DNA of 51,709 nucleotides from a virus: the IMG/VR virus record IMGVR_UViG_3300032360_001373, positions 1 through 51,709 of that record. One strand, 5' to 3'. Within the stretch, counting starts at the first letter, position 1; every line of letters begins with the position of its first letter. Shown in pieces: positions 1 to 51,709 of the stretch. Made by a program: the position numbers and the translations under genes. The notes under the pieces are model-generated. The model was not told where the DNA came from and did not search any database. It saw nothing but the letters and a program-made list of their open reading frames with translations.

Positions 1-161
1 GCGTCCCACCAGCCGGAGGAAGGCCAGCCGGCTTTATTTTGTACCATCCACCAAACTTTATAGGAGCGATGGCCGGCGCGGCTGCACTCAATGATTAGTC
101 CAACGTGGCCGGGGCCCAGGGGACGTCCACCACTGAATCTTACCAAATCTCCGACTTTCAT
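1..161 (-). CDS. KVGDLVR-family small protein, partial at window edge
   Basis: The ATG is at 161 and the frame stays open for 53 codons to base 1, so the 3' end lies outside the window. It starts MKVGDLVRFSGG, continues GHVGLIIE and has a Trp-rich middle (VWWMVQNKAGW). This N-terminal signature recurs in about ten neighbours and looks like a single SH3/KOW-like beta barrel. The start overlaps the stop of the gene at 158-319 (ATGA), so the two are translationally coupled. Function is unknown. Confidence 0.75.
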   Translation of the reverse strand, partial: MKVGDLVRFSGGRPLGPGHVGLIIECSRAGHRSYKVWWMVQNKAGWPSSGWWD

Positions 162-319
162 TTTATTGTCTCAATCCAATCAAGAAGTTCAGTCTGCTGT
201 ACATGGTCGCTCCATTTGACGATGAACCCGTAAGGGCCGCGTTCTACGACTAGCCCCACCAGATCCGGCAGGTGTACGCTCTCGACGTACCGTACTAAAT
301 CGCCAACTTCGACTTTCAT
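158..319 (-). CDS. KVGDLVR-family small protein (53 aa)
   Basis: Start MKVEVGDLVRYVES, then GLVVERGPYGFIVKW, ending ELLDWIETIK. It is one member of the family of tiny single-domain proteins in this region; the pattern of short beta strands with a conserved G-D-L-V suggests an SH3-like barrel (inference). Its ATG lies 6 nt after a perfect TTGACA-17-TATAAT promoter (326-354), so its mRNA is predicted to be leaderless. It overlaps the next gene by ATGA. Function is unknown. Confidence 0.85.
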   Translation of the reverse strand: MKVEVGDLVRYVESVHLPDLVGLVVERGPYGFIVKWSDHVQQTELLDWIETIK

Positions 320-325
320 ATAGGT

Positions 326-354
326 ATTATAGCAGGATTAGGGGGTCGTGTCAA
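326..354 (-). promoter_or_regulatory. Consensus sigma-70 promoter, leaderless
   Basis: On the minus strand: TTGACA (349-354), a 17-nt spacer, TATAAT (326-331), then 6 nt and the ATG at 319. Both hexamers are perfect. Transcription should start at or within a base or two of the start codon, leaving no room for a ribosome binding site. The -35 box lies inside the 3' end of the upstream gene (338-568). Confidence 0.85.
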
Positions 355-568
355 GAACTTTTTTGCAGGTGATGACGAAATTATTTTCATCTTCGTAGAG
401 GATGGGGAGAGCATCGCCCTCCTTGAACACGCAGCCTGTCCCTGTCGTATCGGCGTGGATGACCGTCGAGACGGCCCCGTGCGTGACCTCCACGGCGATC
501 ATGTTGTCGTTCACGACATCAACGATGCCGAACAGGGAGGCCGCGATGATCAGGTTGTGGAGCTTCAT
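338..568 (-). CDS. Hypothetical small protein (76 aa)
   Basis: Starts MKLHNLIIAASLFGIVDVVN, a moderately hydrophobic N-terminus that could be a weak signal or a buried helix. Then comes a beta-rich part (AVEVTHGAVSTVIHAD, GDALPILYED, NNFVITCKK). It follows the 33-aa membrane protein at 569-670 directly, its ATG adjoining that gene's TAG. It shares the promoter at 703-731. No family recognised. Confidence 0.7.
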   Translation of the reverse strand: MKLHNLIIAASLFGIVDVVNDNMIAVEVTHGAVSTVIHADTTGTGCVFKEGDALPILYEDENNFVITCKKVLDTTP

Positions 569-670
569 CTATGGTGCGCCTTTCATAAACTTGAGCCGAG
601 CCATGAGGGGCACCGAGGCGATCGCTGTTCCGTACACGCCAAGCCACATGGCCATTGGTAGATATTCCAT
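569..670 (-). CDS. Mini membrane protein (33 aa)
   Basis: Sequence begins MEYLPMAMWLGVYGTAIASV and ends RLKFMKGAP: one hydrophobic segment followed by basic residues, as in single-pass membrane mini-proteins. It has a good ribosome binding site (AAAGGA, about 9 nt upstream) and lies below a TTTACA-17-TATAAT promoter. It is followed at once by the gene at 338-568. The size would fit a small membrane effector or holin-like peptide, but nothing proves a role. Confidence 0.65.
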   Translation of the reverse strand: MEYLPMAMWLGVYGTAIASVPLMARLKFMKGAP

Positions 671-702
671 TTGTTGAGATTCCTTTCTAAAAGTGAACAC
701 TC

Positions 703-731
703 ATTATAGCCGATCCGTGCGCGCTTGTAAA
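703..731 (-). promoter_or_regulatory. Sigma-70-like promoter
   Basis: Minus strand TTTACA (726-731), 17-nt spacer, TATAAT (703-708). It precedes the 33-aa membrane protein gene with a leader of about 27 nt containing AAAGGA. Confidence 0.75.
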
Positions 732-902
732 GGGTTATTTTGCAAGTGATAACGGGGGTTTAGGTGTTCGTTGCAGTCAAGTATATAGCATCATTGGGAA
801 AAATTTACCGCAAAAAAGTGAAAAAAATTTCGGTACGGAACTTGCATCGCGCGGGGGCGTCACCCCATAGGAGCGGCGAGCGTCGAGAAGCAAAAAAAAA
901 CA

Positions 903-931
903 TTGACACTAGCGCCCAACTCTGTTATAGT
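903..931 (+). promoter_or_regulatory. Sigma-70 promoter, leaderless
   Basis: TTGACA (903-908), 17-nt spacer, TATAGT (926-931), then 6 nt and the ATG at 938. This is the same geometry as the promoter at 326-354, and there is no Shine-Dalgarno sequence. It should drive the right-going operon 938-2737 and perhaps beyond. Confidence 0.85.
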
Positions 932-937
932 ATAACT

Positions 938-1123
938 ATGAAAATTGGTGACACAGTTAGAGTAAAAGATGAAACAGCAATCGGAGTGCGTGAGAATGGA
1001 AAGATCATAAGCCTCCACCAAAAAAACACAGTGGCCGGAGTTGAGTGGCGCTTGCATGATGGCGGCGTCCTCTACCAAAGCGAGCTACTAGCCACGCTGG
1101 AACCTTTAGATGAAGATCGGTGA
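938..1123 (+). CDS. KVGDLVR-family small protein (61 aa)
   Basis: Start MKIGDTVRVKDETAIGV, then VAGVEWRLHDGGVLYQSELL. The start is the ATG at 938, 6 nt after the -10 box; the in-frame extension upstream to 764 runs through the promoter and is rejected. It is the first gene of the plus-strand operon and overlaps the next by 14 nt. Probable small beta barrel; function unknown. Confidence 0.85.
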   Translation: MKIGDTVRVKDETAIGVRENGKIISLHQKNTVAGVEWRLHDGGVLYQSELLATLEPLDEDR

Positions 1124-1280
1124 TCTAGTCACTGGAGAGAACTTCAAAGGAGTTGCGCTGATTGTCAAAGTAGATTATGAAGGAGACTTCTATTTACTTA
1201 TGTCAGATGGCAAGCTACTCAATGAATGGAAAAGTAAACTAACAGTGTTTCAAGAAGGTGCGCCCAAACTAAAGCAATGA
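1110..1280 (+). CDS. KVGDLVR-family small protein (56 aa)
   Basis: MKIGDLVTGENFKGVALIV, then DGKLLNEWKSKLTVF. It starts inside the previous gene and its TGA overlaps the next ATG (ATGA at 1277-1280). The pattern is that of its neighbours: a G-D-L-V start, a GVALIVKV strand and an aromatic residue late in the barrel. Function unknown. Confidence 0.8.
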   Translation: MKIGDLVTGENFKGVALIVKVDYEGDFYLLMSDGKLLNEWKSKLTVFQEGAPKLKQ

Positions 1281-1759
1281 ATATCGGAATAGATTTTCAT
1301 GACACACTCTCTTACTCTCCCGAGTTTTTCAAGAGACTAATGACAAACTGGCGAGGGAAAGTCTTTATAGTAACTGGTACCCCTTTGTCTCGGATTGAAG
1401 AAGTCCGTGTCGCATTGAGAGAACTTGGAATCCATGAAGAACTTTACCATGAAATTCTCTGTGGATATGAATACGAAAAAAAAGAAATGACTCTTGAACA
1501 CTTCCATCGAATGGCAAAACACAAACACTCACTCGTTGAGGGATATCAGATTAGCGTGTTCTTCGATGATAACCCGTTCTATGCGAACTATCTCAAAGAC
1601 AAGGGAGTGGTGGTATTCCAGACAATCATCAACAAAAAATATCTTGAAGCGTTTGCCGAGAAGGATCCATTTTTCACTTGCAACCTCCAATCAAAACAAT
1701 TTGAGTTCTTGGAAGATTTGTCTGATGTCGAAATGCTAAAAGAGAATCAGGAATCCTGA
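1277..1759 (+). CDS. HAD-like phosphatase (160 aa)
   Basis: The HAD motifs are visible: motif I as IGIDFHDTLS near residue 3 (nucleophile Asp in DFHDT), motif II as FIVTGTP near residue 30, and motif IV as FFDDNPFY near residue 95, carrying the acidic pair that binds magnesium. The core is small with little cap, so it may act on a nucleotide or a nucleic-acid end. It could also be a 5'-nucleotidase or polynucleotide 3'-phosphatase type protein. It is coupled by ATGA to the gene before it. Confidence 0.7.
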   Translation: MNIGIDFHDTLSYSPEFFKRLMTNWRGKVFIVTGTPLSRIEEVRVALRELGIHEELYHEILCGYEYEKKEMTLEHFHRMAKHKHSLVEGYQISVFFDDNPFYANYLKDKGVVVFQTIINKKYLEAFAEKDPFFTCNLQSKQFEFLEDLSDVEMLKENQES

Positions 1760-1778
1760 TCCATCGGGCGACACTTAC

Positions 1779-1937
1779 ATGAGAGTTGATGATCTAGTTC
1801 GATACTGCGGGCGAGTGTACGTAGTTGAGCGAGCGCAAGAAGGCAAGTATAAGATAAAGAGCTTACGCCCCTACTGGCCCACTCAATGGGTGGAGCAGGG
1901 TGAGCTAACGCCGATGAAGGAACTGTATAAGAAATGA
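1779..1937 (+). CDS. KVGDLVR-family small protein (52 aa)
   Basis: MRVDDLVRYCGRVYVVERA, then GKYKIKSLRPYWPTQWV. Same operon, 19 nt after the HAD gene; its stop overlaps the ATG at 1934 (ATGA). Here the usual Gly of G-D-L-V is Asp. Function unknown. Confidence 0.75.
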   Translation: MRVDDLVRYCGRVYVVERAQEGKYKIKSLRPYWPTQWVEQGELTPMKELYKK

Positions 1938-2233
1938 GCCTCAATAAAAAAATTACATGCAAGGATGGATTTTCAATGAGTGTCCAAGCTAGTGAATACA
2001 ACTATTGCTCGCCGCGACAAGATGGTGCGAAAAGATATCATGCAGTTGAAGTGGGTTTTCCGAGTGCCAAAGAGTCATTGCTTATAGAGTATGCTGAAAA
2101 TGCGTCAGAGCCGGAGAACACAGTGTATCCGTATGTCCCCGCAGCCGTGGTATCTCTTGTAATCGCAAAGCATGGAGGAATCGTCAGCGGTCAGATCCCG
2201 AACGGGATCCCCTACCTAAAGGCACGGAAGTGA
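1934..2233 (+). CDS. Conserved phage-type hypothetical protein (99 aa)
   Basis: It begins MSLNKKITCKDGFSMSVQAS, followed by NYCSPRQDGAKRYHAVEVGF and a C-terminal VSLVIAKHGGIVSG. The look is that of a small globular alpha/beta protein with two early cysteines. I have an impression of similar proteins in marine phages but cannot name a family. It is coupled by ATGA to the upstream gene. Confidence 0.7.
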   Translation: MSLNKKITCKDGFSMSVQASEYNYCSPRQDGAKRYHAVEVGFPSAKESLLIEYAENASEPENTVYPYVPAAVVSLVIAKHGGIVSGQIPNGIPYLKARK

Positions 2234-2240
2234 CCAAGGC

Positions 2241-2495
2241 GTGTCACACCCCGCCGACCGTATCAAGCTCAAGGCTGGAGACTTGATCATTTCTGAATCG
2301 TCGGGCCGATCCTTTTTATTGTTACAAAGGTTCAAGGGTGATGGCGGACATTACTTTTGGGAAGTATTGCGAAGTACCCCTCTCGATGATCCTATCTATC
2401 GTGACGAACCTATCGGTGTAGTCCGTGAGAAGGCAGTACGCCACAACCTCTATGACTCACAAAAAAGATTTACACTATTTAGAAACAAGGGGTAA
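2241..2495 (+). CDS. Small protein with K-A-G-D-L-I motif (84 aa)
   Basis: GTG start. The N-terminus has RIKLKAGDLIISESSGRSF, a divergent form of the local G-D-L-V signature after a short extension. HYFWEVLRSTPL follows. It lies 7 nt after the previous stop. The start could also be an internal codon, since only the GTG and the reading frame support it. Function unknown. Confidence 0.65.
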   Translation: MSHPADRIKLKAGDLIISESSGRSFLLLQRFKGDGGHYFWEVLRSTPLDDPIYRDEPIGVVREKAVRHNLYDSQKRFTLFRNKG

Positions 2496-2500
2496 CGATT

Positions 2501-2521
2501 AGGAGTGCATATGAACTAATG
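2501..2521 (+). promoter_or_regulatory. RBS plus two-codon minicistron before 2519
   Basis: An AGGAG box (2501-2505) is spaced for the ATG at 2511, which opens ATG-AAC-TAA. The TAA shares its last A with the ATG of the real gene (TAATG, 2517-2521). Ribosomes would translate two codons, stop and restart on the overlapping ATG. Confidence 0.5.
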
Positions 2522-2737
2522 AAAACTGGCGAGATAGAATATCAATTCGCCGTCGGTGATTTAGTTCGAGATCAAACAAACAATCAAGCTGGAGTAGTAA
2601 TCGAGGTCGAGGACGTGGGCCCACTAGCTGGGCTGAATCCTGATACCGAGTATCTAATCCGTATAGTGTGGCAGCATACAGGTGAAACCGAGCAACTGCC
2701 TGACTGGTACGCTGAAGAAATCTTATCTATTCTATAG
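2519..2737 (+). CDS. KVGDLVR-family small protein (72 aa)
   Basis: MKTGEIEYQFAVGDLVRDQT, then QAGVVIEVEDVG and YLIRIVWQHTGE, ending YAEEILSIL. The signature follows a short N-terminal extension. Predicted single SH3-like barrel. Its start is reached through the two-codon minicistron at 2511-2519. The tRNA gene starts 7 nt after its stop. Confidence 0.8.
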   Translation: MKTGEIEYQFAVGDLVRDQTNNQAGVVIEVEDVGPLAGLNPDTEYLIRIVWQHTGETEQLPDWYAEEILSIL

Positions 2738-2744
2738 TATATCT

Positions 2745-2818
<74 letters not shown>

Positions 2819-2828
2819 CTTATTTTAC

Positions 2829-2858
2829 TTGACAACACTATAGGTACTATGCTACTAT
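2829..2858 (+). promoter_or_regulatory. Sigma-70-like promoter, near-leaderless
   Basis: TTGACA (2829-2834), 18-nt spacer, TACTAT (2853-2858), 9 nt, then the ATG at 2868. A start site about 7 nt below the -10 box leaves a leader of only about 3 nt. It lies just after the tRNA gene. Confidence 0.7.
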
Positions 2859-2867
2859 GTATATACA

Positions 2868-3095
2868 ATGAAGGTCGGATATCTAGTGAGAGTCAAAGAC
2901 ACTACGCATGACCCCGAGCTACCACCCGAGCGGGTGGGACTCGTTGCGCGTGTGTGGGAGGGTGCCCCACCCCGGACCCCGGCGCGCAGGGCTAGCAGCG
3001 GCACAGACGGTCGTACCTTCTGTGAGGTGCGCTTCCCCAACGGGGCGTTGCTCGACTTCCACATTGAGTTTCTTGAAGTGTTGGGAGAGTCCTAG
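2868..3095 (+). CDS. KVGDLVR-family small protein with GC-rich insert (75 aa)
   Basis: Start MKVGYLVRVKDTT, then VGLVARVWEG and, near the C-terminus, FCEVRFPNGALLDFHIEFLE. Compared with its relatives it carries an extra Pro/Arg/Ser-rich loop near residues 35-48 (PPRTPARRASS), coded by notably GC-rich DNA. It has no ribosome binding site, in keeping with the near-leaderless promoter. Function unknown. Confidence 0.8.
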   Translation: MKVGYLVRVKDTTHDPELPPERVGLVARVWEGAPPRTPARRASSGTDGRTFCEVRFPNGALLDFHIEFLEVLGES

Positions 3096-3096
3096 A

Positions 3097-3180
3097 GTGT
3101 CTAAAGCTCTGACCCTCATTATCCTCACTGTCTTGGGTATTGTCTGTTTCTCTACCAAAGGATGGGATGATGGCGTATGA
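3097..3180 (+). CDS. Mini membrane protein (27 aa)
   Basis: GTG start at 3097, 1 nt after the previous stop. The peptide runs MSKALTLIILTVLGIVCFST and ends KGWDDGV: a short basic start, one transmembrane segment and an acidic tail. The TGA overlaps the next ATG (ATGA at 3177-3180), a coupling typical of real genes here. Role unknown. Confidence 0.55.
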   Translation: MSKALTLIILTVLGIVCFSTKGWDDGV

Positions 3181-3362
3181 GGATCGAAACAGGGGACTTG
3201 GTGCTCGATCACCGCAGTCAGGAAATAGCTCTAGTCATTTCAGTAATTCGCGAAAGCAATGGCTACGTGGAGATAAGGTTTCTTCACGACGGACATCTTT
3301 CCCAAGTGCACAACAAGTATTTGAGTACGTTGAAGAAACGAGGCTTTCATGAACGTCATTGA
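3177..3362 (+). CDS. KVGDLVR-family small protein (61 aa)
   Basis: MRIETGDLVLDHRSQEIALV, then YVEIRFLHDGHLSQVHNKYL. The middle pattern (EIRFLHDGHL) strongly recalls EWRLHDGGVL in the protein at 938 and EVRFPNGALL in the protein at 2868, showing true paralogy within the set. It is coupled to the 27-aa gene and overlaps the methylase gene by 14 nt. Confidence 0.8.
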   Translation: MRIETGDLVLDHRSQEIALVISVIRESNGYVEIRFLHDGHLSQVHNKYLSTLKKRGFHERH

Positions 3363-3864
3363 TGAGTACAAAGGGTGGGAGCCCCACAAAATAAAACAAA
3401 AAATAAAAAATAATACATTTCCATATGCCGTGATGATGCAGCATATCGGAGGAGATTATAATATCTCGACCCTAATTAGAAATGCGAACGCCTTCGGCGC
3501 AAGCGAGGTTTTCTATTATGGAAGAAGAAAGTGGGACCGGCGGGGTAGCGTTGGTACTCACCACTATACTGATCTCATATTTCTGCCTGATTTGGAAAAT
3601 CTTACCCTTCTAAAAGAAAAATATCATTTTGTTGGTATTGAAAATAATGTGCCTCAAGCAAAAAACCTTCAAGAGTACCAGCCTCGGCCCGGAACCCTAT
3701 TTCTTTTTGGAGAAGAGGGCAACGGCATCCTCCCAGAGATCCTTGAACTCTGCGACGAAGTGGTATATGTCCCCCAATACGGCTCGGTCCGCAGTTTGAA
3801 TGTGGGAACGTGCAGCGGGATCATCATGAACGATTACGTGAGCCGGCTAGATCTACATGTCTAA
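3349..3864 (+). CDS. SpoU/TrmH-family RNA 2'-O-methyltransferase (171 aa)
   Basis: The three SPOUT motifs are present: motif 1 as YNISTLIRNANAFGA near residue 38 (Asn and the catalytic-type Arg), motif 2 as LFLFGEEGNGI near residue 118, and motif 3 as VRSLNVGTCSGIIMNDY near residue 147. This is a complete catalytic domain that methylates a ribose 2'-OH in tRNA or rRNA with S-adenosylmethionine, without an extra RNA-binding domain. It lies 530 nt after tRNA-Arg in the same operon, so a tRNA target is plausible (inference). Confidence 0.88.
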   Translation: MNVIDEYKGWEPHKIKQKIKNNTFPYAVMMQHIGGDYNISTLIRNANAFGASEVFYYGRRKWDRRGSVGTHHYTDLIFLPDLENLTLLKEKYHFVGIENNVPQAKNLQEYQPRPGTLFLFGEEGNGILPEILELCDEVVYVPQYGSVRSLNVGTCSGIIMNDYVSRLDLHV

Positions 3865-4135
3865 TCTTGAGAACACAAGAATAAAAAAAAATAAAAAAGA
3901 AAAAAAACCCGAGTGGATAACCCACTCCTATAAGCCCCTTCAAGTGGGCGATCTGGTGGTGCTCCAAGAGAGGCTGCCGGGTGCTGGCGTCGGGGTGGTA
4001 GTACGCTGCATCCCAGCTAACGTATATGAATCCTCTTGTTATGACATCTACTGGTCAACAGGAGTCCGAAGCAACACGAGCGCTCGGCAACTGAGGAGAC
4101 TTTGTGCTGACTGGGTTACGTCTCCTCACAGTTAA
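3857..4135 (+). CDS. KVGDLVR-family small protein with basic N-terminus (92 aa)
   Basis: It begins with a very Lys-rich segment ([12 protein letters not shown], residues 8-19), then [20 protein letters not shown] and a C-terminal SARQLRRL. The basic extension suggests nucleic-acid binding. It overlaps the methylase gene by 8 nt. Its 3' end overlaps that of the opposing dnaJ-like gene by 20 nt, with no terminator between the convergent genes. Confidence 0.75.
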
Positions 4136-4775
4136 GAGTAACTTTATACCTCTTGACTTCTATGACAGTGCCCACGGTGTTGCATTCACTACAGGGTGAT
4201 TCAATATGCCTACCTCGGCCAGCACATGCTCCACAGGGGTGGGCGTTTGTCATAATAATGTTGTGACCACGACGAGTTTGTTGTACCTGTCCGACGCCGT
4301 TGCAGGTAGTACAAACATGGACGTTCTCGCCGCCTACCCCACGACAGGAGCCACACACTACCTCGTCCTGAATCCTGACGTGTGTAACAACGGGCGCGCC
4401 CATAGTAAGTTTGGAGAGGGGTATTTGAAAGTTGACATTCTTTTCGCGAGGTTTCTGCGTGGGGGGTGGCGCTTGCTGCGCTCGACCAAACATTTCTTCG
4501 AACAGGTTACCAAAGCCAGCGTGAAAGCCGGGCCCGAAGGGGTGGCCACCTTGTCCGTTGAAGGGGCTGGACGATCCCAAATCATATTGTTGTCGTTTAG
4601 CTGGATCCGAAAGAGTTGAGTACGCCTCATTTAGTTCTTTAAACTTTTCTTCTAACGCGCCCGAGTCGTCAGGGTTTAAATCAGGGTGGTATTGACGAGA
4701 GAGCTTCCGAAAAGCCTTCTTCAGATCTTCCGGTGATGCTTTCTTGCCCACACCTAGGAGGTCATAATAATCCAT
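4116..4775 (-). CDS. dnaJ: DnaJ co-chaperone, C-terminally truncated (219 aa)
   Basis: J domain at residues 1-65 with the HPD triad (QYHPDLNP), needed to stimulate DnaK ATPase. A short G/F-rich linker follows, then the zinc-binding region with four CxxCxGxG-type repeats ([32 protein letters not shown]) near residues 138-205. Normal DnaJ is about 370 aa; this protein ends just after the zinc region and lacks the second substrate-binding domain and dimerisation segment. No DnaK is in the window, so host DnaK is the likely partner. Confidence 0.93.
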
Positions 4776-4786
4776 CGTTCCTCGCG

Positions 4787-5134
4787 TTACAGATTAGCTT
4801 TAACAGTCTTAAGAAATCTAATTGAGACTACTCCTTTTATAGCTAATATCTCTCCTCTCAAGAAAGAAGTGAATGTTGTAATTTCAGCTTTCTTGACCGG
4901 GGTAAATTTAAGACGGATCCCAACTAGCTGCCCGGAGGGCAACTGATCCACGGGGCTTGTAACATTTACAATCCTCACACCTTCAATCTCTCTGATGCTA
5001 TTTAAACAGTATTTCTGTGCTCTGATTGTTTTATCATAAATCAAAGCTGCATCTGTTTCATATCCAATCTCGATCCTACCCTGCTTTCGCTCTTGCTCAT
5101 TGAGCTTGTAGTTTTTCCATTTCTTTGTATTCAT
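4787..5134 (-). CDS. Hypothetical protein (115 aa)
   Basis: Basic N-terminus ([20 protein letters not shown]), then two alpha/beta repeats: [28 protein letters not shown] and [17 protein letters not shown]. The strand pattern would fit a ferredoxin-like (ACT/RRM-size) fold, but that is only an impression. Its ATG overlaps the upstream TGA. Function unknown. Confidence 0.7.
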
Positions 5135-5394
5135 TCTTTCTCGGCCCTTTTAGAGATCACTCTTAAAAAATCTATGTCCACCCATCCTGATATCATTTCT
5201 TCTCCAGATGGGTTGGTGGAATGCCACTTGGAGAACACATGCGAAGAGGTGAGGTGCACATATGCCTTTTTCACTATCTCGTCTCCGAGTGAAAAATCTT
5301 TTGTGTTTACCACGATCCCCAGCCACTCCTCGTCCATCAATATATGATTGACCAAATCTCCAACCTCAACCTCTGTGCCTCTTGTCTTACGCAT
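5131..5394 (-). CDS. KVGDLVR-family small protein (87 aa)
   Basis: MRKTRGTEVEVGDLVNHILM, then WLGIVVNTKDF and SGWVDIDFLRVI. It is the only clear member of the family on the left-going side besides the two at 1-319. An ACTATTTATT sequence lies just upstream on its coding strand. There is no good ribosome binding site at normal spacing. It overlaps the next gene by ATGA. Confidence 0.75.
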   Translation of the reverse strand: MRKTRGTEVEVGDLVNHILMDEEWLGIVVNTKDFSLGDEIVKKAYVHLTSSHVFSKWHSTNPSGEEMISGWVDIDFLRVISKRAEKE

Positions 5395-5421
5395 ACCATC
5401 ATAATAAATAGTCCTCTATTC

Positions 5422-5739
5422 TTATTTAAACTTGGTGTGGAGTCTATAATCGAGAAGTTCCTGAGCTGCTTTGAATTGCTCATCAGTCAATACTTCGTCA
5501 AGATTGGTGCGTGCAAGAGATATGAAGTCGTCCTCTGTTTTTATGATGGACGTATCATATTGAGTATACTCATACAAGTCTACATACGCCGCAAATAGCT
5601 TCTCAAAGATCAGGAGTGCCCGATCCTCGTCCCAATCAAACACTTCTAACAAGCGCGTATGCAAATTCATCTCTGTTAATAAACCTACAGCCTCTTTTGG
5701 TAGCGTCACTCCGGGTTTAGTTTTAGAGTCTTCCGACAT
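5422..5739 (-). CDS. Hypothetical acidic helical protein (105 aa)
   Basis: Mostly helical and acidic: LTEMNLHTRLLEVFDWDEDR, LIFEKLFAAYVDLYEYTQYD, and EVLTDEQFKAAQELLDYR. No domain recognised. It overlaps the upstream gene by 34 nt and so is translated from the same message. Confidence 0.7.
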   Translation of the reverse strand: MSEDSKTKPGVTLPKEAVGLLTEMNLHTRLLEVFDWDEDRALLIFEKLFAAYVDLYEYTQYDTSIIKTEDDFISLARTNLDEVLTDEQFKAAQELLDYRLHTKFK

Positions 5740-6140
5740 TGTTTTCCCTTTTTCTTTGTTCCAATAACAGTATTTTTTGAGGCGGATTTAAGTATCTTCT
5801 CTCTCCACAACTGTGCAATTGCGGGATCCTTCCTGACCACCTTGAACCCTTCGGTTTTGGGGCTATCAAAGTCGCCGCGTATCGTTCCGTGTATCTCATT
5901 ATTAATAATCGTTTGTCCGCCTAGAGCTTGTTCTCCACATCTTTTCTTAAACTCTCGGAGAGCGCCTTCGCTTTCATCGTAGTACGCCACGGGTTCGTGA
6001 GAACAGTTAGTGGAGGACACTACCCACTGGCATTTCGTTTTCTGTGAGTCATCCTCAGTTACTAAAAATGACATCGTTAGATCTACGTCATTAGAAAACC
6101 CTATCTCTCGTAACAAAACTTCAATAAACTTTTTACTCAT
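5706..6140 (-). CDS. Hypothetical protein (144 aa)
   Basis: N-terminal half SKKFIEVLLREIGFSNDVDL and SFLVTEDDSQK; a middle rich in small residues with Cys at CQWVV, NCSHE and RCGEQ; a strongly basic C-terminus (KNTVIGTKKKGKQCRKTLK). No family recognised. It starts 13 nt after the protease gene in the same left-going operon. Confidence 0.7.
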   Translation of the reverse strand: MSKKFIEVLLREIGFSNDVDLTMSFLVTEDDSQKTKCQWVVSSTNCSHEPVAYYDESEGALREFKKRCGEQALGGQTIINNEIHGTIRGDFDSPKTEGFKVVRKDPAIAQLWREKILKSASKNTVIGTKKKGKQCRKTLKLNPE

Positions 6141-6153
6141 CTTAATTATACCG

Positions 6154-6879
6154 TTAGTTCCCGGGTTTTTTAACCCTCTCCCACTTCTTAAAATATACTT
6201 CTAGGTGTTTTACAATCGCATCAACATGTATTGATATGGAGGAGTGAGGATATTCATTGTGGGTCGCTGATATAGCTCCAACCACCTCATGTTGTATATT
6301 ATAGACCGGGCCACCGCTGTTGCCATGATAAGCTGGGACCGATGTTATCAGGCGTGCTTTGGCGTCTGAGTCGTCATCAGGGTCAAGCCCCAAGAGATCG
6401 TGCCCTACAACAAACCCTTCTGTCTTTGTGGGAAAGGCTCCGCCGGGTGCTCCGATGGTGTAAACACGGTCGCCCATGAGAGGAGCCTCGGATGCAAAAA
6501 CAATCGGAGAAAAAAGATCACCTGTATCATAAAGGCGCACAATGCACATATCGTCACTAGGTGTGGTGTACACTACCCGGCCGGTAAACACCTGACGCTC
6601 GTTTCCCTCATGCGGTATTGTTGCTCCCTTGACGTCGTTGCCGCGTCTCAAACATAGATGGTGCACGGTAACAAAATAGGTGTTATTATTTATATTTCTC
6701 ACAGCGAAACCTGTGCCTCCGGCAACGCCCTCGGGGTGCTTCACCAAGAGGTGAGCCACCGAATAATAGAGTGGGTCTGCTTTCCGAGGAACATCAGTGT
6801 ATTGTGAATACACGTGTGTGTTCTGGTGAGTGCACGAAACTAAACTAATGCCTAACAAAAGTGCCAATAATGATTTCAC
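6154..6879 (-). CDS. Trypsin-like serine protease lipoprotein (241 aa)
   Basis: The GTG at 6879 is chosen because GGAGG lies 7 nt upstream and the product then begins with a clean lipoprotein signal (MKSLLALLLGISLVSC, lipobox LVSC). The longer frame back to 7002 has no signal and runs into the upstream gene. The triad is readable: His in FVTVHHLC, Asp in SDDMCIVRL, Ser in HGNSGGPVY, with AYHGNSGGP typical of chymotrypsin/DegP-like folds. No PDZ domain. Predicted membrane-anchored protease outside the cytoplasm. It starts 12 nt after the MopE/VWA lipoprotein gene, suggesting joint function. Confidence 0.87.
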   Translation of the reverse strand: MKSLLALLLGISLVSCTHQNTHVYSQYTDVPRKADPLYYSVAHLLVKHPEGVAGGTGFAVRNINNNTYFVTVHHLCLRRGNDVKGATIPHEGNERQVFTGRVVYTTPSDDMCIVRLYDTGDLFSPIVFASEAPLMGDRVYTIGAPGGAFPTKTEGFVVGHDLLGLDPDDDSDAKARLITSVPAYHGNSGGPVYNIQHEVVGAISATHNEYPHSSISIHVDAIVKHLEVYFKKWERVKKPGN

Positions 6880-6890
6880 ATGTGTACCTC

Positions 6891-9089
6891 CTATCGACAG
6901 ACGTCGCTGAATATATCGTCTAAATATGTCCTTACTGTTCCCGCATCTATCCCCGCATAAAGTCGATAGCATTCTTGAGCTATGTTCGCCGGGGCGCACC
7001 ATTGAGAGGTCGAGTACTGCGGAACAATGGCAAACACTTCGAGTGTGTCATCTGGTTCGCAATTACCCAGTGTACACGGAGTTATTACTGCCCTTACGTC
7101 CGCGGCAGTAAGTGGTGGCTGACGGTACGACTGCGCATGTTCATCTGTCATTACGACAACCATTGGCCAAGCATCGTCTCTAAAGGTGAGCCCAAGGCTA
7201 TTCACTGCGATGCTTTCCACCGCATCATATTGAGGCTCCTCGTTCCAAAAGTTACAACTCAATTGAGCCATCGCTGCAGCAAAGGTGAGCGAGTCGGTTA
7301 GGTTAATCTGTACGTCGGGGGCACCGCTGTCACGTCCCGGAATGTTGACCAGTGCAAACCGATGTGCGGAGTTGGCAAACTCCAACACGTAAGGCTCGAT
7401 GGCTGCTCGGAGTGTTCTTATCTTATTACACATAGACCCGCTCCGATCAATGGCGAACACCATATCAACTTTTTCATGTGCATCTAGATCTTCGTCTATA
7501 TCTCCGTCGCAGTCGTCGTCCACATGGTTACAGACTTCTTCAATTGGTAGCGTCTCACCCTCACAATAACCATCTACGAACACTCCTCCAAGATCATTCC
7601 CCCAGCGCCCTCGTTCACAGACCGCCTGCCCGCCGGTGCACTCTCCGACATTTTCAGTGCCGGGAGGTCCGGTGTAACACCTACTCACAAGCCCTTCATC
7701 CACCACCTGATCACAGTCGTCGTCCCACGCGTTGCAGGCTTCGGCCGAGGGGGTTCCCCCCGTTGGGTCGCAGTCTTGTTGTCTTTGTTCTTCGAAGGCA
7801 CACATAGCCATACAGTCAGTAAACCCTGTGCTGCTGCACGCGTCATCAACGCACACACATTCCACAAAGCCCGTGCCGCACGTTAACTGTGGGTTGCTCT
7901 GGCACGGTAACAACATTCCCAAAAATTCAGGGGGGCATGTACATTCGAGACCCTCATCGACTTGCCCATCACAGTCGTTGTCCTCAGCGTCGCACACTTC
8001 CTCTTGTGGTTCGGGTGCGTTGCAACTCTCCCAGTACCCAAAGCGGCATGACTCAAACCCAGACCCACAAGCGCTTTCGCAGGGTCTAATCAAATCTTCA
8101 TCAACGGCTCCATCGCAGTCATTGTCGAGATTATCACACTGCTCCACCTGTGGGGTCTCAGGTCCGTTGCATAGCAAATCAGACCCATCACAGTAGAGGG
8201 AGCCGTACTGGCATATGCCCACGTCAGTAAGACCGCATCGATCACCTTGACCAACGGGGCTATCATCGACGACGCCATCGCAGTCGTTGTCCACGGAGTC
8301 GCAGACCTCCATAGTGGGCAGCACTTCGTTTAAACACCCGGACCACTGACCGTCGGAGCACAGTTCGATGCCAGTTCTACAAGGAGTCTCGGGGTTCATA
8401 GGGCTGTTAAACACTAACCAGTCTTGTGGCGTACCGTCTGGATCAGAGGCACCTGACCAACACATTCTCTTGAGTCCCTCATCTATGTGCGCGTCGCAAT
8501 TGTTGTCACGTCCGTCACACAGTTCTGTTGCGGGACCGACGGCGCCCAGGCAACCACCCGTGATCCACTCGTCGTCGCCAGTGCCCCCTGTCCTGTCGGG
8601 ACCATCAAACCATGCGCCCCATCGTGAGCCTCCCTCGGACAGTTCGCGGCAAGACTGATCTCCGTAGAGACACTCCCCAAAGAGTGCTCCAGCTTCGTTT
8701 GTATGTTCTTCGAGGGTGCCGAACTCTTTTCCTTCCGGGTCGAGCCAACACCTTCGCCTGCTGGATGCCCAACTTACAGAATAGCCCTTGTTAGCTGGCC
8801 AGCACTCACACCCCTCATCAACACCAACGTCGCCGTAGCCACAGCGCGTTCCGTCACCATTTGTATCTTGTTCTTCTAGTGGCTTTGAAAGGCAGTCGCA
8901 GTTGTTGTCGTTACCATCGCAGAGTTCTGGTATTGTCTCATCATATTCTGCGTGGGGATTATTATATTTACAGGAAGTATCGGGTGGGAAGGGCGTAGCG
9001 GTGCCGCTGCCAAACAAAGAGTTGTCTTCACAGGCGCAACCTGCAATCAACAACATTATGGGTAGCCAACAATTAGCTCTTAATACCAT
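6891..9089 (-). CDS. MopE-repeat/von Willebrand A lipoprotein (732 aa)
   Basis: Signal peptide with lipobox (LLIAGC, Cys near 18). Seven CDxxDNDCDGxxDE-type metal-binding repeats (MopE-like) are spread over residues 57 to about 530, for example CDNLDNDCDGAVDEDL and CDAEDNDCDGQVDEGL. Then comes a VWA domain from about 540 to the end, with the MIDAS start VFAIDRSGSM and later VVVMTDEH. Such architectures are common in surface lipoproteins of Myxococcota and related bacteria and unusual in phages. Very Cys-rich, so it should fold outside the cytoplasm. The overlap with the PMM gene (17 nt) shows it belongs to the phage operon. It may alter the host surface or mediate adhesion (inference). Confidence 0.88.
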   Translation of the reverse strand: MVLRANCWLPIMLLIAGCACEDNSLFGSGTATPFPPDTSCKYNNPHAEYDETIPELCDGNDNNCDCLSKPLEEQDTNGDGTRCGYGDVGVDEGCECWPANKGYSVSWASSRRRCWLDPEGKEFGTLEEHTNEAGALFGECLYGDQSCRELSEGGSRWGAWFDGPDRTGGTGDDEWITGGCLGAVGPATELCDGRDNNCDAHIDEGLKRMCWSGASDPDGTPQDWLVFNSPMNPETPCRTGIELCSDGQWSGCLNEVLPTMEVCDSVDNDCDGVVDDSPVGQGDRCGLTDVGICQYGSLYCDGSDLLCNGPETPQVEQCDNLDNDCDGAVDEDLIRPCESACGSGFESCRFGYWESCNAPEPQEEVCDAEDNDCDGQVDEGLECTCPPEFLGMLLPCQSNPQLTCGTGFVECVCVDDACSSTGFTDCMAMCAFEEQRQQDCDPTGGTPSAEACNAWDDDCDQVVDEGLVSRCYTGPPGTENVGECTGGQAVCERGRWGNDLGGVFVDGYCEGETLPIEEVCNHVDDDCDGDIDEDLDAHEKVDMVFAIDRSGSMCNKIRTLRAAIEPYVLEFANSAHRFALVNIPGRDSGAPDVQINLTDSLTFAAAMAQLSCNFWNEEPQYDAVESIAVNSLGLTFRDDAWPMVVVMTDEHAQSYRQPPLTAADVRAVITPCTLGNCEPDDTLEVFAIVPQYSTSQWCAPANIAQECYRLYAGIDAGTVRTYLDDIFSDVCR
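7487..8921 (-). repeat. Seven MopE-like CDxxDNDCDG coding repeats
   Basis: Within the lipoprotein gene at 6891-9089 the segments encoding CDGNDNNC, CDGRDNNC, CDSVDNDC, CDNLDNDC, CDAEDNDC, CNAWDDDC and CNHVDDDC recur at uneven spacing. The conserved part is short, and the linkers differ in length and sequence, so this is an old divergent repeat rather than a recent tandem array. Confidence 0.8.
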
Positions 9090-9828
9090 CCCTACTAGTA
9101 TATAGGGCGCTCGAATTCAATATCGCCCTAGTTTCTACCCAGCTACCCACGTTGAAGTGCACACCGCAACCAAGCTTTTCAATGGTTTGCCGCGCAGCGA
9201 AGTCATTTCCGCCTTCTTCGCAACGGTCGCCAATAAAAATGATCTGGTCATGAGATTGCTGGAGAAGATAGTGTACGCTCTGTGACTTATCGTTTCCACG
9301 TGGAAAGATATCCAAACTTATTTGTCCTCCGATAGCAACGCCTAGGTCGGGAAACTTATTAATTAAGATGTCTCTAATGCGCTCCCTCTCCCCGGTTGCT
9401 CCGTCATAAGCGACATAACGCTTGCGAGCGGCTGGGCGACAGCCTCGGCCACAGATCGAGAAGTTAACCATCCCAACACGTGTTTCAATATGAGGTTCTT
9501 CCCTCCAGGGCAAAGAATACTGGCTGTCCCGAAGGAATGAGTGTAGCTCTTCTATTAATTCTTCAGGGATCTCAAAGGCGTTCCGATATATTAATTTATC
9601 TCCTCCCTCTTCAAGAAGTTCGTTCCCCATACAACAAAAGATTCCAGCAGCCATGTCTAATATATCCTGAGGCACCTGTTGTTGCACCTTCTTGAAATCA
9701 CTTCCCGTGACGAGGTAGAAAACATTGGTCTGGGCCCACCTCTTGAAGAAGTTGGCGAACGTTGGGAGCATATGCTGGCGGGGAGGAGTCAGGGTGCCAT
9801 CTATATCAAAGAGGTATCTCTTATTCAT
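9073..9828 (-). CDS. Phosphomannomutase, eukaryotic (HAD) type (251 aa)
   Basis: Start taken at the ATG 9828, directly before the first motif (MNKRYLFDIDGTLTP); upstream in-frame codons lie inside the preceding gene. The HAD nucleophile loop FDIDGTLTPPRQ, the FYLVTGSDFKKVQQQ segment, VNFSICGRGCRPAAR in the cap, IGGQISLDIFPRGNDKS, and the acidic IIFIGDRCEEGGNDF are all hallmarks of PMM1/PMM2-like enzymes (about 246-262 aa), unlike the bacterial ManB type. It would convert mannose-6-P to mannose-1-P for GDP-mannose. Its ATG overlaps the upstream stop. Confidence 0.85.
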   Translation of the reverse strand: MNKRYLFDIDGTLTPPRQHMLPTFANFFKRWAQTNVFYLVTGSDFKKVQQQVPQDILDMAAGIFCCMGNELLEEGGDKLIYRNAFEIPEELIEELHSFLRDSQYSLPWREEPHIETRVGMVNFSICGRGCRPAARKRYVAYDGATGERERIRDILINKFPDLGVAIGGQISLDIFPRGNDKSQSVHYLLQQSHDQIIFIGDRCEEGGNDFAARQTIEKLGCGVHFNVGSWVETRAILNSSALYTSRDGIKS

Positions 9829-10252
9829 CGTGGTGCGGCACCAACTCATAAAACAACATGTAAACCTCATCACCCGGCTTGTTATCACTGAAGGCGTCTT
9901 TCTTCAAGAAGACGCGGGCAAACTGCGCTTCGTTGTTAGCATTTTGACTATTGATATACAAAAGGATCATCAGCTTGGCCACAGTTTCGTTAAATTCGCT
10001 GTCCTCACCGTACCAGATGCTGACCAATAAGTCATCAAAGCCTAGGCAATTTCCCTTGAAGCGCATCACGGCGGTGTACACGCCGTAGGTAGCGGGGGAG
10101 ATGGGATAGTACTCGGTTGGCTCGTTGCAGGTCTCCTTTACCTTGTCGGCACTGACGGACCTTTTCTTCTTCAAGTGGCTCAGAGCGGTGCACGACGTTA
10201 GCAGTAAACACAGCGCTATGCTGACTTTAAATCTCTTGAAATAGATACTCAT
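9821..10252 (-). CDS. Small lipoprotein (143 aa)
   Basis: N-terminus MSIYFKRFKVSIALCLLLTS followed by Cys: basic residues, hydrophobic core and lipobox LLTSC, so a predicted lipoprotein cut before the Cys near residue 21. The mature part starts with a Lys-rich stretch and has two more Cys (ETCNE, GNCLG). No domain recognised. It lies between the GAPDH-like and PMM genes, overlapping both, and is one of three lipoprotein genes in this operon. Confidence 0.75.
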   Translation of the reverse strand: MSIYFKRFKVSIALCLLLTSCTALSHLKKKRSVSADKVKETCNEPTEYYPISPATYGVYTAVMRFKGNCLGFDDLLVSIWYGEDSEFNETVAKLMILLYINSQNANNEAQFARVFLKKDAFSDNKPGDEVYMLFYELVPHHDE

Positions 10253-11339
10253 GAAAACTCTCCATTATCTTATTATGTTTTTCGGGTGGGTGTAACGACA
10301 ATGACGTAGCAGCGATGCTGCTCAACAACGAATTGCCATCTTGGGGGGTGAAACAAAAGCCAGTGAGCCATGTTTCGCCAGACATGGGTGGAGTATAAAC
10401 GTGTAGAGATTCCTCCACCAACACGCCATGATTCATTAATCTTCCATAGTATCCGTGATCCCGACCAAAGGAAAAGACTCGGCCGGCGTCGTTCTTTTCC
10501 GTGGTAGCAAAGTATTTATTCTTTTCAAACATGGACAAGATTGCATGGCGCGCGTAAACACCACGGAGACGTATATTAAATCTAATACAGTGCATATACT
10601 GGGTGTTTAGCTTCATAGAGCTAGAGAACGCCGGCACCACTCTGTCGGGAGTAACGGTAAGTAATAGATCTACCGCATCTTGTGCATGGTGGGTGCCATA
10701 CAGCCTATTATGATGTCCGTCCACGGTTGGCGATGCGGCAAATCCTTTGTGTTGGCTTATGTCGCTAGCACGTCTGATACACACAAAGTCTGCCATCGTG
10801 ATGCTCGTAAGGGTGGGATCAACCGTCTTGAGTAGCGCTGCGATGTTGTGTGTGTTACAGCTTACAACCTGAATATACGGATGCTTCTCTCGCAAGAGCA
10901 ATCCGTCGTTGATACCGTGAGCGAAGGGTGTCCCGAAGCCTTTCTCACTTCCTTGCGCAACAAAAACCTTGTCGCTATTTTTGGAAAACTCCTCATAAAG
11001 TAATTCTTTGTTCTGGTTGCCGGCCGGGGTGCAGTCGACGATCACGTCTGCTTGCTCCAGTGCGTTTATCATGGTGAAGCTTACACGATGTCCCAACTGG
11101 GCAAACTTCTCTATGTTGTCCTCATCGACAACGAGCTTTGCGCCACGATCGATCAAACTGTTAACCTTGGACCTTTCATAGCTGAGGGGGGTTCTTTTGT
11201 GGAAGAGGATATTCTCTATTTCTAACTCTTCTGCAAAGTCACAAAGTAAACCAATCAGAGGCTCGCCAATGGTACCAGTACCAATGACCAGCACGGTTCG
11301 TTTAGTCAACGCTCTCTCCGAAAAGTTCCTGCTCACCAT
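10227..11339 (-). CDS. Archaeal (type II) glyceraldehyde-3-phosphate dehydrogenase-like enzyme (370 aa)
   Basis: The order of motifs follows archaeal GAPDH: Rossmann start VLVIGTGTIGEPL (about residue 16), ADVIVDCTPAGNQ (about 105), the catalytic Cys segment VVSCNTHNIAALL (about 160), VCIRRASD (about 187), SSSMKLNTQYMH (about 243), and the C-terminal FSFGRDHGYYGRL with VLVEESLHV. Bacterial-type GAPDH lacks this pattern. It should reduce or oxidise a phosphorylated aldehyde with NAD(P); the true substrate is open. The start may instead be the TTG at 11309 (GGAG 7 nt upstream), as the ATG at 11339 lies 38 nt inside the preceding gene. Confidence 0.75.
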   Translation of the reverse strand: MVSRNFSERALTKRTVLVIGTGTIGEPLIGLLCDFAEELEIENILFHKRTPLSYERSKVNSLIDRGAKLVVDEDNIEKFAQLGHRVSFTMINALEQADVIVDCTPAGNQNKELLYEEFSKNSDKVFVAQGSEKGFGTPFAHGINDGLLLREKHPYIQVVSCNTHNIAALLKTVDPTLTSITMADFVCIRRASDISQHKGFAASPTVDGHHNRLYGTHHAQDAVDLLLTVTPDRVVPAFSSSMKLNTQYMHCIRFNIRLRGVYARHAILSMFEKNKYFATTEKNDAGRVFSFGRDHGYYGRLMNHGVLVEESLHVYTPPMSGETWLTGFCFTPQDGNSLLSSIAATSLSLHPPEKHNKIMESFHEYLFQEI

Positions 11340-11679
11340 CCTGATAGGTAATGATAGTTTTGTTTGACGGGTGTGGTTCTATGTGCACTTTGATAAAATC
11401 TGTCATTGAATCAAAGATGGCGATGCCGCCGCGGGGTGTGGGGTAGAGCCAGTGCACAATACACTGTCCCGTGGCTAGCGTCACTCCCTCAATCACGATG
11501 CCTTCACCGGAGATACCAGTCTCATCACTACGGCGACATACTGTAAATGTGCGGATGCCTTCCGGAGCCAGCTTGGGAAGTGACTTGGGCTTCAAGTCAA
11601 CTTCAACAGCTTCAGGCTCTGGCGTTTCTTCGTCCGGGGTGCCATTGCTAGGCGCCGGCGAAGTACTTGGGTTTGTCAT
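11302..11679 (-). CDS. Hypothetical protein with small beta domain (125 aa)
   Basis: The first 40 residues are a Pro/Glu-rich linker (PSTSPAPSNGTPDEETPEPE). The rest is a beta-rich domain with RRSDETGISGEGIVIEGVTL, CIVHWLYPTPRGGIAIFDSM. Similar TGVSGxGxVAEG domains occur in many unrelated phages as proteins of unknown function. It starts below an extended -10 promoter (11701-11709) and overlaps the GAPDH-like gene. Confidence 0.7.
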   Translation of the reverse strand: MTNPSTSPAPSNGTPDEETPEPEAVEVDLKPKSLPKLAPEGIRTFTVCRRSDETGISGEGIVIEGVTLATGQCIVHWLYPTPRGGIAIFDSMTDFIKVHIEPHPSNKTIITYQDGEQELFGESVD

Positions 11680-11700
11680 AAAGTTGGTTCTCCATTTCTC

Positions 11701-11709
11701 ATTATACCA
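11701..11709 (-). promoter_or_regulatory. Extended -10 promoter
   Basis: Minus strand TGGTATAAT (TATAAT at 11701-11706 with TGG before it), about 22 nt above the ATG at 11679. No clear -35 box. It may start the long cargo operon running down to 4116. Confidence 0.5.
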
Positions 11710-11725
11710 GAAAGGTTGCTTTTGT

Positions 11726-12340
11726 TTAGTTTTTATATGTCCATTCTTTAATGCTTTTTACATATGAAGCGCTTCTGACGATCTCGGAAAGCATTATCAC
11801 ATACTTGGTTTGCAACTCTGGTCTTCCTGACTTCTTGATCTGTTCTATTATATGTTTAAGTTCGAGAACAGCCACCTCACAGTTTAAATAGTATTCTATC
11901 GCATCTATAACACTTTTAATAGCCGCATTGTTGAATGACCGGGAGGAGGTGGAAAATTGGTAGCGAGTCCCCGTTGAATTAGAAACATAAACATCCACCA
12001 CCACAGCGACGTCAGTACCCTCGCGCTTTCTGCGTGTGAGAGGATCAATGTCGATGGAAAAGTCAACAAATTCTATATCATCTAGAGAAAAGTATTGCTG
12101 GGAGAAATGTTGCCTCATCCCAGAAAACAGAGCGTCGATGAGCCCATCACCCGTGGAAATGATTGTGGCGACATGCGGCCCAAGTTTGGCGTTGCACTCT
12201 ACAGTTGTTCTGTCTTCCTCTAGATCCTCTCGAATGACCACATCTTTTATAAGAAGTTCCACATATTTCTCTTTAAGAAAATCCTTTACTAATTTCAAAG
12301 TCTCCTCTTTCTGAAGTTGATCGGGAGTGCGGTGTTTCAA
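11726..12340 (-). CDS. Free-standing LeuA-type regulatory (allosteric) domain protein (204 aa)
   Basis: TTG start overlapping the upstream TGA. Residues about 45-160 match the pattern of the C-terminal LeuA dimer domain of isopropylmalate/citramalate synthases: ECNAKLGPHVATIISTGDGL, IDALFSGMRQHF, IEFVDFSIDID, VAVVVDVYVSN, YQFSTSSRSFNNAAIKSVID, AIEYYL. The catalytic TIM barrel is absent. Such a domain binds leucine or isoleucine and dimerises in the full enzyme. Alone it may sense an amino acid, or poison or retune the host enzyme by mixed assembly (inference). Confidence 0.7.
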   Translation of the reverse strand: MKHRTPDQLQKEETLKLVKDFLKEKYVELLIKDVVIREDLEEDRTTVECNAKLGPHVATIISTGDGLIDALFSGMRQHFSQQYFSLDDIEFVDFSIDIDPLTRRKREGTDVAVVVDVYVSNSTGTRYQFSTSSRSFNNAAIKSVIDAIEYYLNCEVAVLELKHIIEQIKKSGRPELQTKYVIMLSEIVRSASYVKSIKEWTYKN

Positions 12341-12948
12341 GAGGCATGCTCCAATACTGCGTGGAAGTAAGAAACCATGTACGGCTCCTTTTGATCGTCA
12401 GGACAATCATACCACTTCCAAGCAGTAGTTTCAATTATTTCTTTGATTCGATCCTGCATACTTTGAATTGAATCTTTGATATACCTCACCTGATTTGGTG
12501 TAGGTTTTGGGATCTTAATTTCCAGTCGTTTGGCGATGCGTTGAAGTTCTACCCAGTTGCCTTCTTCATAAAATTCTTTGGCTTGTTGGAAAAGTTTAGC
12601 CTTTTCTTCTTTTATCTCTTTGTCCTCGACACATTCGTATTTGTCAGGATGAGTTTCCCTCGCAATCCTTTTGTATAGATTCTTTAAGTCTGATCGAGTT
12701 GCGTCTTCTGGGTTGGTTGTGGCGGCCTCGTCGGGGGTGGGAGTCGGCACCTGATTAATCTGGAAGTTCTTTGCGTCAACGGCTGCCCGAAAATCCTCGG
12801 GTAACTCCTCATAAAGTTCATTGTAGGCTGCGGCGAACTTCTCTTTACGCATCGCTAGTTCTTGTTCGTGCTCATCAAGCTCTAGTTGTATATATTCATG
12901 CTTTAAGAGGAATTTCTTATAGGCAGTACGAACAGAGGCTTTGGGCAT
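12337..12948 (-). CDS. J-domain-like protein (203 aa)
   Basis: An N-terminal coiled-coil-like half (ELDEHEQELAMRKEKFAAAY) is followed near residue 90 by LKNLYKRIARETHPDKYE, with the HPD triad of J domains, then KAKLFQQAKEFYEEGNWVEL. The C-terminus carries TAWKWYDCPDDQK. The canonical helix I is weak. This type occurs as a conserved hypothetical in marine phages (from memory). It could recruit host DnaK, and is unlike the zinc-finger DnaJ at 4116. Confidence 0.7.
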   Translation of the reverse strand: MPKASVRTAYKKFLLKHEYIQLELDEHEQELAMRKEKFAAAYNELYEELPEDFRAAVDAKNFQINQVPTPTPDEAATTNPEDATRSDLKNLYKRIARETHPDKYECVEDKEIKEEKAKLFQQAKEFYEEGNWVELQRIAKRLEIKIPKPTPNQVRYIKDSIQSMQDRIKEIIETTAWKWYDCPDDQKEPYMVSYFHAVLEHAS

Positions 12949-12949
12949 T

Positions 12950-15844
12950 TCATAGAGTGCTCAAAAAGTCGCTGATCTCGTTAAGCTGTTCTTCAAATTT
13001 ATCCCTCTTCGCAGGAACGGGGTCTCCAAAAGTACCTCTCAGGGGGAGGCCGATCTCTGGAGAAAGATCCTCAGAGGGCTGGTCCATCATGGCATTCAGT
13101 TTATTCACTAGCTCTTGCATCCCCATCATCCTCATCGAACTCTTGATGGAACTCAAGTGGGCCGACACCATATTACCGTGCAGCGTGGTGCTGTCTATGT
13201 CAGCCCAAGTGGCGACGCCATAGGCGCGGGGGCCAGTGGATGTTCTCATAGGCACCTTGCTATCTAGAAGACTGCGGAGGGCTATCGAGGTTTCCTTCAT
13301 CTGGTCTGTCTTGGTGCGTAGCACATTCGCGATGCCGGCATTCCTGTCAAGGTAACCCGGCTCCGTGTCACCAGGCGACTGTCCGCCGCGCGTGCCCCTA
13401 GCATGCTCGGCTTCCTTTGACTTCACAACATCTTCCCAAGTCATCTTATCTACTGTGTCGAGGAGAGTCTCGATGAAGTCGACTCTTCGTTGGTTCTTTG
13501 CTTCGCGGTCGGTGTCCTGTTTCTTTCTCCAAGTCTCATACTTGGCTAATCTCTGTGCGAGGACAACTGCTGCCGACTCTGCTATCTCTTGGAGATTTTC
13601 ACCCTTATCAAAGTAATGGATAGTCTCCAATGCAATGTGAACATCTTCATCGGAAGTGTCTGTTTGCTTCATTAAGAATACAATGTTTAGTTTAACTTTG
13701 AACTCTCTATCATTATTGTCGTAAGGGTTGGTGAAAATTCCAAAGGGGTAGACGCGCATAAACGATGAGATATCAAAACTTTCTAATACTTCTGGAAGTC
13801 TGTCCTCCTCTTTGGGGAACGGAATAGAGAGTTGCGTGCCTGCATATTCTTTTGCTTTTTCGAAAGAGTCTTTTAAGTTCTGCTTGACCTCGTAATCAAA
13901 CTCTTGAGAATGCACACCGGAGGGTGTGCCCTTTACATGAGAGACTGGGCCCACTCGGAACACATCTTCAAAATCTACTGATGTTCTGCCTGTCCAATCG
14001 AACTTTCCTATTATTAAATCTTTTGTTACCATCGGCTTAAGTTCAACTGTAAGTTCCCCGTCTTCATAGTCCCATTGGAAGTGTTTGAATTCTAAATCTT
14101 CCTCAGTTAAATCTTTCTTTAGTTTATCAAACTCGGAGGGTCTGATGTAACCTTCGTCAACGAGAACCTTCCTTATGGCTTCGCGGATCTCGTCGTATTT
14201 CTCCTCCCACTCACTCTCTATGGCGTCGGCGAAACCATCAAATGATCGGGCGTTCATTTCATCGAAGTTTGTCGAGTCGGCGTACATTCTAGCGTGAAGG
14301 GTCCTCTTTCTGCGGACTCCAAGTGGCTTGTGGGTTTCAGGATCATACGCCTCCACCGGGCGATCATAATAATTCAGATTAACTTCTTCGAGGGGCGCCT
14401 CGGGCCACTCCCCTAAGGCAGTGTCCACTGCTTTCCTGATCTTATCGTTGAGATCGCGGTCGTTGTCCGTCCCGCTCCAGTCTGTTGGCACATCTTCAAT
14501 CCACTCTTCGTTGTTTAGCTCTACTGTCATCCCTCCGCCGAAGGTGACATAAGGGTAGTCCATTGCATCAACGTCGTGTTGAACGTGAGCGTGTTCGAGC
14601 CTATTGTCTGATACTTGTTGGATCTGGTTGCACTCTTCAACCAGTTGGTTGAATGCGATTTCTAATTCGTCTTCTTCCTCGTCCTCCGAATCCTCATTGG
14701 TGTCCCCGTAGTATACGTCGGTGTCAAAGAACCGGTTGAATGTGCGGCCAGCCTCAGTATCTTTGTAGGAGCCGCCTTTCCTAGTGAACGAGTAGAGGTC
14801 AGGTCCTTCGATGACTTCGATGGTGCCATCCTCATTCTCCTTCATTTTGATGTCTGAAGCTTTTTCGTCCAGGTATTCTTTCTGCGCGGACAGTGTCCAG
14901 TCCCTAAGCGATTCAAGGAATCCGGGTGGGAGGTCACCATACACACGAGTCTCGGGCACTGCTAGTTCATAATCCTCCTCATCATTCACATACTTCCTGA
15001 GACGTACTCTACCGACAGGTTCGATACCGTCCACATCTCTTCCCTTATCGACGAATATTTCGTCGTCCTCAAGATCGACATCCTCAAGGTCAGCAGTGTT
15101 AACAACGTAGGCAACGGGTCCGTGACCTCTTGCCTCCGCCATGGCGCACTGGAAGTGGGAGGCGCCTTCGGAGTGGCATGAATGAATCAGTGTGTGATCC
15201 GACATTCGGAGAATATCAATTGGATGGCGAGATACGACAATGGAGAGAGGGGCGGGCTCCAATAATTCTTCGGGATTCTTCGTGTAGTATTCAAGTTTTG
15301 TATTGAGTAACTCCTGATACTTTTCTAGTTGTCCCTTGGTTATATCACCTTCGTGTTCTTCCTTTTTGAGAGCCTGGGATAGTTTAACCTTCTCCTTCTT
15401 CACTGACTTTTCGCCTGCTCGTGGACCCTTAGGGATAGTGTATTCCTTCTCTCTTACCATGTTCAAGTCGTATCGAGTTTCATCGCGCTCTTTAACTTCG
15501 CCTGTACCAGCTTCACGATATTTCTGTTTAACTGTGCGCTGCTCAAAATCAGGCTCCCACCCTGCCTTCTCTAAGGAACCCATCATGGTTGCCACTGTGC
15601 GCTGTTCTTTAGTGGTCAGTGGAAAGGCGGAGCGCCAACCTTGTGTGCGCCAGTCATCATAGTCACCAAACATATGACCAAACGAGAAATCCTCCTCGTC
15701 GGCGTTCGACATCCAGTCTTTAATTTTTTCGTAGTTTCCGTAAGATATCTCGTTTAAGAACTCTCTTCTTATCTTTCGAGATTCCCGAATGGGGTTTGGT
15801 TGGTTGCGCTTCTTCCAACCCTTTACAAGTCTGTATATGTCCAT
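12950..15844 (-). CDS. Large unknown protein with His/Cys cluster (964 aa)
   Basis: The first 25 residues are a basic leader (RLVKGWKKRNQPNPIRESRK). Around residues 205-245 there is a striking conserved-looking block: VVSRHPIDILRMSDHTLIHS, CHSEGASHFQCAMAEARGHG. The middle is acidic (DTNEDSEDEEEDELEIAF), and the C-terminus is helical with coiled-coil potential. I have seen the SRHPxDIxRMS block in phage proteins of unknown role. It may be a virion or ejected protein. Its message probably starts near the ACTATTTATA element at about 15859-15868, behind the hsp20 terminator. Confidence 0.75.
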   Translation of the reverse strand: MDIYRLVKGWKKRNQPNPIRESRKIRREFLNEISYGNYEKIKDWMSNADEEDFSFGHMFGDYDDWRTQGWRSAFPLTTKEQRTVATMMGSLEKAGWEPDFEQRTVKQKYREAGTGEVKERDETRYDLNMVREKEYTIPKGPRAGEKSVKKEKVKLSQALKKEEHEGDITKGQLEKYQELLNTKLEYYTKNPEELLEPAPLSIVVSRHPIDILRMSDHTLIHSCHSEGASHFQCAMAEARGHGPVAYVVNTADLEDVDLEDDEIFVDKGRDVDGIEPVGRVRLRKYVNDEEDYELAVPETRVYGDLPPGFLESLRDWTLSAQKEYLDEKASDIKMKENEDGTIEVIEGPDLYSFTRKGGSYKDTEAGRTFNRFFDTDVYYGDTNEDSEDEEEDELEIAFNQLVEECNQIQQVSDNRLEHAHVQHDVDAMDYPYVTFGGGMTVELNNEEWIEDVPTDWSGTDNDRDLNDKIRKAVDTALGEWPEAPLEEVNLNYYDRPVEAYDPETHKPLGVRRKRTLHARMYADSTNFDEMNARSFDGFADAIESEWEEKYDEIREAIRKVLVDEGYIRPSEFDKLKKDLTEEDLEFKHFQWDYEDGELTVELKPMVTKDLIIGKFDWTGRTSVDFEDVFRVGPVSHVKGTPSGVHSQEFDYEVKQNLKDSFEKAKEYAGTQLSIPFPKEEDRLPEVLESFDISSFMRVYPFGIFTNPYDNNDREFKVKLNIVFLMKQTDTSDEDVHIALETIHYFDKGENLQEIAESAAVVLAQRLAKYETWRKKQDTDREAKNQRRVDFIETLLDTVDKMTWEDVVKSKEAEHARGTRGGQSPGDTEPGYLDRNAGIANVLRTKTDQMKETSIALRSLLDSKVPMRTSTGPRAYGVATWADIDSTTLHGNMVSAHLSSIKSSMRMMGMQELVNKLNAMMDQPSEDLSPEIGLPLRGTFGDPVPAKRDKFEEQLNEISDFLSTL

Positions 15845-15858
15845 AATATATTCCTTTA

Positions 15859-15868
15859 GCTATAAATA
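15859..15868 (-). promoter_or_regulatory. ACTATTTATA element before the 964-aa gene
   Basis: The minus strand reads ACTATTTATA, then 4 nt, then AAAGGA and the ATG at 15844. The same ten bases stand before the gene at 24302-25003 (25026-25035), with AAAGGAG 4-5 nt further on. No -35 box is seen. It could be a phage-specific (late) promoter or part of a leader. Confidence 0.3.
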
Positions 15869-15890
15869 GTTTTTGATACTACAATCATAC

Positions 15891-15922
15891 AAAAAAAGCC
15901 CCCCCAATTTAATGGGGGAGCT
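15891..15922 (-). terminator. Rho-independent terminator after hsp20
   Basis: Minus strand AGCTCCCCCA-TTAAAT-TGGGGGGGCT followed by seven T. The stem is ten pairs with a single G-T wobble. It closes the hsp20 transcript and separates it from the 964-aa gene. It is the only textbook terminator found in the window. Confidence 0.9.
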
Positions 15923-15953
15923 GAAAATGTCTATCTTTTTCAGTTGGTTGCAG

Positions 15954-16340
15954 TTAATTGACTGGGATGCTGAACGTGCTTGCCTCAGTGGCAATGGGTT
16001 TACTGACTGAAACAGTCAGGATGCCATCCTCATATGCGGCCGAGACGTCTTCTGACGTCGTGCCCCGTGCAACTCGCCAAGAACGGCTGAAACTGTCCTT
16101 GACAAAGTAAGTGTCGTCCGTCTCCTGTGCAGAGTAGGTTACGGCGAGTACCTCTTCGTTCAAACTAATTTGGAAACTATCTTTAGATAATCCCGGAGCT
16201 GCTACACTAATTTGGGTCTGACCCTCCAGATCTCGTACGCGTACGCTCTGAGCCTGAGTGGTGCGCCGACTCACAGTCGGGAAAAACTCCTCGAACACAT
16301 TCAAAAATGGATCGTTCCTTGTATATCGAATTAAACTCAT
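15954..16340 (-). CDS. Small heat-shock protein Hsp20 (128 aa)
   Basis: Alpha-crystallin domain over residues about 30-118: VRVRDLEGQTQISVAAPGLS, SFSRSWRVARGTTSEDVSAA, then YEDGILTVSVSK, the most conserved Hsp20 motif. It ends FSIPVN, a short C-terminal anchor of I-x-I/V type. The N-terminal arm (RNDPFLNVFEEFF) is normal. An ATP-independent holdase that keeps unfolded proteins soluble. It has its own TTGACA promoter, a GGAGGAA ribosome site and its own terminator: a single-gene unit. Confidence 0.93.
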   Translation of the reverse strand: MSLIRYTRNDPFLNVFEEFFPTVSRRTTQAQSVRVRDLEGQTQISVAAPGLSKDSFQISLNEEVLAVTYSAQETDDTYFVKDSFSRSWRVARGTTSEDVSAAYEDGILTVSVSKPIATEASTFSIPVN

Positions 16341-16379
16341 ATCTTATTCCTCCTTTACGTGCTTCTATGGCACACATAC

Positions 16380-16407
16380 AATATAATACTTCTATTTGGG
16401 TTGTCAA
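16380..16407 (-). promoter_or_regulatory. Sigma-70 promoter of hsp20
   Basis: Minus strand TTGACA (16402-16407), 16-nt spacer, TATATT (16380-16385), leader of about 32 nt with GGAGGAA before the ATG at 16340. Confidence 0.8.
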
Positions 16408-16411
16408 GAGG

Positions 16412-16741
16412 TTAATGTAGAAAAAATGAGATATTTCTTTGTGCAAGAAGCTTCTGGACCCTTAGTACTTCTCGTCCAGTCATCATGATAGCAGTAATTT
16501 CGCTTGAGAACACCACGATCTTTTCAGAAGTAGCAAATGCAACCATCTTTTCTAAGACCTCACACTGCTGCGATGAAATCGTATGAATTGTGCTCAAATT
16601 TGATATTACTTCTTCGTCCTCTGTCTCTAGCTCGAAGTAATGCTTCATATATTGTTTGGAGAGACGCTGGTTCTGGATCGCCATTTCATATATGGGTCGT
16701 AGGGAGGCTAGCCCTATCTTAATTTTCCTGTCCTCGTCCAC
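16412..16741 (-). CDS. Hypothetical helical protein (109 aa)
   Basis: GTG start sharing one base with the upstream TAG (TAGTG). Nearly all helical: PIYEMAIQNQRLSKQYMKHY, IHTISSQQCEVLEKMVAFAT, ending RNISFFLH. No domain recognised. Confidence 0.65.
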   Translation of the reverse strand: MDEDRKIKIGLASLRPIYEMAIQNQRLSKQYMKHYFELETEDEEVISNLSTIHTISSQQCEVLEKMVAFATSEKIVVFSSEITAIMMTGREVLRVQKLLAQRNISFFLH

Positions 16742-17136
16742 TACTTTCGGCGTAAAGCTGACGACACCCGTTGCCCCTTCCCCCAGAAGCTCTTGTTAAG
16801 GCGTTCATCTGTAGTCAACAGTACGGTGTAGCCACCGTCGTCCCTTGCAGAGAACTTATGCAGTTCCAAGTTGCCATAGAGCCGCTTCTTCTTTCTCTTG
16901 CCGACGGGCGTGTTGAGGTGCTCGATGCATCCCTCAATAAATTCCTGGGGGCTTGTGTCCTCATCAGGGCTCTTCTCCGAATCGATAATCGCGGCGAGAA
17001 CCCACTTGGTAGCACCAAACCCCTTGACTTCCCAGAAGAAGGAACCATGATAGCTGCCCTTCTTCTGGCGGCCGCCTGATGGAGGGAACAGTGGCTCGTA
17101 TTGTTCCAGATCTCTTAGTTCACAAAGTACACTCAT
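16741..17136 (-). CDS. Hypothetical protein (131 aa)
   Basis: Beta-rich protein: FPPSGGRQKKGSYHGSFFWE, GATKWVLAAIIDSEK, GNLELHKFSARDDGGYTVLL, with a basic patch (GKRKKKRLYG). No family recognised. It starts 3 nt after the upstream stop in a short operon 17764-16412. Confidence 0.65.
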   Translation of the reverse strand: MSVLCELRDLEQYEPLFPPSGGRQKKGSYHGSFFWEVKGFGATKWVLAAIIDSEKSPDEDTSPQEFIEGCIEHLNTPVGKRKKKRLYGNLELHKFSARDDGGYTVLLTTDERLNKSFWGKGQRVSSALRRK

Positions 17137-17139
17137 TGT

Positions 17140-17457
17140 CTAGCCCTTCAACAGAGTTTTTTGATTTTCAGAAATAGCTGCCCGAATTTCTTGTGCGGTA
17201 CCCACCACGACAAGATCAATGCCAGTTTGTCCCCGATTCATAGATACTCGGGTGAATGATCCACGTGGGTTGATGGACGTGTTGACCAAATCGCTCTCAG
17301 CTAGCAGTTTGCTGAAGCCTGTAGCCTCTCTAAGGCACACGATATGTTCGGGGTTAATGAACACATCCCTCAATTCAAAAGTCTTTCTATAGGGCTCTCT
17401 GGAGCTAATATCTCGGTTTCCCTTTTGTTCGCAAACCTCGGTAAGGTTAATGATCAC
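17140..17457 (-). CDS. Hypothetical small beta protein (105 aa)
   Basis: GTG start overlapping the end of the gene above by 11 nt. MIINLTEVCEQ ... DVFINPEHIVCLREATG ... RVSMNRGQTGIDLVVVGTAQEI resembles in outline the small FlbD-like proteins (INLTR, V-N-x-x-x-I, E-x-x-x-x-I). The likeness is weak. Function unknown. Confidence 0.65.
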   Translation of the reverse strand: MIINLTEVCEQKGNRDISSREPYRKTFELRDVFINPEHIVCLREATGFSKLLAESDLVNTSINPRGSFTRVSMNRGQTGIDLVVVGTAQEIRAAISENQKTLLKG

Positions 17458-17764
17458 TCTCTTCCTCCTTGGTAGGTGATTCCTGAGGAGTTAGCTCCTC
17501 GTTAATATCGTTTAGTACGTTGTGCCAATCTTCCAAAAACGTGTCGACTTTGTAGAGTGCTCGTCGTATATTATCTATACTGCTTGCAAGAGCGGCGATG
17601 TGTGTGGTGTGGTTTTCAGTGTCAAGAATAAGAGTAGATGAGTTCTTAATGTTCTCCATCTGGGTTGCCAGACTGAGGAACAACGCTGTATATTCACTGA
17701 ATTCTTTCGACAGTTGGCCCGGAAGCTCAACGAGGTCGAGGGTCTTGTATATTCTTAACTTCAC
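17447..17764 (-). CDS. Hypothetical helical protein, leaderless GTG start (105 aa)
   Basis: MKLRIYKTLDLVELPGQLSK, then long helices (LFLSLATQMENIKNSSTLIL, ALASSIDNIRRALYKVDTFL) and an acidic tail. Its GTG begins 6 nt below the -10 box of a TTGACA-17-TATATT promoter, so the message is predicted to be leaderless. First gene of the operon 17764-16412. No family recognised. Confidence 0.7.
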   Translation of the reverse strand: MKLRIYKTLDLVELPGQLSKEFSEYTALFLSLATQMENIKNSSTLILDTENHTTHIAALASSIDNIRRALYKVDTFLEDWHNVLNDINEELTPQESPTKEEESDH

Positions 17765-17770
17765 TTCTAT

Positions 17771-17799
17771 AATATAACACTTATCAGAGTGTATGTCAA
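17771..17799 (-). promoter_or_regulatory. Sigma-70 promoter, leaderless
   Basis: Minus strand TTGACA (17794-17799), 17-nt spacer, TATATT (17771-17776), 6 nt, then GTG at 17764. Same geometry as the promoters at 326-354, 903-931 and 40765-40793. Confidence 0.8.
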
Positions 17800-17803
17800 G
17801 ATA

Positions 17804-18082
17804 TTAATTGAGGAAGTGTTGCTTTATGGCACCCATGAGCAAGCTCAAGATCCCAGCGGTTAGCATCCAAATCACTTTGCTAGAACTTTTCTTCCATTGT
17901 TCTAATTCTCGGAGTCTGGCGTACAACCCCTCATCAGGGTGGTACACTGCTTCCTTAATTTTGGAAACGTCCTCAGCCATTTCTTCTTGTTTTTCTTTAA
18001 GCGAGTCTATGCCATCCATCATTCTTTGAAGTTTCCCATTCATTTCCAATTGGAGAGTATGTACATCGTGTTGTTGTTCCAT
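17804..18082 (-). CDS. Coiled-coil protein with C-terminal membrane anchor (92 aa)
   Basis: Residues 10-65 form a coiled coil (LQRMMDGIDSLKEKQEEMAE, LRELEQWKKSSS); residues about 68-88 are a transmembrane segment (VIWMLTAGILSLLMGAI). This layout matches XhlA/gp-type phage proteins that work with holins, though such anchors also occur elsewhere. It follows groEL by 10 nt. The endolysin gene is some 3 kb away in the same direction. Confidence 0.7.
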   Translation of the reverse strand: MEQQHDVHTLQLEMNGKLQRMMDGIDSLKEKQEEMAEDVSKIKEAVYHPDEGLYARLRELEQWKKSSSKVIWMLTAGILSLLMGAIKQHFLN

Positions 18083-18092
18083 GACAGGGTAA

Positions 18093-19682
18093 CTAGTGAG
18101 TAGATTTTGATTCTACTTCAACTATCGCATAGTTTGTCGTAATCAACGTTGACGCCACCGAACACGCATTCTTCAGTGCAGTCTTCGTTACCTTCACCGG
18201 GTCCACGATACCTTTCTCAATCATATCAACTACTTGTGAATTCTTAAAATCGTAGCCTCTGTCGCCTTTAAGCTTCAACACTTGATTAAGAATAAGATCA
18301 GGAGATTCGCCGGCGTTTAGAGCCATTTGCTTAAGAGGATCTGCTACTGATTCTTTTACGATCCTCACCCCGATCGCCTCAGCGTCATTCTCGGTTTTGA
18401 TGTTTTTGACGTTGGCTGCACACTTCACTAGGGCGCTGCCACCTCCCATGACAACCCCTTCAAGTTGTGCGGATCGGACTGCTTCTAAAGCATCCTCAAT
18501 ACGGTGCTTCTTTTCCACCATTTCAATCTCTGTGTGGGCCCCGACTTTTATTATAGCCACTCCACTAGCTAAGCGTACAATTCTTTCCTGAATCTTCTCG
18601 CACTCGGTTAGATCGTCAGTTTGCTGGATGAGGGACTTGAGCGATTCTACTCGCTTGTCCATCTCCTCTAGCTCGGTTGCTCCGCCAACTATGGTGGTGA
18701 AACCCTTGAGGACTTCTATGGACTTGGCTTGCCCAAGGTGTTCTAGCTTTACGTCTTGGAGGGTTATGTCAGCCTCTCTAGTAACGAAGGTGGCGCCGGT
18801 GGCGACTGCTAGGTCACTCAGGATATTGCGGCGTTCCTCTCCGTATCGTGGAGCTTTGACGCCAACCACCTTCATGGTACCTCGCACCGAGTTCATTATG
18901 AGTGCAGCTAGGGCTTGTCCCTCGATGGCGTCAGCCACAATGATAAGTGGACGGCCGGCTCTTGCAGCTATCTCCAAGGTAGGGAGTACTTCCTCTACTG
19001 CTTCGACAGCGTAGTCAGTTACCAGCAGTAAAACATCTGCGTGCTTAACCACGTTTCGGCGTTCGTCTGTAACAAAAGACTTAGCTGCATACCCAGAGTC
19101 AAATCTAAAACCCTCCACTATATCTAGTGCGGTGTCCACAGATCTCCCCTCTTCAACAGTAATCGTACCATCTTTCCCGATGGAATCTACTGCCAAAGCA
19201 ATCATCTTTCCAATACTTGTATCTCCATTAGCTGAAATGGTTGCGACGTGAGCGATGTCTTCCTCGGAAGTAATTGGTTTGGACATACGATCAAGCTCAT
19301 CACATAAGGCGTTAACTGCTTTGTCCATGCCCTTCTTGATTTCGACAGGAGGAACACCAGAGAGGATATACTTCTGCGCGTTCTTTAAGAGAGCGCGGGA
19401 TAGTACCGTCGCTGTTGTGGTACCGTCGCCAGCTACATTGTTTGTCTCTGTCGCTGCCTGTTTAATAATCTGCGCACCCAAGTTCATCACCGGATCTTCA
19501 AAGTCCACGAACTTGGCCACGGTGACGCCGTCCTTTGTAATGATTGGGTTGCGATCTTTTTGTTGTAAAATTACGTTTCGACCTTTCGGTCCGAGGGTGG
19601 ACGCTACATTATCTGTGAGTATGTCAACACCTTCTAATATCTTCTTCTGTAAATTCTGGTTAGAATCATATACCTTTGACAC
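18093..19682 (-). CDS. groEL: Chaperonin GroEL (529 aa)
   Basis: Full-length group I chaperonin. The ATP-site segments are intact: STLGPKGRNVIL near residue 28, KDGVTVAKFV near 50 (Asp 51), AGDGTTTATVL near 85, the HRIEDAL segment with the catalytic-type Asp, and GVVMGGGSAL. The C-terminus ends VEVESKSTH, without the Gly-Gly-Met tail of many bacterial GroELs. It should assemble a folding cage and use the GroES-like protein at 35084, which is 15 kb away rather than adjacent. GTG start with AGGAG. Confidence 0.97.
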   Translation of the reverse strand: MSKVYDSNQNLQKKILEGVDILTDNVASTLGPKGRNVILQQKDRNPIITKDGVTVAKFVDFEDPVMNLGAQIIKQAATETNNVAGDGTTTATVLSRALLKNAQKYILSGVPPVEIKKGMDKAVNALCDELDRMSKPITSEEDIAHVATISANGDTSIGKMIALAVDSIGKDGTITVEEGRSVDTALDIVEGFRFDSGYAAKSFVTDERRNVVKHADVLLLVTDYAVEAVEEVLPTLEIAARAGRPLIIVADAIEGQALAALIMNSVRGTMKVVGVKAPRYGEERRNILSDLAVATGATFVTREADITLQDVKLEHLGQAKSIEVLKGFTTIVGGATELEEMDKRVESLKSLIQQTDDLTECEKIQERIVRLASGVAIIKVGAHTEIEMVEKKHRIEDALEAVRSAQLEGVVMGGGSALVKCAANVKNIKTENDAEAIGVRIVKESVADPLKQMALNAGESPDLILNQVLKLKGDRGYDFKNSQVVDMIEKGIVDPVKVTKTALKNACSVASTLITTNYAIVEVESKSTH

Positions 19683-19694
19683 TAGTTCTCCTGT

Positions 19695-21332
19695 CTATTT
19701 GTTTCTAATCTCTTCTGTGCTGCTTTCAATGTTGTCAGCAGCGGTGATTGCGTTCTCGGCTTTCCTATCATCTTCCAAGCCCTCGGCAAAATAACTTTGT
19801 ATGTTAGTCGTAAGCACCTTCAGATTATTAAATATATCAAATACTGAAGAGTTTATTAAGCCTCTAACATTATTTAATGCGTTAATGATTACGTCGGCTC
19901 CAATCTCAATGGTGCCAATGTAGGATTCGTCCTGTCCTGCGGGGTAGACTTCGCCTGGAGTGGGCTGGGCATAGGCTTCAATTTCCTTTACTTGAGTTTT
20001 GTTCAGGTGGAACTGATCCTCGAAGAGATACCCTTTCTGTGCCTTAAGTGCTCTCTTCTTTCCCGCCTCGTCTAAAGCGTTATAGAATTCTACGGAGCTT
20101 TGGACGGAGGCCCACTTTAACTTTCTAATTGCGTTATCCCGCTCAGGAGCGAGATCCTTCCGCCACTTAACAATCTCGTCATTAAACTTATATAGCGTAG
20201 CAACGACCTCTTCTTGTTGCTCGCGAGTTATGATCCCCTCAGGGTTGGTGTTCTCGTCATATACAAGCTCCTCTAGGGTCTTATAAAGTGGAGAACCGAT
20301 AGCTTTCAGTTTACCTGCGCCTTTATAGAAGGGCGACCGGCCTGGGCCAAGATCGCCAACGTAGAGTTCATCCCGGTTTGCCCAGTTAACACTCTGCAGG
20401 ATCTGACCAGCATGATCGGGATACGCGTTTGATACCAACTCTGCAAACTTACTCTCTAGTTCCTTGATGCTTACGCCTGAAGCTTGGGGGATAGCCTCGT
20501 CCATATCCAACTCAGGGTTTCGCAAAAATTGTTTTGGCAGTTGTACAACAGATGGGGCTTTCGTTTTACTAAGGATATTAGAGATGTTATCTAAATTAAA
20601 ATTGAACCTGTAGAAGTGGAGCGCGCCTTGGCGTGAGAGCGGGTCTCCTTCCCGTTGCTCTGCCAGGTTTTTCATAACTACAACATATTGCATGTAGCCG
20701 GAGGAGACCAAGTCGTTAACCAAGTCCGTATAGCTCCCCCCAACAGCAATGCTAGCCTCGTTGTAGAGCTTGAGACTGATTGGAACGCCTGCCTCCGTTG
20801 TCAGGTCCGCAATGGTATTGTGCCCCGTAGGGATCTGTGTACCCCCTAAGAGAACACCTAGAAATGCCTCGAAAGCAAAGCCTGCGGAGGCTGCGTTGAA
20901 GTTGGTGATGATCGTCGTGAGAGTTTTAAAGAAAGTAAGATATGAAAGGGTCCGAGAAATGGTGGACGCGTCAGACTCACCTAGTAAACCAGCAGCGCTA
21001 TCAGGTGTGAGAGTGTAAAAAGAATTAATGTTTGCAATTCTCTCTTGGAGATCGTTACCTCCAATGTTCTTAAGGAAGTTGTATAGCTGCGTTCGCTGTG
21101 CTGTATCTACCTCCTCACCTTCGCCCGTGGTGAGTTTGCCCCACCCAATTTCGGAAATAGGAATCTCCGGAATCATTGCGATAGTAAGTTCAGAGTTATC
21201 GGCTGCCTCGAAGATCAGTTCTGACCGAGGGCGATTCATCTGCTCCTCGATCAACGAGGTAAGCGTCTCAAAGTTTAACAAGTTTTCTTCTAGGGCAAAG
21301 AACTCCTCCACCATTTTCTCTAAGTTGTTCAT
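19695..21332 (-). CDS. Large protein, possible PD-(D/E)XK-like core (545 aa)
   Basis: N-terminal acidic helical part. Near residues 148-200: AGFAFEAFLGVLLGGTQIPT, then IADLTTEAGVPISLKLYNEA, and AVGGSYTDLVNDL. The E..D..(I/V)-x-LK order recalls PD-(D/E)XK nucleases. The C-terminal half is helical. Proteins with this block occur in marine phages, some thought structural. It lies directly above groEL (12 nt), so it may be a late gene and perhaps a folding client. Function uncertain. Confidence 0.7.
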   Translation of the reverse strand: MNNLEKMVEEFFALEENLLNFETLTSLIEEQMNRPRSELIFEAADNSELTIAMIPEIPISEIGWGKLTTGEGEEVDTAQRTQLYNFLKNIGGNDLQERIANINSFYTLTPDSAAGLLGESDASTISRTLSYLTFFKTLTTIITNFNAASAGFAFEAFLGVLLGGTQIPTGHNTIADLTTEAGVPISLKLYNEASIAVGGSYTDLVNDLVSSGYMQYVVVMKNLAEQREGDPLSRQGALHFYRFNFNLDNISNILSKTKAPSVVQLPKQFLRNPELDMDEAIPQASGVSIKELESKFAELVSNAYPDHAGQILQSVNWANRDELYVGDLGPGRSPFYKGAGKLKAIGSPLYKTLEELVYDENTNPEGIITREQQEEVVATLYKFNDEIVKWRKDLAPERDNAIRKLKWASVQSSVEFYNALDEAGKKRALKAQKGYLFEDQFHLNKTQVKEIEAYAQPTPGEVYPAGQDESYIGTIEIGADVIINALNNVRGLINSSVFDIFNNLKVLTTNIQSYFAEGLEDDRKAENAITAADNIESSTEEIRNK

Positions 21333-21338
21333 AATACT

Positions 21339-22235
21339 CTAATTAGTTTTTATTTCTCGTAAAAGAACATCAAGTTCCAGTCCTGCACAGTCAATCTTTC
21401 GGCGACTGAGGTGATAATGACATACTACACCACTAAACTTTCCATCCTGAGAATCTTCGTGGACTGCAGTTATTAGCTTTCCATCTTTCTCCGGACACTC
21501 TAAAGGAATGTCGTAATGATCGCAAAGGGTGGCGACAAGCGCTTTGTAAGCTTCCAGCTGAGCGGGGTAATACCCTAGGTGATCTCCCAAATCTGCACCG
21601 TGAACTGACGACTGCAAAACCGGCCGAGTTCCCAGTCCCCTTTTGCGGTATACCTTCTGGTACTTGGGGTAATAGGCATTGCTGAAGTCAATTCCAATAC
21701 TATGATTGTTAGAGCCCTTGGCATGCCACGCCACATTGTTGGTGTCCACCATTTGGTAGATGGTGCCGTCGTTATCAATAACAAAGTGTGAAGATAATCC
21801 TCTCCTCTGGAGTATTTTATGACATGACTTGGCTGATAATGCCGCATCCCAATGTGTTACAATCATGGTGGGCTTTCTAACGAAGTTCAGGGGTGTCTGA
21901 TAACACCCTGCGGCGAGGGCGAGAGTGCCCGGATCGTGTAGTCCCACGAACTTGTCCCATGTAATGGGAATGCTCCGCCCTTCACAGATGACATAGTTCT
22001 CTTCTGTTTTCGAAAGGTTCTTCACCAATTCAAGTTTGGCTTCCATCTCAGTAAATATTCGCCGAAATGTTTTAGGACCCACTAAACCGTCTGGTTCTAA
22101 ATTGTGTTGACGTTGGAAGTCTTTTACGTTCTCTTCCAGGGTCTCGTCAAAATCTTCGGCACAGAACCAGCTAAGTTCCCACCCCAATTTGACTGCGCTT
22201 GCTTCATTGTAAAATCTTTTATCTCTCACTGGCAT
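21339..22235 (-). CDS. Endolysin: peptidoglycan-binding domain plus Amidase_2 (298 aa)
   Basis: The N-terminal 75 residues are a peptidoglycan-binding domain (VKDFQRQHNLEPDGLVGPKT). From about residue 115 there is an N-acetylmuramoyl-L-alanine amidase of the AmpD/T7 type: MIVTHWDAALSAKSCHK (zinc His), LSSHFVIDNDGTIYQMVDT, WHAKGSNNHSIGIDFSN, and the distal zinc ligands in VVCHYHLSRRKIDCAG. No signal peptide, so release likely needs a holin. It follows clpP with no gap worth noting. Confidence 0.9.
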   Translation of the reverse strand: MPVRDKRFYNEASAVKLGWELSWFCAEDFDETLEENVKDFQRQHNLEPDGLVGPKTFRRIFTEMEAKLELVKNLSKTEENYVICEGRSIPITWDKFVGLHDPGTLALAAGCYQTPLNFVRKPTMIVTHWDAALSAKSCHKILQRRGLSSHFVIDNDGTIYQMVDTNNVAWHAKGSNNHSIGIDFSNAYYPKYQKVYRKRGLGTRPVLQSSVHGADLGDHLGYYPAQLEAYKALVATLCDHYDIPLECPEKDGKLITAVHEDSQDGKFSGVVCHYHLSRRKIDCAGLELDVLLREIKTN

Positions 22236-22236
22236 T

Positions 22237-22890
22237 TTATATTACCTCGTCTGCTATTCCTAGTTCCACCGCTTCTTCGGCAGTTAGATAGACGTTAATC
22301 TTTTTGCCTAAGAGCCTCTTAATGTACTTCTCCGTCATATCCGTCTCGTGCGCTAGCGCCTTAATATACGACGTCTGTGTATGTTGTGCCTCTTCTAGTT
22401 CATTCTCCAGGTTGAAGAGTTCACCGGAGTGTCCTGATACAACACTGTGTAACATAATCCGACAGTGGCGGCCGACTCGTCGCTTACCCTTAGCGCCGGC
22501 TGCCAGCAATAGGACGCCGGCTGACATGACCTTGCCTAGACCTAGTGTCTCAATCTCAAGTTCATTACCCACTAAGCGCATGGTGTCATATACAGCGAAC
22601 ATATCCGCGGCTGAGCCGCCCCACGTAGAAAGGACTAACTCAACCGGGTCAGGTGCCTCTTCTGGATCCGTAACTTTCCGTGACTTCTCATAGAAAGTCA
22701 GTAGGTGGTAGACGGCTTCTGCGCATTTTTCTTCGTCAATGTGCCCATAGAGTCCAACCTTCCGCATAATAAATGGCTCCTCGGAGGGAGGGATCATCAT
22801 GATTGGGAATTCGTCTAACGATACTTCCTCCTCGGAAGAAGGTACTACGTCTTTCGCGTCTTCTTCGTCCTTCTTTTTCTTTTTAGGCAT
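22237..22890 (-). CDS. clpP: ClpP-type serine protease (217 aa)
   Basis: Lys/acid-rich N-terminal tail (residues 1-30), then the ClpP fold. The substrate loop LVLSTWGGSAADMFAVYDTM, the nucleophile Ser in GKVMSAGVLLLAAG, and the catalytic His in RIMLHSVVSG are visible; the Asp is probably in the C-terminal helix region. It lacks most of the propeptide. It could form mixed or own tetradecamers with a host Clp ATPase, or process virion proteins. It sits between an unknown gene and the endolysin. Confidence 0.9.
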   Translation of the reverse strand: MPKKKKKDEEDAKDVVPSSEEEVSLDEFPIMMIPPSEEPFIMRKVGLYGHIDEEKCAEAVYHLLTFYEKSRKVTDPEEAPDPVELVLSTWGGSAADMFAVYDTMRLVGNELEIETLGLGKVMSAGVLLLAAGAKGKRRVGRHCRIMLHSVVSGHSGELFNLENELEEAQHTQTSYIKALAHETDMTEKYIKRLLGKKINVYLTAEEAVELGIADEVI

Positions 22891-22895
22891 GTATT

Positions 22896-23207
22896 TTATT
22901 TCCTTTTTCGTCTCTTCGGGGAAATGATTATCTCCCTCCCCTGAGAGTTGATCTCTTTAACCACATATCCTACTGTCTTTGCCCACAACTTCTTCTCATC
23001 TTCGTCCGCAAAGGACTTTTTAAACAGGAAGATCATCTTCTTGTTCTTTCTGTTACTTGAGCCCTCGCCGACAGTGTCCCAATCCTTGAATGTCTTCAAG
23101 ACCTTATTCATAACAGAAGCTTTTACCTCATCTTCTGTCAGGTCTAGCTGCATCCTATAGTTTTGAGTACCTCGTTCTGCTCTCCAAATGTAAATGTCAA
23201 CCGCCAT
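22896..23207 (-). CDS. Hypothetical basic protein (103 aa)
   Basis: MAVDIYIWRAERGTQNYRMQ, then VMNKVLKTFKDWDTVGEGSS, FLFKKSFADEDEKKLWAKTV, and a basic end (SPKRRKRK). Compact alpha/beta protein that recurs in marine phages as far as I recall; function unknown. It heads the operon with clpP and the endolysin, with its own strong promoter and AAGGAGG ribosome site. Confidence 0.7.
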   Translation of the reverse strand: MAVDIYIWRAERGTQNYRMQLDLTEDEVKASVMNKVLKTFKDWDTVGEGSSNRKNKKMIFLFKKSFADEDEKKLWAKTVGYVVKEINSQGREIIISPKRRKRK

Positions 23208-23238
23208 AAAACAACCTCCTTATGCTGCTACTATCTCT

Positions 23239-23267
23239 ATTATAAGGATATGTTAAGCTAAAGTCAA
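23239..23267 (-). promoter_or_regulatory. Sigma-70 promoter
   Basis: Minus strand TTGACT (23262-23267), 17-nt spacer, TATAAT (23239-23244). The leader is about 25 nt with AAGGAGG before the ATG at 23207. The -35 box overlaps the stop codon of the gene above. Confidence 0.85.
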
Positions 23268-23665
23268 GTATTATTTTCCTCCGAGTCTGGAAGAGTGTCT
23301 CCCAAAGCCTCGGCCCAGTTTCTCAATTGAACAACCTGTAGGTACTCTGCCGGATAATCGGTTCTAAAGTACTGATATATTGCTGCTTTCCAGTGAGCGT
23401 ACTCTAGTGCATCTTTGTCCATTAATTCTTTTAATATAGGCTCTGACACCACTTCTTTCAACAGGTCGTGCTTAATTTGTCGAACGTGTAGAAGATCTTC
23501 AAACACGCGGCCAACGAGGATGAGGCACGTATCATCGATACGCTTTGCATATCGGTGTAGTTCTCGATAGCCTAGGATGTTTCTGGAAAGTCGGTAGCAC
23601 AGAACGCCCGCAATGAACCATGATAGGTTGTTTATCATGGGAAGGTTTTCTGTAAAGAAATTCAT
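23264..23665 (-). CDS. Hypothetical protein with N-terminal membrane helix (133 aa)
   Basis: Residues 10-30 (INNLSWFIAGVLCYRLSRN) look like a membrane or signal-anchor helix. The rest is soluble helices (IKHDLLKEVVSEPILKELMD, VVQLRNWAEALGD). The ATG overlaps the end of the metalloprotease gene by 4 nt, so the two may be partners at the membrane. Function unknown. Confidence 0.7.
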   Translation of the reverse strand: MNFFTENLPMINNLSWFIAGVLCYRLSRNILGYRELHRYAKRIDDTCLILVGRVFEDLLHVRQIKHDLLKEVVSEPILKELMDKDALEYAHWKAAIYQYFRTDYPAEYLQVVQLRNWAEALGDTLPDSEENNT

Positions 23666-24315
23666 AACCGTAACAATGATTTTACCTCTTCTAGCTCAGA
23701 AGTTAAATCATTATTTTTGATTTTCTCAAACTCTCGCTCATATGCTCTAGTTAGTAGCTTGCGTAAGGGAAGCATGAAGTAATAGTTTGAACCCGCAAAC
23801 TGGGAGACTATCCAATCGATGTTGATACATCGGTTCCTTGTCCAGTAGTGGACAGCCATAGACATGCGGTAGCCACGGAACTCCAACCAAGCTCTTCCGG
23901 GGGAAGGGAGAGGGAGGAGGCACAGCAGGCTAAGCAAGAACCACGGGTTGAGGAACGCCATCAGTGCGAGCAATGAAAAGATCTGAGGTGAAAGATATAA
24001 TAGGTTGAACAGCCAGCCAAGCTTTTTCCGATCCTTCAGGTGCACATATTCATGTGCGAGGATTTCAATAGCTGTAGCAGGATTGCCGTGTTGCCAGTCG
24101 CCAGCGGGCCCGGGGACATAGATGTGAGGGTATAGGGTGGTGATAAACCTAGTGTTTAATTCTGGATTCCAGAAGGCGAGCTTCCCCAAGATGCCAAAAA
24201 GTATGCTGTCGTCTTTACTTTTTAGTTTGAAAGAGGGGATCTGGGTCCCCATGTACTCTACGAGAATAAGTCTTTTTTGTTGGAGTATTCGTTCGTGTAT
24301 GTTATGAACGGTCAT
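23662..24315 (-). CDS. Membrane-bound zinc metalloprotease-like protein (217 aa)
   Basis: Near residue 88 the zincin motif IEILAHEYVHLKD (HExxH) is followed by two strongly hydrophobic stretches (about residues 105-140: LLYLSPQIFSLLALMAFL, FLLSLLCLLPL). A possible third zinc ligand (WLEFRGYRMS, Glu) comes after them. This arrangement resembles M48/M56-like membrane peptidases. A catalytic role is likely but not proven. It overlaps the acidic protein gene above by 14 nt. Confidence 0.65.
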   Translation of the reverse strand: MTVHNIHERILQQKRLILVEYMGTQIPSFKLKSKDDSILFGILGKLAFWNPELNTRFITTLYPHIYVPGPAGDWQHGNPATAIEILAHEYVHLKDRKKLGWLFNLLYLSPQIFSLLALMAFLNPWFLLSLLCLLPLPSPGRAWLEFRGYRMSMAVHYWTRNRCINIDWIVSQFAGSNYYFMLPLRKLLTRAYEREFEKIKNNDLTSELEEVKSLLRL

Positions 24316-25003
24316 CCCCGTTCAACTTTAGAATTCTCTCAGCAACGCGGGCCGCGACGGTCTCTACGAGTTTGCCTTCGTTGAAATCCTCGTGGTCCTC
24401 GTCATAACCCTTATCATCTTCTAGGGCATCTAGATGGTGACGAATGGCGCGGATATGGTCCTCATCGCTCTTAGCATCATCATCGTAGTGGCGGCCTTCT
24501 TCTTCGCCGCTATCTTCGTTGATGGTACCCTCGTCCAATCCAACCTCGACCTCATCTTCAACCTCAACCCCTGGCTCGCCAGCGGGTTCGACGTCCAACT
24601 CGACCTCAATCTCATCTTCTAGAGCAGGAGGCGTCATAGCAGCCTCGTCCTCTACGGAGATGTCGGCATTCTGAGCGAGAAAGTCTTGGAGCACTGGCTT
24701 TAACGCGTCGGCAAGTTCGTCGGCTAGTGCGCTAGCAGCGTCGTCTTCCTCAGCACCTTCCTCGGCACCAAGAGCGTCAGCTTCCAGATCCATGGCAGCT
24801 TCATCGTCGCCTAGGTCTAGGGCTAAGTCTGCCTCCCCAGCATCATCGAGAGCCAAAGCTTCTTCTTCGGGTACCTCGTCTTCCAGTGGAAGCTCCGGTT
24901 GCTCCCGGAGAGTCCCAAGAGGTGTGATGCTCTTAAGGTTGGCTAATGTCATGAACCGACGGACAGTACCCTCGGTTAGTAAGTTCTTGTTATCTTCGCT
25001 CAT
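24302..25003 (-). CDS. Extremely acidic protein, possible scaffold/prohead-core type (233 aa)
   Basis: The N-terminus LLTEGTVRRFMTLANLKSIT recalls a motif at the start of marine phage proteins sometimes annotated as prohead core. Residues 40-170 are almost only Asp, Glu, Ala and Leu; the C-terminus ends in an amphipathic helix (LVETVAARVAERILKL). Such composition suits a disordered scaffold or a DNA mimic. The coding strand has repeated GAxGAx runs. ACTATTTATA lies upstream. Confidence 0.65.
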   Translation of the reverse strand: MSEDNKNLLTEGTVRRFMTLANLKSITPLGTLREQPELPLEDEVPEEEALALDDAGEADLALDLGDDEAAMDLEADALGAEEGAEEDDAASALADELADALKPVLQDFLAQNADISVEDEAAMTPPALEDEIEVELDVEPAGEPGVEVEDEVEVGLDEGTINEDSGEEEGRHYDDDAKSDEDHIRAIRHHLDALEDDKGYDEDHEDFNEGKLVETVAARVAERILKLNGDDRS

Positions 25004-25025
25004 TGGTTAAAAGTGCTCCTTTTGA

Positions 25026-25035
25026 ATATAAATAG
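25026..25035 (-). promoter_or_regulatory. ACTATTTATA element before the acidic protein gene
   Basis: The minus strand reads ACTATTTATA then TTCA and AAAGGAG, the same arrangement as before the 964-aa gene at 15844. It may be a phage-specific promoter element; no -35 box was seen. Confidence 0.3.
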
Positions 25036-25038
25036 TAC

Positions 25039-25287
25039 CTATGATTCGAAAAAGCTCGCTATATCCTTATTTTTTGATGCTTTCAAGAGCGCTTTGTCTT
25101 GTATCTGTTTAATACGCACAAAAGAAACGCCTAACCTTTCGGAAACCTCCCTCAAAGTCATCTTCCCATGCTTGTCAACTGCTATCAATGTGCAGTTCAA
25201 ATCATCAGCATAGTTTATCCACTGCCGACAGTCGGTCACTGGGCAGTCTACCTCTAGTTCTATACATCTTTCGCTACATTCTCGCAA
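25039..25287 (-). CDS. Sigma-70 region 4-like DNA-binding protein (82 aa)
   Basis: TTG start with GAGGAGGAA just upstream. The N-terminal half has four Cys in CSERC and CPVTDCRQWI, which could hold a metal. The C-terminal half, MTLREVSERLGVSFVRIKQI followed by QDKALLK, closely follows sigma region 4.2 (helix-turn-helix reading the -35 box). Sigma regions 2 and 3 are missing. It may redirect host RNA polymerase or act as a simple repressor (inference). Confidence 0.75.
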   Translation of the reverse strand: MRECSERCIELEVDCPVTDCRQWINYADDLNCTLIAVDKHGKMTLREVSERLGVSFVRIKQIQDKALLKASKNKDIASFFES

Positions 25288-25288
25288 C

Positions 25289-25609
25289 TTATTCCTCCTC
25301 GTTGTTTGCTATAATATCAAATATGTTTTCTAATTCATCTTCGTTAAGTCCGAAGTCTGTTTTAACTTGTGCTTCTTTTTTATGAAGTCTCTTCACTATC
25401 TTTCTTTTACCGATCGTCTGCACTTTATTTTCTTCTTTGAACCTGAATATAAATTTCATAACGTCTTCATCTTTCTCTAAATACGCATCCATCAACACAT
25501 GAAAGAATTGTTGTTGACTTAGACCGTCATACTTTAATCGTATTTTCAGGTCAGCGTGTTTCTTATCTGTCGATTGAAATACAACCTTCTTATCTCCGCC
25601 GTATTTCAT
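25289..25609 (-). CDS. Conserved phage-type hypothetical protein (106 aa)
   Basis: MKYGGDKKVVFQSTDKKHAD, then LKIRLKYDGLSQQQFFHVLM, with a basic centre (GKRKIVKRLHKKEAQVK) and acidic end. The start resembles a ribbon-helix-helix arrangement (strand then two helices). It sits between the GuaB-like gene and the sigma-4-like gene with ATGA coupling, hinting at a regulatory pair. Function unknown. Confidence 0.7.
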   Translation of the reverse strand: MKYGGDKKVVFQSTDKKHADLKIRLKYDGLSQQQFFHVLMDAYLEKDEDVMKFIFRFKEENKVQTIGKRKIVKRLHKKEAQVKTDFGLNEDELENIFDIIANNEEE

Positions 25610-26643
25610 CTCTTCAAAATATGTGTGGCACTCTCGAACTGTCCTGCGGCAGTCTGCTGAATAAACTCGGCTTTGAGCCAGAGTTCTTCAATGGTGGCGG
25701 CTCCGGAGTATGAAAGACCAGAGGCTATTCCTCCCCTTAAGTCTTGCAGCACATCGTTAACGGAACCCTTATAAGGTATCATCGTTGCAACGCCCTCAGG
25801 AGAGGCTGACTTGCCTCGCCAATCTTCTTGGGCGCACCGCGATGCCATCCCGCGGTACGACTTGCACAGACCCTCAGCAGTATTTATTACTTCTCCTGGC
25901 GACTCATCAGTGCCAGCAAGGAGAGAACCCAGCATCACAAAGTCGGCGCCGGCAGCTAATGCCTTCACGATGTCACCAGAGTTTTTAATGCCGCCGTCTG
26001 CAATGATGGCAATGTCACTTCTCTCACTCTTAACGCACTCAACGATAGAGGAAAAGCTGGGGACACCATGACCCGTCTGGATCCTGGTGGAGCATATAGA
26101 ACCTCCGCCTATGCCGACGCGTACGCTATCGGCCCCCCATTTAACCAAGTCCTCGAAGCCCTCCATTGTAGCTACGTTCCCTGCCATGAGGTGGCACGTG
26201 CTTCCGAATCTCTGCTTCAAAGCTTTGATTGCCCTCTCCGCAAGAATGTGATGTCCATGGGCAATATCAACGCAGATTATAGAGGCCCCTGCATCGAGGA
26301 GCCGGCTTGCTCGCTCCAGACATCCTCCAGTGACGCCCACCGAGGCTCCTATCAAGGGAGTAGTCGACTCGTCCTGTTCCAGCACAGTGCGAAAAGAGCG
26401 GTTGACCATACTCTCTTGTTCCTCGATCGTGTTATAGCGATGGATTATTGCAGCACCCCCCGCAGTTGCCATCGCCACAGCCATGTCTACCTCGGAGACC
26501 GTATCCATGGGACTAGCAATAATGGGTATTCCCATCTTAGTATCCCCATCTAGATGATTGGAAAGATCAACAATTTGTCGGCTTTCGATGGTCGAGTATT
26601 TGGGTACGAGCAGCACGTCGTCATAGCTGAGCGCGAGCTTCAT
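25606..26643 (-). CDS. IMP dehydrogenase/GMP reductase family enzyme, no CBS domains (345 aa)
   Basis: Start placed at the ATG 26643 (MKLALSYDDVLLVPKYST), coupled by ATGA to the gene above; the longer frame lies inside that gene. TIM-barrel motifs: SPMDTVSEVDMA, DIAHGHH, MAGNVAT, the catalytic Cys loop VGIGGGSICSTR, ADGGIKNSGDIVKALAAGAD, and YRGMASR. The CBS regulatory pair of standard IMPDH is absent, and the C-terminal flap is closer to GMP reductase. It would balance guanine nucleotides; the direction (IMP to XMP or GMP to IMP) cannot be told from the sequence alone. Confidence 0.9.
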   Translation of the reverse strand: MKLALSYDDVLLVPKYSTIESRQIVDLSNHLDGDTKMGIPIIASPMDTVSEVDMAVAMATAGGAAIIHRYNTIEEQESMVNRSFRTVLEQDESTTPLIGASVGVTGGCLERASRLLDAGASIICVDIAHGHHILAERAIKALKQRFGSTCHLMAGNVATMEGFEDLVKWGADSVRVGIGGGSICSTRIQTGHGVPSFSSIVECVKSERSDIAIIADGGIKNSGDIVKALAAGADFVMLGSLLAGTDESPGEVINTAEGLCKSYRGMASRCAQEDWRGKSASPEGVATMIPYKGSVNDVLQDLRGGIASGLSYSGAATIEELWLKAEFIQQTAAGQFESATHILKR

Positions 26644-26912
26644 GAAGCTTCTGCCTCTTTCTTTTTCATGAACTGTTCGGCAACGTCCTGGGCTTTTTGC
26701 CAGCAATCTGGGCAGTACAGCCTAACCACTTCCTCCCTTACTACAACGTTCCAAGTGGTCACCATCTCCCGACTCTTCTTGTCAAAGTCTGTCTCGCAGG
26801 CGAGGCAGTGATCGGGGAGGCGATCAAACATCATTAACTTCTTTTTGAAAGCGTTCTCGATCTTTTTATCTTTGGCTAATCGTTCTCGCTGTGCTTTTCT
26901 TTTAAAACTCAT
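26640..26912 (-). CDS. Zinc-ribbon protein (90 aa)
   Basis: Basic start (SFKRKAQRERLAKDKKIENA), then two Cys pairs CLAC near residue 36 and CPDC near residue 67, with WNVVVREEVVRLYCPDCWQK. This is a typical four-Cys zinc ribbon seen in many large marine phages (from memory). It could bind DNA, RNA or RNA polymerase; nothing decides. It is coupled to genes on both sides by ATGA-like overlaps. Confidence 0.75.
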   Translation of the reverse strand: MSFKRKAQRERLAKDKKIENAFKKKLMMFDRLPDHCLACETDFDKKSREMVTTWNVVVREEVVRLYCPDCWQKAQDVAEQFMKKKEAEAS

Positions 26913-27382
26913 TTGTTGCTCATTGTGTTGATAGCTGGGGGCCGCGACTTGTTACCAAAAACAACCACGGCAGAAGGGAAGGGCGCAGCATTCTTTGCAT
27001 CCCCGAACTTAAGACGTCCTTTGATGAAATAAAGCTCGTCTGCCTTCATACAATAATCATGCCAGTATCGTGTATCAGTTCGCGAAGGAATCAGCATGAC
27101 CACCGTGGTGTCATCCTTCAACGACTCCTCATAAGACTTCTTCACCCACTTGGGCACTTCGCGGCCGTAAGGAGGATTAACAAAGACAGTGTGTCCTTCC
27201 CAACTCTTCCTGAGTCCGTTGTCCCTCTTTGTAAAATACTTCTTACATTTTGCAGTCTTCTTGGTGCAACATGGATCCAAAGTAAATTCGTACTGGGTAT
27301 CTAACTTATCAAAGAGATTCTGGGGGGTTTCCCATTCTGAACTCTTCGAACTAAAAATTGTCTCTTGTGTTTTCTTATTCAT
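26909..27382 (-). CDS. Phage Dam-type adenine methyltransferase (157 aa)
   Basis: It follows the pattern of short phage N-6-adenine methylases: EWETPQNLFDKLDTQYEFTL, DPCC, then the catalytic motif VFVNPPYGREVPKW (NPPY) near residue 66, and VVMLIPSRTDTRYWHDY. The protein is about the normal size (150-180 aa). It methylates adenine in DNA, perhaps to escape host restriction. It starts next to the dUTPase stop. Confidence 0.88.
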   Translation of the reverse strand: MNKKTQETIFSSKSSEWETPQNLFDKLDTQYEFTLDPCCTKKTAKCKKYFTKRDNGLRKSWEGHTVFVNPPYGREVPKWVKKSYEESLKDDTTVVMLIPSRTDTRYWHDYCMKADELYFIKGRLKFGDAKNAAPFPSAVVVFGNKSRPPAINTMSNK

Positions 27383-27864
27383 TATTGTAATCCTGTAGAA
27401 CCAAAGCCGCCTGCTTGTCGGCTGGAGTTGTCGTTTAGTCTATCTTCTCCCACCTCTTCAATCCCGCAAGTTACAATGGGGGTCAAGACAGCTTGAGCAA
27501 TCTTTTGGCCCGGCTCGATTGTCTGGGTGGATGTGCCGATGTTGTGGAGGTTGACAAACACTTCACCGTCATACCCTGCGTCCACGACACAAGCGCCAAC
27601 TAGTAATTGTCTTTTAAAAGCCACGCCTGACTTATTCTTAATCTCAAGCATATGGTCTCTGGGTACCTCCACCTTAATACCTGTCGATAACAGGCATGAG
27701 GATCCAGGACTCAACGAATAAGACCCATCAACACCCATGGTACATAACCCTGGTCGTGGTGCCTTCGTGTCAGGACAATAGAATAGATCCATGCCTGCGT
27801 CTGTTTGATGGGCCCGGACAGGAATCTTGGCTCCCTGCCTAATTCGGTACACTCTAATGTTCAT
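27382..27864 (-). CDS. dut: dUTPase, trimeric type (160 aa)
   Basis: The ATG at 27864 is chosen for its AAGGAG ribosome site. All five motifs are recognisable: DAGMDL (1), NKSGVA (2), CVVDAGYDGEV (3), PGQKIAQAVL (4) and RQAGGFGSTG (5, C-terminal arm). It splits dUTP to dUMP, keeping uracil out of DNA and feeding ThyX. It belongs to the nucleotide operon with dNK and polymerase. Confidence 0.96.
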   Translation of the reverse strand: MNIRVYRIRQGAKIPVRAHQTDAGMDLFYCPDTKAPRPGLCTMGVDGSYSLSPGSSCLLSTGIKVEVPRDHMLEIKNKSGVAFKRQLLVGACVVDAGYDGEVFVNLHNIGTSTQTIEPGQKIAQAVLTPIVTCGIEEVGEDRLNDNSSRQAGGFGSTGLQ

Positions 27865-27881
27865 CTTTTCTCCTTTAAGTT

Positions 27882-28583
27882 TTATAGTGTTCTGCGGTGA
27901 AGGTCTAGAAATAAATCTTTCGGCTGACATTCAGTAATCTGCGATGCAATCTCACGGACTGCGTCGACCCGGTCGCTGGCGCTTCGCCGGTCAGCGTCCC
28001 ACGGGACGTGGATGGTGTGCACCCCTTGTCCTGTCAGCACCCCAACCATATGAGTAATCTCACGGTCTAGGTCTCGCAAGTAGCCGATATCAATAACGTT
28101 TTCACATGTGCGTCCGGTCTGTAGTTCCATGCGCTTACGGATCCTCTCTGCTGCAACCTCTGGGCTCACCACCAAGCGTACACAGACGCTAGGCAGGAGC
28201 ACGCTGGCTGTCATTGCATGGTAAATACTTCGATAAGTTTCGAACTCGTCCTCAGTCATGGCACCAGTTTTGACCTGCAAGCGCGCAAACGAGGTGTCAC
28301 CGAAGTAGCTACGGTCAAGTACTGCGTTCCCCTGTTTGTTCATGGCGTGCCACTGAGCCTGTAAGTGCATCATGTAACGCGCTTGAAGCAAGTGAACTTG
28401 CATCGTGAAGGCCCAGCGTTCTTGGTTTTCATAGAAAGAAGCGAGGTAAGGATTAGCATTATCCTGCTCGTCTGGCTCCATGAGAGTCAGGGTGTTTCTA
28501 CCGAGGGCCGCTCCAAGTTCCTTTGTTAAAGAACTCTTGCCTGCTCCAATCAAACCTTCTACAATTACTACTTTGTTACTCAC
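27882..28583 (-). CDS. Deoxynucleoside kinase (233 aa)
   Basis: GTG start overlapping the polymerase stop. P-loop VEGLIGAGKSS near residue 8, the DRS motif in VLDRSYFGDTSFA near 90, and a LID-type Arg segment (AAERIRKRMELQTGR) near 150 place it in the dNK/dGK/TK2-like family. It phosphorylates deoxynucleosides salvaged from host DNA. The exact base preference cannot be read. Confidence 0.9.
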   Translation of the reverse strand: MSNKVVIVEGLIGAGKSSLTKELGAALGRNTLTLMEPDEQDNANPYLASFYENQERWAFTMQVHLLQARYMMHLQAQWHAMNKQGNAVLDRSYFGDTSFARLQVKTGAMTEDEFETYRSIYHAMTASVLLPSVCVRLVVSPEVAAERIRKRMELQTGRTCENVIDIGYLRDLDREITHMVGVLTGQGVHTIHVPWDADRRSASDRVDAVREIASQITECQPKDLFLDLHRRTL

Positions 28584-31500
28584 GCTAACATCCTAAAGTT
28601 ATGCCTAATTGATCGAGTGCTGAAACCCCACTCAGGGCTGTATTCTAGCTTAGCAAGATACGGGTGGTTTGTCAAGAGTGTATCTCTATCTTTATTAACT
28701 CCCCAACACCTTACTCGTGTCATGTTGTTTGAATCATCGATGACCTCAACAATCCAATAATCTTTTCCATTCTTTGTCTTCTTTGGAATAATCTTCCTCG
28801 GGATAAACCATACCAACTGAAGCTCGGCGTCGTAGTCTGAAATCCTAGGGATAAACTTGCTCTCCAACTTCTCTGTGAGGGCAGCATCCATGACTAAGCT
28901 CATCGGATAGACTCCTGTAAGATCGACGAGGTATTGAATCTTTTCCTCATCCTCGAACTCTCCCTCTGGACTATACTTTTCTAAATTTTCCAGAAATTTC
29001 TTTTCATTCTTTGGGCGGTCTACAACGCAGGTTGACCAGAAGTGCTTCAAGCCAGTGAAACGATCGTCTACTAGACAGTTGAGGGTCTGAGACCTACACA
29101 ACACGTCTAGAGCTTTCTTGTTGAGCTTACTGTAGGTGATTCCTTCATTAAACAGAAACTCTTCCACCGTATTGAAGGGCCGGTTGCTCAAGATCTGGTT
29201 GATGGCTGACTCTCCCAATCCCTTAATAGAAGTTAAGGGTTGAATCAAAGTCTTACCATCTGCTGAGATCTCCCAGACCGTTCCTGACGTGTTAATGTTC
29301 AAGGGCTCAATCGCAAAGCCCAATGACTTCGCAATGTTAATTGCCTTCTCTTTCCGTGCCTCAGGCTCTTTGTCTAGGAACGCAGCTACCCACTCGGAGG
29401 GGTAGTGATTCAGTAACCACGCACACTGGAAAGATAGAATTGAATATGAAACTGCGTGTGATTTATTAAAACCATAGCCAGAGAAATACTCAAAGGTGTC
29501 CCACAAGTGGGTTGCTGCAGAGCGGGCGATGCCCTTCTCTGTACAGCCTTCAATAAACTTTCCCTTGATCTTATTCTTTTGTTGCTCTACCTCTCCGGTA
29601 CCCTTCTTGGTCAGAAGCTTGCGTAGTTTGTTGCCCTCGTCCAAAGAGATATCCTTCCCAAGTCGATGAGCTAGCTCAGCGATCTGCTCTTGGAAGATCA
29701 AGAACCCAACAGTTTCTTCTGTCACGTCCTTCACCTCCTGACTCGGATACTCTACTTCGTCAGGGTTTAACTTTGCCTTCACATATTGTTTGTCCACGTT
29801 CGCACTGAGCGGTCCGGGACGATAGATGGAGGTGATAGCAGCTAAGTCAATGATATTGTTTGGTTTCGCCCTCACACAGAACTTCTGTGCCCCTTCCTCG
29901 GTGAACTGAAAGATGCCGGCCCACTTCCCCTTGTGGAATACATTCTTGTAAACAGAAGGTTCATCGAGATTAATAACATCCGGATGAAGATTCTCATTAT
30001 AGTACTTCTGAATATCTTCGAACGTCGGCTCAGGAATTCCCTTGTGACGCTTTAAGATGTGAGAGATTGCTCCCTCGATCATCCTCAGCGATGCCAGCCC
30101 CAAGATATCAAACTTGATGAACCCTAGCGGCTCCAGATGTCGAACGTGCTGACCTTCGGTCCACGGCGTCTGTGTCACACCCCCACTGTTAACTAAGGGC
30201 ATACACTCGTCCAGATTCTCCGCAATCACCACACCTCCTGCATGGCGGCTACATGAGCGCACCTGACCATACAGGCTGTTGACGTGGGTCTCAATTTGAG
30301 GATATTTAGCCAGAAAGGCTTGCAGAGTTGGGCTGTAAGCCATTACTTCATCAAAGGTAGGTGCATACACCCCTGCCTTGATACCGTGCGCCTTCTTGGC
30401 TGTGGGGGTCGCCTCTGCCATCATCCGGCCGGTGACCGTGTTTACCTCACTGAAAGGCACGTCATAGAACTTGGAAATGTCCTTAATTAAACTTCGGAGC
30501 TGCAAAGTATTCCAGTTAGAGATCGGAACCACTGAGTTCTGTCCCCACTCTTCAATGAGGTGCTCCTTCATTTCCATGGGCTCTGAAACATCATAGTCGA
30601 TGTCAGGGTAATCCGTGGCGTCCTTACGCAGGAACCTCTCGAACTGAAGCCCGTACTTAATTGGATCAACTTGAGTAATCCCCAACACATATGCTGTGAG
30701 CGCTCCGGCTGCTGACCCTCGACCGGGGCCGACAAGCTGACGGTCTGTTGCCTTATCGGAGATTGCTTTCATGGTCAAGAAATACTTTGAGAACCCTCGA
30801 TCGTTAATGACGTTCACCTCTTCCTTAAGGCGCGCCACGTAATCGTCGTCGTTACCAAGACCCAGTTGCTTGAGCCCTTCGACACAGAGCCCGGCTAGAG
30901 CTTGTGGGGCAGTCTTCCCATCTGGAACGACAAAGGATGGGAGCTTGACCGACGTGTCAGGCAAGAAGCTCTCAATCCGATTGTGTGCGATATCGTGTGT
31001 TCGTTCAATACTTTGACGTACAACGTCGTCATCGTATGTTACGTTCATGAGATTGCTGTAAGATTTATAAGCCTCCCACATCTGGTCGCCAGACTTGGGG
31101 AACAATTCGTAACCTACTTCTTCCAGAGAGGAGGGTAGCTCGTTCGACATCCATCCTGGCCGTGAGGATTTTCCGATCCAACCAAGGCGTCGATAAAGCT
31201 CTCGATCTTTCCAAGCTTCACGAGTAGGGAAATGGCTATCCGCAGTAGAAATGAGTTCAAAATCATACTCCCTTGATAGCTGAATAATCAGCTTGTTGAT
31301 TTCATGTTGTTCTGGAATGTTGTTCCACTGAAGCTCGCCAAACCAGCGGTCTCCAAAAGTCCTTATCATCTTATCGGTGGTCTCGCGCATGGAATTGAGA
31401 ACTGCCTCTTGACCGTCATCGCGGTGCTTCCAATAGGAACTCCCGTAGATACCCCCGATGCACGCACTGGAAGCGATGATTCCTTCCCCGTGCTTTCTAA

Positions 31501-31996
31501 ACATGCTGTGATCAATGCGAGGAAAACGATAGAAGTTATCTCCGCGGAAAGAAGTCGAGACCATCTTAAAAAGATTAGACAAGCCCTTTTGGTTCTGAGC
31601 TAGCAAGATGACATGGTGCCGGCGATTGAGGATGTTCTTGATCTTCTTCCTTGAGACATCTTCGTCTTCAACAACGGTCTTGCCCTTGTCAATCTTCTTC
31701 TTTTCTTCCTTGGCCTCAAGATAGTCCTGCTTCCAGTTAGCAACCGAAGGAATGAAGTAAGCCTCGATCCCAAAGATGGGCTTAAACTCCTTCCCCTCCT
31801 TCTGCATCTTCTTGAATGCTTCAACTTGATATGCTAGCCCATTCATATTCCCGTGGTCAGTGATCGCCATAGCGTCACCTCCAGCTTCCCAGACAGCATC
31901 CATATGATCTGCTGGGTAACCCATTCCATCAAAGACGGAAAAGGTTGTGTGGGAATGAAAATTTACAAACGGAACTTCTGACTTCTTTCTGCTCAA
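28580..31996 (-). CDS. dnaE: DNA polymerase III alpha-type (family C, DnaE-like) (1138 aa)
   Basis: TTG start with AAAGGA. The PHP domain opens the protein (FHSHTTFSVFDGM, AITDHGNMNG), with its metal His/Asp residues mostly kept. The palm begins near 425 (GPGRGSAAGALTAY) and holds the catalytic PDIDYDVSEP near 463. Then come IYRPGPLSANV, FLIFQEQIAELA, GYGFNKSHAVSY near 845, and a C-terminal OB-like part (IVEVIDDSNNMTRVRCWGV). Full-length replicative polymerase. No separate DnaQ exonuclease is in the window, so the PHP site may proofread. A family A polymerase is also present at 49195. Confidence 0.96.
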   Translation of the reverse strand: MSRKKSEVPFVNFHSHTTFSVFDGMGYPADHMDAVWEAGGDAMAITDHGNMNGLAYQVEAFKKMQKEGKEFKPIFGIEAYFIPSVANWKQDYLEAKEEKKKIDKGKTVVEDEDVSRKKIKNILNRRHHVILLAQNQKGLSNLFKMVSTSFRGDNFYRFPRIDHSMFRKHGEGIIASSACIGGIYGSSYWKHRDDGQEAVLNSMRETTDKMIRTFGDRWFGELQWNNIPEQHEINKLIIQLSREYDFELISTADSHFPTREAWKDRELYRRLGWIGKSSRPGWMSNELPSSLEEVGYELFPKSGDQMWEAYKSYSNLMNVTYDDDVVRQSIERTHDIAHNRIESFLPDTSVKLPSFVVPDGKTAPQALAGLCVEGLKQLGLGNDDDYVARLKEEVNVINDRGFSKYFLTMKAISDKATDRQLVGPGRGSAAGALTAYVLGITQVDPIKYGLQFERFLRKDATDYPDIDYDVSEPMEMKEHLIEEWGQNSVVPISNWNTLQLRSLIKDISKFYDVPFSEVNTVTGRMMAEATPTAKKAHGIKAGVYAPTFDEVMAYSPTLQAFLAKYPQIETHVNSLYGQVRSCSRHAGGVVIAENLDECMPLVNSGGVTQTPWTEGQHVRHLEPLGFIKFDILGLASLRMIEGAISHILKRHKGIPEPTFEDIQKYYNENLHPDVINLDEPSVYKNVFHKGKWAGIFQFTEEGAQKFCVRAKPNNIIDLAAITSIYRPGPLSANVDKQYVKAKLNPDEVEYPSQEVKDVTEETVGFLIFQEQIAELAHRLGKDISLDEGNKLRKLLTKKGTGEVEQQKNKIKGKFIEGCTEKGIARSAATHLWDTFEYFSGYGFNKSHAVSYSILSFQCAWLLNHYPSEWVAAFLDKEPEARKEKAINIAKSLGFAIEPLNINTSGTVWEISADGKTLIQPLTSIKGLGESAINQILSNRPFNTVEEFLFNEGITYSKLNKKALDVLCRSQTLNCLVDDRFTGLKHFWSTCVVDRPKNEKKFLENLEKYSPEGEFEDEEKIQYLVDLTGVYPMSLVMDAALTEKLESKFIPRISDYDAELQLVWFIPRKIIPKKTKNGKDYWIVEVIDDSNNMTRVRCWGVNKDRDTLLTNHPYLAKLEYSPEWGFSTRSIRHNFRMLA

Positions 31997-32021
31997 TGTT
32001 TTTCCTTTAGCGTACTTGTAA

Positions 32022-32049
32022 AGTATACACTACTGTCAGAGAAAGTCAA
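32022..32049 (-). promoter_or_regulatory. Sigma-70-like promoter of the polymerase operon
   Basis: Minus strand TTGACT (32044-32049), 16-nt spacer, TATACT (32022-32027), about 25 nt leader with AAAGGA before the TTG at 31996. The -35 box overlaps the stop codon of the 58-aa gene. Confidence 0.75.
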
Positions 32050-32222
32050 TATATTTCTTCATATTCATTAATTAAATTTGCTATGTCATGCGCGAACTCG
32101 TTATCAATGTGTGCGTAGTTCTCTTTAAGCGTTAAGAGGTCCTCTACAATATTTTCAAGTAATTCTTTCTTTATGATTTCCACTTCTTCGTGGCGTTCTT
32201 TTGCAAACTCAAGCTCTGTCAT
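32046..32222 (-). CDS. Small acidic helical protein (58 aa)
   Basis: The ATG at 32222 opens a 59-codon frame: MTELEFAKERHEEVEIIKKE and onward to INEYEEIY. It overlaps the end of the gene above by 14 nt and has AGGAGGAAAA just before the start, so it is very likely real. Charged, probably helical throughout. Function unknown. Confidence 0.7.
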   Translation of the reverse strand: MTELEFAKERHEEVEIIKKELLENIVEDLLTLKENYAHIDNEFAHDIANLINEYEEIY

Positions 32223-33090
32223 TTTCCTCCTCCGTGTATGGTATTTTGTTGAATGTCTTTCGTGGTATGCATCGTTTCTTATCTAGCGAGTCCCAGTGAC
32301 AGTTGGAGAGTAGAGAAGTATAATCCTCCCATGTCTCAACTAACTGGGCCCATTTAAGTTCTATGTGTTCGTATTCTTTATATTTAAGCTGGTCAAATGT
32401 TTCTAGCAGCGTGAAGTGTCTTCCCGTGTACCTTTCTTCTAGTGGTAGTTTCTTTCCCTCAAAGAAGGAGTTCTGATTTTTACTCTTGAAGTTCTTCACT
32501 AAATTCTTTAAGTCGTCGCCATCAAACGTAAACGGCAAATACTTACCTGTCTTTATACTATCCCCACCACACGAAAAGTATACCTTTTTTCTGCTAGAAA
32601 TTAAATCTCTATTTTCACGTAATACCTGATAGTCATACACGCCGTACGGAAACGTTACAAAAAACGAATCAGGGCGTGTCCATTTACTAATTTGTGAGGA
32701 GATCTTGTTAGCTGTCGAAGCGCCATGAAGTACCCCCCATGCCATACAGTCTCGCCTATTGATGTCGTCTGGGTGGGTTGGGACGTAGAAAATTGGCACC
32801 TCTTTAATAAGATCATAAAATACCTTACTCTTCTTTCGGTATCTCCAGACAGGATCCGAGGCCCAGTCGCCTAGACGTTTTTTAAGCAATGGCGTCATGT
32901 CGTCGTTGCAGACAATCCAGATAGTCTCACACCCTGCATATACGCAATCCACAATGGCTTTATCAATGAAAGTATAGTCTGGCGCAATGGGCATGAGAGA
33001 ATCGTGCCACTCCATCTGAAACTCAGACTCATAACCAATCAGCGAAACAACTCCAGCCAAATGGAAATACTTACCAGTCGAAATGTCCAC
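32209..33090 (-). CDS. Nucleotidyltransferase-like (GT-A fold) protein (293 aa)
   Basis: The N-terminus KYFHLAGVVSLIGYESEF, MEWHDSLMPIAPDYTFIDKA, and VYAGCETIWIVCNDDMTPLL mirrors the opening of sugar-nucleotidyltransferases (loop, lysine/proline strand, helix, VVC). Later DPVWRYRK, IFYVPTHPDDINRRDCMAWG and FFVTFPYGVYD. The classical GxGxR loop is absent, so activity is unsure. Homologues recur in marine phages near replication genes as far as I remember. It overlaps the gene above by 20 nt. Confidence 0.6.
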   Translation of the reverse strand: MDISTGKYFHLAGVVSLIGYESEFQMEWHDSLMPIAPDYTFIDKAIVDCVYAGCETIWIVCNDDMTPLLKKRLGDWASDPVWRYRKKSKVFYDLIKEVPIFYVPTHPDDINRRDCMAWGVLHGASTANKISSQISKWTRPDSFFVTFPYGVYDYQVLRENRDLISSRKKVYFSCGGDSIKTGKYLPFTFDGDDLKNLVKNFKSKNQNSFFEGKKLPLEERYTGRHFTLLETFDQLKYKEYEHIELKWAQLVETWEDYTSLLSNCHWDSLDKKRCIPRKTFNKIPYTEEENDRA

Positions 33091-33898
33091 TAAACATATC
33101 CTCTTCGCTCGATTTCATGAACCGTACATTTTCTAATTCAGTTTCATACTCTAAATCGAACTTAAACTTTATCTCTCTCTTACTTAGGCTGAGTTTGGGT
33201 TTAGTTCCGTTGTCTCCGCGAATTCCATGCTCTTTCATCAAAGACACCGTTTTTAGACGTGTATATAAATCAGAACTCTCTATTTCGTGAAGGTCTTTTG
33301 GTTCCAAGTGGGAAACTGCCACCAAGTCCTTTCTGTCGTTCGTATTGCCGCAAATGCGTGGTGATTTATAGAAGTAAATCTCTTTTACAAGGTCTTCAGG
33401 TGTTTCCATTAAATCATACGCATGCATTGCGCCTTGGTTAACATCGTACCAATCGTAGACGTCGCATGTAATAGGCACTCTACTGTCGGGGCTCCCTACC
33501 CCAAATACATTCTCATCATCAAAAACAAACAACTCGTCATATTTTATATCAAAGGTTTTAACCTCTTTTAAAACTACACGAAGAATATTATCTTTTAGGC
33601 GCATTCGCGTATTCTGTCCACCGAACGGTGTCTTGCCCTCCAAAGACAAGTAGAAAAGAATGTCCTGCCAAACGCTAGCACGAGAAACTCCCACAGCTTT
33701 ACAGCCGGTGGGCGTCTGTAACACGCGTTCCTCATTCTTCATGTTCAAGAATTCTAAATTGCAATCAGGGCTAAGATAGCTGAACCGGAATGGCTCTTGA
33801 ATGGCGTTTTGAATATACGTTGCATCTTGCATGTACGCGTATATCGCTGATGCCAGATTATTGCCTATAACAAGCTTTTCTACAGCTAATTCGCTCAT
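33071..33898 (-). CDS. Hypothetical protein (275 aa)
   Basis: Mixed alpha/beta protein: AVEKLVIGNNLASAIYAYMQ, RASVWQDILFYLSLEGKTPF, KYDELFVFDDENVFGVG, and LETELENVR-like charged C-terminus. No motif allowed assignment. It overlaps the nucleotidyltransferase-like gene by 20 nt and may share its pathway. Confidence 0.65.
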   Translation of the reverse strand: MSELAVEKLVIGNNLASAIYAYMQDATYIQNAIQEPFRFSYLSPDCNLEFLNMKNEERVLQTPTGCKAVGVSRASVWQDILFYLSLEGKTPFGGQNTRMRLKDNILRVVLKEVKTFDIKYDELFVFDDENVFGVGSPDSRVPITCDVYDWYDVNQGAMHAYDLMETPEDLVKEIYFYKSPRICGNTNDRKDLVAVSHLEPKDLHEIESSDLYTRLKTVSLMKEHGIRGDNGTKPKLSLSKREIKFKFDLEYETELENVRFMKSSEEDMFSGHFDW

Positions 33899-33902
33899 TT
33901 TA

Positions 33903-34376
33903 TTAGTTGCGTAATTCTCTTAATGCCTGCTGCTTCTTTACCTCGCGGCGAAGACGCACTGAACGGGAGAGAACACGTGAAGCGTATTTTTTGGGGGAGG
34001 TTAGTTCTTTACATCGGTAGCCGCCGTTGTAGCCGCATAGTCCTTTGCGGTACCGGCCTCGTCCGTATGTGCGCACCCAAAAGGATAACGTCTTGGCGCC
34101 GAGGGCGATAGAAATTCGGGGATCTTTTAGCTTGGCGCAACTAGTATGGGGACGTGTGTATTTCGGTAAGATCTGCGTAAGTCCGCAGGCTCCAGAACGA
34201 CTCACCACGTGGGGTTTCCAGCGGCTCTCTTCGTGGATTAGAGAAACAAGTATTTCTGGCTTGATCTTGTTCTTTGCACTAGCGTCGACAAGGTGGGCCA
34301 TATGCTTACAGGCAAAGTCTGCGTTAGGCATGTTCATCGCCATCACGGCGGCACATAGTATTTGGGGACTAATCAT
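33903..34376 (-). CDS. Lytic transglycosylase, SLT type (157 aa)
   Basis: N-terminus ISPQILCAAVMAMNMPNADF may be a weak export signal. The SLT core shows LVSLIHEESRWKPHVVS with the catalytic Glu near residue 48, GACGLTQILP, and CGYNGGYRC near 115. The C-terminal part is highly basic. It cleaves the glycan strand of peptidoglycan, for entry or lysis. It overlaps the thyX stop by 8 nt. Confidence 0.87.
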   Translation of the reverse strand: MISPQILCAAVMAMNMPNADFACKHMAHLVDASAKNKIKPEILVSLIHEESRWKPHVVSRSGACGLTQILPKYTRPHTSCAKLKDPRISIALGAKTLSFWVRTYGRGRYRKGLCGYNGGYRCKELTSPKKYASRVLSRSVRLRREVKKQQALRELRN

Positions 34377-35094
34377 TTTTTATATCCCGATACGCTCCGA
34401 CCGTGACGGGCCACAGATCAGTAGCAATTTCTAAGCAGGCTGCTGCAACCCGTTGAATTTCCCACTGTGCATGAGAGTCTAATCGTAAATCAATAAACTT
34501 CAAAATATTGTTTAAATTCACAGTACCATAATATTCTGTATATGAGTTTTGCGGTAGAACACCCCTAGCCTGTTCGCGGCACACGCCGGCGAGGATCATC
34601 TCCTCGTATAATGATAATGAACTCTTATGATGGTTACGAAGTGCCATGCTAGCGGGGGCAGAAATGGTTGTTGCACTTTCAAGATCATAATATGAAAGCA
34701 TGGGATCTACTGCTACCTGAGTTGAAGCCTGCCGGTTTGAAGGGTGCTGTTCACGAAATTCATTAGGCTCGTAAAAGCTCAAATTCTCATCAGTATACCG
34801 ACGACTTATTTCGTTGTAAGACCACGTACGATGGCGATGGTGCTGGGATCTCACGAATAGCGGGACCACGAACCTAAACGTGGCGCCACAGTGCTCAAGA
34901 GTCGAGGTATGGCGGTTTTTAATGAGATACTTGATAAGTTTCTTATCGCGGGCGTCTAACTTTTCCGTGTGCCCTCCGAAAGAAACGCGAGCAGAATTAA
35001 CGACCATTTTATCATCGCCATAGTGTTGAATAAGTTCGACCTTTCCAATCCCATCTCCGTAGAGTTCTATTGAATGGCTTTTCTCACCGCTCAT
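34369..35094 (-). CDS. thyX: Flavin-dependent thymidylate synthase ThyX (241 aa)
   Basis: The ThyX motif is intact: RHRTWSYNEISRRYTDEN near residue 90. Before it comes HTSTLEHCGATFRFVVPLFV, after it CREQARGVLPQNSYTEYYGT (substrate-binding Arg) and the C-terminal LRLDSHAQWEIQ. It methylates dUMP with methylene-THF and FADH2. It overlaps the GroES-like gene by 11 nt and works with dUTPase and dCMP deaminase. Confidence 0.96.
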   Translation of the reverse strand: MSGEKSHSIELYGDGIGKVELIQHYGDDKMVVNSARVSFGGHTEKLDARDKKLIKYLIKNRHTSTLEHCGATFRFVVPLFVRSQHHRHRTWSYNEISRRYTDENLSFYEPNEFREQHPSNRQASTQVAVDPMLSYYDLESATTISAPASMALRNHHKSSLSLYEEMILAGVCREQARGVLPQNSYTEYYGTVNLNNILKFIDLRLDSHAQWEIQRVAAACLEIATDLWPVTVGAYRDIKND

Positions 35095-35368
35095 CTATAA
35101 CTCCGATAATGTGAGCTTCAAGAATAACGTAAAATGTATTATCCAAGACCTCAATCTTTTCTACCATCGAATTCTCGACAACAGCAAGACTGTTGGCTAG
35201 GACATTCCTAGTGCACTCGGGCCCAATACTTACAACACGACACATCTTGAAGCGCGCGCTCTCTGGTTTGTACATGTCGGGCAACAACACACTTGGCTTA
35301 CCCTTCTCTTCCGGCTTGATCTCAATTGGTTCGACCAACAAGTACCTATTAACTGGTTTAAACTTCAT
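35084..35368 (-). CDS. GroES-like co-chaperonin (94 aa)
   Basis: The Cpn10 plan is clear: FKPVNRYLLVEPIE at the start, a loop KPEEKGKPSVLLPD corresponding to the mobile loop that docks on GroEL, then KMCRVVSIGPEC, and a terminal strand ILEAHIIGVID. Length (about 95 aa) is typical. It has AAGGAGA ahead of the ATG. It sits between RNR and ThyX, about 15 kb from groEL; it may cap the phage or host GroEL, as T4 gp31 does for the host one. Confidence 0.82.
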   Translation of the reverse strand: MKFKPVNRYLLVEPIEIKPEEKGKPSVLLPDMYKPESARFKMCRVVSIGPECTRNVLANSLAVVENSMVEKIEVLDNTFYVILEAHIIGVIDER

Positions 35369-35377
35369 CGTGTCTCC

Positions 35378-37801
35378 TTATCCACATTTTGCATAGCCAC
35401 AGTCCTGGCAAGATTGACATCCCTCGACATATACTAGCCCGGTCTCAGATCCACACTCAACACAGTTGTTTGCGCCTCCGACCTTTGTACCATCCTGAAT
35501 ATAGTTTTTCAACATTCGCGCAATACACCTTGAAAAGCTGAACATGTCAGAGTCCTTGTCCTTTTGTAGTTGTTCTACAACAAAATTGATGCTCGCACCG
35601 TGACGCAGTGTCAAAGAAATGACGCGCGTGAAGGCTGAGTGGTTGGGATTATCGAATACCTTTACAATGTCTTTAACAACGAGCATATCATCATCAGCAC
35701 CGACTGTTAAGTCGTATATGGATGGCATCGTTTTGCGGCTCTTTTTCCGCAAGGTACCTTGCTTGTATTTCTTTGGGATCTCGACAAGATCTGATTTGCC
35801 TCCCATAACCTCATATGGGCGGCCGTTGAGGAGCCCTATCAGGATTACCCACTTTTCCCCATGTATGGTGGTGTGGTGAATATCACACTCCAGAAGCTCA
35901 GGGCGTTTTGGAGCGCTATGGACCGGAAATTCGGTATTTTCGGTCTTTTCAGTAATGAGTACTCCAGTGCGAGAGCCATCGACGTATACAGTGACCCCTT
36001 TCAGTCCCTTTTCCCATGCTCTCTTGTAAAGCTCGCCTACAACGCTTGGTTCGGTGCCCTTTGGGAGGTTGATCGTGGAAGAAATGGAGTGATCAATATG
36101 TTTTTGGATCGTGGACTGCACATCAATGCGATTGTTCCAATCAATCTGATCTGAAGTAACAAAGAAACCGGGGATCGTCTGTGTTTCCACCTGACGCATA
36201 AATTCTTCCACATTGTGGTGATAAACCTTATATTCTGTCCATCGGTCTCCTAGCTCATCGACAAAGTCGGCTGTAAGGGCTCCCTCGTTGTGAGAGAGCT
36301 TACGGCGGCGTATATACCAGTTTCTGAAAACGGGCTCTAACCCTGAGCTAGTCTGTGACATAATAGAGACAGAACCAGTCGGTGCGTTCGTTAAGATAGA
36401 AATGTTACGACGACCAAATCTGGAAATTTTGTCCCGAAGAAAATTTGGCAAATTTGAAATATAGGAGTTATTTTGCTCTGTGGGCCAATCAAAAACGGGG
36501 AAGGCTCCTCGTTCCTGGGCTAGCTCCACACTTTCGGCGTAGGCATTGATTTTCAGTGATTCGTAAATCTGATCAATGATGCGTAACGCTCTCGGGGAGT
36601 CGTAAGCATGGTTGAGACACGCGATGGCGTCAGCTAGCCCATGGGTACCCAGTCCAGTGCGGCGTCCCTTGGTGCATGCCCTCAGAAGGTTGTTCCACAA
36701 CTCCTTTTCATCGTCTGTGTCACAACTCTCCATGATCTTATTAAGCTTCTCGATCTCCAACTCCACTAGGTCGTCTGACAATCGCATCGCCTTCTTAACA
36801 ACATCTTTGAACAATTCAAAGTCGAATTCGGCTTCCTCGGTGAACGGCTTCTCCACGAAACTCTTAAGATTAATGGAGATCAGCCGGCACGAGTCGTAAG
36901 CGGACAGAGGGATCTCACCACAAGGATTTGTCGTAAGTGTCTGAAATCCTTCGTCTCGGTAGGCGTCTGCTGGAAGGGTTTTTGTGATATTGTCCCACAT
37001 TAGAAGTCCTGGCTCGGCAGTGTGGGTCGCTGACTCTATAATCTTTTCCCATAACTCTCGGGCTTTAATGGTCTTGGTAAACGCCGGGGTTCGGTTACCA
37101 TTAATCGGATAGCGTAGAACATAGTCGTCATCAGCCTCGACAGCTTCCATAAACTCATCAGTAATCTTCACTGACACGTTAGCGCCTGTGACTTTAGTGA
37201 GGTCATGTTTCATGGTGACGAACCTCTCAACGTCAGGATGACGTACGTCGATGGAGATCATGAGTGCTCCACGGCGGCCGTTTTGTCCAATCATCCGACA
37301 CACGTAAGAATAAAAGTCTGCGAAACTCCATGCTCCGGTGGTGGTGCCCGCTGCATTGTTTACAGGGGCGTTTTCTGGGCGTAAGTTGCTAATATCCAAC
37401 CCAACGCCGCAGCGACGCTTGAATAAGTTAGCCAATTCTTTTCCACTGTCAATAATTGAAGAAACATTGTCACCAGGAGAAGCGACGACAACACAATTAG
37501 ACAAAGATGCATTAACATAATCATTTCCTACTCCGTACATCGGAGATCCTTGAGGTACTATATATTTGAAGTCTTTAAATAGATCATAAATCTCATCATA
37601 CGAGAGACCGTTAGTTTCAAACTTTGTTTCAATCCTTGCAAACTCTTTTGCAAGGCGCTGATGCATGTCGTTGGGAGTCTCCTCCATGAAGTCCCCCGAC
37701 TTATCCCGAAGGGCATATTTAGTCATCCACACGTTCGTAGCAAGTTCGTCACCCCGAAAGTAATCTAACGTTCCCTCTCGTACTAAGTCTTCCGCATACA
37801 T
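35378..37801 (-). CDS. nrdJ: Class II (adenosylcobalamin-dependent) ribonucleotide reductase (807 aa)
   Basis: Core motifs: ASLSNCVVVASPGDN (first redox Cys), GVGLDISNLRPENAPVNNA, TLTTNPCGEIPLSAYDSC (radical-site Cys region), PTGSVSIMSQTSSGLEPVF and GLKGVTVYVDGSRTGVL, followed by a TSCPD-like domain and a C-terminal CxxC pair (CVECGSETG, CQSCQDCGYAKCG). This is the NrdJ layout; no NrdB subunit is needed, but vitamin B12 must come from the host. It makes dNDP or dNTP for phage DNA. Confidence 0.94.
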   Translation of the reverse strand: MYAEDLVREGTLDYFRGDELATNVWMTKYALRDKSGDFMEETPNDMHQRLAKEFARIETKFETNGLSYDEIYDLFKDFKYIVPQGSPMYGVGNDYVNASLSNCVVVASPGDNVSSIIDSGKELANLFKRRCGVGLDISNLRPENAPVNNAAGTTTGAWSFADFYSYVCRMIGQNGRRGALMISIDVRHPDVERFVTMKHDLTKVTGANVSVKITDEFMEAVEADDDYVLRYPINGNRTPAFTKTIKARELWEKIIESATHTAEPGLLMWDNITKTLPADAYRDEGFQTLTTNPCGEIPLSAYDSCRLISINLKSFVEKPFTEEAEFDFELFKDVVKKAMRLSDDLVELEIEKLNKIMESCDTDDEKELWNNLLRACTKGRRTGLGTHGLADAIACLNHAYDSPRALRIIDQIYESLKINAYAESVELAQERGAFPVFDWPTEQNNSYISNLPNFLRDKISRFGRRNISILTNAPTGSVSIMSQTSSGLEPVFRNWYIRRRKLSHNEGALTADFVDELGDRWTEYKVYHHNVEEFMRQVETQTIPGFFVTSDQIDWNNRIDVQSTIQKHIDHSISSTINLPKGTEPSVVGELYKRAWEKGLKGVTVYVDGSRTGVLITEKTENTEFPVHSAPKRPELLECDIHHTTIHGEKWVILIGLLNGRPYEVMGGKSDLVEIPKKYKQGTLRKKSRKTMPSIYDLTVGADDDMLVVKDIVKVFDNPNHSAFTRVISLTLRHGASINFVVEQLQKDKDSDMFSFSRCIARMLKNYIQDGTKVGGANNCVECGSETGLVYVEGCQSCQDCGYAKCG

Positions 37802-37802
37802 T

Positions 37803-39173
37803 TTAGCTTTTTCCTCCGTTTTTTCTAAACTCTTTGTACTTCTCTCTCAACTTCTCAGATTGTTCCTTCGCAGATAAGGCTTTAATCTCACCGATGGTCT
37901 CACCTGATTGCTCCATCACTCGAATCTTCACGCTACTAGTGTCCATGTACACTGGGTATATTAGTCCGTCTGGTCCGTTACGATTCTTCGCAATGAACAG
38001 GCGGCCGCCTTTAGTCGCTTTATCCTCTATAGTACGCGACACAGAAAAGATAAGGTCAGCAACAAAACATTTATTGAACGCTTCTGAAATCGATTCCATC
38101 GTAATTACCTCTGCGTTAAGCCCCGAGCGGTTGGTCTGGGATGCTGTCCATACCGGACACTTGTTTTCCTGTGCGATCGCTCGTAAATCTTCATAAATAG
38201 TTTCTAATTCGTGTCTCTTCTCTCTGCGCACAATTTTAGGGCGTAGCAAATCACCATAATCTACGATGATCATGTCAACTTCCATTCCCCTGGTCTTCAG
38301 TTTCTCTAAGTGAGCCTTTATTGTATTTGTACTCGCACTTTTAGTGGGGTACTCTTTAACTATGAGGGAGCCTTCAATATTTTGAACTTTTTCATAAATT
38401 TGTTCCTTAAAAGCGAGAAGATCTCCGAGCCCCACACCAGTAATACAACTATCATAACGAGAAGCAACGACTGTATCCCCCAATTCCAAGGTATAGTGTA
38501 CGACGTTCTTCCCTGCCTTCAACGCCTGGGCACCTAGGTGAACAAGTACCATACTTTTTCCTGCGCCAGTGGGAGCAATCACTACTCCTAACTCACCCTT
38601 ACCAAGACCATCCTTGCAAATCTCATCAATGTTTTCCCAGCCGGTGCTGATAGGATTCCGTGCCTTCTTTACGAATCGAGCCTCAAAATCTGTCTTGTAG
38701 TCATACCCAAAATCACTGGTGGCTCCTAGACGCAGGGCCTCATTAATAATTTCACTGATCTCATCAAAGGAAGAATTCTTTAAGAGATCAACAGACCTTA
38801 ACATTGCCTCTTTCAGCTTCTGCTTCTTACAAAAATCTAAAGAAGTTTCTTTAATGTATTCTGCGCCCTCGACTTCCACTTCAGTGTTACAGATGCGCGC
38901 AAAGTAATCTCTTACTTGCTTTTTGACAACATCGTTTTCATTTTCAATGTCTGCCCTGAAAACAGTCTGCAGAATCTTGCATGTAGGATGTACCCCGTAT
39001 CTTTCTCGATAATCAAACACCTTCTCAATAAAAACTCGAAGATATTTAAGTTCCAAAAAATCAGGATTCAATACCTCGGCGATCTGATCCGCATAAGGAC
39101 GATCACACAGCACCAAGTGGCACATGTCTTCTTGAAATGCTTTTCCAAATTTAGAAAATGAAGGGTTTTCCAC
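37803..39173 (-). CDS. Replicative DNA helicase, DnaB/gp41-like (456 aa)
   Basis: GTG start. The N-terminal helical domain is about 170 residues. The RecA-like motor has Walker A VIAPTGAGKSMVLVHLG near residue 208, Walker B MIIVDYGDLLRP near 300, and the DnaB-type VWTASQTNRSGL segment with a likely arginine finger further on. A charged C-terminal tail follows. It unwinds the fork as a hexamer. It lies directly after the 5'-3' exonuclease gene. Confidence 0.92.
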   Translation of the reverse strand: MENPSFSKFGKAFQEDMCHLVLCDRPYADQIAEVLNPDFLELKYLRVFIEKVFDYRERYGVHPTCKILQTVFRADIENENDVVKKQVRDYFARICNTEVEVEGAEYIKETSLDFCKKQKLKEAMLRSVDLLKNSSFDEISEIINEALRLGATSDFGYDYKTDFEARFVKKARNPISTGWENIDEICKDGLGKGELGVVIAPTGAGKSMVLVHLGAQALKAGKNVVHYTLELGDTVVASRYDSCITGVGLGDLLAFKEQIYEKVQNIEGSLIVKEYPTKSASTNTIKAHLEKLKTRGMEVDMIIVDYGDLLRPKIVRREKRHELETIYEDLRAIAQENKCPVWTASQTNRSGLNAEVITMESISEAFNKCFVADLIFSVSRTIEDKATKGGRLFIAKNRNGPDGLIYPVYMDTSSVKIRVMEQSGETIGEIKALSAKEQSEKLREKYKEFRKNGGKS

Positions 39174-40153
39174 TATGTAGTCTGCTGCTCTTTGTGGGAA
39201 TAAATCAAGCTCTTGAAGTTAACAAACAAGTCGTTAATGCTAAGTTCACCAATGCCGTCTTCCACAAACATCTTCCTAATCATAGTTTTATTCAACGCTG
39301 GTGTAAACTCATTAAAGATTGCGTCGATGTCACGCTTGGTCTGGACTGAAATTGATGGAGAATAAAGTTGCATCATCTTATAGTTCTCTGCAATGAGTTT
39401 CTTGCCCTCAACAATATTAGTAAAAGCCTTCAAGTTGTTCTCATTGTTCTCTTTGCAGAACTTTACCAACGCATTGATGGTGCATGACTTTTCCTCAGCC
39501 AGGAAAGGGAACCTCTTAGCAATGGTGCCAAGTCCGACTCCCTTGATCCCAGGGAGGTTGTCACTCACGTCTCCGACAACCGCTCTCGCAAGCGCAAAGT
39601 TGTTTGGATGAATTCCGTATTGTTCAATAATTCTATTCCGGTTCAAATTTTCTTTTTGAATTGGGCGGTGTAGAATGGTTTCGTCATCCAGTAGCTGAAA
39701 GAAGTCCTTATCTGAACTTACAATCATCTTCTGGGAGCCCTGGAGGGCTGGGTGTTGTTGAACGTATGCAATGATATCGTCCGCTTCAATCCCCTCATAC
39801 ATAAACTGGATGATTGGCATCTCGTTTAGGTATTCAAATAGTCTCGTCTGTTGCCAGATCTTGTTTGTGATTTCTTCTGACTCTGAGAGATTTCGAATGT
39901 CTCGGTTAAGGCGGATGGGGGCTCGGCCCTCTTTGTACGACTTGTTTGTCGCCTTCCGCTTCCTGGAGCCTCCAGCCCCATCCCAGCAGATCACAATCTT
40001 GTCGGGCTTAGATTCCCTTACCAGTTTGTTAAGGATCTTTAGGAACCCTTTCATTCCTCCGATGGGTTGTCCGTTTGTTGACAGACTCGGGTCCACGATG
40101 TAGGCTCGAAAGTACGCGTTCAGCGCATCGACAATAAGAATCCGTTCCTTCAT
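39173..40153 (-). CDS. 5'-3' exonuclease/flap nuclease (326 aa)
   Basis: FEN-superfamily features: ILIVDALNAYFRAY with the first Asp, IVICWDGAGGSRKRK near 53, GIEADDIIAYVQ (acid pair) near 120, IVSSDKDFFQLL near 143, and GDVSDNLPGIKGVGLGTIAK (helix-hairpin-helix with metal Asp) near 193. It removes RNA primers or resects ends. In many bacteria this domain is joined to Pol I; here the family A polymerase gene is separate (49195). Confidence 0.94.
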   Translation of the reverse strand: MKERILIVDALNAYFRAYIVDPSLSTNGQPIGGMKGFLKILNKLVRESKPDKIVICWDGAGGSRKRKATNKSYKEGRAPIRLNRDIRNLSESEEITNKIWQQTRLFEYLNEMPIIQFMYEGIEADDIIAYVQQHPALQGSQKMIVSSDKDFFQLLDDETILHRPIQKENLNRNRIIEQYGIHPNNFALARAVVGDVSDNLPGIKGVGLGTIAKRFPFLAEEKSCTINALVKFCKENNENNLKAFTNIVEGKKLIAENYKMMQLYSPSISVQTKRDIDAIFNEFTPALNKTMIRKMFVEDGIGELSINDLFVNFKSLIYSHKEQQTT

Positions 40154-40154
40154 C

Positions 40155-40346
40155 TTAAACCTTCACAAATCCTTGCCGGAAGCAGGGACCTGAAACATTG
40201 TCTTCCCATACTGTAAAGTGGGCATCGGGGATCTCGCTCTTGCCGGCTACACGCCAGAGGGCGCCGTCGACCCGGTATTTAGCTACATTTTGCATCAGTG
40301 CAAACCCCCACAATGTGTTGGGGTCTGGTTTTGTCTCGCTCTTCAT
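40155..40346 (-). CDS. Hypothetical protein (63 aa)
   Basis: Start at the ATG 40346 (MKSETKPDPNTLWGFALMQN) with AAGGA 7 nt upstream; the longer frame back to 40391 lies inside the deaminase gene. It continues YRVDGALWRVAGKSEIPDAH. Trp-rich small protein with no recognised family. Confidence 0.65.
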   Translation of the reverse strand: MKSETKPDPNTLWGFALMQNVAKYRVDGALWRVAGKSEIPDAHFTVWEDNVSGPCFRQGFVKV

Positions 40347-40356
40347 TATCATTTCC

Positions 40357-40758
40357 TTAAAGTTTATGTTTTTCAACGGTGGATTCATCACCGGTGGTAT
40401 ATACTACTCTCTTTACGCCACAAAATTTCAATACTTCCTCGCACATTCCACATGGCTTTGACATTCGGAACGTACCTTCTCGATTCATACGTACAACATA
40501 CATTGTGGCTCCTTGAGTAATGGATCGATCCAAGCCCAAGATGCAACCAAGCTCTGCATGATGCGTAGCGTGGCCACAGTTATGAGTGTCTCGAAACCTA
40601 TTCCCAAATCTATTATACTTATCCTTGTTGCACGCAGTATTAAGCACGGAACCTCCCTTTACTAGGATGGCACCGTGCTTAAAGTGATCGTGCTCGCTCT
40701 GTGATGCAACTCGGCTGGCCAATGTCAGGTATCGTTGCATCCCCTTTGAAACCTTCAT
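40357..40758 (-). CDS. dCMP/cytidine deaminase family protein (133 aa)
   Basis: Zinc deaminase motifs: THHAELGCILG near residue 65 (His ligand and catalytic Glu) and SKPCGMCEEVLKFCG near 100 (two Cys ligands). KHGAILVKGGSVLN precedes. At 133 aa it is close to the dCMP deaminase size and would make dUMP for ThyX. The first ATG lies 6 nt from the -10 box, so the mRNA is probably leaderless. Confidence 0.85.
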   Translation of the reverse strand: MKVSKGMQRYLTLASRVASQSEHDHFKHGAILVKGGSVLNTACNKDKYNRFGNRFRDTHNCGHATHHAELGCILGLDRSITQGATMYVVRMNREGTFRMSKPCGMCEEVLKFCGVKRVVYTTGDESTVEKHKL

Positions 40759-40764
40759 ATTACT

Positions 40765-40793
40765 ACTATATCAATCTTTACCTTGAAAGTCAA
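40765..40793 (-). promoter_or_regulatory. Sigma-70 promoter, leaderless (deaminase)
   Basis: Minus strand TTGACT (40788-40793), 17-nt spacer, TATAGT (40765-40770), 6 nt, ATG at 40758. The promoter heads the deaminase-exonuclease-helicase-RNR-ThyX series. Confidence 0.82.
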
Positions 40794-40801
40794 GAAGAAT
40801 C

Positions 40802-41923
40802 TTAAACAGTTGCCGCGGAGGCCGATGTCTCCTCATCAATCTTGTAGAAATCCTCAGCCCTTCCAGTTCTATCCTCGAACTTCAAGATGACTTCCTCGTC
40901 CATGATCTGAAGTACGCGGGCTCGGAACTTCTCGTCCTGCAGCTTCTCCAACCATCCGGCCTTCTGGAACTTCTCCTTCTTGCCGTCCTCATGGATAAGG
41001 GTGAACCAAGCTCCCGCATTGGTCAGTTGCTCCGATGACTTAATGGCTTCAAACCATGAGTCCTCATCACAGATGCGAACGTCGTCGCCTCCCCAGACAA
41101 TCTTGAATGTGCAGACACGTCCCTGAGTTCCAAAGCGAGACTTCTCAATCTTCGCCTTAACCTCTGAACCGATCCTGAAACCGTTCTCGTCCTGAATGAA
41201 GCTAGCCTTAGCCTTCCGACCAGTGAGCCAAATCCTCAACGAATACGAGTAGTTAAGAGCCTTCCCTCCTGGAGTGAAGTAGGGCGTCGTCATTGCTTCA
41301 GCGATGTTAGAAGTAATGTTGGTCTTTAACTGATTAAGAATCAGCAGCGTAGAGTTGCTGTTAGCAATCGGTTGCACCAGCTTAGAGAGCCCCTTAGAAA
41401 GGATGCGTGGCTTGACTGCCATGCTGGAGAGGGGATTGAAGTCTCCCTCAATATCAGACTTGCTAGGAGTCAGCGCTAGGCTGTCCCAAATGAACAGGAA
41501 CTGATTGCCAGTGCCCAAGAGTTCCTCGATGTTGGCTAGCACAGCTTCAACGCTGGTAGCTTGCACATAAAGCACATCTTCAACATTGCAGCCGGCTCGG
41601 GCCAGAAAACCAGAGTCCAATGCAGATTCAGAATCGAAGTAAACTACATCGATCCCCATCTTCTGAGCGTTGGCTGCAACCTGAGAAGCCATGTAAGACT
41701 TGCCGGTGCTCTCTAGTCCTGCAATCTCGCAGACTTTTCCCATGGGGATTCCTGCGGACTTTCCTCTACAGATGATGGAATCAAGCCACCGTGAGCCGGT
41801 TGGGATCCACTCCTTCACATCTGTTGGGTTGCCCTCAGTCAAGTTGTAGGCGATGTTTGCGCCTGCCTTCTTGTTGAGCATTTTACGCATTTCTGCAACG
41901 CTGATCTTACCATTGTTAGACAT
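40802..41923 (-). CDS. RecA/UvsX recombinase (373 aa)
   Basis: Walker A in EIAGLESTGKSYMASQ near residue 72, YFDSESALDSGFLARAG near 98, Walker B FLFIWDSLALTP near 145, and the RecA signature-like LLILNQLKTNI near 195, with PGGKALNYSYSLRIWL near 220. It forms filaments on ssDNA for recombination and recombination-primed replication. The C-terminal part resembles phage UvsX/RecA rather than bacterial RecA. It has its own promoter and AGGAG. Confidence 0.94.
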   Translation of the reverse strand: MSNNGKISVAEMRKMLNKKAGANIAYNLTEGNPTDVKEWIPTGSRWLDSIICRGKSAGIPMGKVCEIAGLESTGKSYMASQVAANAQKMGIDVVYFDSESALDSGFLARAGCNVEDVLYVQATSVEAVLANIEELLGTGNQFLFIWDSLALTPSKSDIEGDFNPLSSMAVKPRILSKGLSKLVQPIANSNSTLLILNQLKTNITSNIAEAMTTPYFTPGGKALNYSYSLRIWLTGRKAKASFIQDENGFRIGSEVKAKIEKSRFGTQGRVCTFKIVWGGDDVRICDEDSWFEAIKSSEQLTNAGAWFTLIHEDGKKEKFQKAGWLEKLQDEKFRARVLQIMDEEVILKFEDRTGRAEDFYKIDEETSASAATV

Positions 41924-41946
41924 CTATTCTCCTGAGTTATAGTTAT

Positions 41947-41975
41947 ATAATAGCATATGTTCCCTGGTTTGTCCA
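41947..41975 (-). promoter_or_regulatory. Sigma-70-like promoter of recA/uvsX
   Basis: Minus strand TGGACA (41970-41975), 17-nt spacer, TATTAT (41947-41952), leader about 20 nt with CAGGAGA before the ATG at 41923. Confidence 0.75.
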
Positions 41976-42000
41976 GAGATTTTTTAAGAAAACCCTACTA

Positions 42001-42597
42001 TTATTTTTTGAATACCATTAATGTAGAGAAGTTGCTGCGGGGGTGCACCTGCTTTCGACCTTGAGGTTGTGGGCGTGGGTGCCTAAGAAAGTGCATCTGA
42101 GCTACCTTCACCGCTCCCAACTCTACAAGGGCAGAGGAAACAGCATCAGTTTGAAAGTGCATCTTGCCCGATGAAACTTGGTCTTGTACTTTTACCAGAA
42201 TGAAGCCCTTATCTTTTGTGACCCTGTAACATTCTTTTGCCCCAGCAATAATCAAATCCATCCGCTCTTGAAGGGTGGCCTTCTTGTGCACACCATAAGC
42301 TTTATCGACTTGTCCTTGCGACGGCGTACCATTTAATTTATAAGGCGGGTCAAAAACTGTAGTGTCCCATTTATCTTTCCAGTGCGAAGGAAAATTAGTA
42401 AAATTGTAAGAGTAATCGGCAGCGGTATAGAGATCGTTAGAAACTAGTTCAGTTGGGGTATGACTGCCCCAAAACGCTCCCGATCCATATGCGGCATCAA
42501 GAACCTTACCCTTAATAAAACCCAGATTTGCCACGTCTGCTATTAGCTCCCCATTGTTTCGCCAATAGTGCGCTGCGTTGATTGGTTTAGTAGTCAT
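42001..42597 (-). CDS. DNA methyltransferase-like protein with DPPY motif (198 aa)
   Basis: Motif I-like GKVLDAAYGSGAFWGS near residue 30 and the catalytic VFDPPYKLNG near 80 (DPPY, for N6-adenine or N4-cytosine). Then CYRVTKDKGFILVKVQDQVS. No target-recognition domain is evident, so it may act alone as a solitary methylase. It has its own promoter and lies between recA and the nuclease/D12 methylase pair. Confidence 0.78.
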   Translation of the reverse strand: MTTKPINAAHYWRNNGELIADVANLGFIKGKVLDAAYGSGAFWGSHTPTELVSNDLYTAADYSYNFTNFPSHWKDKWDTTVFDPPYKLNGTPSQGQVDKAYGVHKKATLQERMDLIIAGAKECYRVTKDKGFILVKVQDQVSSGKMHFQTDAVSSALVELGAVKVAQMHFLRHPRPQPQGRKQVHPRSNFSTLMVFKK

Positions 42598-42620
42598 AAA
42601 ATCATCCTCTTCATGTTGTT

Positions 42621-42650
42621 ACAATACCATAATTGAGAGTGGTTTGTCAA
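42621..42650 (-). promoter_or_regulatory. Sigma-70-like promoter of the DPPY methylase
   Basis: Minus strand TTGACA (42645-42650), 18-nt spacer, TATTGT (42621-42626), leader with GAGGA before the ATG at 42597. Confidence 0.7.
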
Positions 42651-42665
42651 GAAGTTTTTAAGATT

Positions 42666-43778
42666 TTATAGTATTGAGATAATTTTATCTAAATCTTCGG
42701 TATTTGTCAAACTAAGATTTGATTTTTTATAGCGACCTTTGATCTTCACCGCACACGTGAAGCTAGTAGTACTATTTTCACCTGCCGATGGTTTGAAACG
42801 AAACCTAAGGTCACAGGTTAGCCCCAGGTCCCCGAACATAGGCACGTCTAGAAGCTTTTGTGCTTCGGGCTTGAGAGCATAGAGTCCGCGGCCGTCAATC
42901 TGAATAAACGAATCGCCTTTATCACTGTAATAGTTTGCGATACGAGAAAAATCAAATGGAATCTTTATATCAGTCTTGCCACCAAACCACGAGTTTTGTA
43001 ACTCTCTCTTTAGCTTTCCCGTCCGCATCGAACGTTTAAGTCCGTAAATCTTCTCATTCTTATCTTTGTTTAGGCGCGGGTCTATGAGGTCTGGGAATAT
43101 CGCATTCTTGTTAAGCCAATCGAGCATGTAATCATCAAACAAGGGCTTGAAGATTTTTTCGTTCTTTATGAATGCTTTTGTGCGGCGAGGTTCCCATGTT
43201 CCAGTCGTTGTGTTATATTGTGCACGGAACTGTCCAAAGTCGGCAGCGAGAGCAGTCTTTAGTTCGATGCTCATCACTACTTCTCCGCCCTTTTTGATGG
43301 AAAGATCGGAGCCCGGGGTGGACCCGGCGGTCTCGGCAGTAATGCCGGCGGCGCCATACCTCTGCGTAATCTCATCTGCTAGTTGCTTCTCAAAATCCAT
43401 CCCGGCAGATGCGGCAGTCCGCTTCTTGGGTTTGACGTATACGTAAACGCTGCCAGCTTTGCGATCGCGGAGTTCCAGGCGTCCGATGGAGCTACCGCCA
43501 CCAATAGGATCGTGAATGAACCCCAAAGGAGTAAGCATTTGAATCAGCTTTTCCATTGTCTCCAGGCGCTGATCATCTAAAACCTTAATGTGGTTTTTGA
43601 CTAGCTTGTAGTCGTAACCCTCTGCTTCAATAACACGGAGGGCGCGTTCTAAGTTGCTCTCAGAAGAATCCCTCGGCGCTGGCAGAGGGCTATCCAGATC
43701 TTTTTCCAATTTAGATGGAACGTCCAATTCTTCTCGTAAATACCTACGCCAACCTTCTACTATTGGTTTCATTCTCAT
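42666..43778 (-). CDS. Putative PD-(D/E)XK nuclease paired with a methylase (370 aa)
   Basis: The central block MDFEKQLADEITQRYGAAGI (Glu in helix), GSTPGSDLSIKKG (Asp) and VVMSIELKTALAADFG (E-x-K) fits the restriction-type PD-(D/E)XK core near residues 128-185. The start KPIVEGWRRYLREELDVPSK looks like a phage leader peptide. Its start adjoins the stop of the D12 methylase gene, the usual order of a type II restriction-modification operon. It might instead be a structural or recombination nuclease. Confidence 0.6.
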   Translation of the reverse strand: MRMKPIVEGWRRYLREELDVPSKLEKDLDSPLPAPRDSSESNLERALRVIEAEGYDYKLVKNHIKVLDDQRLETMEKLIQMLTPLGFIHDPIGGGSSIGRLELRDRKAGSVYVYVKPKKRTAASAGMDFEKQLADEITQRYGAAGITAETAGSTPGSDLSIKKGGEVVMSIELKTALAADFGQFRAQYNTTTGTWEPRRTKAFIKNEKIFKPLFDDYMLDWLNKNAIFPDLIDPRLNKDKNEKIYGLKRSMRTGKLKRELQNSWFGGKTDIKIPFDFSRIANYYSDKGDSFIQIDGRGLYALKPEAQKLLDVPMFGDLGLTCDLRFRFKPSAGENSTTSFTCAVKIKGRYKKSNLSLTNTEDLDKIISIL

Positions 43779-44689
43779 TACCCTATAATTAGTAGCTCAG
43801 ATGAAGAACCCATCTTTTTTTTCTTCAATCCATCTAGAATCTGCTGCACCATTTCCTTAGTCTCAGGAGATTTCAGAATTAGCATCAAATCCTCTAGTGC
43901 CCGTCGATCAGCACTCACTTGCGAGTCAACATTCTTCATGCCATAGGCCCATTCTGCATCACGGATTTCATAGTCAGAATATAATTTACGAATATCCTCA
44001 CAATCATTGTAGGAAAGCACCCAACCTTTTCTCTCAGAAAGAATATTGTATAGCTCTCGATGGGGGAATCCTTGATGCATATCCCCTCCGATACCATAGA
44101 GCCTATCCTTATCTGCTCCCAACAAATACGGAGGGTCACAATAAAGAAAAGCATCTGGATGTTTTAAAATAGAAGTTTGAAATGACTCGCAAGCTACGTG
44201 AAAATTCTTTACTTTGAATTCCCTCACGCGCTCAATAGAAGAGTCTGTGAATCTTGAGTATGCGGCCAGGTTGGACCAGCCACCTGAGAACGTTGCTCCG
44301 GAGAATGTGCTCCTGTTGATGGCGTAGAATTTTGCAGCATTCTCAATGCTGCTGCTTGTTGCTGCTTTAAGCTCCTCACGGATGCGCGCACAGTCTTCCC
44401 GTAGCAAGCCGCGCTTCTTCTCAAAATCAACATGCTTTTTACGCATAGCATCAGCGGCATCGGCTAGCTTCTCAGGGCTCTCCAAAAGAGCTTCCCAGAA
44501 CCACACCAACGGCTCGAACAGGTCGTACCCATAGACCGTGCCCCCCCTTTCCTGGTTGAATGCTAGCTCCACAGAGCCGCCGCCAAGAAAGGGGGAGCAA
44601 AGTTCCGTTACATCGGATGGGACGAGGGGAAGAATATGCTTTACTGCACGGGACTTTCCCCCCGGGTAACGTAACGGAGTTTTAGCCAT
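43778..44689 (-). CDS. D12-class adenine DNA methyltransferase, Dam family (303 aa)
   Basis: Signature motifs: LRYPGGKSRAVKHILPLVP at the start (AdoMet contact), LCSPFLGGGSVELAF near 30, INRSTFSGATFSGGW near 123, and the catalytic FLYCDPPYLLGAD near 180. It is near the usual Dam length (about 280 aa) and methylates adenine N6 in a short site, perhaps GATC. It ends in a Lys-rich stretch. It is followed at once by the nuclease-like gene. Confidence 0.92.
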   Translation of the reverse strand: MAKTPLRYPGGKSRAVKHILPLVPSDVTELCSPFLGGGSVELAFNQERGGTVYGYDLFEPLVWFWEALLESPEKLADAADAMRKKHVDFEKKRGLLREDCARIREELKAATSSSIENAAKFYAINRSTFSGATFSGGWSNLAAYSRFTDSSIERVREFKVKNFHVACESFQTSILKHPDAFLYCDPPYLLGADKDRLYGIGGDMHQGFPHRELYNILSERKGWVLSYNDCEDIRKLYSDYEIRDAEWAYGMKNVDSQVSADRRALEDLMLILKSPETKEMVQQILDGLKKKKMGSSSELLIIG

Positions 44690-45143
44690 CGATAGTCAGA
44701 TTGCCAATCTTGGTGGGGACCGTAGTCTGCCAACCAGTAAACAAGGTCTCATCTGCTGTCATGACGTTGCCGACGGTGGTCTGCACGTTCGCCTCCAGGG
44801 TGAGGAAGCCACGCTTGTAATCATACTGCTCGACCGTCTGATCAATAAAGTCAAGCTCGTAGATGTTCTCGGCGATAACGCCGGCAACGAAATAATCAAA
44901 GCCGGAAAAGTCACGCTCGTAATCTTCTAGCATGCTCTGACCACGCAGGTCATCAATTGCCTGATTGTCGAAACCAGTAGTGGTGATCACTCCTGCAACA
45001 GTGGTAGCAAAATCTGTCTGCTCCAAAACATCGTCAACATAACCATCGCGAGCATGGATAACATCGCCACCCGTTGAATACGTCAACGTAATCTTGGCAT
45101 TGGTATCTAGCTCGGCCTCTCGTAACTTACTCTGTAGACTCAT
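44682..45143 (-). CDS. Hypothetical acidic protein (153 aa)
   Basis: MSLQSKLREAELDTNAKITL, then beta-rich, acidic sequence (YSTGGDVIHARDGYVDDVLE, FDYFVAGVIAENIYELDFID, VEQYDYKRGFLTLEANVQTT). No family recognised. Its 5' region carries one of three copies of a conserved stem-loop (45167-45197) and AAAGGAGAA. It overlaps the methylase gene by 8 nt. Confidence 0.7.
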   Translation of the reverse strand: MSLQSKLREAELDTNAKITLTYSTGGDVIHARDGYVDDVLEQTDFATTVAGVITTTGFDNQAIDDLRGQSMLEDYERDFSGFDYFVAGVIAENIYELDFIDQTVEQYDYKRGFLTLEANVQTTVGNVMTADETLFTGWQTTVPTKIGNLTIDG

Positions 45144-45166
45144 TTATTCTCCTTTGTTTAATGAGT

Positions 45167-45197
45167 GGGGCACCTGTAAACCCGTGCCCCCCTGCGG
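45167..45197 (-). ncRNA. Repeated leader stem-loop, copy C
   Basis: In the mRNA sense: CCGCAGG, then stem GGGGCAC, loop GGGTTTACAG, stem GTGCCCC. Seven perfect pairs. It lies between the MORC-like ATPase gene and the 153-aa gene, about 16 nt above the ribosome binding site. The stem bases differ from those of copies A and B, with pairing kept. Confidence 0.7.
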
Positions 45198-45204
45198 TTA
45201 ATGC

Positions 45205-46785
45205 CTAAGCAACCAACTCGATCCTACGATCGTCGTGGGCTGCTGTGTGCGTAGCACGGGCCCGCAGGAAACCTGCCTTCGCGCGAACCCACTGATCAGC
45301 AGTATCCGGATCCGGATTTTCCAGTTCCATGTACGCGTCGCCGACAATATTATCGTAAATACTGTACATCACACGAGGATCCGATGCAAAAGGTGAATCG
45401 AAATGCTTTGCGATCCATGGATGGTCAGTGTCAACCGACAAGTAAAATCGGCGGCCGCCGCGCTGCTTCCTCTCGGATCTCACTTGAAAGTGGCGGCCTT
45501 GTCCGCAGCCAGGATCAGTCTCGATCACCCATTCGTCGCTTCCATTGGCGTACTCAAAAGGCTTGCCAGAAGACTTGTTCTTGGCTCCCTTCTTCTTCGC
45601 CGGAGTGTCAGCCGGAGGGCGTGGTCCCTCAGCCCGGGTCAACTGCTCATCGTTTCGCACAATCGGCGATCGGGTCACGTTCATGTTATTATTAAGATGG
45701 TTCCTATATGACGTCGTCATATTTTCAACCGTTGTATCATCCACCTTTTTCAAAGCGCGCTCCTTTTGGCGTTTCTTCGTATAAGTGGTGAGTTCCGCAG
45801 AGATCTCTCTCGTCAAGCTATCTTTGACAGACTGGGGCATCTGCCAGCTATTTTTCATAACCGTAGTGCCCATCAATGAGTCAAAGGCTTCGGACTGGAC
45901 TGTCCAAATAACGAACACGCCGCTTAATTCCCAGTTGTGTACCCGGGTGCCGTGCCACTCTGGGTTCGGGGTAATATCCCGGTTATTCCGCAGCACCACT
46001 AGTCCCTGTGCGCGCGACTGACCTCCGATCTGCTCTGTACCCAAGGTGCTGACAATCTGTAGCGTACCTAGGCTCGTGCCGTCCTTTAGCTTGAACGGAA
46101 ACGCGGGGGTGATCTCTTGAACACCTTCAACGTGGTTATAGCCCCATGGCTGCAGTTCCCTGTCATTAACCGTAATGGTACATGTCTTGGATGCCAAGAA
46201 CTTACGAAAGGTTAACCGGAGGGTGGAGCGGCCGCGCAAACTAGCCACCATTGCCTTCACATTGCTATATGGTTGTCTGTCAATCTTGTCAATACGTACC
46301 CAGGTACCGCTACCGGTTTCTGAGATCTGACGATTGAAGGTATTAACTTCTTCGCCAGTAAGGGAACGATGGCAAACGATATATTTATTGCGCTTGGCGT
46401 TTACATCGAGATCGTAGACGAGGCAAGCCAATTTATCTCTGTGGTTGCGTGTAATTACTGTGATTCTACGTCCGAGAGAAGTAGCAGCAGTGTTAAGCCC
46501 CATACCAAAGCACCCCAAGGATTTACCATCCTTGTGGGTATCAGATCCCATCGTCAATGCCTCTTCCGCACACTGGACGCTCATACCAGTGCCGTTGTCG
46601 AACACATCGATACGCGTAACAGGATCGTACTGGTTCTTTTTACCGGCTATCACAACATCAACTTTAGTTGCGCTAGCATCTATAGAGTTGTCAATAAGAT
46701 CTGCCATGGCAAACCTTGGACTATACCCCATATTGCGTAGGGACTCGCCCATCTTTGGACGTGGTTTTAGTTCTTTATAATTCAT
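45205..46785 (-). CDS. MORC-like GHKL ATPase (526 aa)
   Basis: The Bergerat ATP fold is plain: N box MADLIDNSIDASATKVDVV near residue 27, G1 box DVFDNGTGMSVQC near 60, and G2 box GCFGMGLNTAATSLG near 90. The N-box and G2 wording are closest to MORC/MutL-type ATPases rather than histidine kinases. A second S5-like part follows (TLRLTFRKFLASKTCTITVN). The C-terminal 150 residues are a Lys/Arg-rich linker plus a beta domain (EWVIETDPGCGQGRHFQVRS). No endonuclease motif seen. It likely clamps or loops DNA in an ATP-dependent way (inference). Confidence 0.82.
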   Translation of the reverse strand: MNYKELKPRPKMGESLRNMGYSPRFAMADLIDNSIDASATKVDVVIAGKKNQYDPVTRIDVFDNGTGMSVQCAEEALTMGSDTHKDGKSLGCFGMGLNTAATSLGRRITVITRNHRDKLACLVYDLDVNAKRNKYIVCHRSLTGEEVNTFNRQISETGSGTWVRIDKIDRQPYSNVKAMVASLRGRSTLRLTFRKFLASKTCTITVNDRELQPWGYNHVEGVQEITPAFPFKLKDGTSLGTLQIVSTLGTEQIGGQSRAQGLVVLRNNRDITPNPEWHGTRVHNWELSGVFVIWTVQSEAFDSLMGTTVMKNSWQMPQSVKDSLTREISAELTTYTKKRQKERALKKVDDTTVENMTTSYRNHLNNNMNVTRSPIVRNDEQLTRAEGPRPPADTPAKKKGAKNKSSGKPFEYANGSDEWVIETDPGCGQGRHFQVRSERKQRGGRRFYLSVDTDHPWIAKHFDSPFASDPRVMYSIYDNIVGDAYMELENPDPDTADQWVRAKAGFLRARATHTAAHDDRRIELVA

Positions 46786-46872
46786 TTTTTTCTCCTGTAT
46801 TAATATGAAATTACAATAATCTCATATGAGAAAGTTCCCATATGATTCCAACAAAAATTGTTAGAAAAAGTT

Positions 46873-46906
46873 GAGACATCTGTATAACCCCATGCCTCCC
46901 TGCGGG
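46873..46906 (-). ncRNA. Repeated leader stem-loop, copy B
   Basis: mRNA sense: CCCGCAGG, stem GAGGCAT, loop of 12 nt beginning GGGGTTATACAG, stem ATGTCTC. One G-U wobble replaces the G-C of the others. It sits in the 130-nt gap ahead of the MORC-like gene; about 30 nt further on is a smaller CATATG...CATATG inverted repeat (46827-46848 area). Confidence 0.7.
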
Positions 46907-46915
46907 ATGTATCGT

Positions 46916-47131
46916 TTACTTCTTTTGAACGAATTCGTAAAGCTTCTCAGCTTCAGTGATCACGTCTTCAGTAGTATAAGGAACAATCGGCTTTCGCTGA
47001 TAACCCTTATCATTCTCTGCTAGAAAATGTTCATTGTTCTCAAGACGATCAGTCCTGTCAACTACAATTCCTGTAGCCATTCCCAGCAAATCAGTGCGGA
47101 GTTCATATCCGCTCTTATTTAAATCACTCAT
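46916..47131 (-). CDS. Conserved phage-type small protein (71 aa)
   Basis: MSDLNKSGYELRTDLLGMAT, then GIVVDRTDRLENNE and an amphipathic C-terminus (ITEAEKLYEFVQKK). The GYEaRTdiLGmA start is shared by small proteins of T4-like marine phages that lie near gp32/recombination genes (from memory). Function unknown. CAGGAGG ribosome site, with stem-loop copy A above it. Confidence 0.75.
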   Translation of the reverse strand: MSDLNKSGYELRTDLLGMATGIVVDRTDRLENNEHFLAENDKGYQRKPIVPYTTEDVITEAEKLYEFVQKK

Positions 47132-47158
47132 CTTTTCCTCCTGTGTGTGAATGAGTAT

Positions 47159-47191
47159 GAGGCACCTGATAACCCTGTGCCTCCCTGTGGG
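47159..47191 (-). ncRNA. Repeated leader stem-loop, copy A
   Basis: mRNA sense: CCCACAGG, stem GAGGCAC, loop AGGGTTATCAG, stem GTGCCTC, then ATACTCAT. It stands between the SSB gene and the 71-aa gene, about 15 nt above its ribosome site. No T-run follows, so it is not a standard terminator. Confidence 0.7.
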
Positions 47192-47206
47192 CTAACTTCA
47201 AGTTTT

Positions 47207-47959
47207 CTAACCTAGAAGCTCGTTGAAGGCACTGTCCACCGAAGTGGTAGTAGCCTCCGTATTATACATTTGCGTCTCTGAGGATGCCTCCTCGGTACCA
47301 CTCTCGTCAAGTAGGTAACTATCGAGCAACGTACCGACCTCTTCCGGGGTCTTGCGCTCAAAAAGAGTGTCAAGCTCAGGAATGTTGTCGAGCCACTCAG
47401 CGCATCGCTCAGTGTCGCCATCACTGCACAGAGTGGATGAACGACGACGAGGGGTAATCTTGGTCTGAGGGAACGTTGCCCCTGCAGGCTTGCCATAGTG
47501 GATCACTAGGTCAGTGCCGGCTTCAGAATCCGTGATATCCCCGTACTCAGGGTTAAGGAACAGGTTGAGCAACTGCTCATACACCATCTTGCCGAAGCCC
47601 CACATTCGTGGCCCTTGATCTTCCTCTCCACGCACGATTACGGGAGCGAAAAAGCGTTGACGAGCCATGAGGTTCTTCGCCATCTTGATGCTGTCCTCAG
47701 TACCCTCGTTGAAGAGCTTGCGGATGAACGAATCCAATGGATCGTCCTCTCCAAAATTCTTCTTGGGTGAAAGAAACCCAGGATTCTCTCCCAGATTGTA
47801 GTGAAACCAGAAATCCTTGAGGGGATCTCCGTCTGCTGTGGGGACCAGACGAATGGTCTGCTCTCCGTCATTAGGACGCCAGAAGTTATTCCGACCTCCA
47901 GAACCTCGGTTCTCTAGGTCCACCTTACGTGCCCTAATCTTGTCTAAATCTAAAGCCAT
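47207..47959 (-). CDS. Single-stranded DNA-binding protein, T4 gp32-like (250 aa)
   Basis: The start MALDLDKIRARKVDLENRGS and NNFWRPNDGEQTIRLVPTAD follow the gp32-type N-terminus and first OB strand. The core contains RQRFFAPVIVRGEEDQGPRM, WGFGKMVYEQLLNLFLNPEY, TDLVIHYGKPAGATFPQT and the basic ITPRRRSSTLC. The C-terminal 50 residues are acidic/Ser-Thr rich and end DSAFNELLG, as in SSB interaction tails. It coats ssDNA and helps the recombinase. The leader has a strong promoter and a 5'-terminal hairpin. Confidence 0.88.
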   Translation of the reverse strand: MALDLDKIRARKVDLENRGSGGRNNFWRPNDGEQTIRLVPTADGDPLKDFWFHYNLGENPGFLSPKKNFGEDDPLDSFIRKLFNEGTEDSIKMAKNLMARQRFFAPVIVRGEEDQGPRMWGFGKMVYEQLLNLFLNPEYGDITDSEAGTDLVIHYGKPAGATFPQTKITPRRRSSTLCSDGDTERCAEWLDNIPELDTLFERKTPEEVGTLLDSYLLDESGTEEASSETQMYNTEATTTSVDSAFNELLG

Positions 47960-47990
47960 GTTGTCCTCCTTGTTTGCACTCGGCTAGAGT

Positions 47991-48014
47991 ATGGTCGGTA
48001 AATGTCCCGACCAT
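47991..48014 (-). promoter_or_regulatory. 5'-terminal hairpin of the SSB mRNA
   Basis: ATGGTCGG, 8-nt loop GACATTTA, CCGACCAT: a perfect 8-bp stem. It begins only about 9 nt below the -10 box, hence at the very 5' end of the transcript, and 31 nt above the ATG. It may protect the mRNA or serve as an operator for the SSB. Confidence 0.65.
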
Positions 48015-48022
48015 CTACATAT

Positions 48023-48051
48023 AATATAACACTAATTAAGCTAGTTGTCAA
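48023..48051 (-). promoter_or_regulatory. Sigma-70 promoter of the SSB gene
   Basis: Minus strand TTGACA (48046-48051), 17-nt spacer, TATATT (48023-48028). Leader of about 55 nt with the hairpin and AAGGAGG. Confidence 0.82.
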
Positions 48052-48060
48052 GCTTAAATT

Positions 48061-48897
48061 TCATTTATTTCGTTCTTGGATGACGGAAGAATACGCCTTT
48101 GAATAAACGTAATCCTCGTCGTATGAGGTGGGGTGAACGTAGTAGTTCACGTTCTCATTTGTATTGTTGTCTTTGATGTGCTGTTTGATCTTCACTAAGG
48201 TTTCTCTGCTATTCATTTTATCTCTCTGTATAGCAAAATAATACTCTTTTTCCTTCACATTGTCAAGAGAAAAAAACAAATCTTCTTTGGACCCCAAAGA
48301 CGTTACGCCAAAGGTACTTATCCTGGAGATCTCTGAGATTGGGGAAGCGTTGACAAGCGACGCTTCCGTGTGAGTAAAGACGTTCATCATATGATAGGAT
48401 GATACCACATACTCACCAATAATATCATTATAATTCTCCACTGTCAACTTATCAGACAGCATTTCTTCTAGTTTTTTTCCATCAATCAAACAAACAGAGT
48501 TTACCACTCCTGATCTCGCATATTCCTGCAAGACATGGTAGACGGCCCGTTCGTTGAGCCTCTCCACGTCGTTCATAAAGAACTCATCAGGAATGAAGTA
48601 AAGAATGTCAACCTTTTTATCTCTCAGTTGATATAGAATTTGTAATGATGCTGCAGACTCAATCGAGTCGCCACTGAGCACGAAGAGGATCTCATTATCG
48701 ACCTCCTTGAAGAAGGTTTTCAGACGTGGTGGTGAGGCATCGTACTCTTCGGGATTTTCACGCTCTTTAAGGGCGTGACATTTCTTTGCTCCCTTTTTGA
48801 CGTCCTTCGAAATCTTGTAGACGTTATACTGAGGATACTTATCAAAGAAGCCGGCTAGTTGGGCGCCTGTTTTTGTTAATCCAATGACTGATTTCAT
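48061..48897 (-). CDS. Rossmann-like protein, possible divergent tubulin/FtsZ-type (278 aa)
   Basis: The N-terminal MKSVIGLTKTGAQLAGFFDK resembles the first nucleotide loop of FtsZ/tubulins. Near residue 70, ILFVLSGDSIESAASLQILY occupies the place of the Gly-rich T4 loop, though GGGTGTG itself is not kept. Then YHVLQEYARSGVVNSVCLID, VENYNDIIGEYVVSSYHMMN and a second alpha/beta part. Relatives in marine phages have a better loop as I recall. GTP binding is unproven. It overlaps the MazG-like gene by 4 nt. Confidence 0.5.
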   Translation of the reverse strand: MKSVIGLTKTGAQLAGFFDKYPQYNVYKISKDVKKGAKKCHALKERENPEEYDASPPRLKTFFKEVDNEILFVLSGDSIESAASLQILYQLRDKKVDILYFIPDEFFMNDVERLNERAVYHVLQEYARSGVVNSVCLIDGKKLEEMLSDKLTVENYNDIIGEYVVSSYHMMNVFTHTEASLVNASPISEISRISTFGVTSLGSKEDLFFSLDNVKEKEYYFAIQRDKMNSRETLVKIKQHIKDNNTNENVNYYVHPTSYDEDYVYSKAYSSVIQERNK

Positions 48898-49208
48898 TCT
48901 TCCACTTCTACTAAAAATACTCGGTGTCTAAAGGAGCCCTTTTCTGCCTTCTTGATCTCTTTAGCTTGTGCTGTTTCAATCTGACTTATTTTATGATGAT
49001 GCATCAAACACTCCAGAACTTCTAGGATGTCGGCAGCTTCTTCTGCACAGGGATCCTCAAGAAACTCTTCTACTTCTTCTCGTAGCTTCTCCTGAAGCGA
49101 CTCCGCATAATCGGTGTCTCTTATTAGGACACGCGATGAATAGTTCTTGCCGCTGCACTCTATGATTTCTATTATCCGATCCCTCACCAGCTTATTATAG
49201 ACGGGCAT
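48894..49208 (-). CDS. MazG-like nucleotide pyrophosphohydrolase (104 aa)
   Basis: MPVYNKLVRDRIIEIIECSG is the typical start of small MazG/PRA-PH-like proteins. Then LQEKLREEVEEFLEDPCAEE and AADILEVLECLMHHH give the E-x-x-E...E-x-x-D metal-binding helices. It would hydrolyse (d)NTPs or ppGpp-like nucleotides to monophosphates. The start lies within the polymerase gene end. Confidence 0.82.
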   Translation of the reverse strand: MPVYNKLVRDRIIEIIECSGKNYSSRVLIRDTDYAESLQEKLREEVEEFLEDPCAEEAADILEVLECLMHHHKISQIETAQAKEIKKAEKGSFRHRVFLVEVEE

Positions 49209-50382
49209 TACATTCCACTAGATTGCCATAATCTCGCCCTATTTGGACGTTGGACATGAACTTACCAAACTTGGTGGTTTCGAAAATGCGTTGAACTTCT
49301 TTAATGTGCTTAAGCTCTTCTTTCGTTACGTCTAGCACTAGACTATCATGGATCATGAAGGATATAAAGCTCTTTTCACAGTTCTCGGAAAGATATTTAT
49401 CGACTTCAATGGCTGCTGACATCGTGACGTCGTTAGCCGTGCTCTGAATCAAATAGTTGAGGGCGTGAAAGTCGTCGGCGGGGATTTCTCTCCCAAATGG
49501 TGTTGATACCACCCCATCTTTATAGTGTGAGTCAACAACGAAACGTTTCTTATAAAATTTTTGCGAAAGATAGTCTTTTGATTGAGGGTTATAGAGCCAC
49601 GCAAAGATCCTCTTCTTTGATTCCTCTCTATTCTGAAGTCCTCGATAAACGTTCTTACCATTCCACTCATGTAGATCCTGATCAGGTTGTTCTTTACCGC
49701 TGAGAGCCAGAAACACCCTGAGTTCAGCAGCGTTGTAGTCTAACTCCACGAAGCAGTCGTTCTGAGGCTTTAGAATACCTCGGTACTTCTTAGCCATTGT
49801 CATAATGGGGAACCCCCCTCGACACGTGGTCAGGCGGCCCGTCTTGGTCTTAAACATATCATATAAAACATGAGGACTTGTTTTCTGTACTGTCTTCCAG
49901 AACTCACGAGCAGGCTTTGCATGAAGTTCTTTTTTAAGAGCGTTTACATCAACGTTCAGCCGCTGTTTCTTAACCTTATTGATTAAGAAATAGAGCCCCT
50001 CTAAAAAGTCATAGTTAGAGGGCTTTTTGTAGGTAGAAAAGACGTGTTCCGTAATGATGTTTTGTAATCTCAAAAATTCTTTAAGAAAAATTTCTGGGAA
50101 CACCTCCCGTACGGAGCGTTTTGAGATATCGACCTTGGCTATTTGAAGCGCTCTCATATGCGCCTTCAATCTAGACGAATGCTCCTCAATCGCCACCTTG
50201 TGCGCTTCTGGAGCACACTCAAGCATCGACTTGCCTCCAGTATATAACTGAGCGCTACTGACACCTCGAAGGGATGAGCTATTGGACCACGTCCTCGCAA
50301 ATGAGGGCTGTGGTTCTTCATAGAACTCACCTTCTGAATAGTAGATGTCGCCAAACTTTTGGAAACAGCTAGTCACAATCAT
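49195..50382 (-). CDS. DNA polymerase, family A, polymerase domain only (395 aa)
   Basis: Motif A is FVELDYNAAELRVFLALSG near residue 212, motif B region ESKKRIFAWLYNP near 253, then HALNYLIQSTANDVTMSAAI near 308 and motif C FMIHDSLVLDVTKEE near 342. The Asp of motif A and of HD in motif C are present; the usual Glu after HD is Ser, a variant seen in some viral enzymes. There is no 3'-5' or 5'-3' exonuclease domain: it is about half the length of Pol I. Its start overlaps the gene above by 14 nt. Confidence 0.9.
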   Translation of the reverse strand: MIVTSCFQKFGDIYYSEGEFYEEPQPSFARTWSNSSSLRGVSSAQLYTGGKSMLECAPEAHKVAIEEHSSRLKAHMRALQIAKVDISKRSVREVFPEIFLKEFLRLQNIITEHVFSTYKKPSNYDFLEGLYFLINKVKKQRLNVDVNALKKELHAKPAREFWKTVQKTSPHVLYDMFKTKTGRLTTCRGGFPIMTMAKKYRGILKPQNDCFVELDYNAAELRVFLALSGKEQPDQDLHEWNGKNVYRGLQNREESKKRIFAWLYNPQSKDYLSQKFYKKRFVVDSHYKDGVVSTPFGREIPADDFHALNYLIQSTANDVTMSAAIEVDKYLSENCEKSFISFMIHDSLVLDVTKEELKHIKEVQRIFETTKFGKFMSNVQIGRDYGNLVECNARL

Positions 50383-51709
50383 GACGGACGCGCTCGGCTG
50401 CGCCGTCGGCGGGGAGCGGTTCTTCTAGTCCCGGTGCAGGCGGTAGCTCGACGGCCGTCGGGGCGGTACCTTGAGTACCAGCGGGAACGAGCCGCGGACT
50501 CAGTCCACCCTGTTCGGGGGACAAGCGCCACGCGGCGTCCGGAGGAGGAGGCTCCACGCCCCCCGGAGGAGGCGGCACGCAGCAGCCCACGGCGTCGGAT
50601 ATTGATCTTTCTTTTGGTGGAGGCAATGTGTATTTTCTATATGTCGTTTTAGTCTTATTAGTAATATACTCTACTGCAGCCATAATGTCAAGTGTTTTTT
50701 GTATTGTTATTGCCCTTGTAATACCTGCCTTGATCATACGCGGAATTTCGGCAAAGCCAGACTCAGCATGTCGAAGAATGTAGTATTTAGGGAGCCAAAA
50801 AGAATCCTTAACCACCTTTTGATTAGAATGCAAAGGGTGGTCATCTGCTAAATCGGGCACGTAATATAATCGCCGCCTGGCTATACGCTGGTTAATTATC
50901 TTAGGTCCCGAAGTGCACTGGATATGTTTGACAACATCTGCGGTGGGATAATCTTCAACAAAATCGTTGTAACCCTGAATAAAATATCTCCTGAGGGATT
51001 CAATATCATACTTCTCCACCTTCTCGTAATACTGCTCGAACAGTTGTGTACGATTGGAGACCCCATACCTCTTCATATAGTTGATCATGATCGGAGAAGC
51101 AAGGTTGGCAACCAAGCGCCAGGGGGCGTTCTTGTCAATCAGAAATCCGAAGCGACGGGCGATCTTTTTATACTCGTCAAAGGCGGGACTCTTGTAATAC
51201 TTGGCTACTTTGTATTGGTCTGAGGAGTGCTCTGCTGAATCAATTTCCAGGCATAACCCACTACTGTTCGGAGAAACATACCCACTAAGAGTAAAATTTG
51301 ACTTTGTTAGCGGGTAAGGTGTGCCAAGCCTTTCATAAAAGCGGAAAAAAGTATTAACGTAGTCGTCTGCATTAAGAACATACTGGCTTTGATAGGTATC
51401 TTGTAAATAGGCTGTGATAAAAACTCTCTGAGTGTTGACCATGTGTTGCGTGTACAGATTGTTAGCGCTGACCCAGCCCCGTTGTACTATCATCCCATCG
51501 ATAATAGTACCGTCGTAAGTTGTTCCCCGAGTCAGCGCTAGCGCCTTCTGAAAATACCGTCTCATGTCCTCAAAGGCATCCACAACAAAGTCAAGAGCCA
51601 TAGCAGAAGGACCCTCTTGGCTTATCGGCTTAAGCTTTTCTCCGCGAACGAGGATGGGATCAAAATTGTCATTGACGCGTCCATAAAAATACCTTTTGTT
51701 ATTAAAGTC
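50369..51709 (-). CDS. Probable virion protein with Pro-rich tail, 5' end outside window (>446 aa)
   Basis: The frame is open to the window edge: 36 more codons (DFNNKRYFYGRVNDNFDPIL and so on) precede the first internal Met at 51601, so the true start lies beyond 51709. The body (ALDFVVDAFEDMRRYFQKAL, YVLNADDYVNTFFRFYERLG, NAPWRLVANLASPIMINYMK) matches my memory of a conserved marine phage protein of unknown or structural role. The last 75 residues are a Pro/Ala/Glu-rich, GC-rich tail starting CCVPPPPGGVEPPPPDAAW, unlike the rest. Confidence 0.7.
   Translation of the reverse strand, partial: DFNNKRYFYGRVNDNFDPILVRGEKLKPISQEGPSAMALDFVVDAFEDMRRYFQKALALTRGTTYDGTIIDGMIVQRGWVSANNLYTQHMVNTQRVFITAYLQDTYQSQYVLNADDYVNTFFRFYERLGTPYPLTKSNFTLSGYVSPNSSGLCLEIDSAEHSSDQYKVAKYYKSPAFDEYKKIARRFGFLIDKNAPWRLVANLASPIMINYMKRYGVSNRTQLFEQYYEKVEKYDIESLRRYFIQGYNDFVEDYPTADVVKHIQCTSGPKIINQRIARRRLYYVPDLADDHPLHSNQKVVKDSFWLPKYYILRHAESGFAEIPRMIKAGITRAITIQKTLDIMAAVEYITNKTKTTYRKYTLPPPKERSISDAVGCCVPPPPGGVEPPPPDAAWRLSPEQGGLSPRLVPAGTQGTAPTAVELPPAPGLEEPLPADGAAERVRHDCD

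Follow-up and report, generated by a model that had tools for sequence, protein, structure and literature searches.

Here we ask why a phage should encode a pair of lipoproteins, one with MopE repeats and a VWA domain and the other a trypsin-like protease, and whether these genes are part of the phage at all. The window, that is, the whole stretch of DNA analysed, comprises 51.7 kb and is a virus record in IMG/VR. The initial annotation had placed two neighbouring lipoprotein genes at 6154-9089, and both ORFs are found there with their lipoboxes, while a third lipoprotein gene just upstream had been overlooked (Table 1). This third lipoprotein belongs to no known family. The window has three predicted lipoproteins, and they all fall within one four-gene cluster.

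Table 1. Positions of features in the window and in the MopE-VWA protein
Feature	Position	Strand	Length	Remarks
DegP/HtrA-like serine protease lipoprotein gene	ORF 6154-6879; coding 6157..6879, stop codon 6154-6156	-	241 aa	lipobox LVSC
Translational junction	6880..6893	-		Shine-Dalgarno AGGAGGT, belonging to the protease gene, overlaps the TAG stop of the VWA gene
MopE-VWA lipoprotein gene	ORF 6891-9089; coding 6894..9089, stop codon 6891-6893	-	732 aa	SPII signal, lipobox LLIAGC18, lipid Cys18
MopE-VWA, Cys-rich stalk	residues 57-528			motifs
MopE-VWA, VWA/MIDAS head	residues 536-732
HAD phosphatase gene, eukaryotic-phosphomannomutase type	9073..9888	-		phrog_29277, a PHROG of unknown function
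Third lipoprotein gene	9821..10252	-	143 aa	lipobox LLTSC
GAPDH-like gene	10227-11339			type II (archaeal-type)
Chaperone genes	4116-21332			GroEL, Hsp20, DnaJ with Cys-rich centre
Second DnaJ-like protein	12337-12948
GroES-like protein	35084-35368
Lytic transglycosylase gene	33903-34376			ThyX/g33071 site
Small ORFs with 'xxGDLVR' type motif (examples)	158-319	-
	1110-1280, 1779-1937, 2519-2737, 3177-3362, 3857-4135	+
tRNA-Arg (TCT)	2745-2819			single
G+C-rich block	50400-50600			Pro-rich tail of ORF 50369-51601

Structure of the MopE-VWA protein

The MopE-VWA protein, with 59 Cys, is predicted to consist of a lipid anchor, a stalk and a head. The MopE motifs of the stalk, which start at residues 57, 191, 263, 318, 366, 452 and 520, had been described as seven CDxxDNDCDG repeats. 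Seven motifs are indeed present, all of them fitting the degenerate pattern C[DN]xx[DN][DN][DN]C[DN], and the strict form is found in three only. The Pfam family Cu-binding_MopE (PF11617) matches the whole protein (E=1.2e-16, 61.1 bits vs a cut-off of 27), and six of the single repeats are individually under the Pfam cut-off. We take the Asp/Asn pattern DNDCDGxxDE to resemble Ca2+ loops.

The VWA head is nearly invisible to sequence profiles (VWA_2, E=0.098, under the cut-off). A structural model based on an alignment of 80 rows gives a confident VWA fold at 535-732, with high pLDDT at 540-730; in the N-terminal region 93-186 model confidence is low. Within the head, D548/S550/S552 (the MIDAS DxSxS), E618 and D649 are invariant among the 80 aligned homologues and D622 is kept in at least 90% of the rows; E618 followed by D622 presumably resembles the integrin beta arrangement. 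The predicted fold and these residues bear out the MIDAS-bearing VWA domain of the initial annotation. Compared with integrin I domains (VIA), the predicted head gives a Z of ~17.9 over 169-177 aligned residues, with an rmsd of 2.5 for an integrin I domain aligned over 169 residues. The VWA domains of TFIIH, which are intracellular, score the same (VIA), and the VWA fold alone is therefore no proof of adhesion. In close relatives identity is 0.78 in the MIDAS loops vs 0.67 in the remainder of the head, and these conserved loops suggest a ligand of one conserved type. Among close relatives the putative binding head does not show the hypervariability that might be expected if it were in an arms race with rival phages.

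Lipoboxes were called with a home-made SPII rule, not SignalP. This rule is positive for 59 of the 88 MopE-VWA family members and for all three lipoproteins of the window; an earlier, stricter rule that it replaced had called 10 of the 88. In the alignment, the lipid Cys is aligned in 86 of the 88 homologues and, like many other Cys, is invariant across the 80 divergent homologues of the alignment used for structure prediction. The residue at +2 after the lipid Cys is Ser in 37 and Asp in only 2 of the 86, so that the inner-membrane retention signal of E. coli is nearly absent. The +2 Asp rule is established for E. coli and may not apply in the host of the phage. Taken together, the lipid anchor, the rarity of +2 Asp, the Cys-rich modules and the MIDAS head suggest that the protein is an exported, probably outer-membrane, ligand-binding tether.

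The protease and its pairing with MopE-VWA

The second gene had been annotated as a 241-aa serine protease with an intact triad. It matches Trypsin_2 in Pfam (E=6.9e-17), and eight homologues, some of them only 23-30% identical, all keep the triad H115/D151/S229 (numbered on the longest ORF), which supports the annotation. The predicted fold is of the chymotrypsin type, as in DegP/DegS. No PDZ domain was found in the Pfam search, the protein stopping about 50 residues past the catalytic Ser, and the score against the NCBIfam model degP_htrA_DO is 34 bits, with a cut-off of 416. The best start is GTG 6879, because its Shine-Dalgarno shares bases with the stop codon of the VWA gene, and in the sub-clade of the window the two genes are translationally coupled.

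Gene order supports the view that the pair belongs to the phage. The small lipoprotein, the phosphomannomutase-like HAD, MopE-VWA and the protease follow each other in this order also in L007, L090 and L092, which are related viral contigs, and in L171, a contig from a MAG; the close relatives L089 and L093 have MopE-VWA and lack the protease. At the amino acid level the relatives are 0.66-0.72 identical to the window in MopE-VWA, 0.52-0.60 in the protease and 0.64-0.75 in GroEL, and synonymous change is saturated. For MopE-VWA, identity on a par with GroEL at saturated synonymous change indicates purifying selection as strong as that on a phage chaperone. Such conservation of the pair, which four further genomes share and purifying selection maintains, is far beyond chance. 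The initial annotation had argued that the pair is not contamination, a view against which absence from related phages combined with assembly breakpoints at its edges would speak; the pair is flanked by phage genes and present, in the same order, in all four genomes.

Outside this sub-clade the association is looser. Searching for close relatives with the protease sequence alone gave no match, and an alignment-based search found one locus. Tight pairing is limited to the sub-clade of the window and three other loci; a diverged lipoprotein protease adjoins MopE-VWA in L130, L139 and L154. In other phages a similar protease usually lies 7-250 kb from MopE-VWA. Among contigs of at least 100 kb the protease is present in 16 of 22 with MopE-VWA vs 5 of 12 without it, a difference that is not significant (p=0.14). 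An obligate pairing as a general rule was rejected on the grounds of this p value and the usual distance. The two genes had been proposed to act as a pair; this is supported only in part, since most related phages have no protease next to MopE-VWA. The distance and the non-significant co-occurrence suggest that MopE-VWA is the main element and the protease a frequent, optional companion.

Genomic context

The HAD phosphatase is kept directly upstream of the VWA gene across the sub-clade, and the third lipoprotein is kept upstream in L007, L090, L092, L093 and L171. Lipoproteins are enriched among the genes adjacent to MopE-VWA (15/157 vs 34/1619, p=9e-6, a value that overstates independence because orthologous loci were counted). 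The neighbours in the window include DnaE, RecA, DnaB, ThyX, RNR, GroEL, Hsp20, DnaJ, ClpP and an amidase. The chaperone set, which also includes a second DnaJ-like protein, is unusually full for a phage, and a GroES-like protein is encoded as well.

Several other features were observed. The glyceraldehyde-3-phosphate dehydrogenase-like gene, which scores 83 bits against NCBIfam NF003251 (under the cut-off), is present in L089 and absent from the syntenic place in L007, L090 and L092. At the ThyX/g33071 site, where related phages have MopE-VWA, the window has a lytic transglycosylase gene. At least eight small ORFs in 1-5394 start with a common 'xxGDLVR' type motif and probably encode small beta-barrel proteins of one expanded family, and a similar ORF is found at 13276-13551 of L007. 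The single tRNA gene is similar over 57 bases to tRNA-Arg genes of T4-like enterophages. The G+C-rich block reaches 73% G+C, with ~45% around it.

Distribution and evolution

A MopE-VWA profile matched 280 viral contigs. The best 80 of these, together with loci selected by DnaE, yielded 88 distinct MopE-VWA proteins that are full or nearly so. Among the 19 large contigs examined, which reach 281 kb, 17 encode Gp23, the major capsid protein of T4 type, and 18 a DnaE-like polymerase. The carriers are large T4-like marine phages with DnaE-type polymerases. The gene is not universal, as several large contigs picked by DnaE alone are without it, and two phages have two tandem divergent copies each (L028 4203-7812 and L132 9353-13979). 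It lies in the ThyX-DnaE interval in 31 loci, after the GroEL/Hsp20 block in ~20, and elsewhere in others. The tree follows genomic position, with 5-9 changes per class vs 19-27 in shuffles. This suggests that MopE-VWA has been inherited within phage lineages and has long been a gene of phages.

Within the plasmid collection, cellular matches were limited to MopE repeats, namely those from Sandaracinus and Persicobacter (27-29% identity), and the full architecture was found nowhere in that collection. Nor was a cellular relative found among the 109 genomes of the order or the 398 genomes sampled from the phylum of the MAG G060, the only MAG to hold phage contigs, or in a phylum of nine genomes. 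A cellular origin was set aside, since the plasmids and genomes searched hold no full-architecture relative. A cellular donor may lie beyond the genomes covered, in phyla rich in MopE proteins such as Myxococcota. The architecture had been called myxobacteria-like, and this finds no support, given its own long history in phages and cellular matches confined to MopE repeats; nothing points to the predation-linked behaviour suggested with it. Scanning genomes with DnaE turned up a single MAG of relevance (Acidiferrobacteraceae, Tara Red Sea), with two short phage contigs. As this could be a case of mis-binning, we draw no host from it.

The family is absent from PHROGs, NCBIfam and PADLOC, the PADLOC matches being generic trypsin-domain ones only, and no match was found among 50,697 records of cultured phages. 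MopE motifs, MIDAS VWA domains, HtrA proteases and phage exclusion lipoproteins are each known separately, and we found no earlier description of their combination in a phage in the literature searched; a 2025 'moraphage' paper mentions neither VWA nor DnaE nor trypsin.

Possible function

We tentatively propose that MopE-VWA is a lipid-anchored, adhesin-type protein that most likely changes the surface of the infected cell, leading to superinfection exclusion or receptor masking. Surface remodelling and superinfection exclusion had been among the roles suggested in the initial annotation, and both are plausible. The proposal draws on sequence, conservation, predicted fold, motif invariance, gene order and phage context. 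The protein would be made during infection, along with the replication and chaperone genes, exported by the Sec/lipoprotein pathway of the host, with the outer membrane as its most likely destination. There a disulfide-rich stalk of metal-binding MopE modules (the metal being probably Ca2+) would carry the VWA head, which may bind its ligand through the MIDAS metal. In the sub-clade of the window the translationally coupled, membrane-tethered DegP-like protease and the adjoining third lipoprotein would form with it an envelope-modification module, in which the protease may trim or control proteins of the envelope. The altered surface would keep rival phages, or progeny already released, from adsorbing or injecting. 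Superinfection exclusion would be the likeliest use of such an alteration and adhesion the next; known exclusion lipoproteins, though, are small and unrelated, and the protease adjoins MopE-VWA in a minority only.

It is unlikely, though worth weighing, that the protein is instead an adhesin. Infected cells would then adhere to one another, to cells not yet infected or to marine particles, and progeny would emerge close to new hosts. The lipid anchor, the long Cys-rich stalk and the predicted integrin-like MIDAS head would all suit this role, as would the common ligand that the conserved loops suggest, but an outer-membrane lipoprotein need not face outward. If it faces the periplasm, it might act with the DegP-like protease and muramidases in envelope quality control or lysis timing, keeping the envelope intact while a long infection runs its course, or helping to breach it in the end. 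The DegP/DegS fold of the adjacent protease, the many chaperones and ClpP of the phage, and the lytic transglycosylase genes that recur beside MopE-VWA at the ThyX site (cluster 8) are consistent with such a role. We consider it improbable, as the VWA/MopE architecture is not known among spanins or lysis proteins, most relatives have no adjacent protease, and the co-occurrence of the two is not significant.

Metal scavenging, with copper or some other metal captured on the surface of the infected host, is brought to mind by the name Cu-binding_MopE and by the MopE of Methylococcus, a secreted copper-binding protein (PMC3423442). The copper site of that protein is two His and a kynurenine (PMC3423442), not the Asp/Asn/Cys motif, and metal scavenging would leave the VWA head without a role, which makes it very unlikely. 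That the gene is cargo from a host, or contamination, with no role in the phage is hardly credible. MopE repeats do exist in bacteria and the gene has a GC of 0.533 vs 0.467 for the window; against this stand the same phage-flanked place and order in four genomes, 88 distinct phage copies with a tree that follows position, strong purifying selection, and the lack of a cellular relative among 398 genomes sampled from the G060 phylum.

Returning to surface modification, a wider form of the proposal is possible but rather doubtful: a broad lineage of marine T4-like phages would display integrin-like tethers, adhesion or receptor blocking would be a standard part of infection, and the protease of the sub-clade would process the tether or its targets. 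Phage genes that act on the exterior of the infected cell are known chiefly from temperate phages, as small exclusion proteins. MopE-VWA is a large lipoprotein, strongly conserved and shaped like an adhesin; many large marine phages, all uncultured, carry it, and the phage family libraries searched do not contain it. Were its function demonstrated, it would represent a new class of remodelling of the infected-cell surface in the ocean, and a named, testable gene in phages without a cultured host.

Comparison with known systems

Like other proteins with MopE motifs (PF11617), MopE-VWA is exported and Cys-rich, with repeated C[DN]xxDNDCDGxxDE modules; unlike them, it is a phage protein in which the repeats form a stalk joined to the VWA head and the lipid anchor. 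In the MopE of Methylococcus the copper site lies in another part of the protein than the Asp/Asn/Cys motif. Integrin I and other MIDAS VWA domains share the fold and the invariant DxSxS and Asp, but at 10-17% identity, and MopE-VWA is a lipoprotein of a bacterial virus without an integrin partner. The protease shares the protease-domain fold and the triad with DegP/DegS (HtrA), from which it differs in having no PDZ domain, in its lipoprotein anchor and in an identity of ~20%.

Llp of T5 is a phage lipoprotein that we take to act in superinfection exclusion. Ltp of TP-J34 is one with proven exclusion function (PMC3952083). Both resemble MopE-VWA in being phage-encoded, lipid-anchored and made in the infected or lysogenic cell; they are small, have other folds, come mostly from temperate phages or siphoviruses and share no sequence with it. 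The VWA domain is also encoded by other large phages: the vWA proteins of jumbo phages are a cochaperone of the MoxR ATPase (fused to a metallopeptidase) and TerF of the Ter system, associated with sub-membrane structures (PMC7824862). MopE-VWA differs from these in its lipid anchor and MopE stalk, and the word lipoprotein does not occur in PMC7824862.
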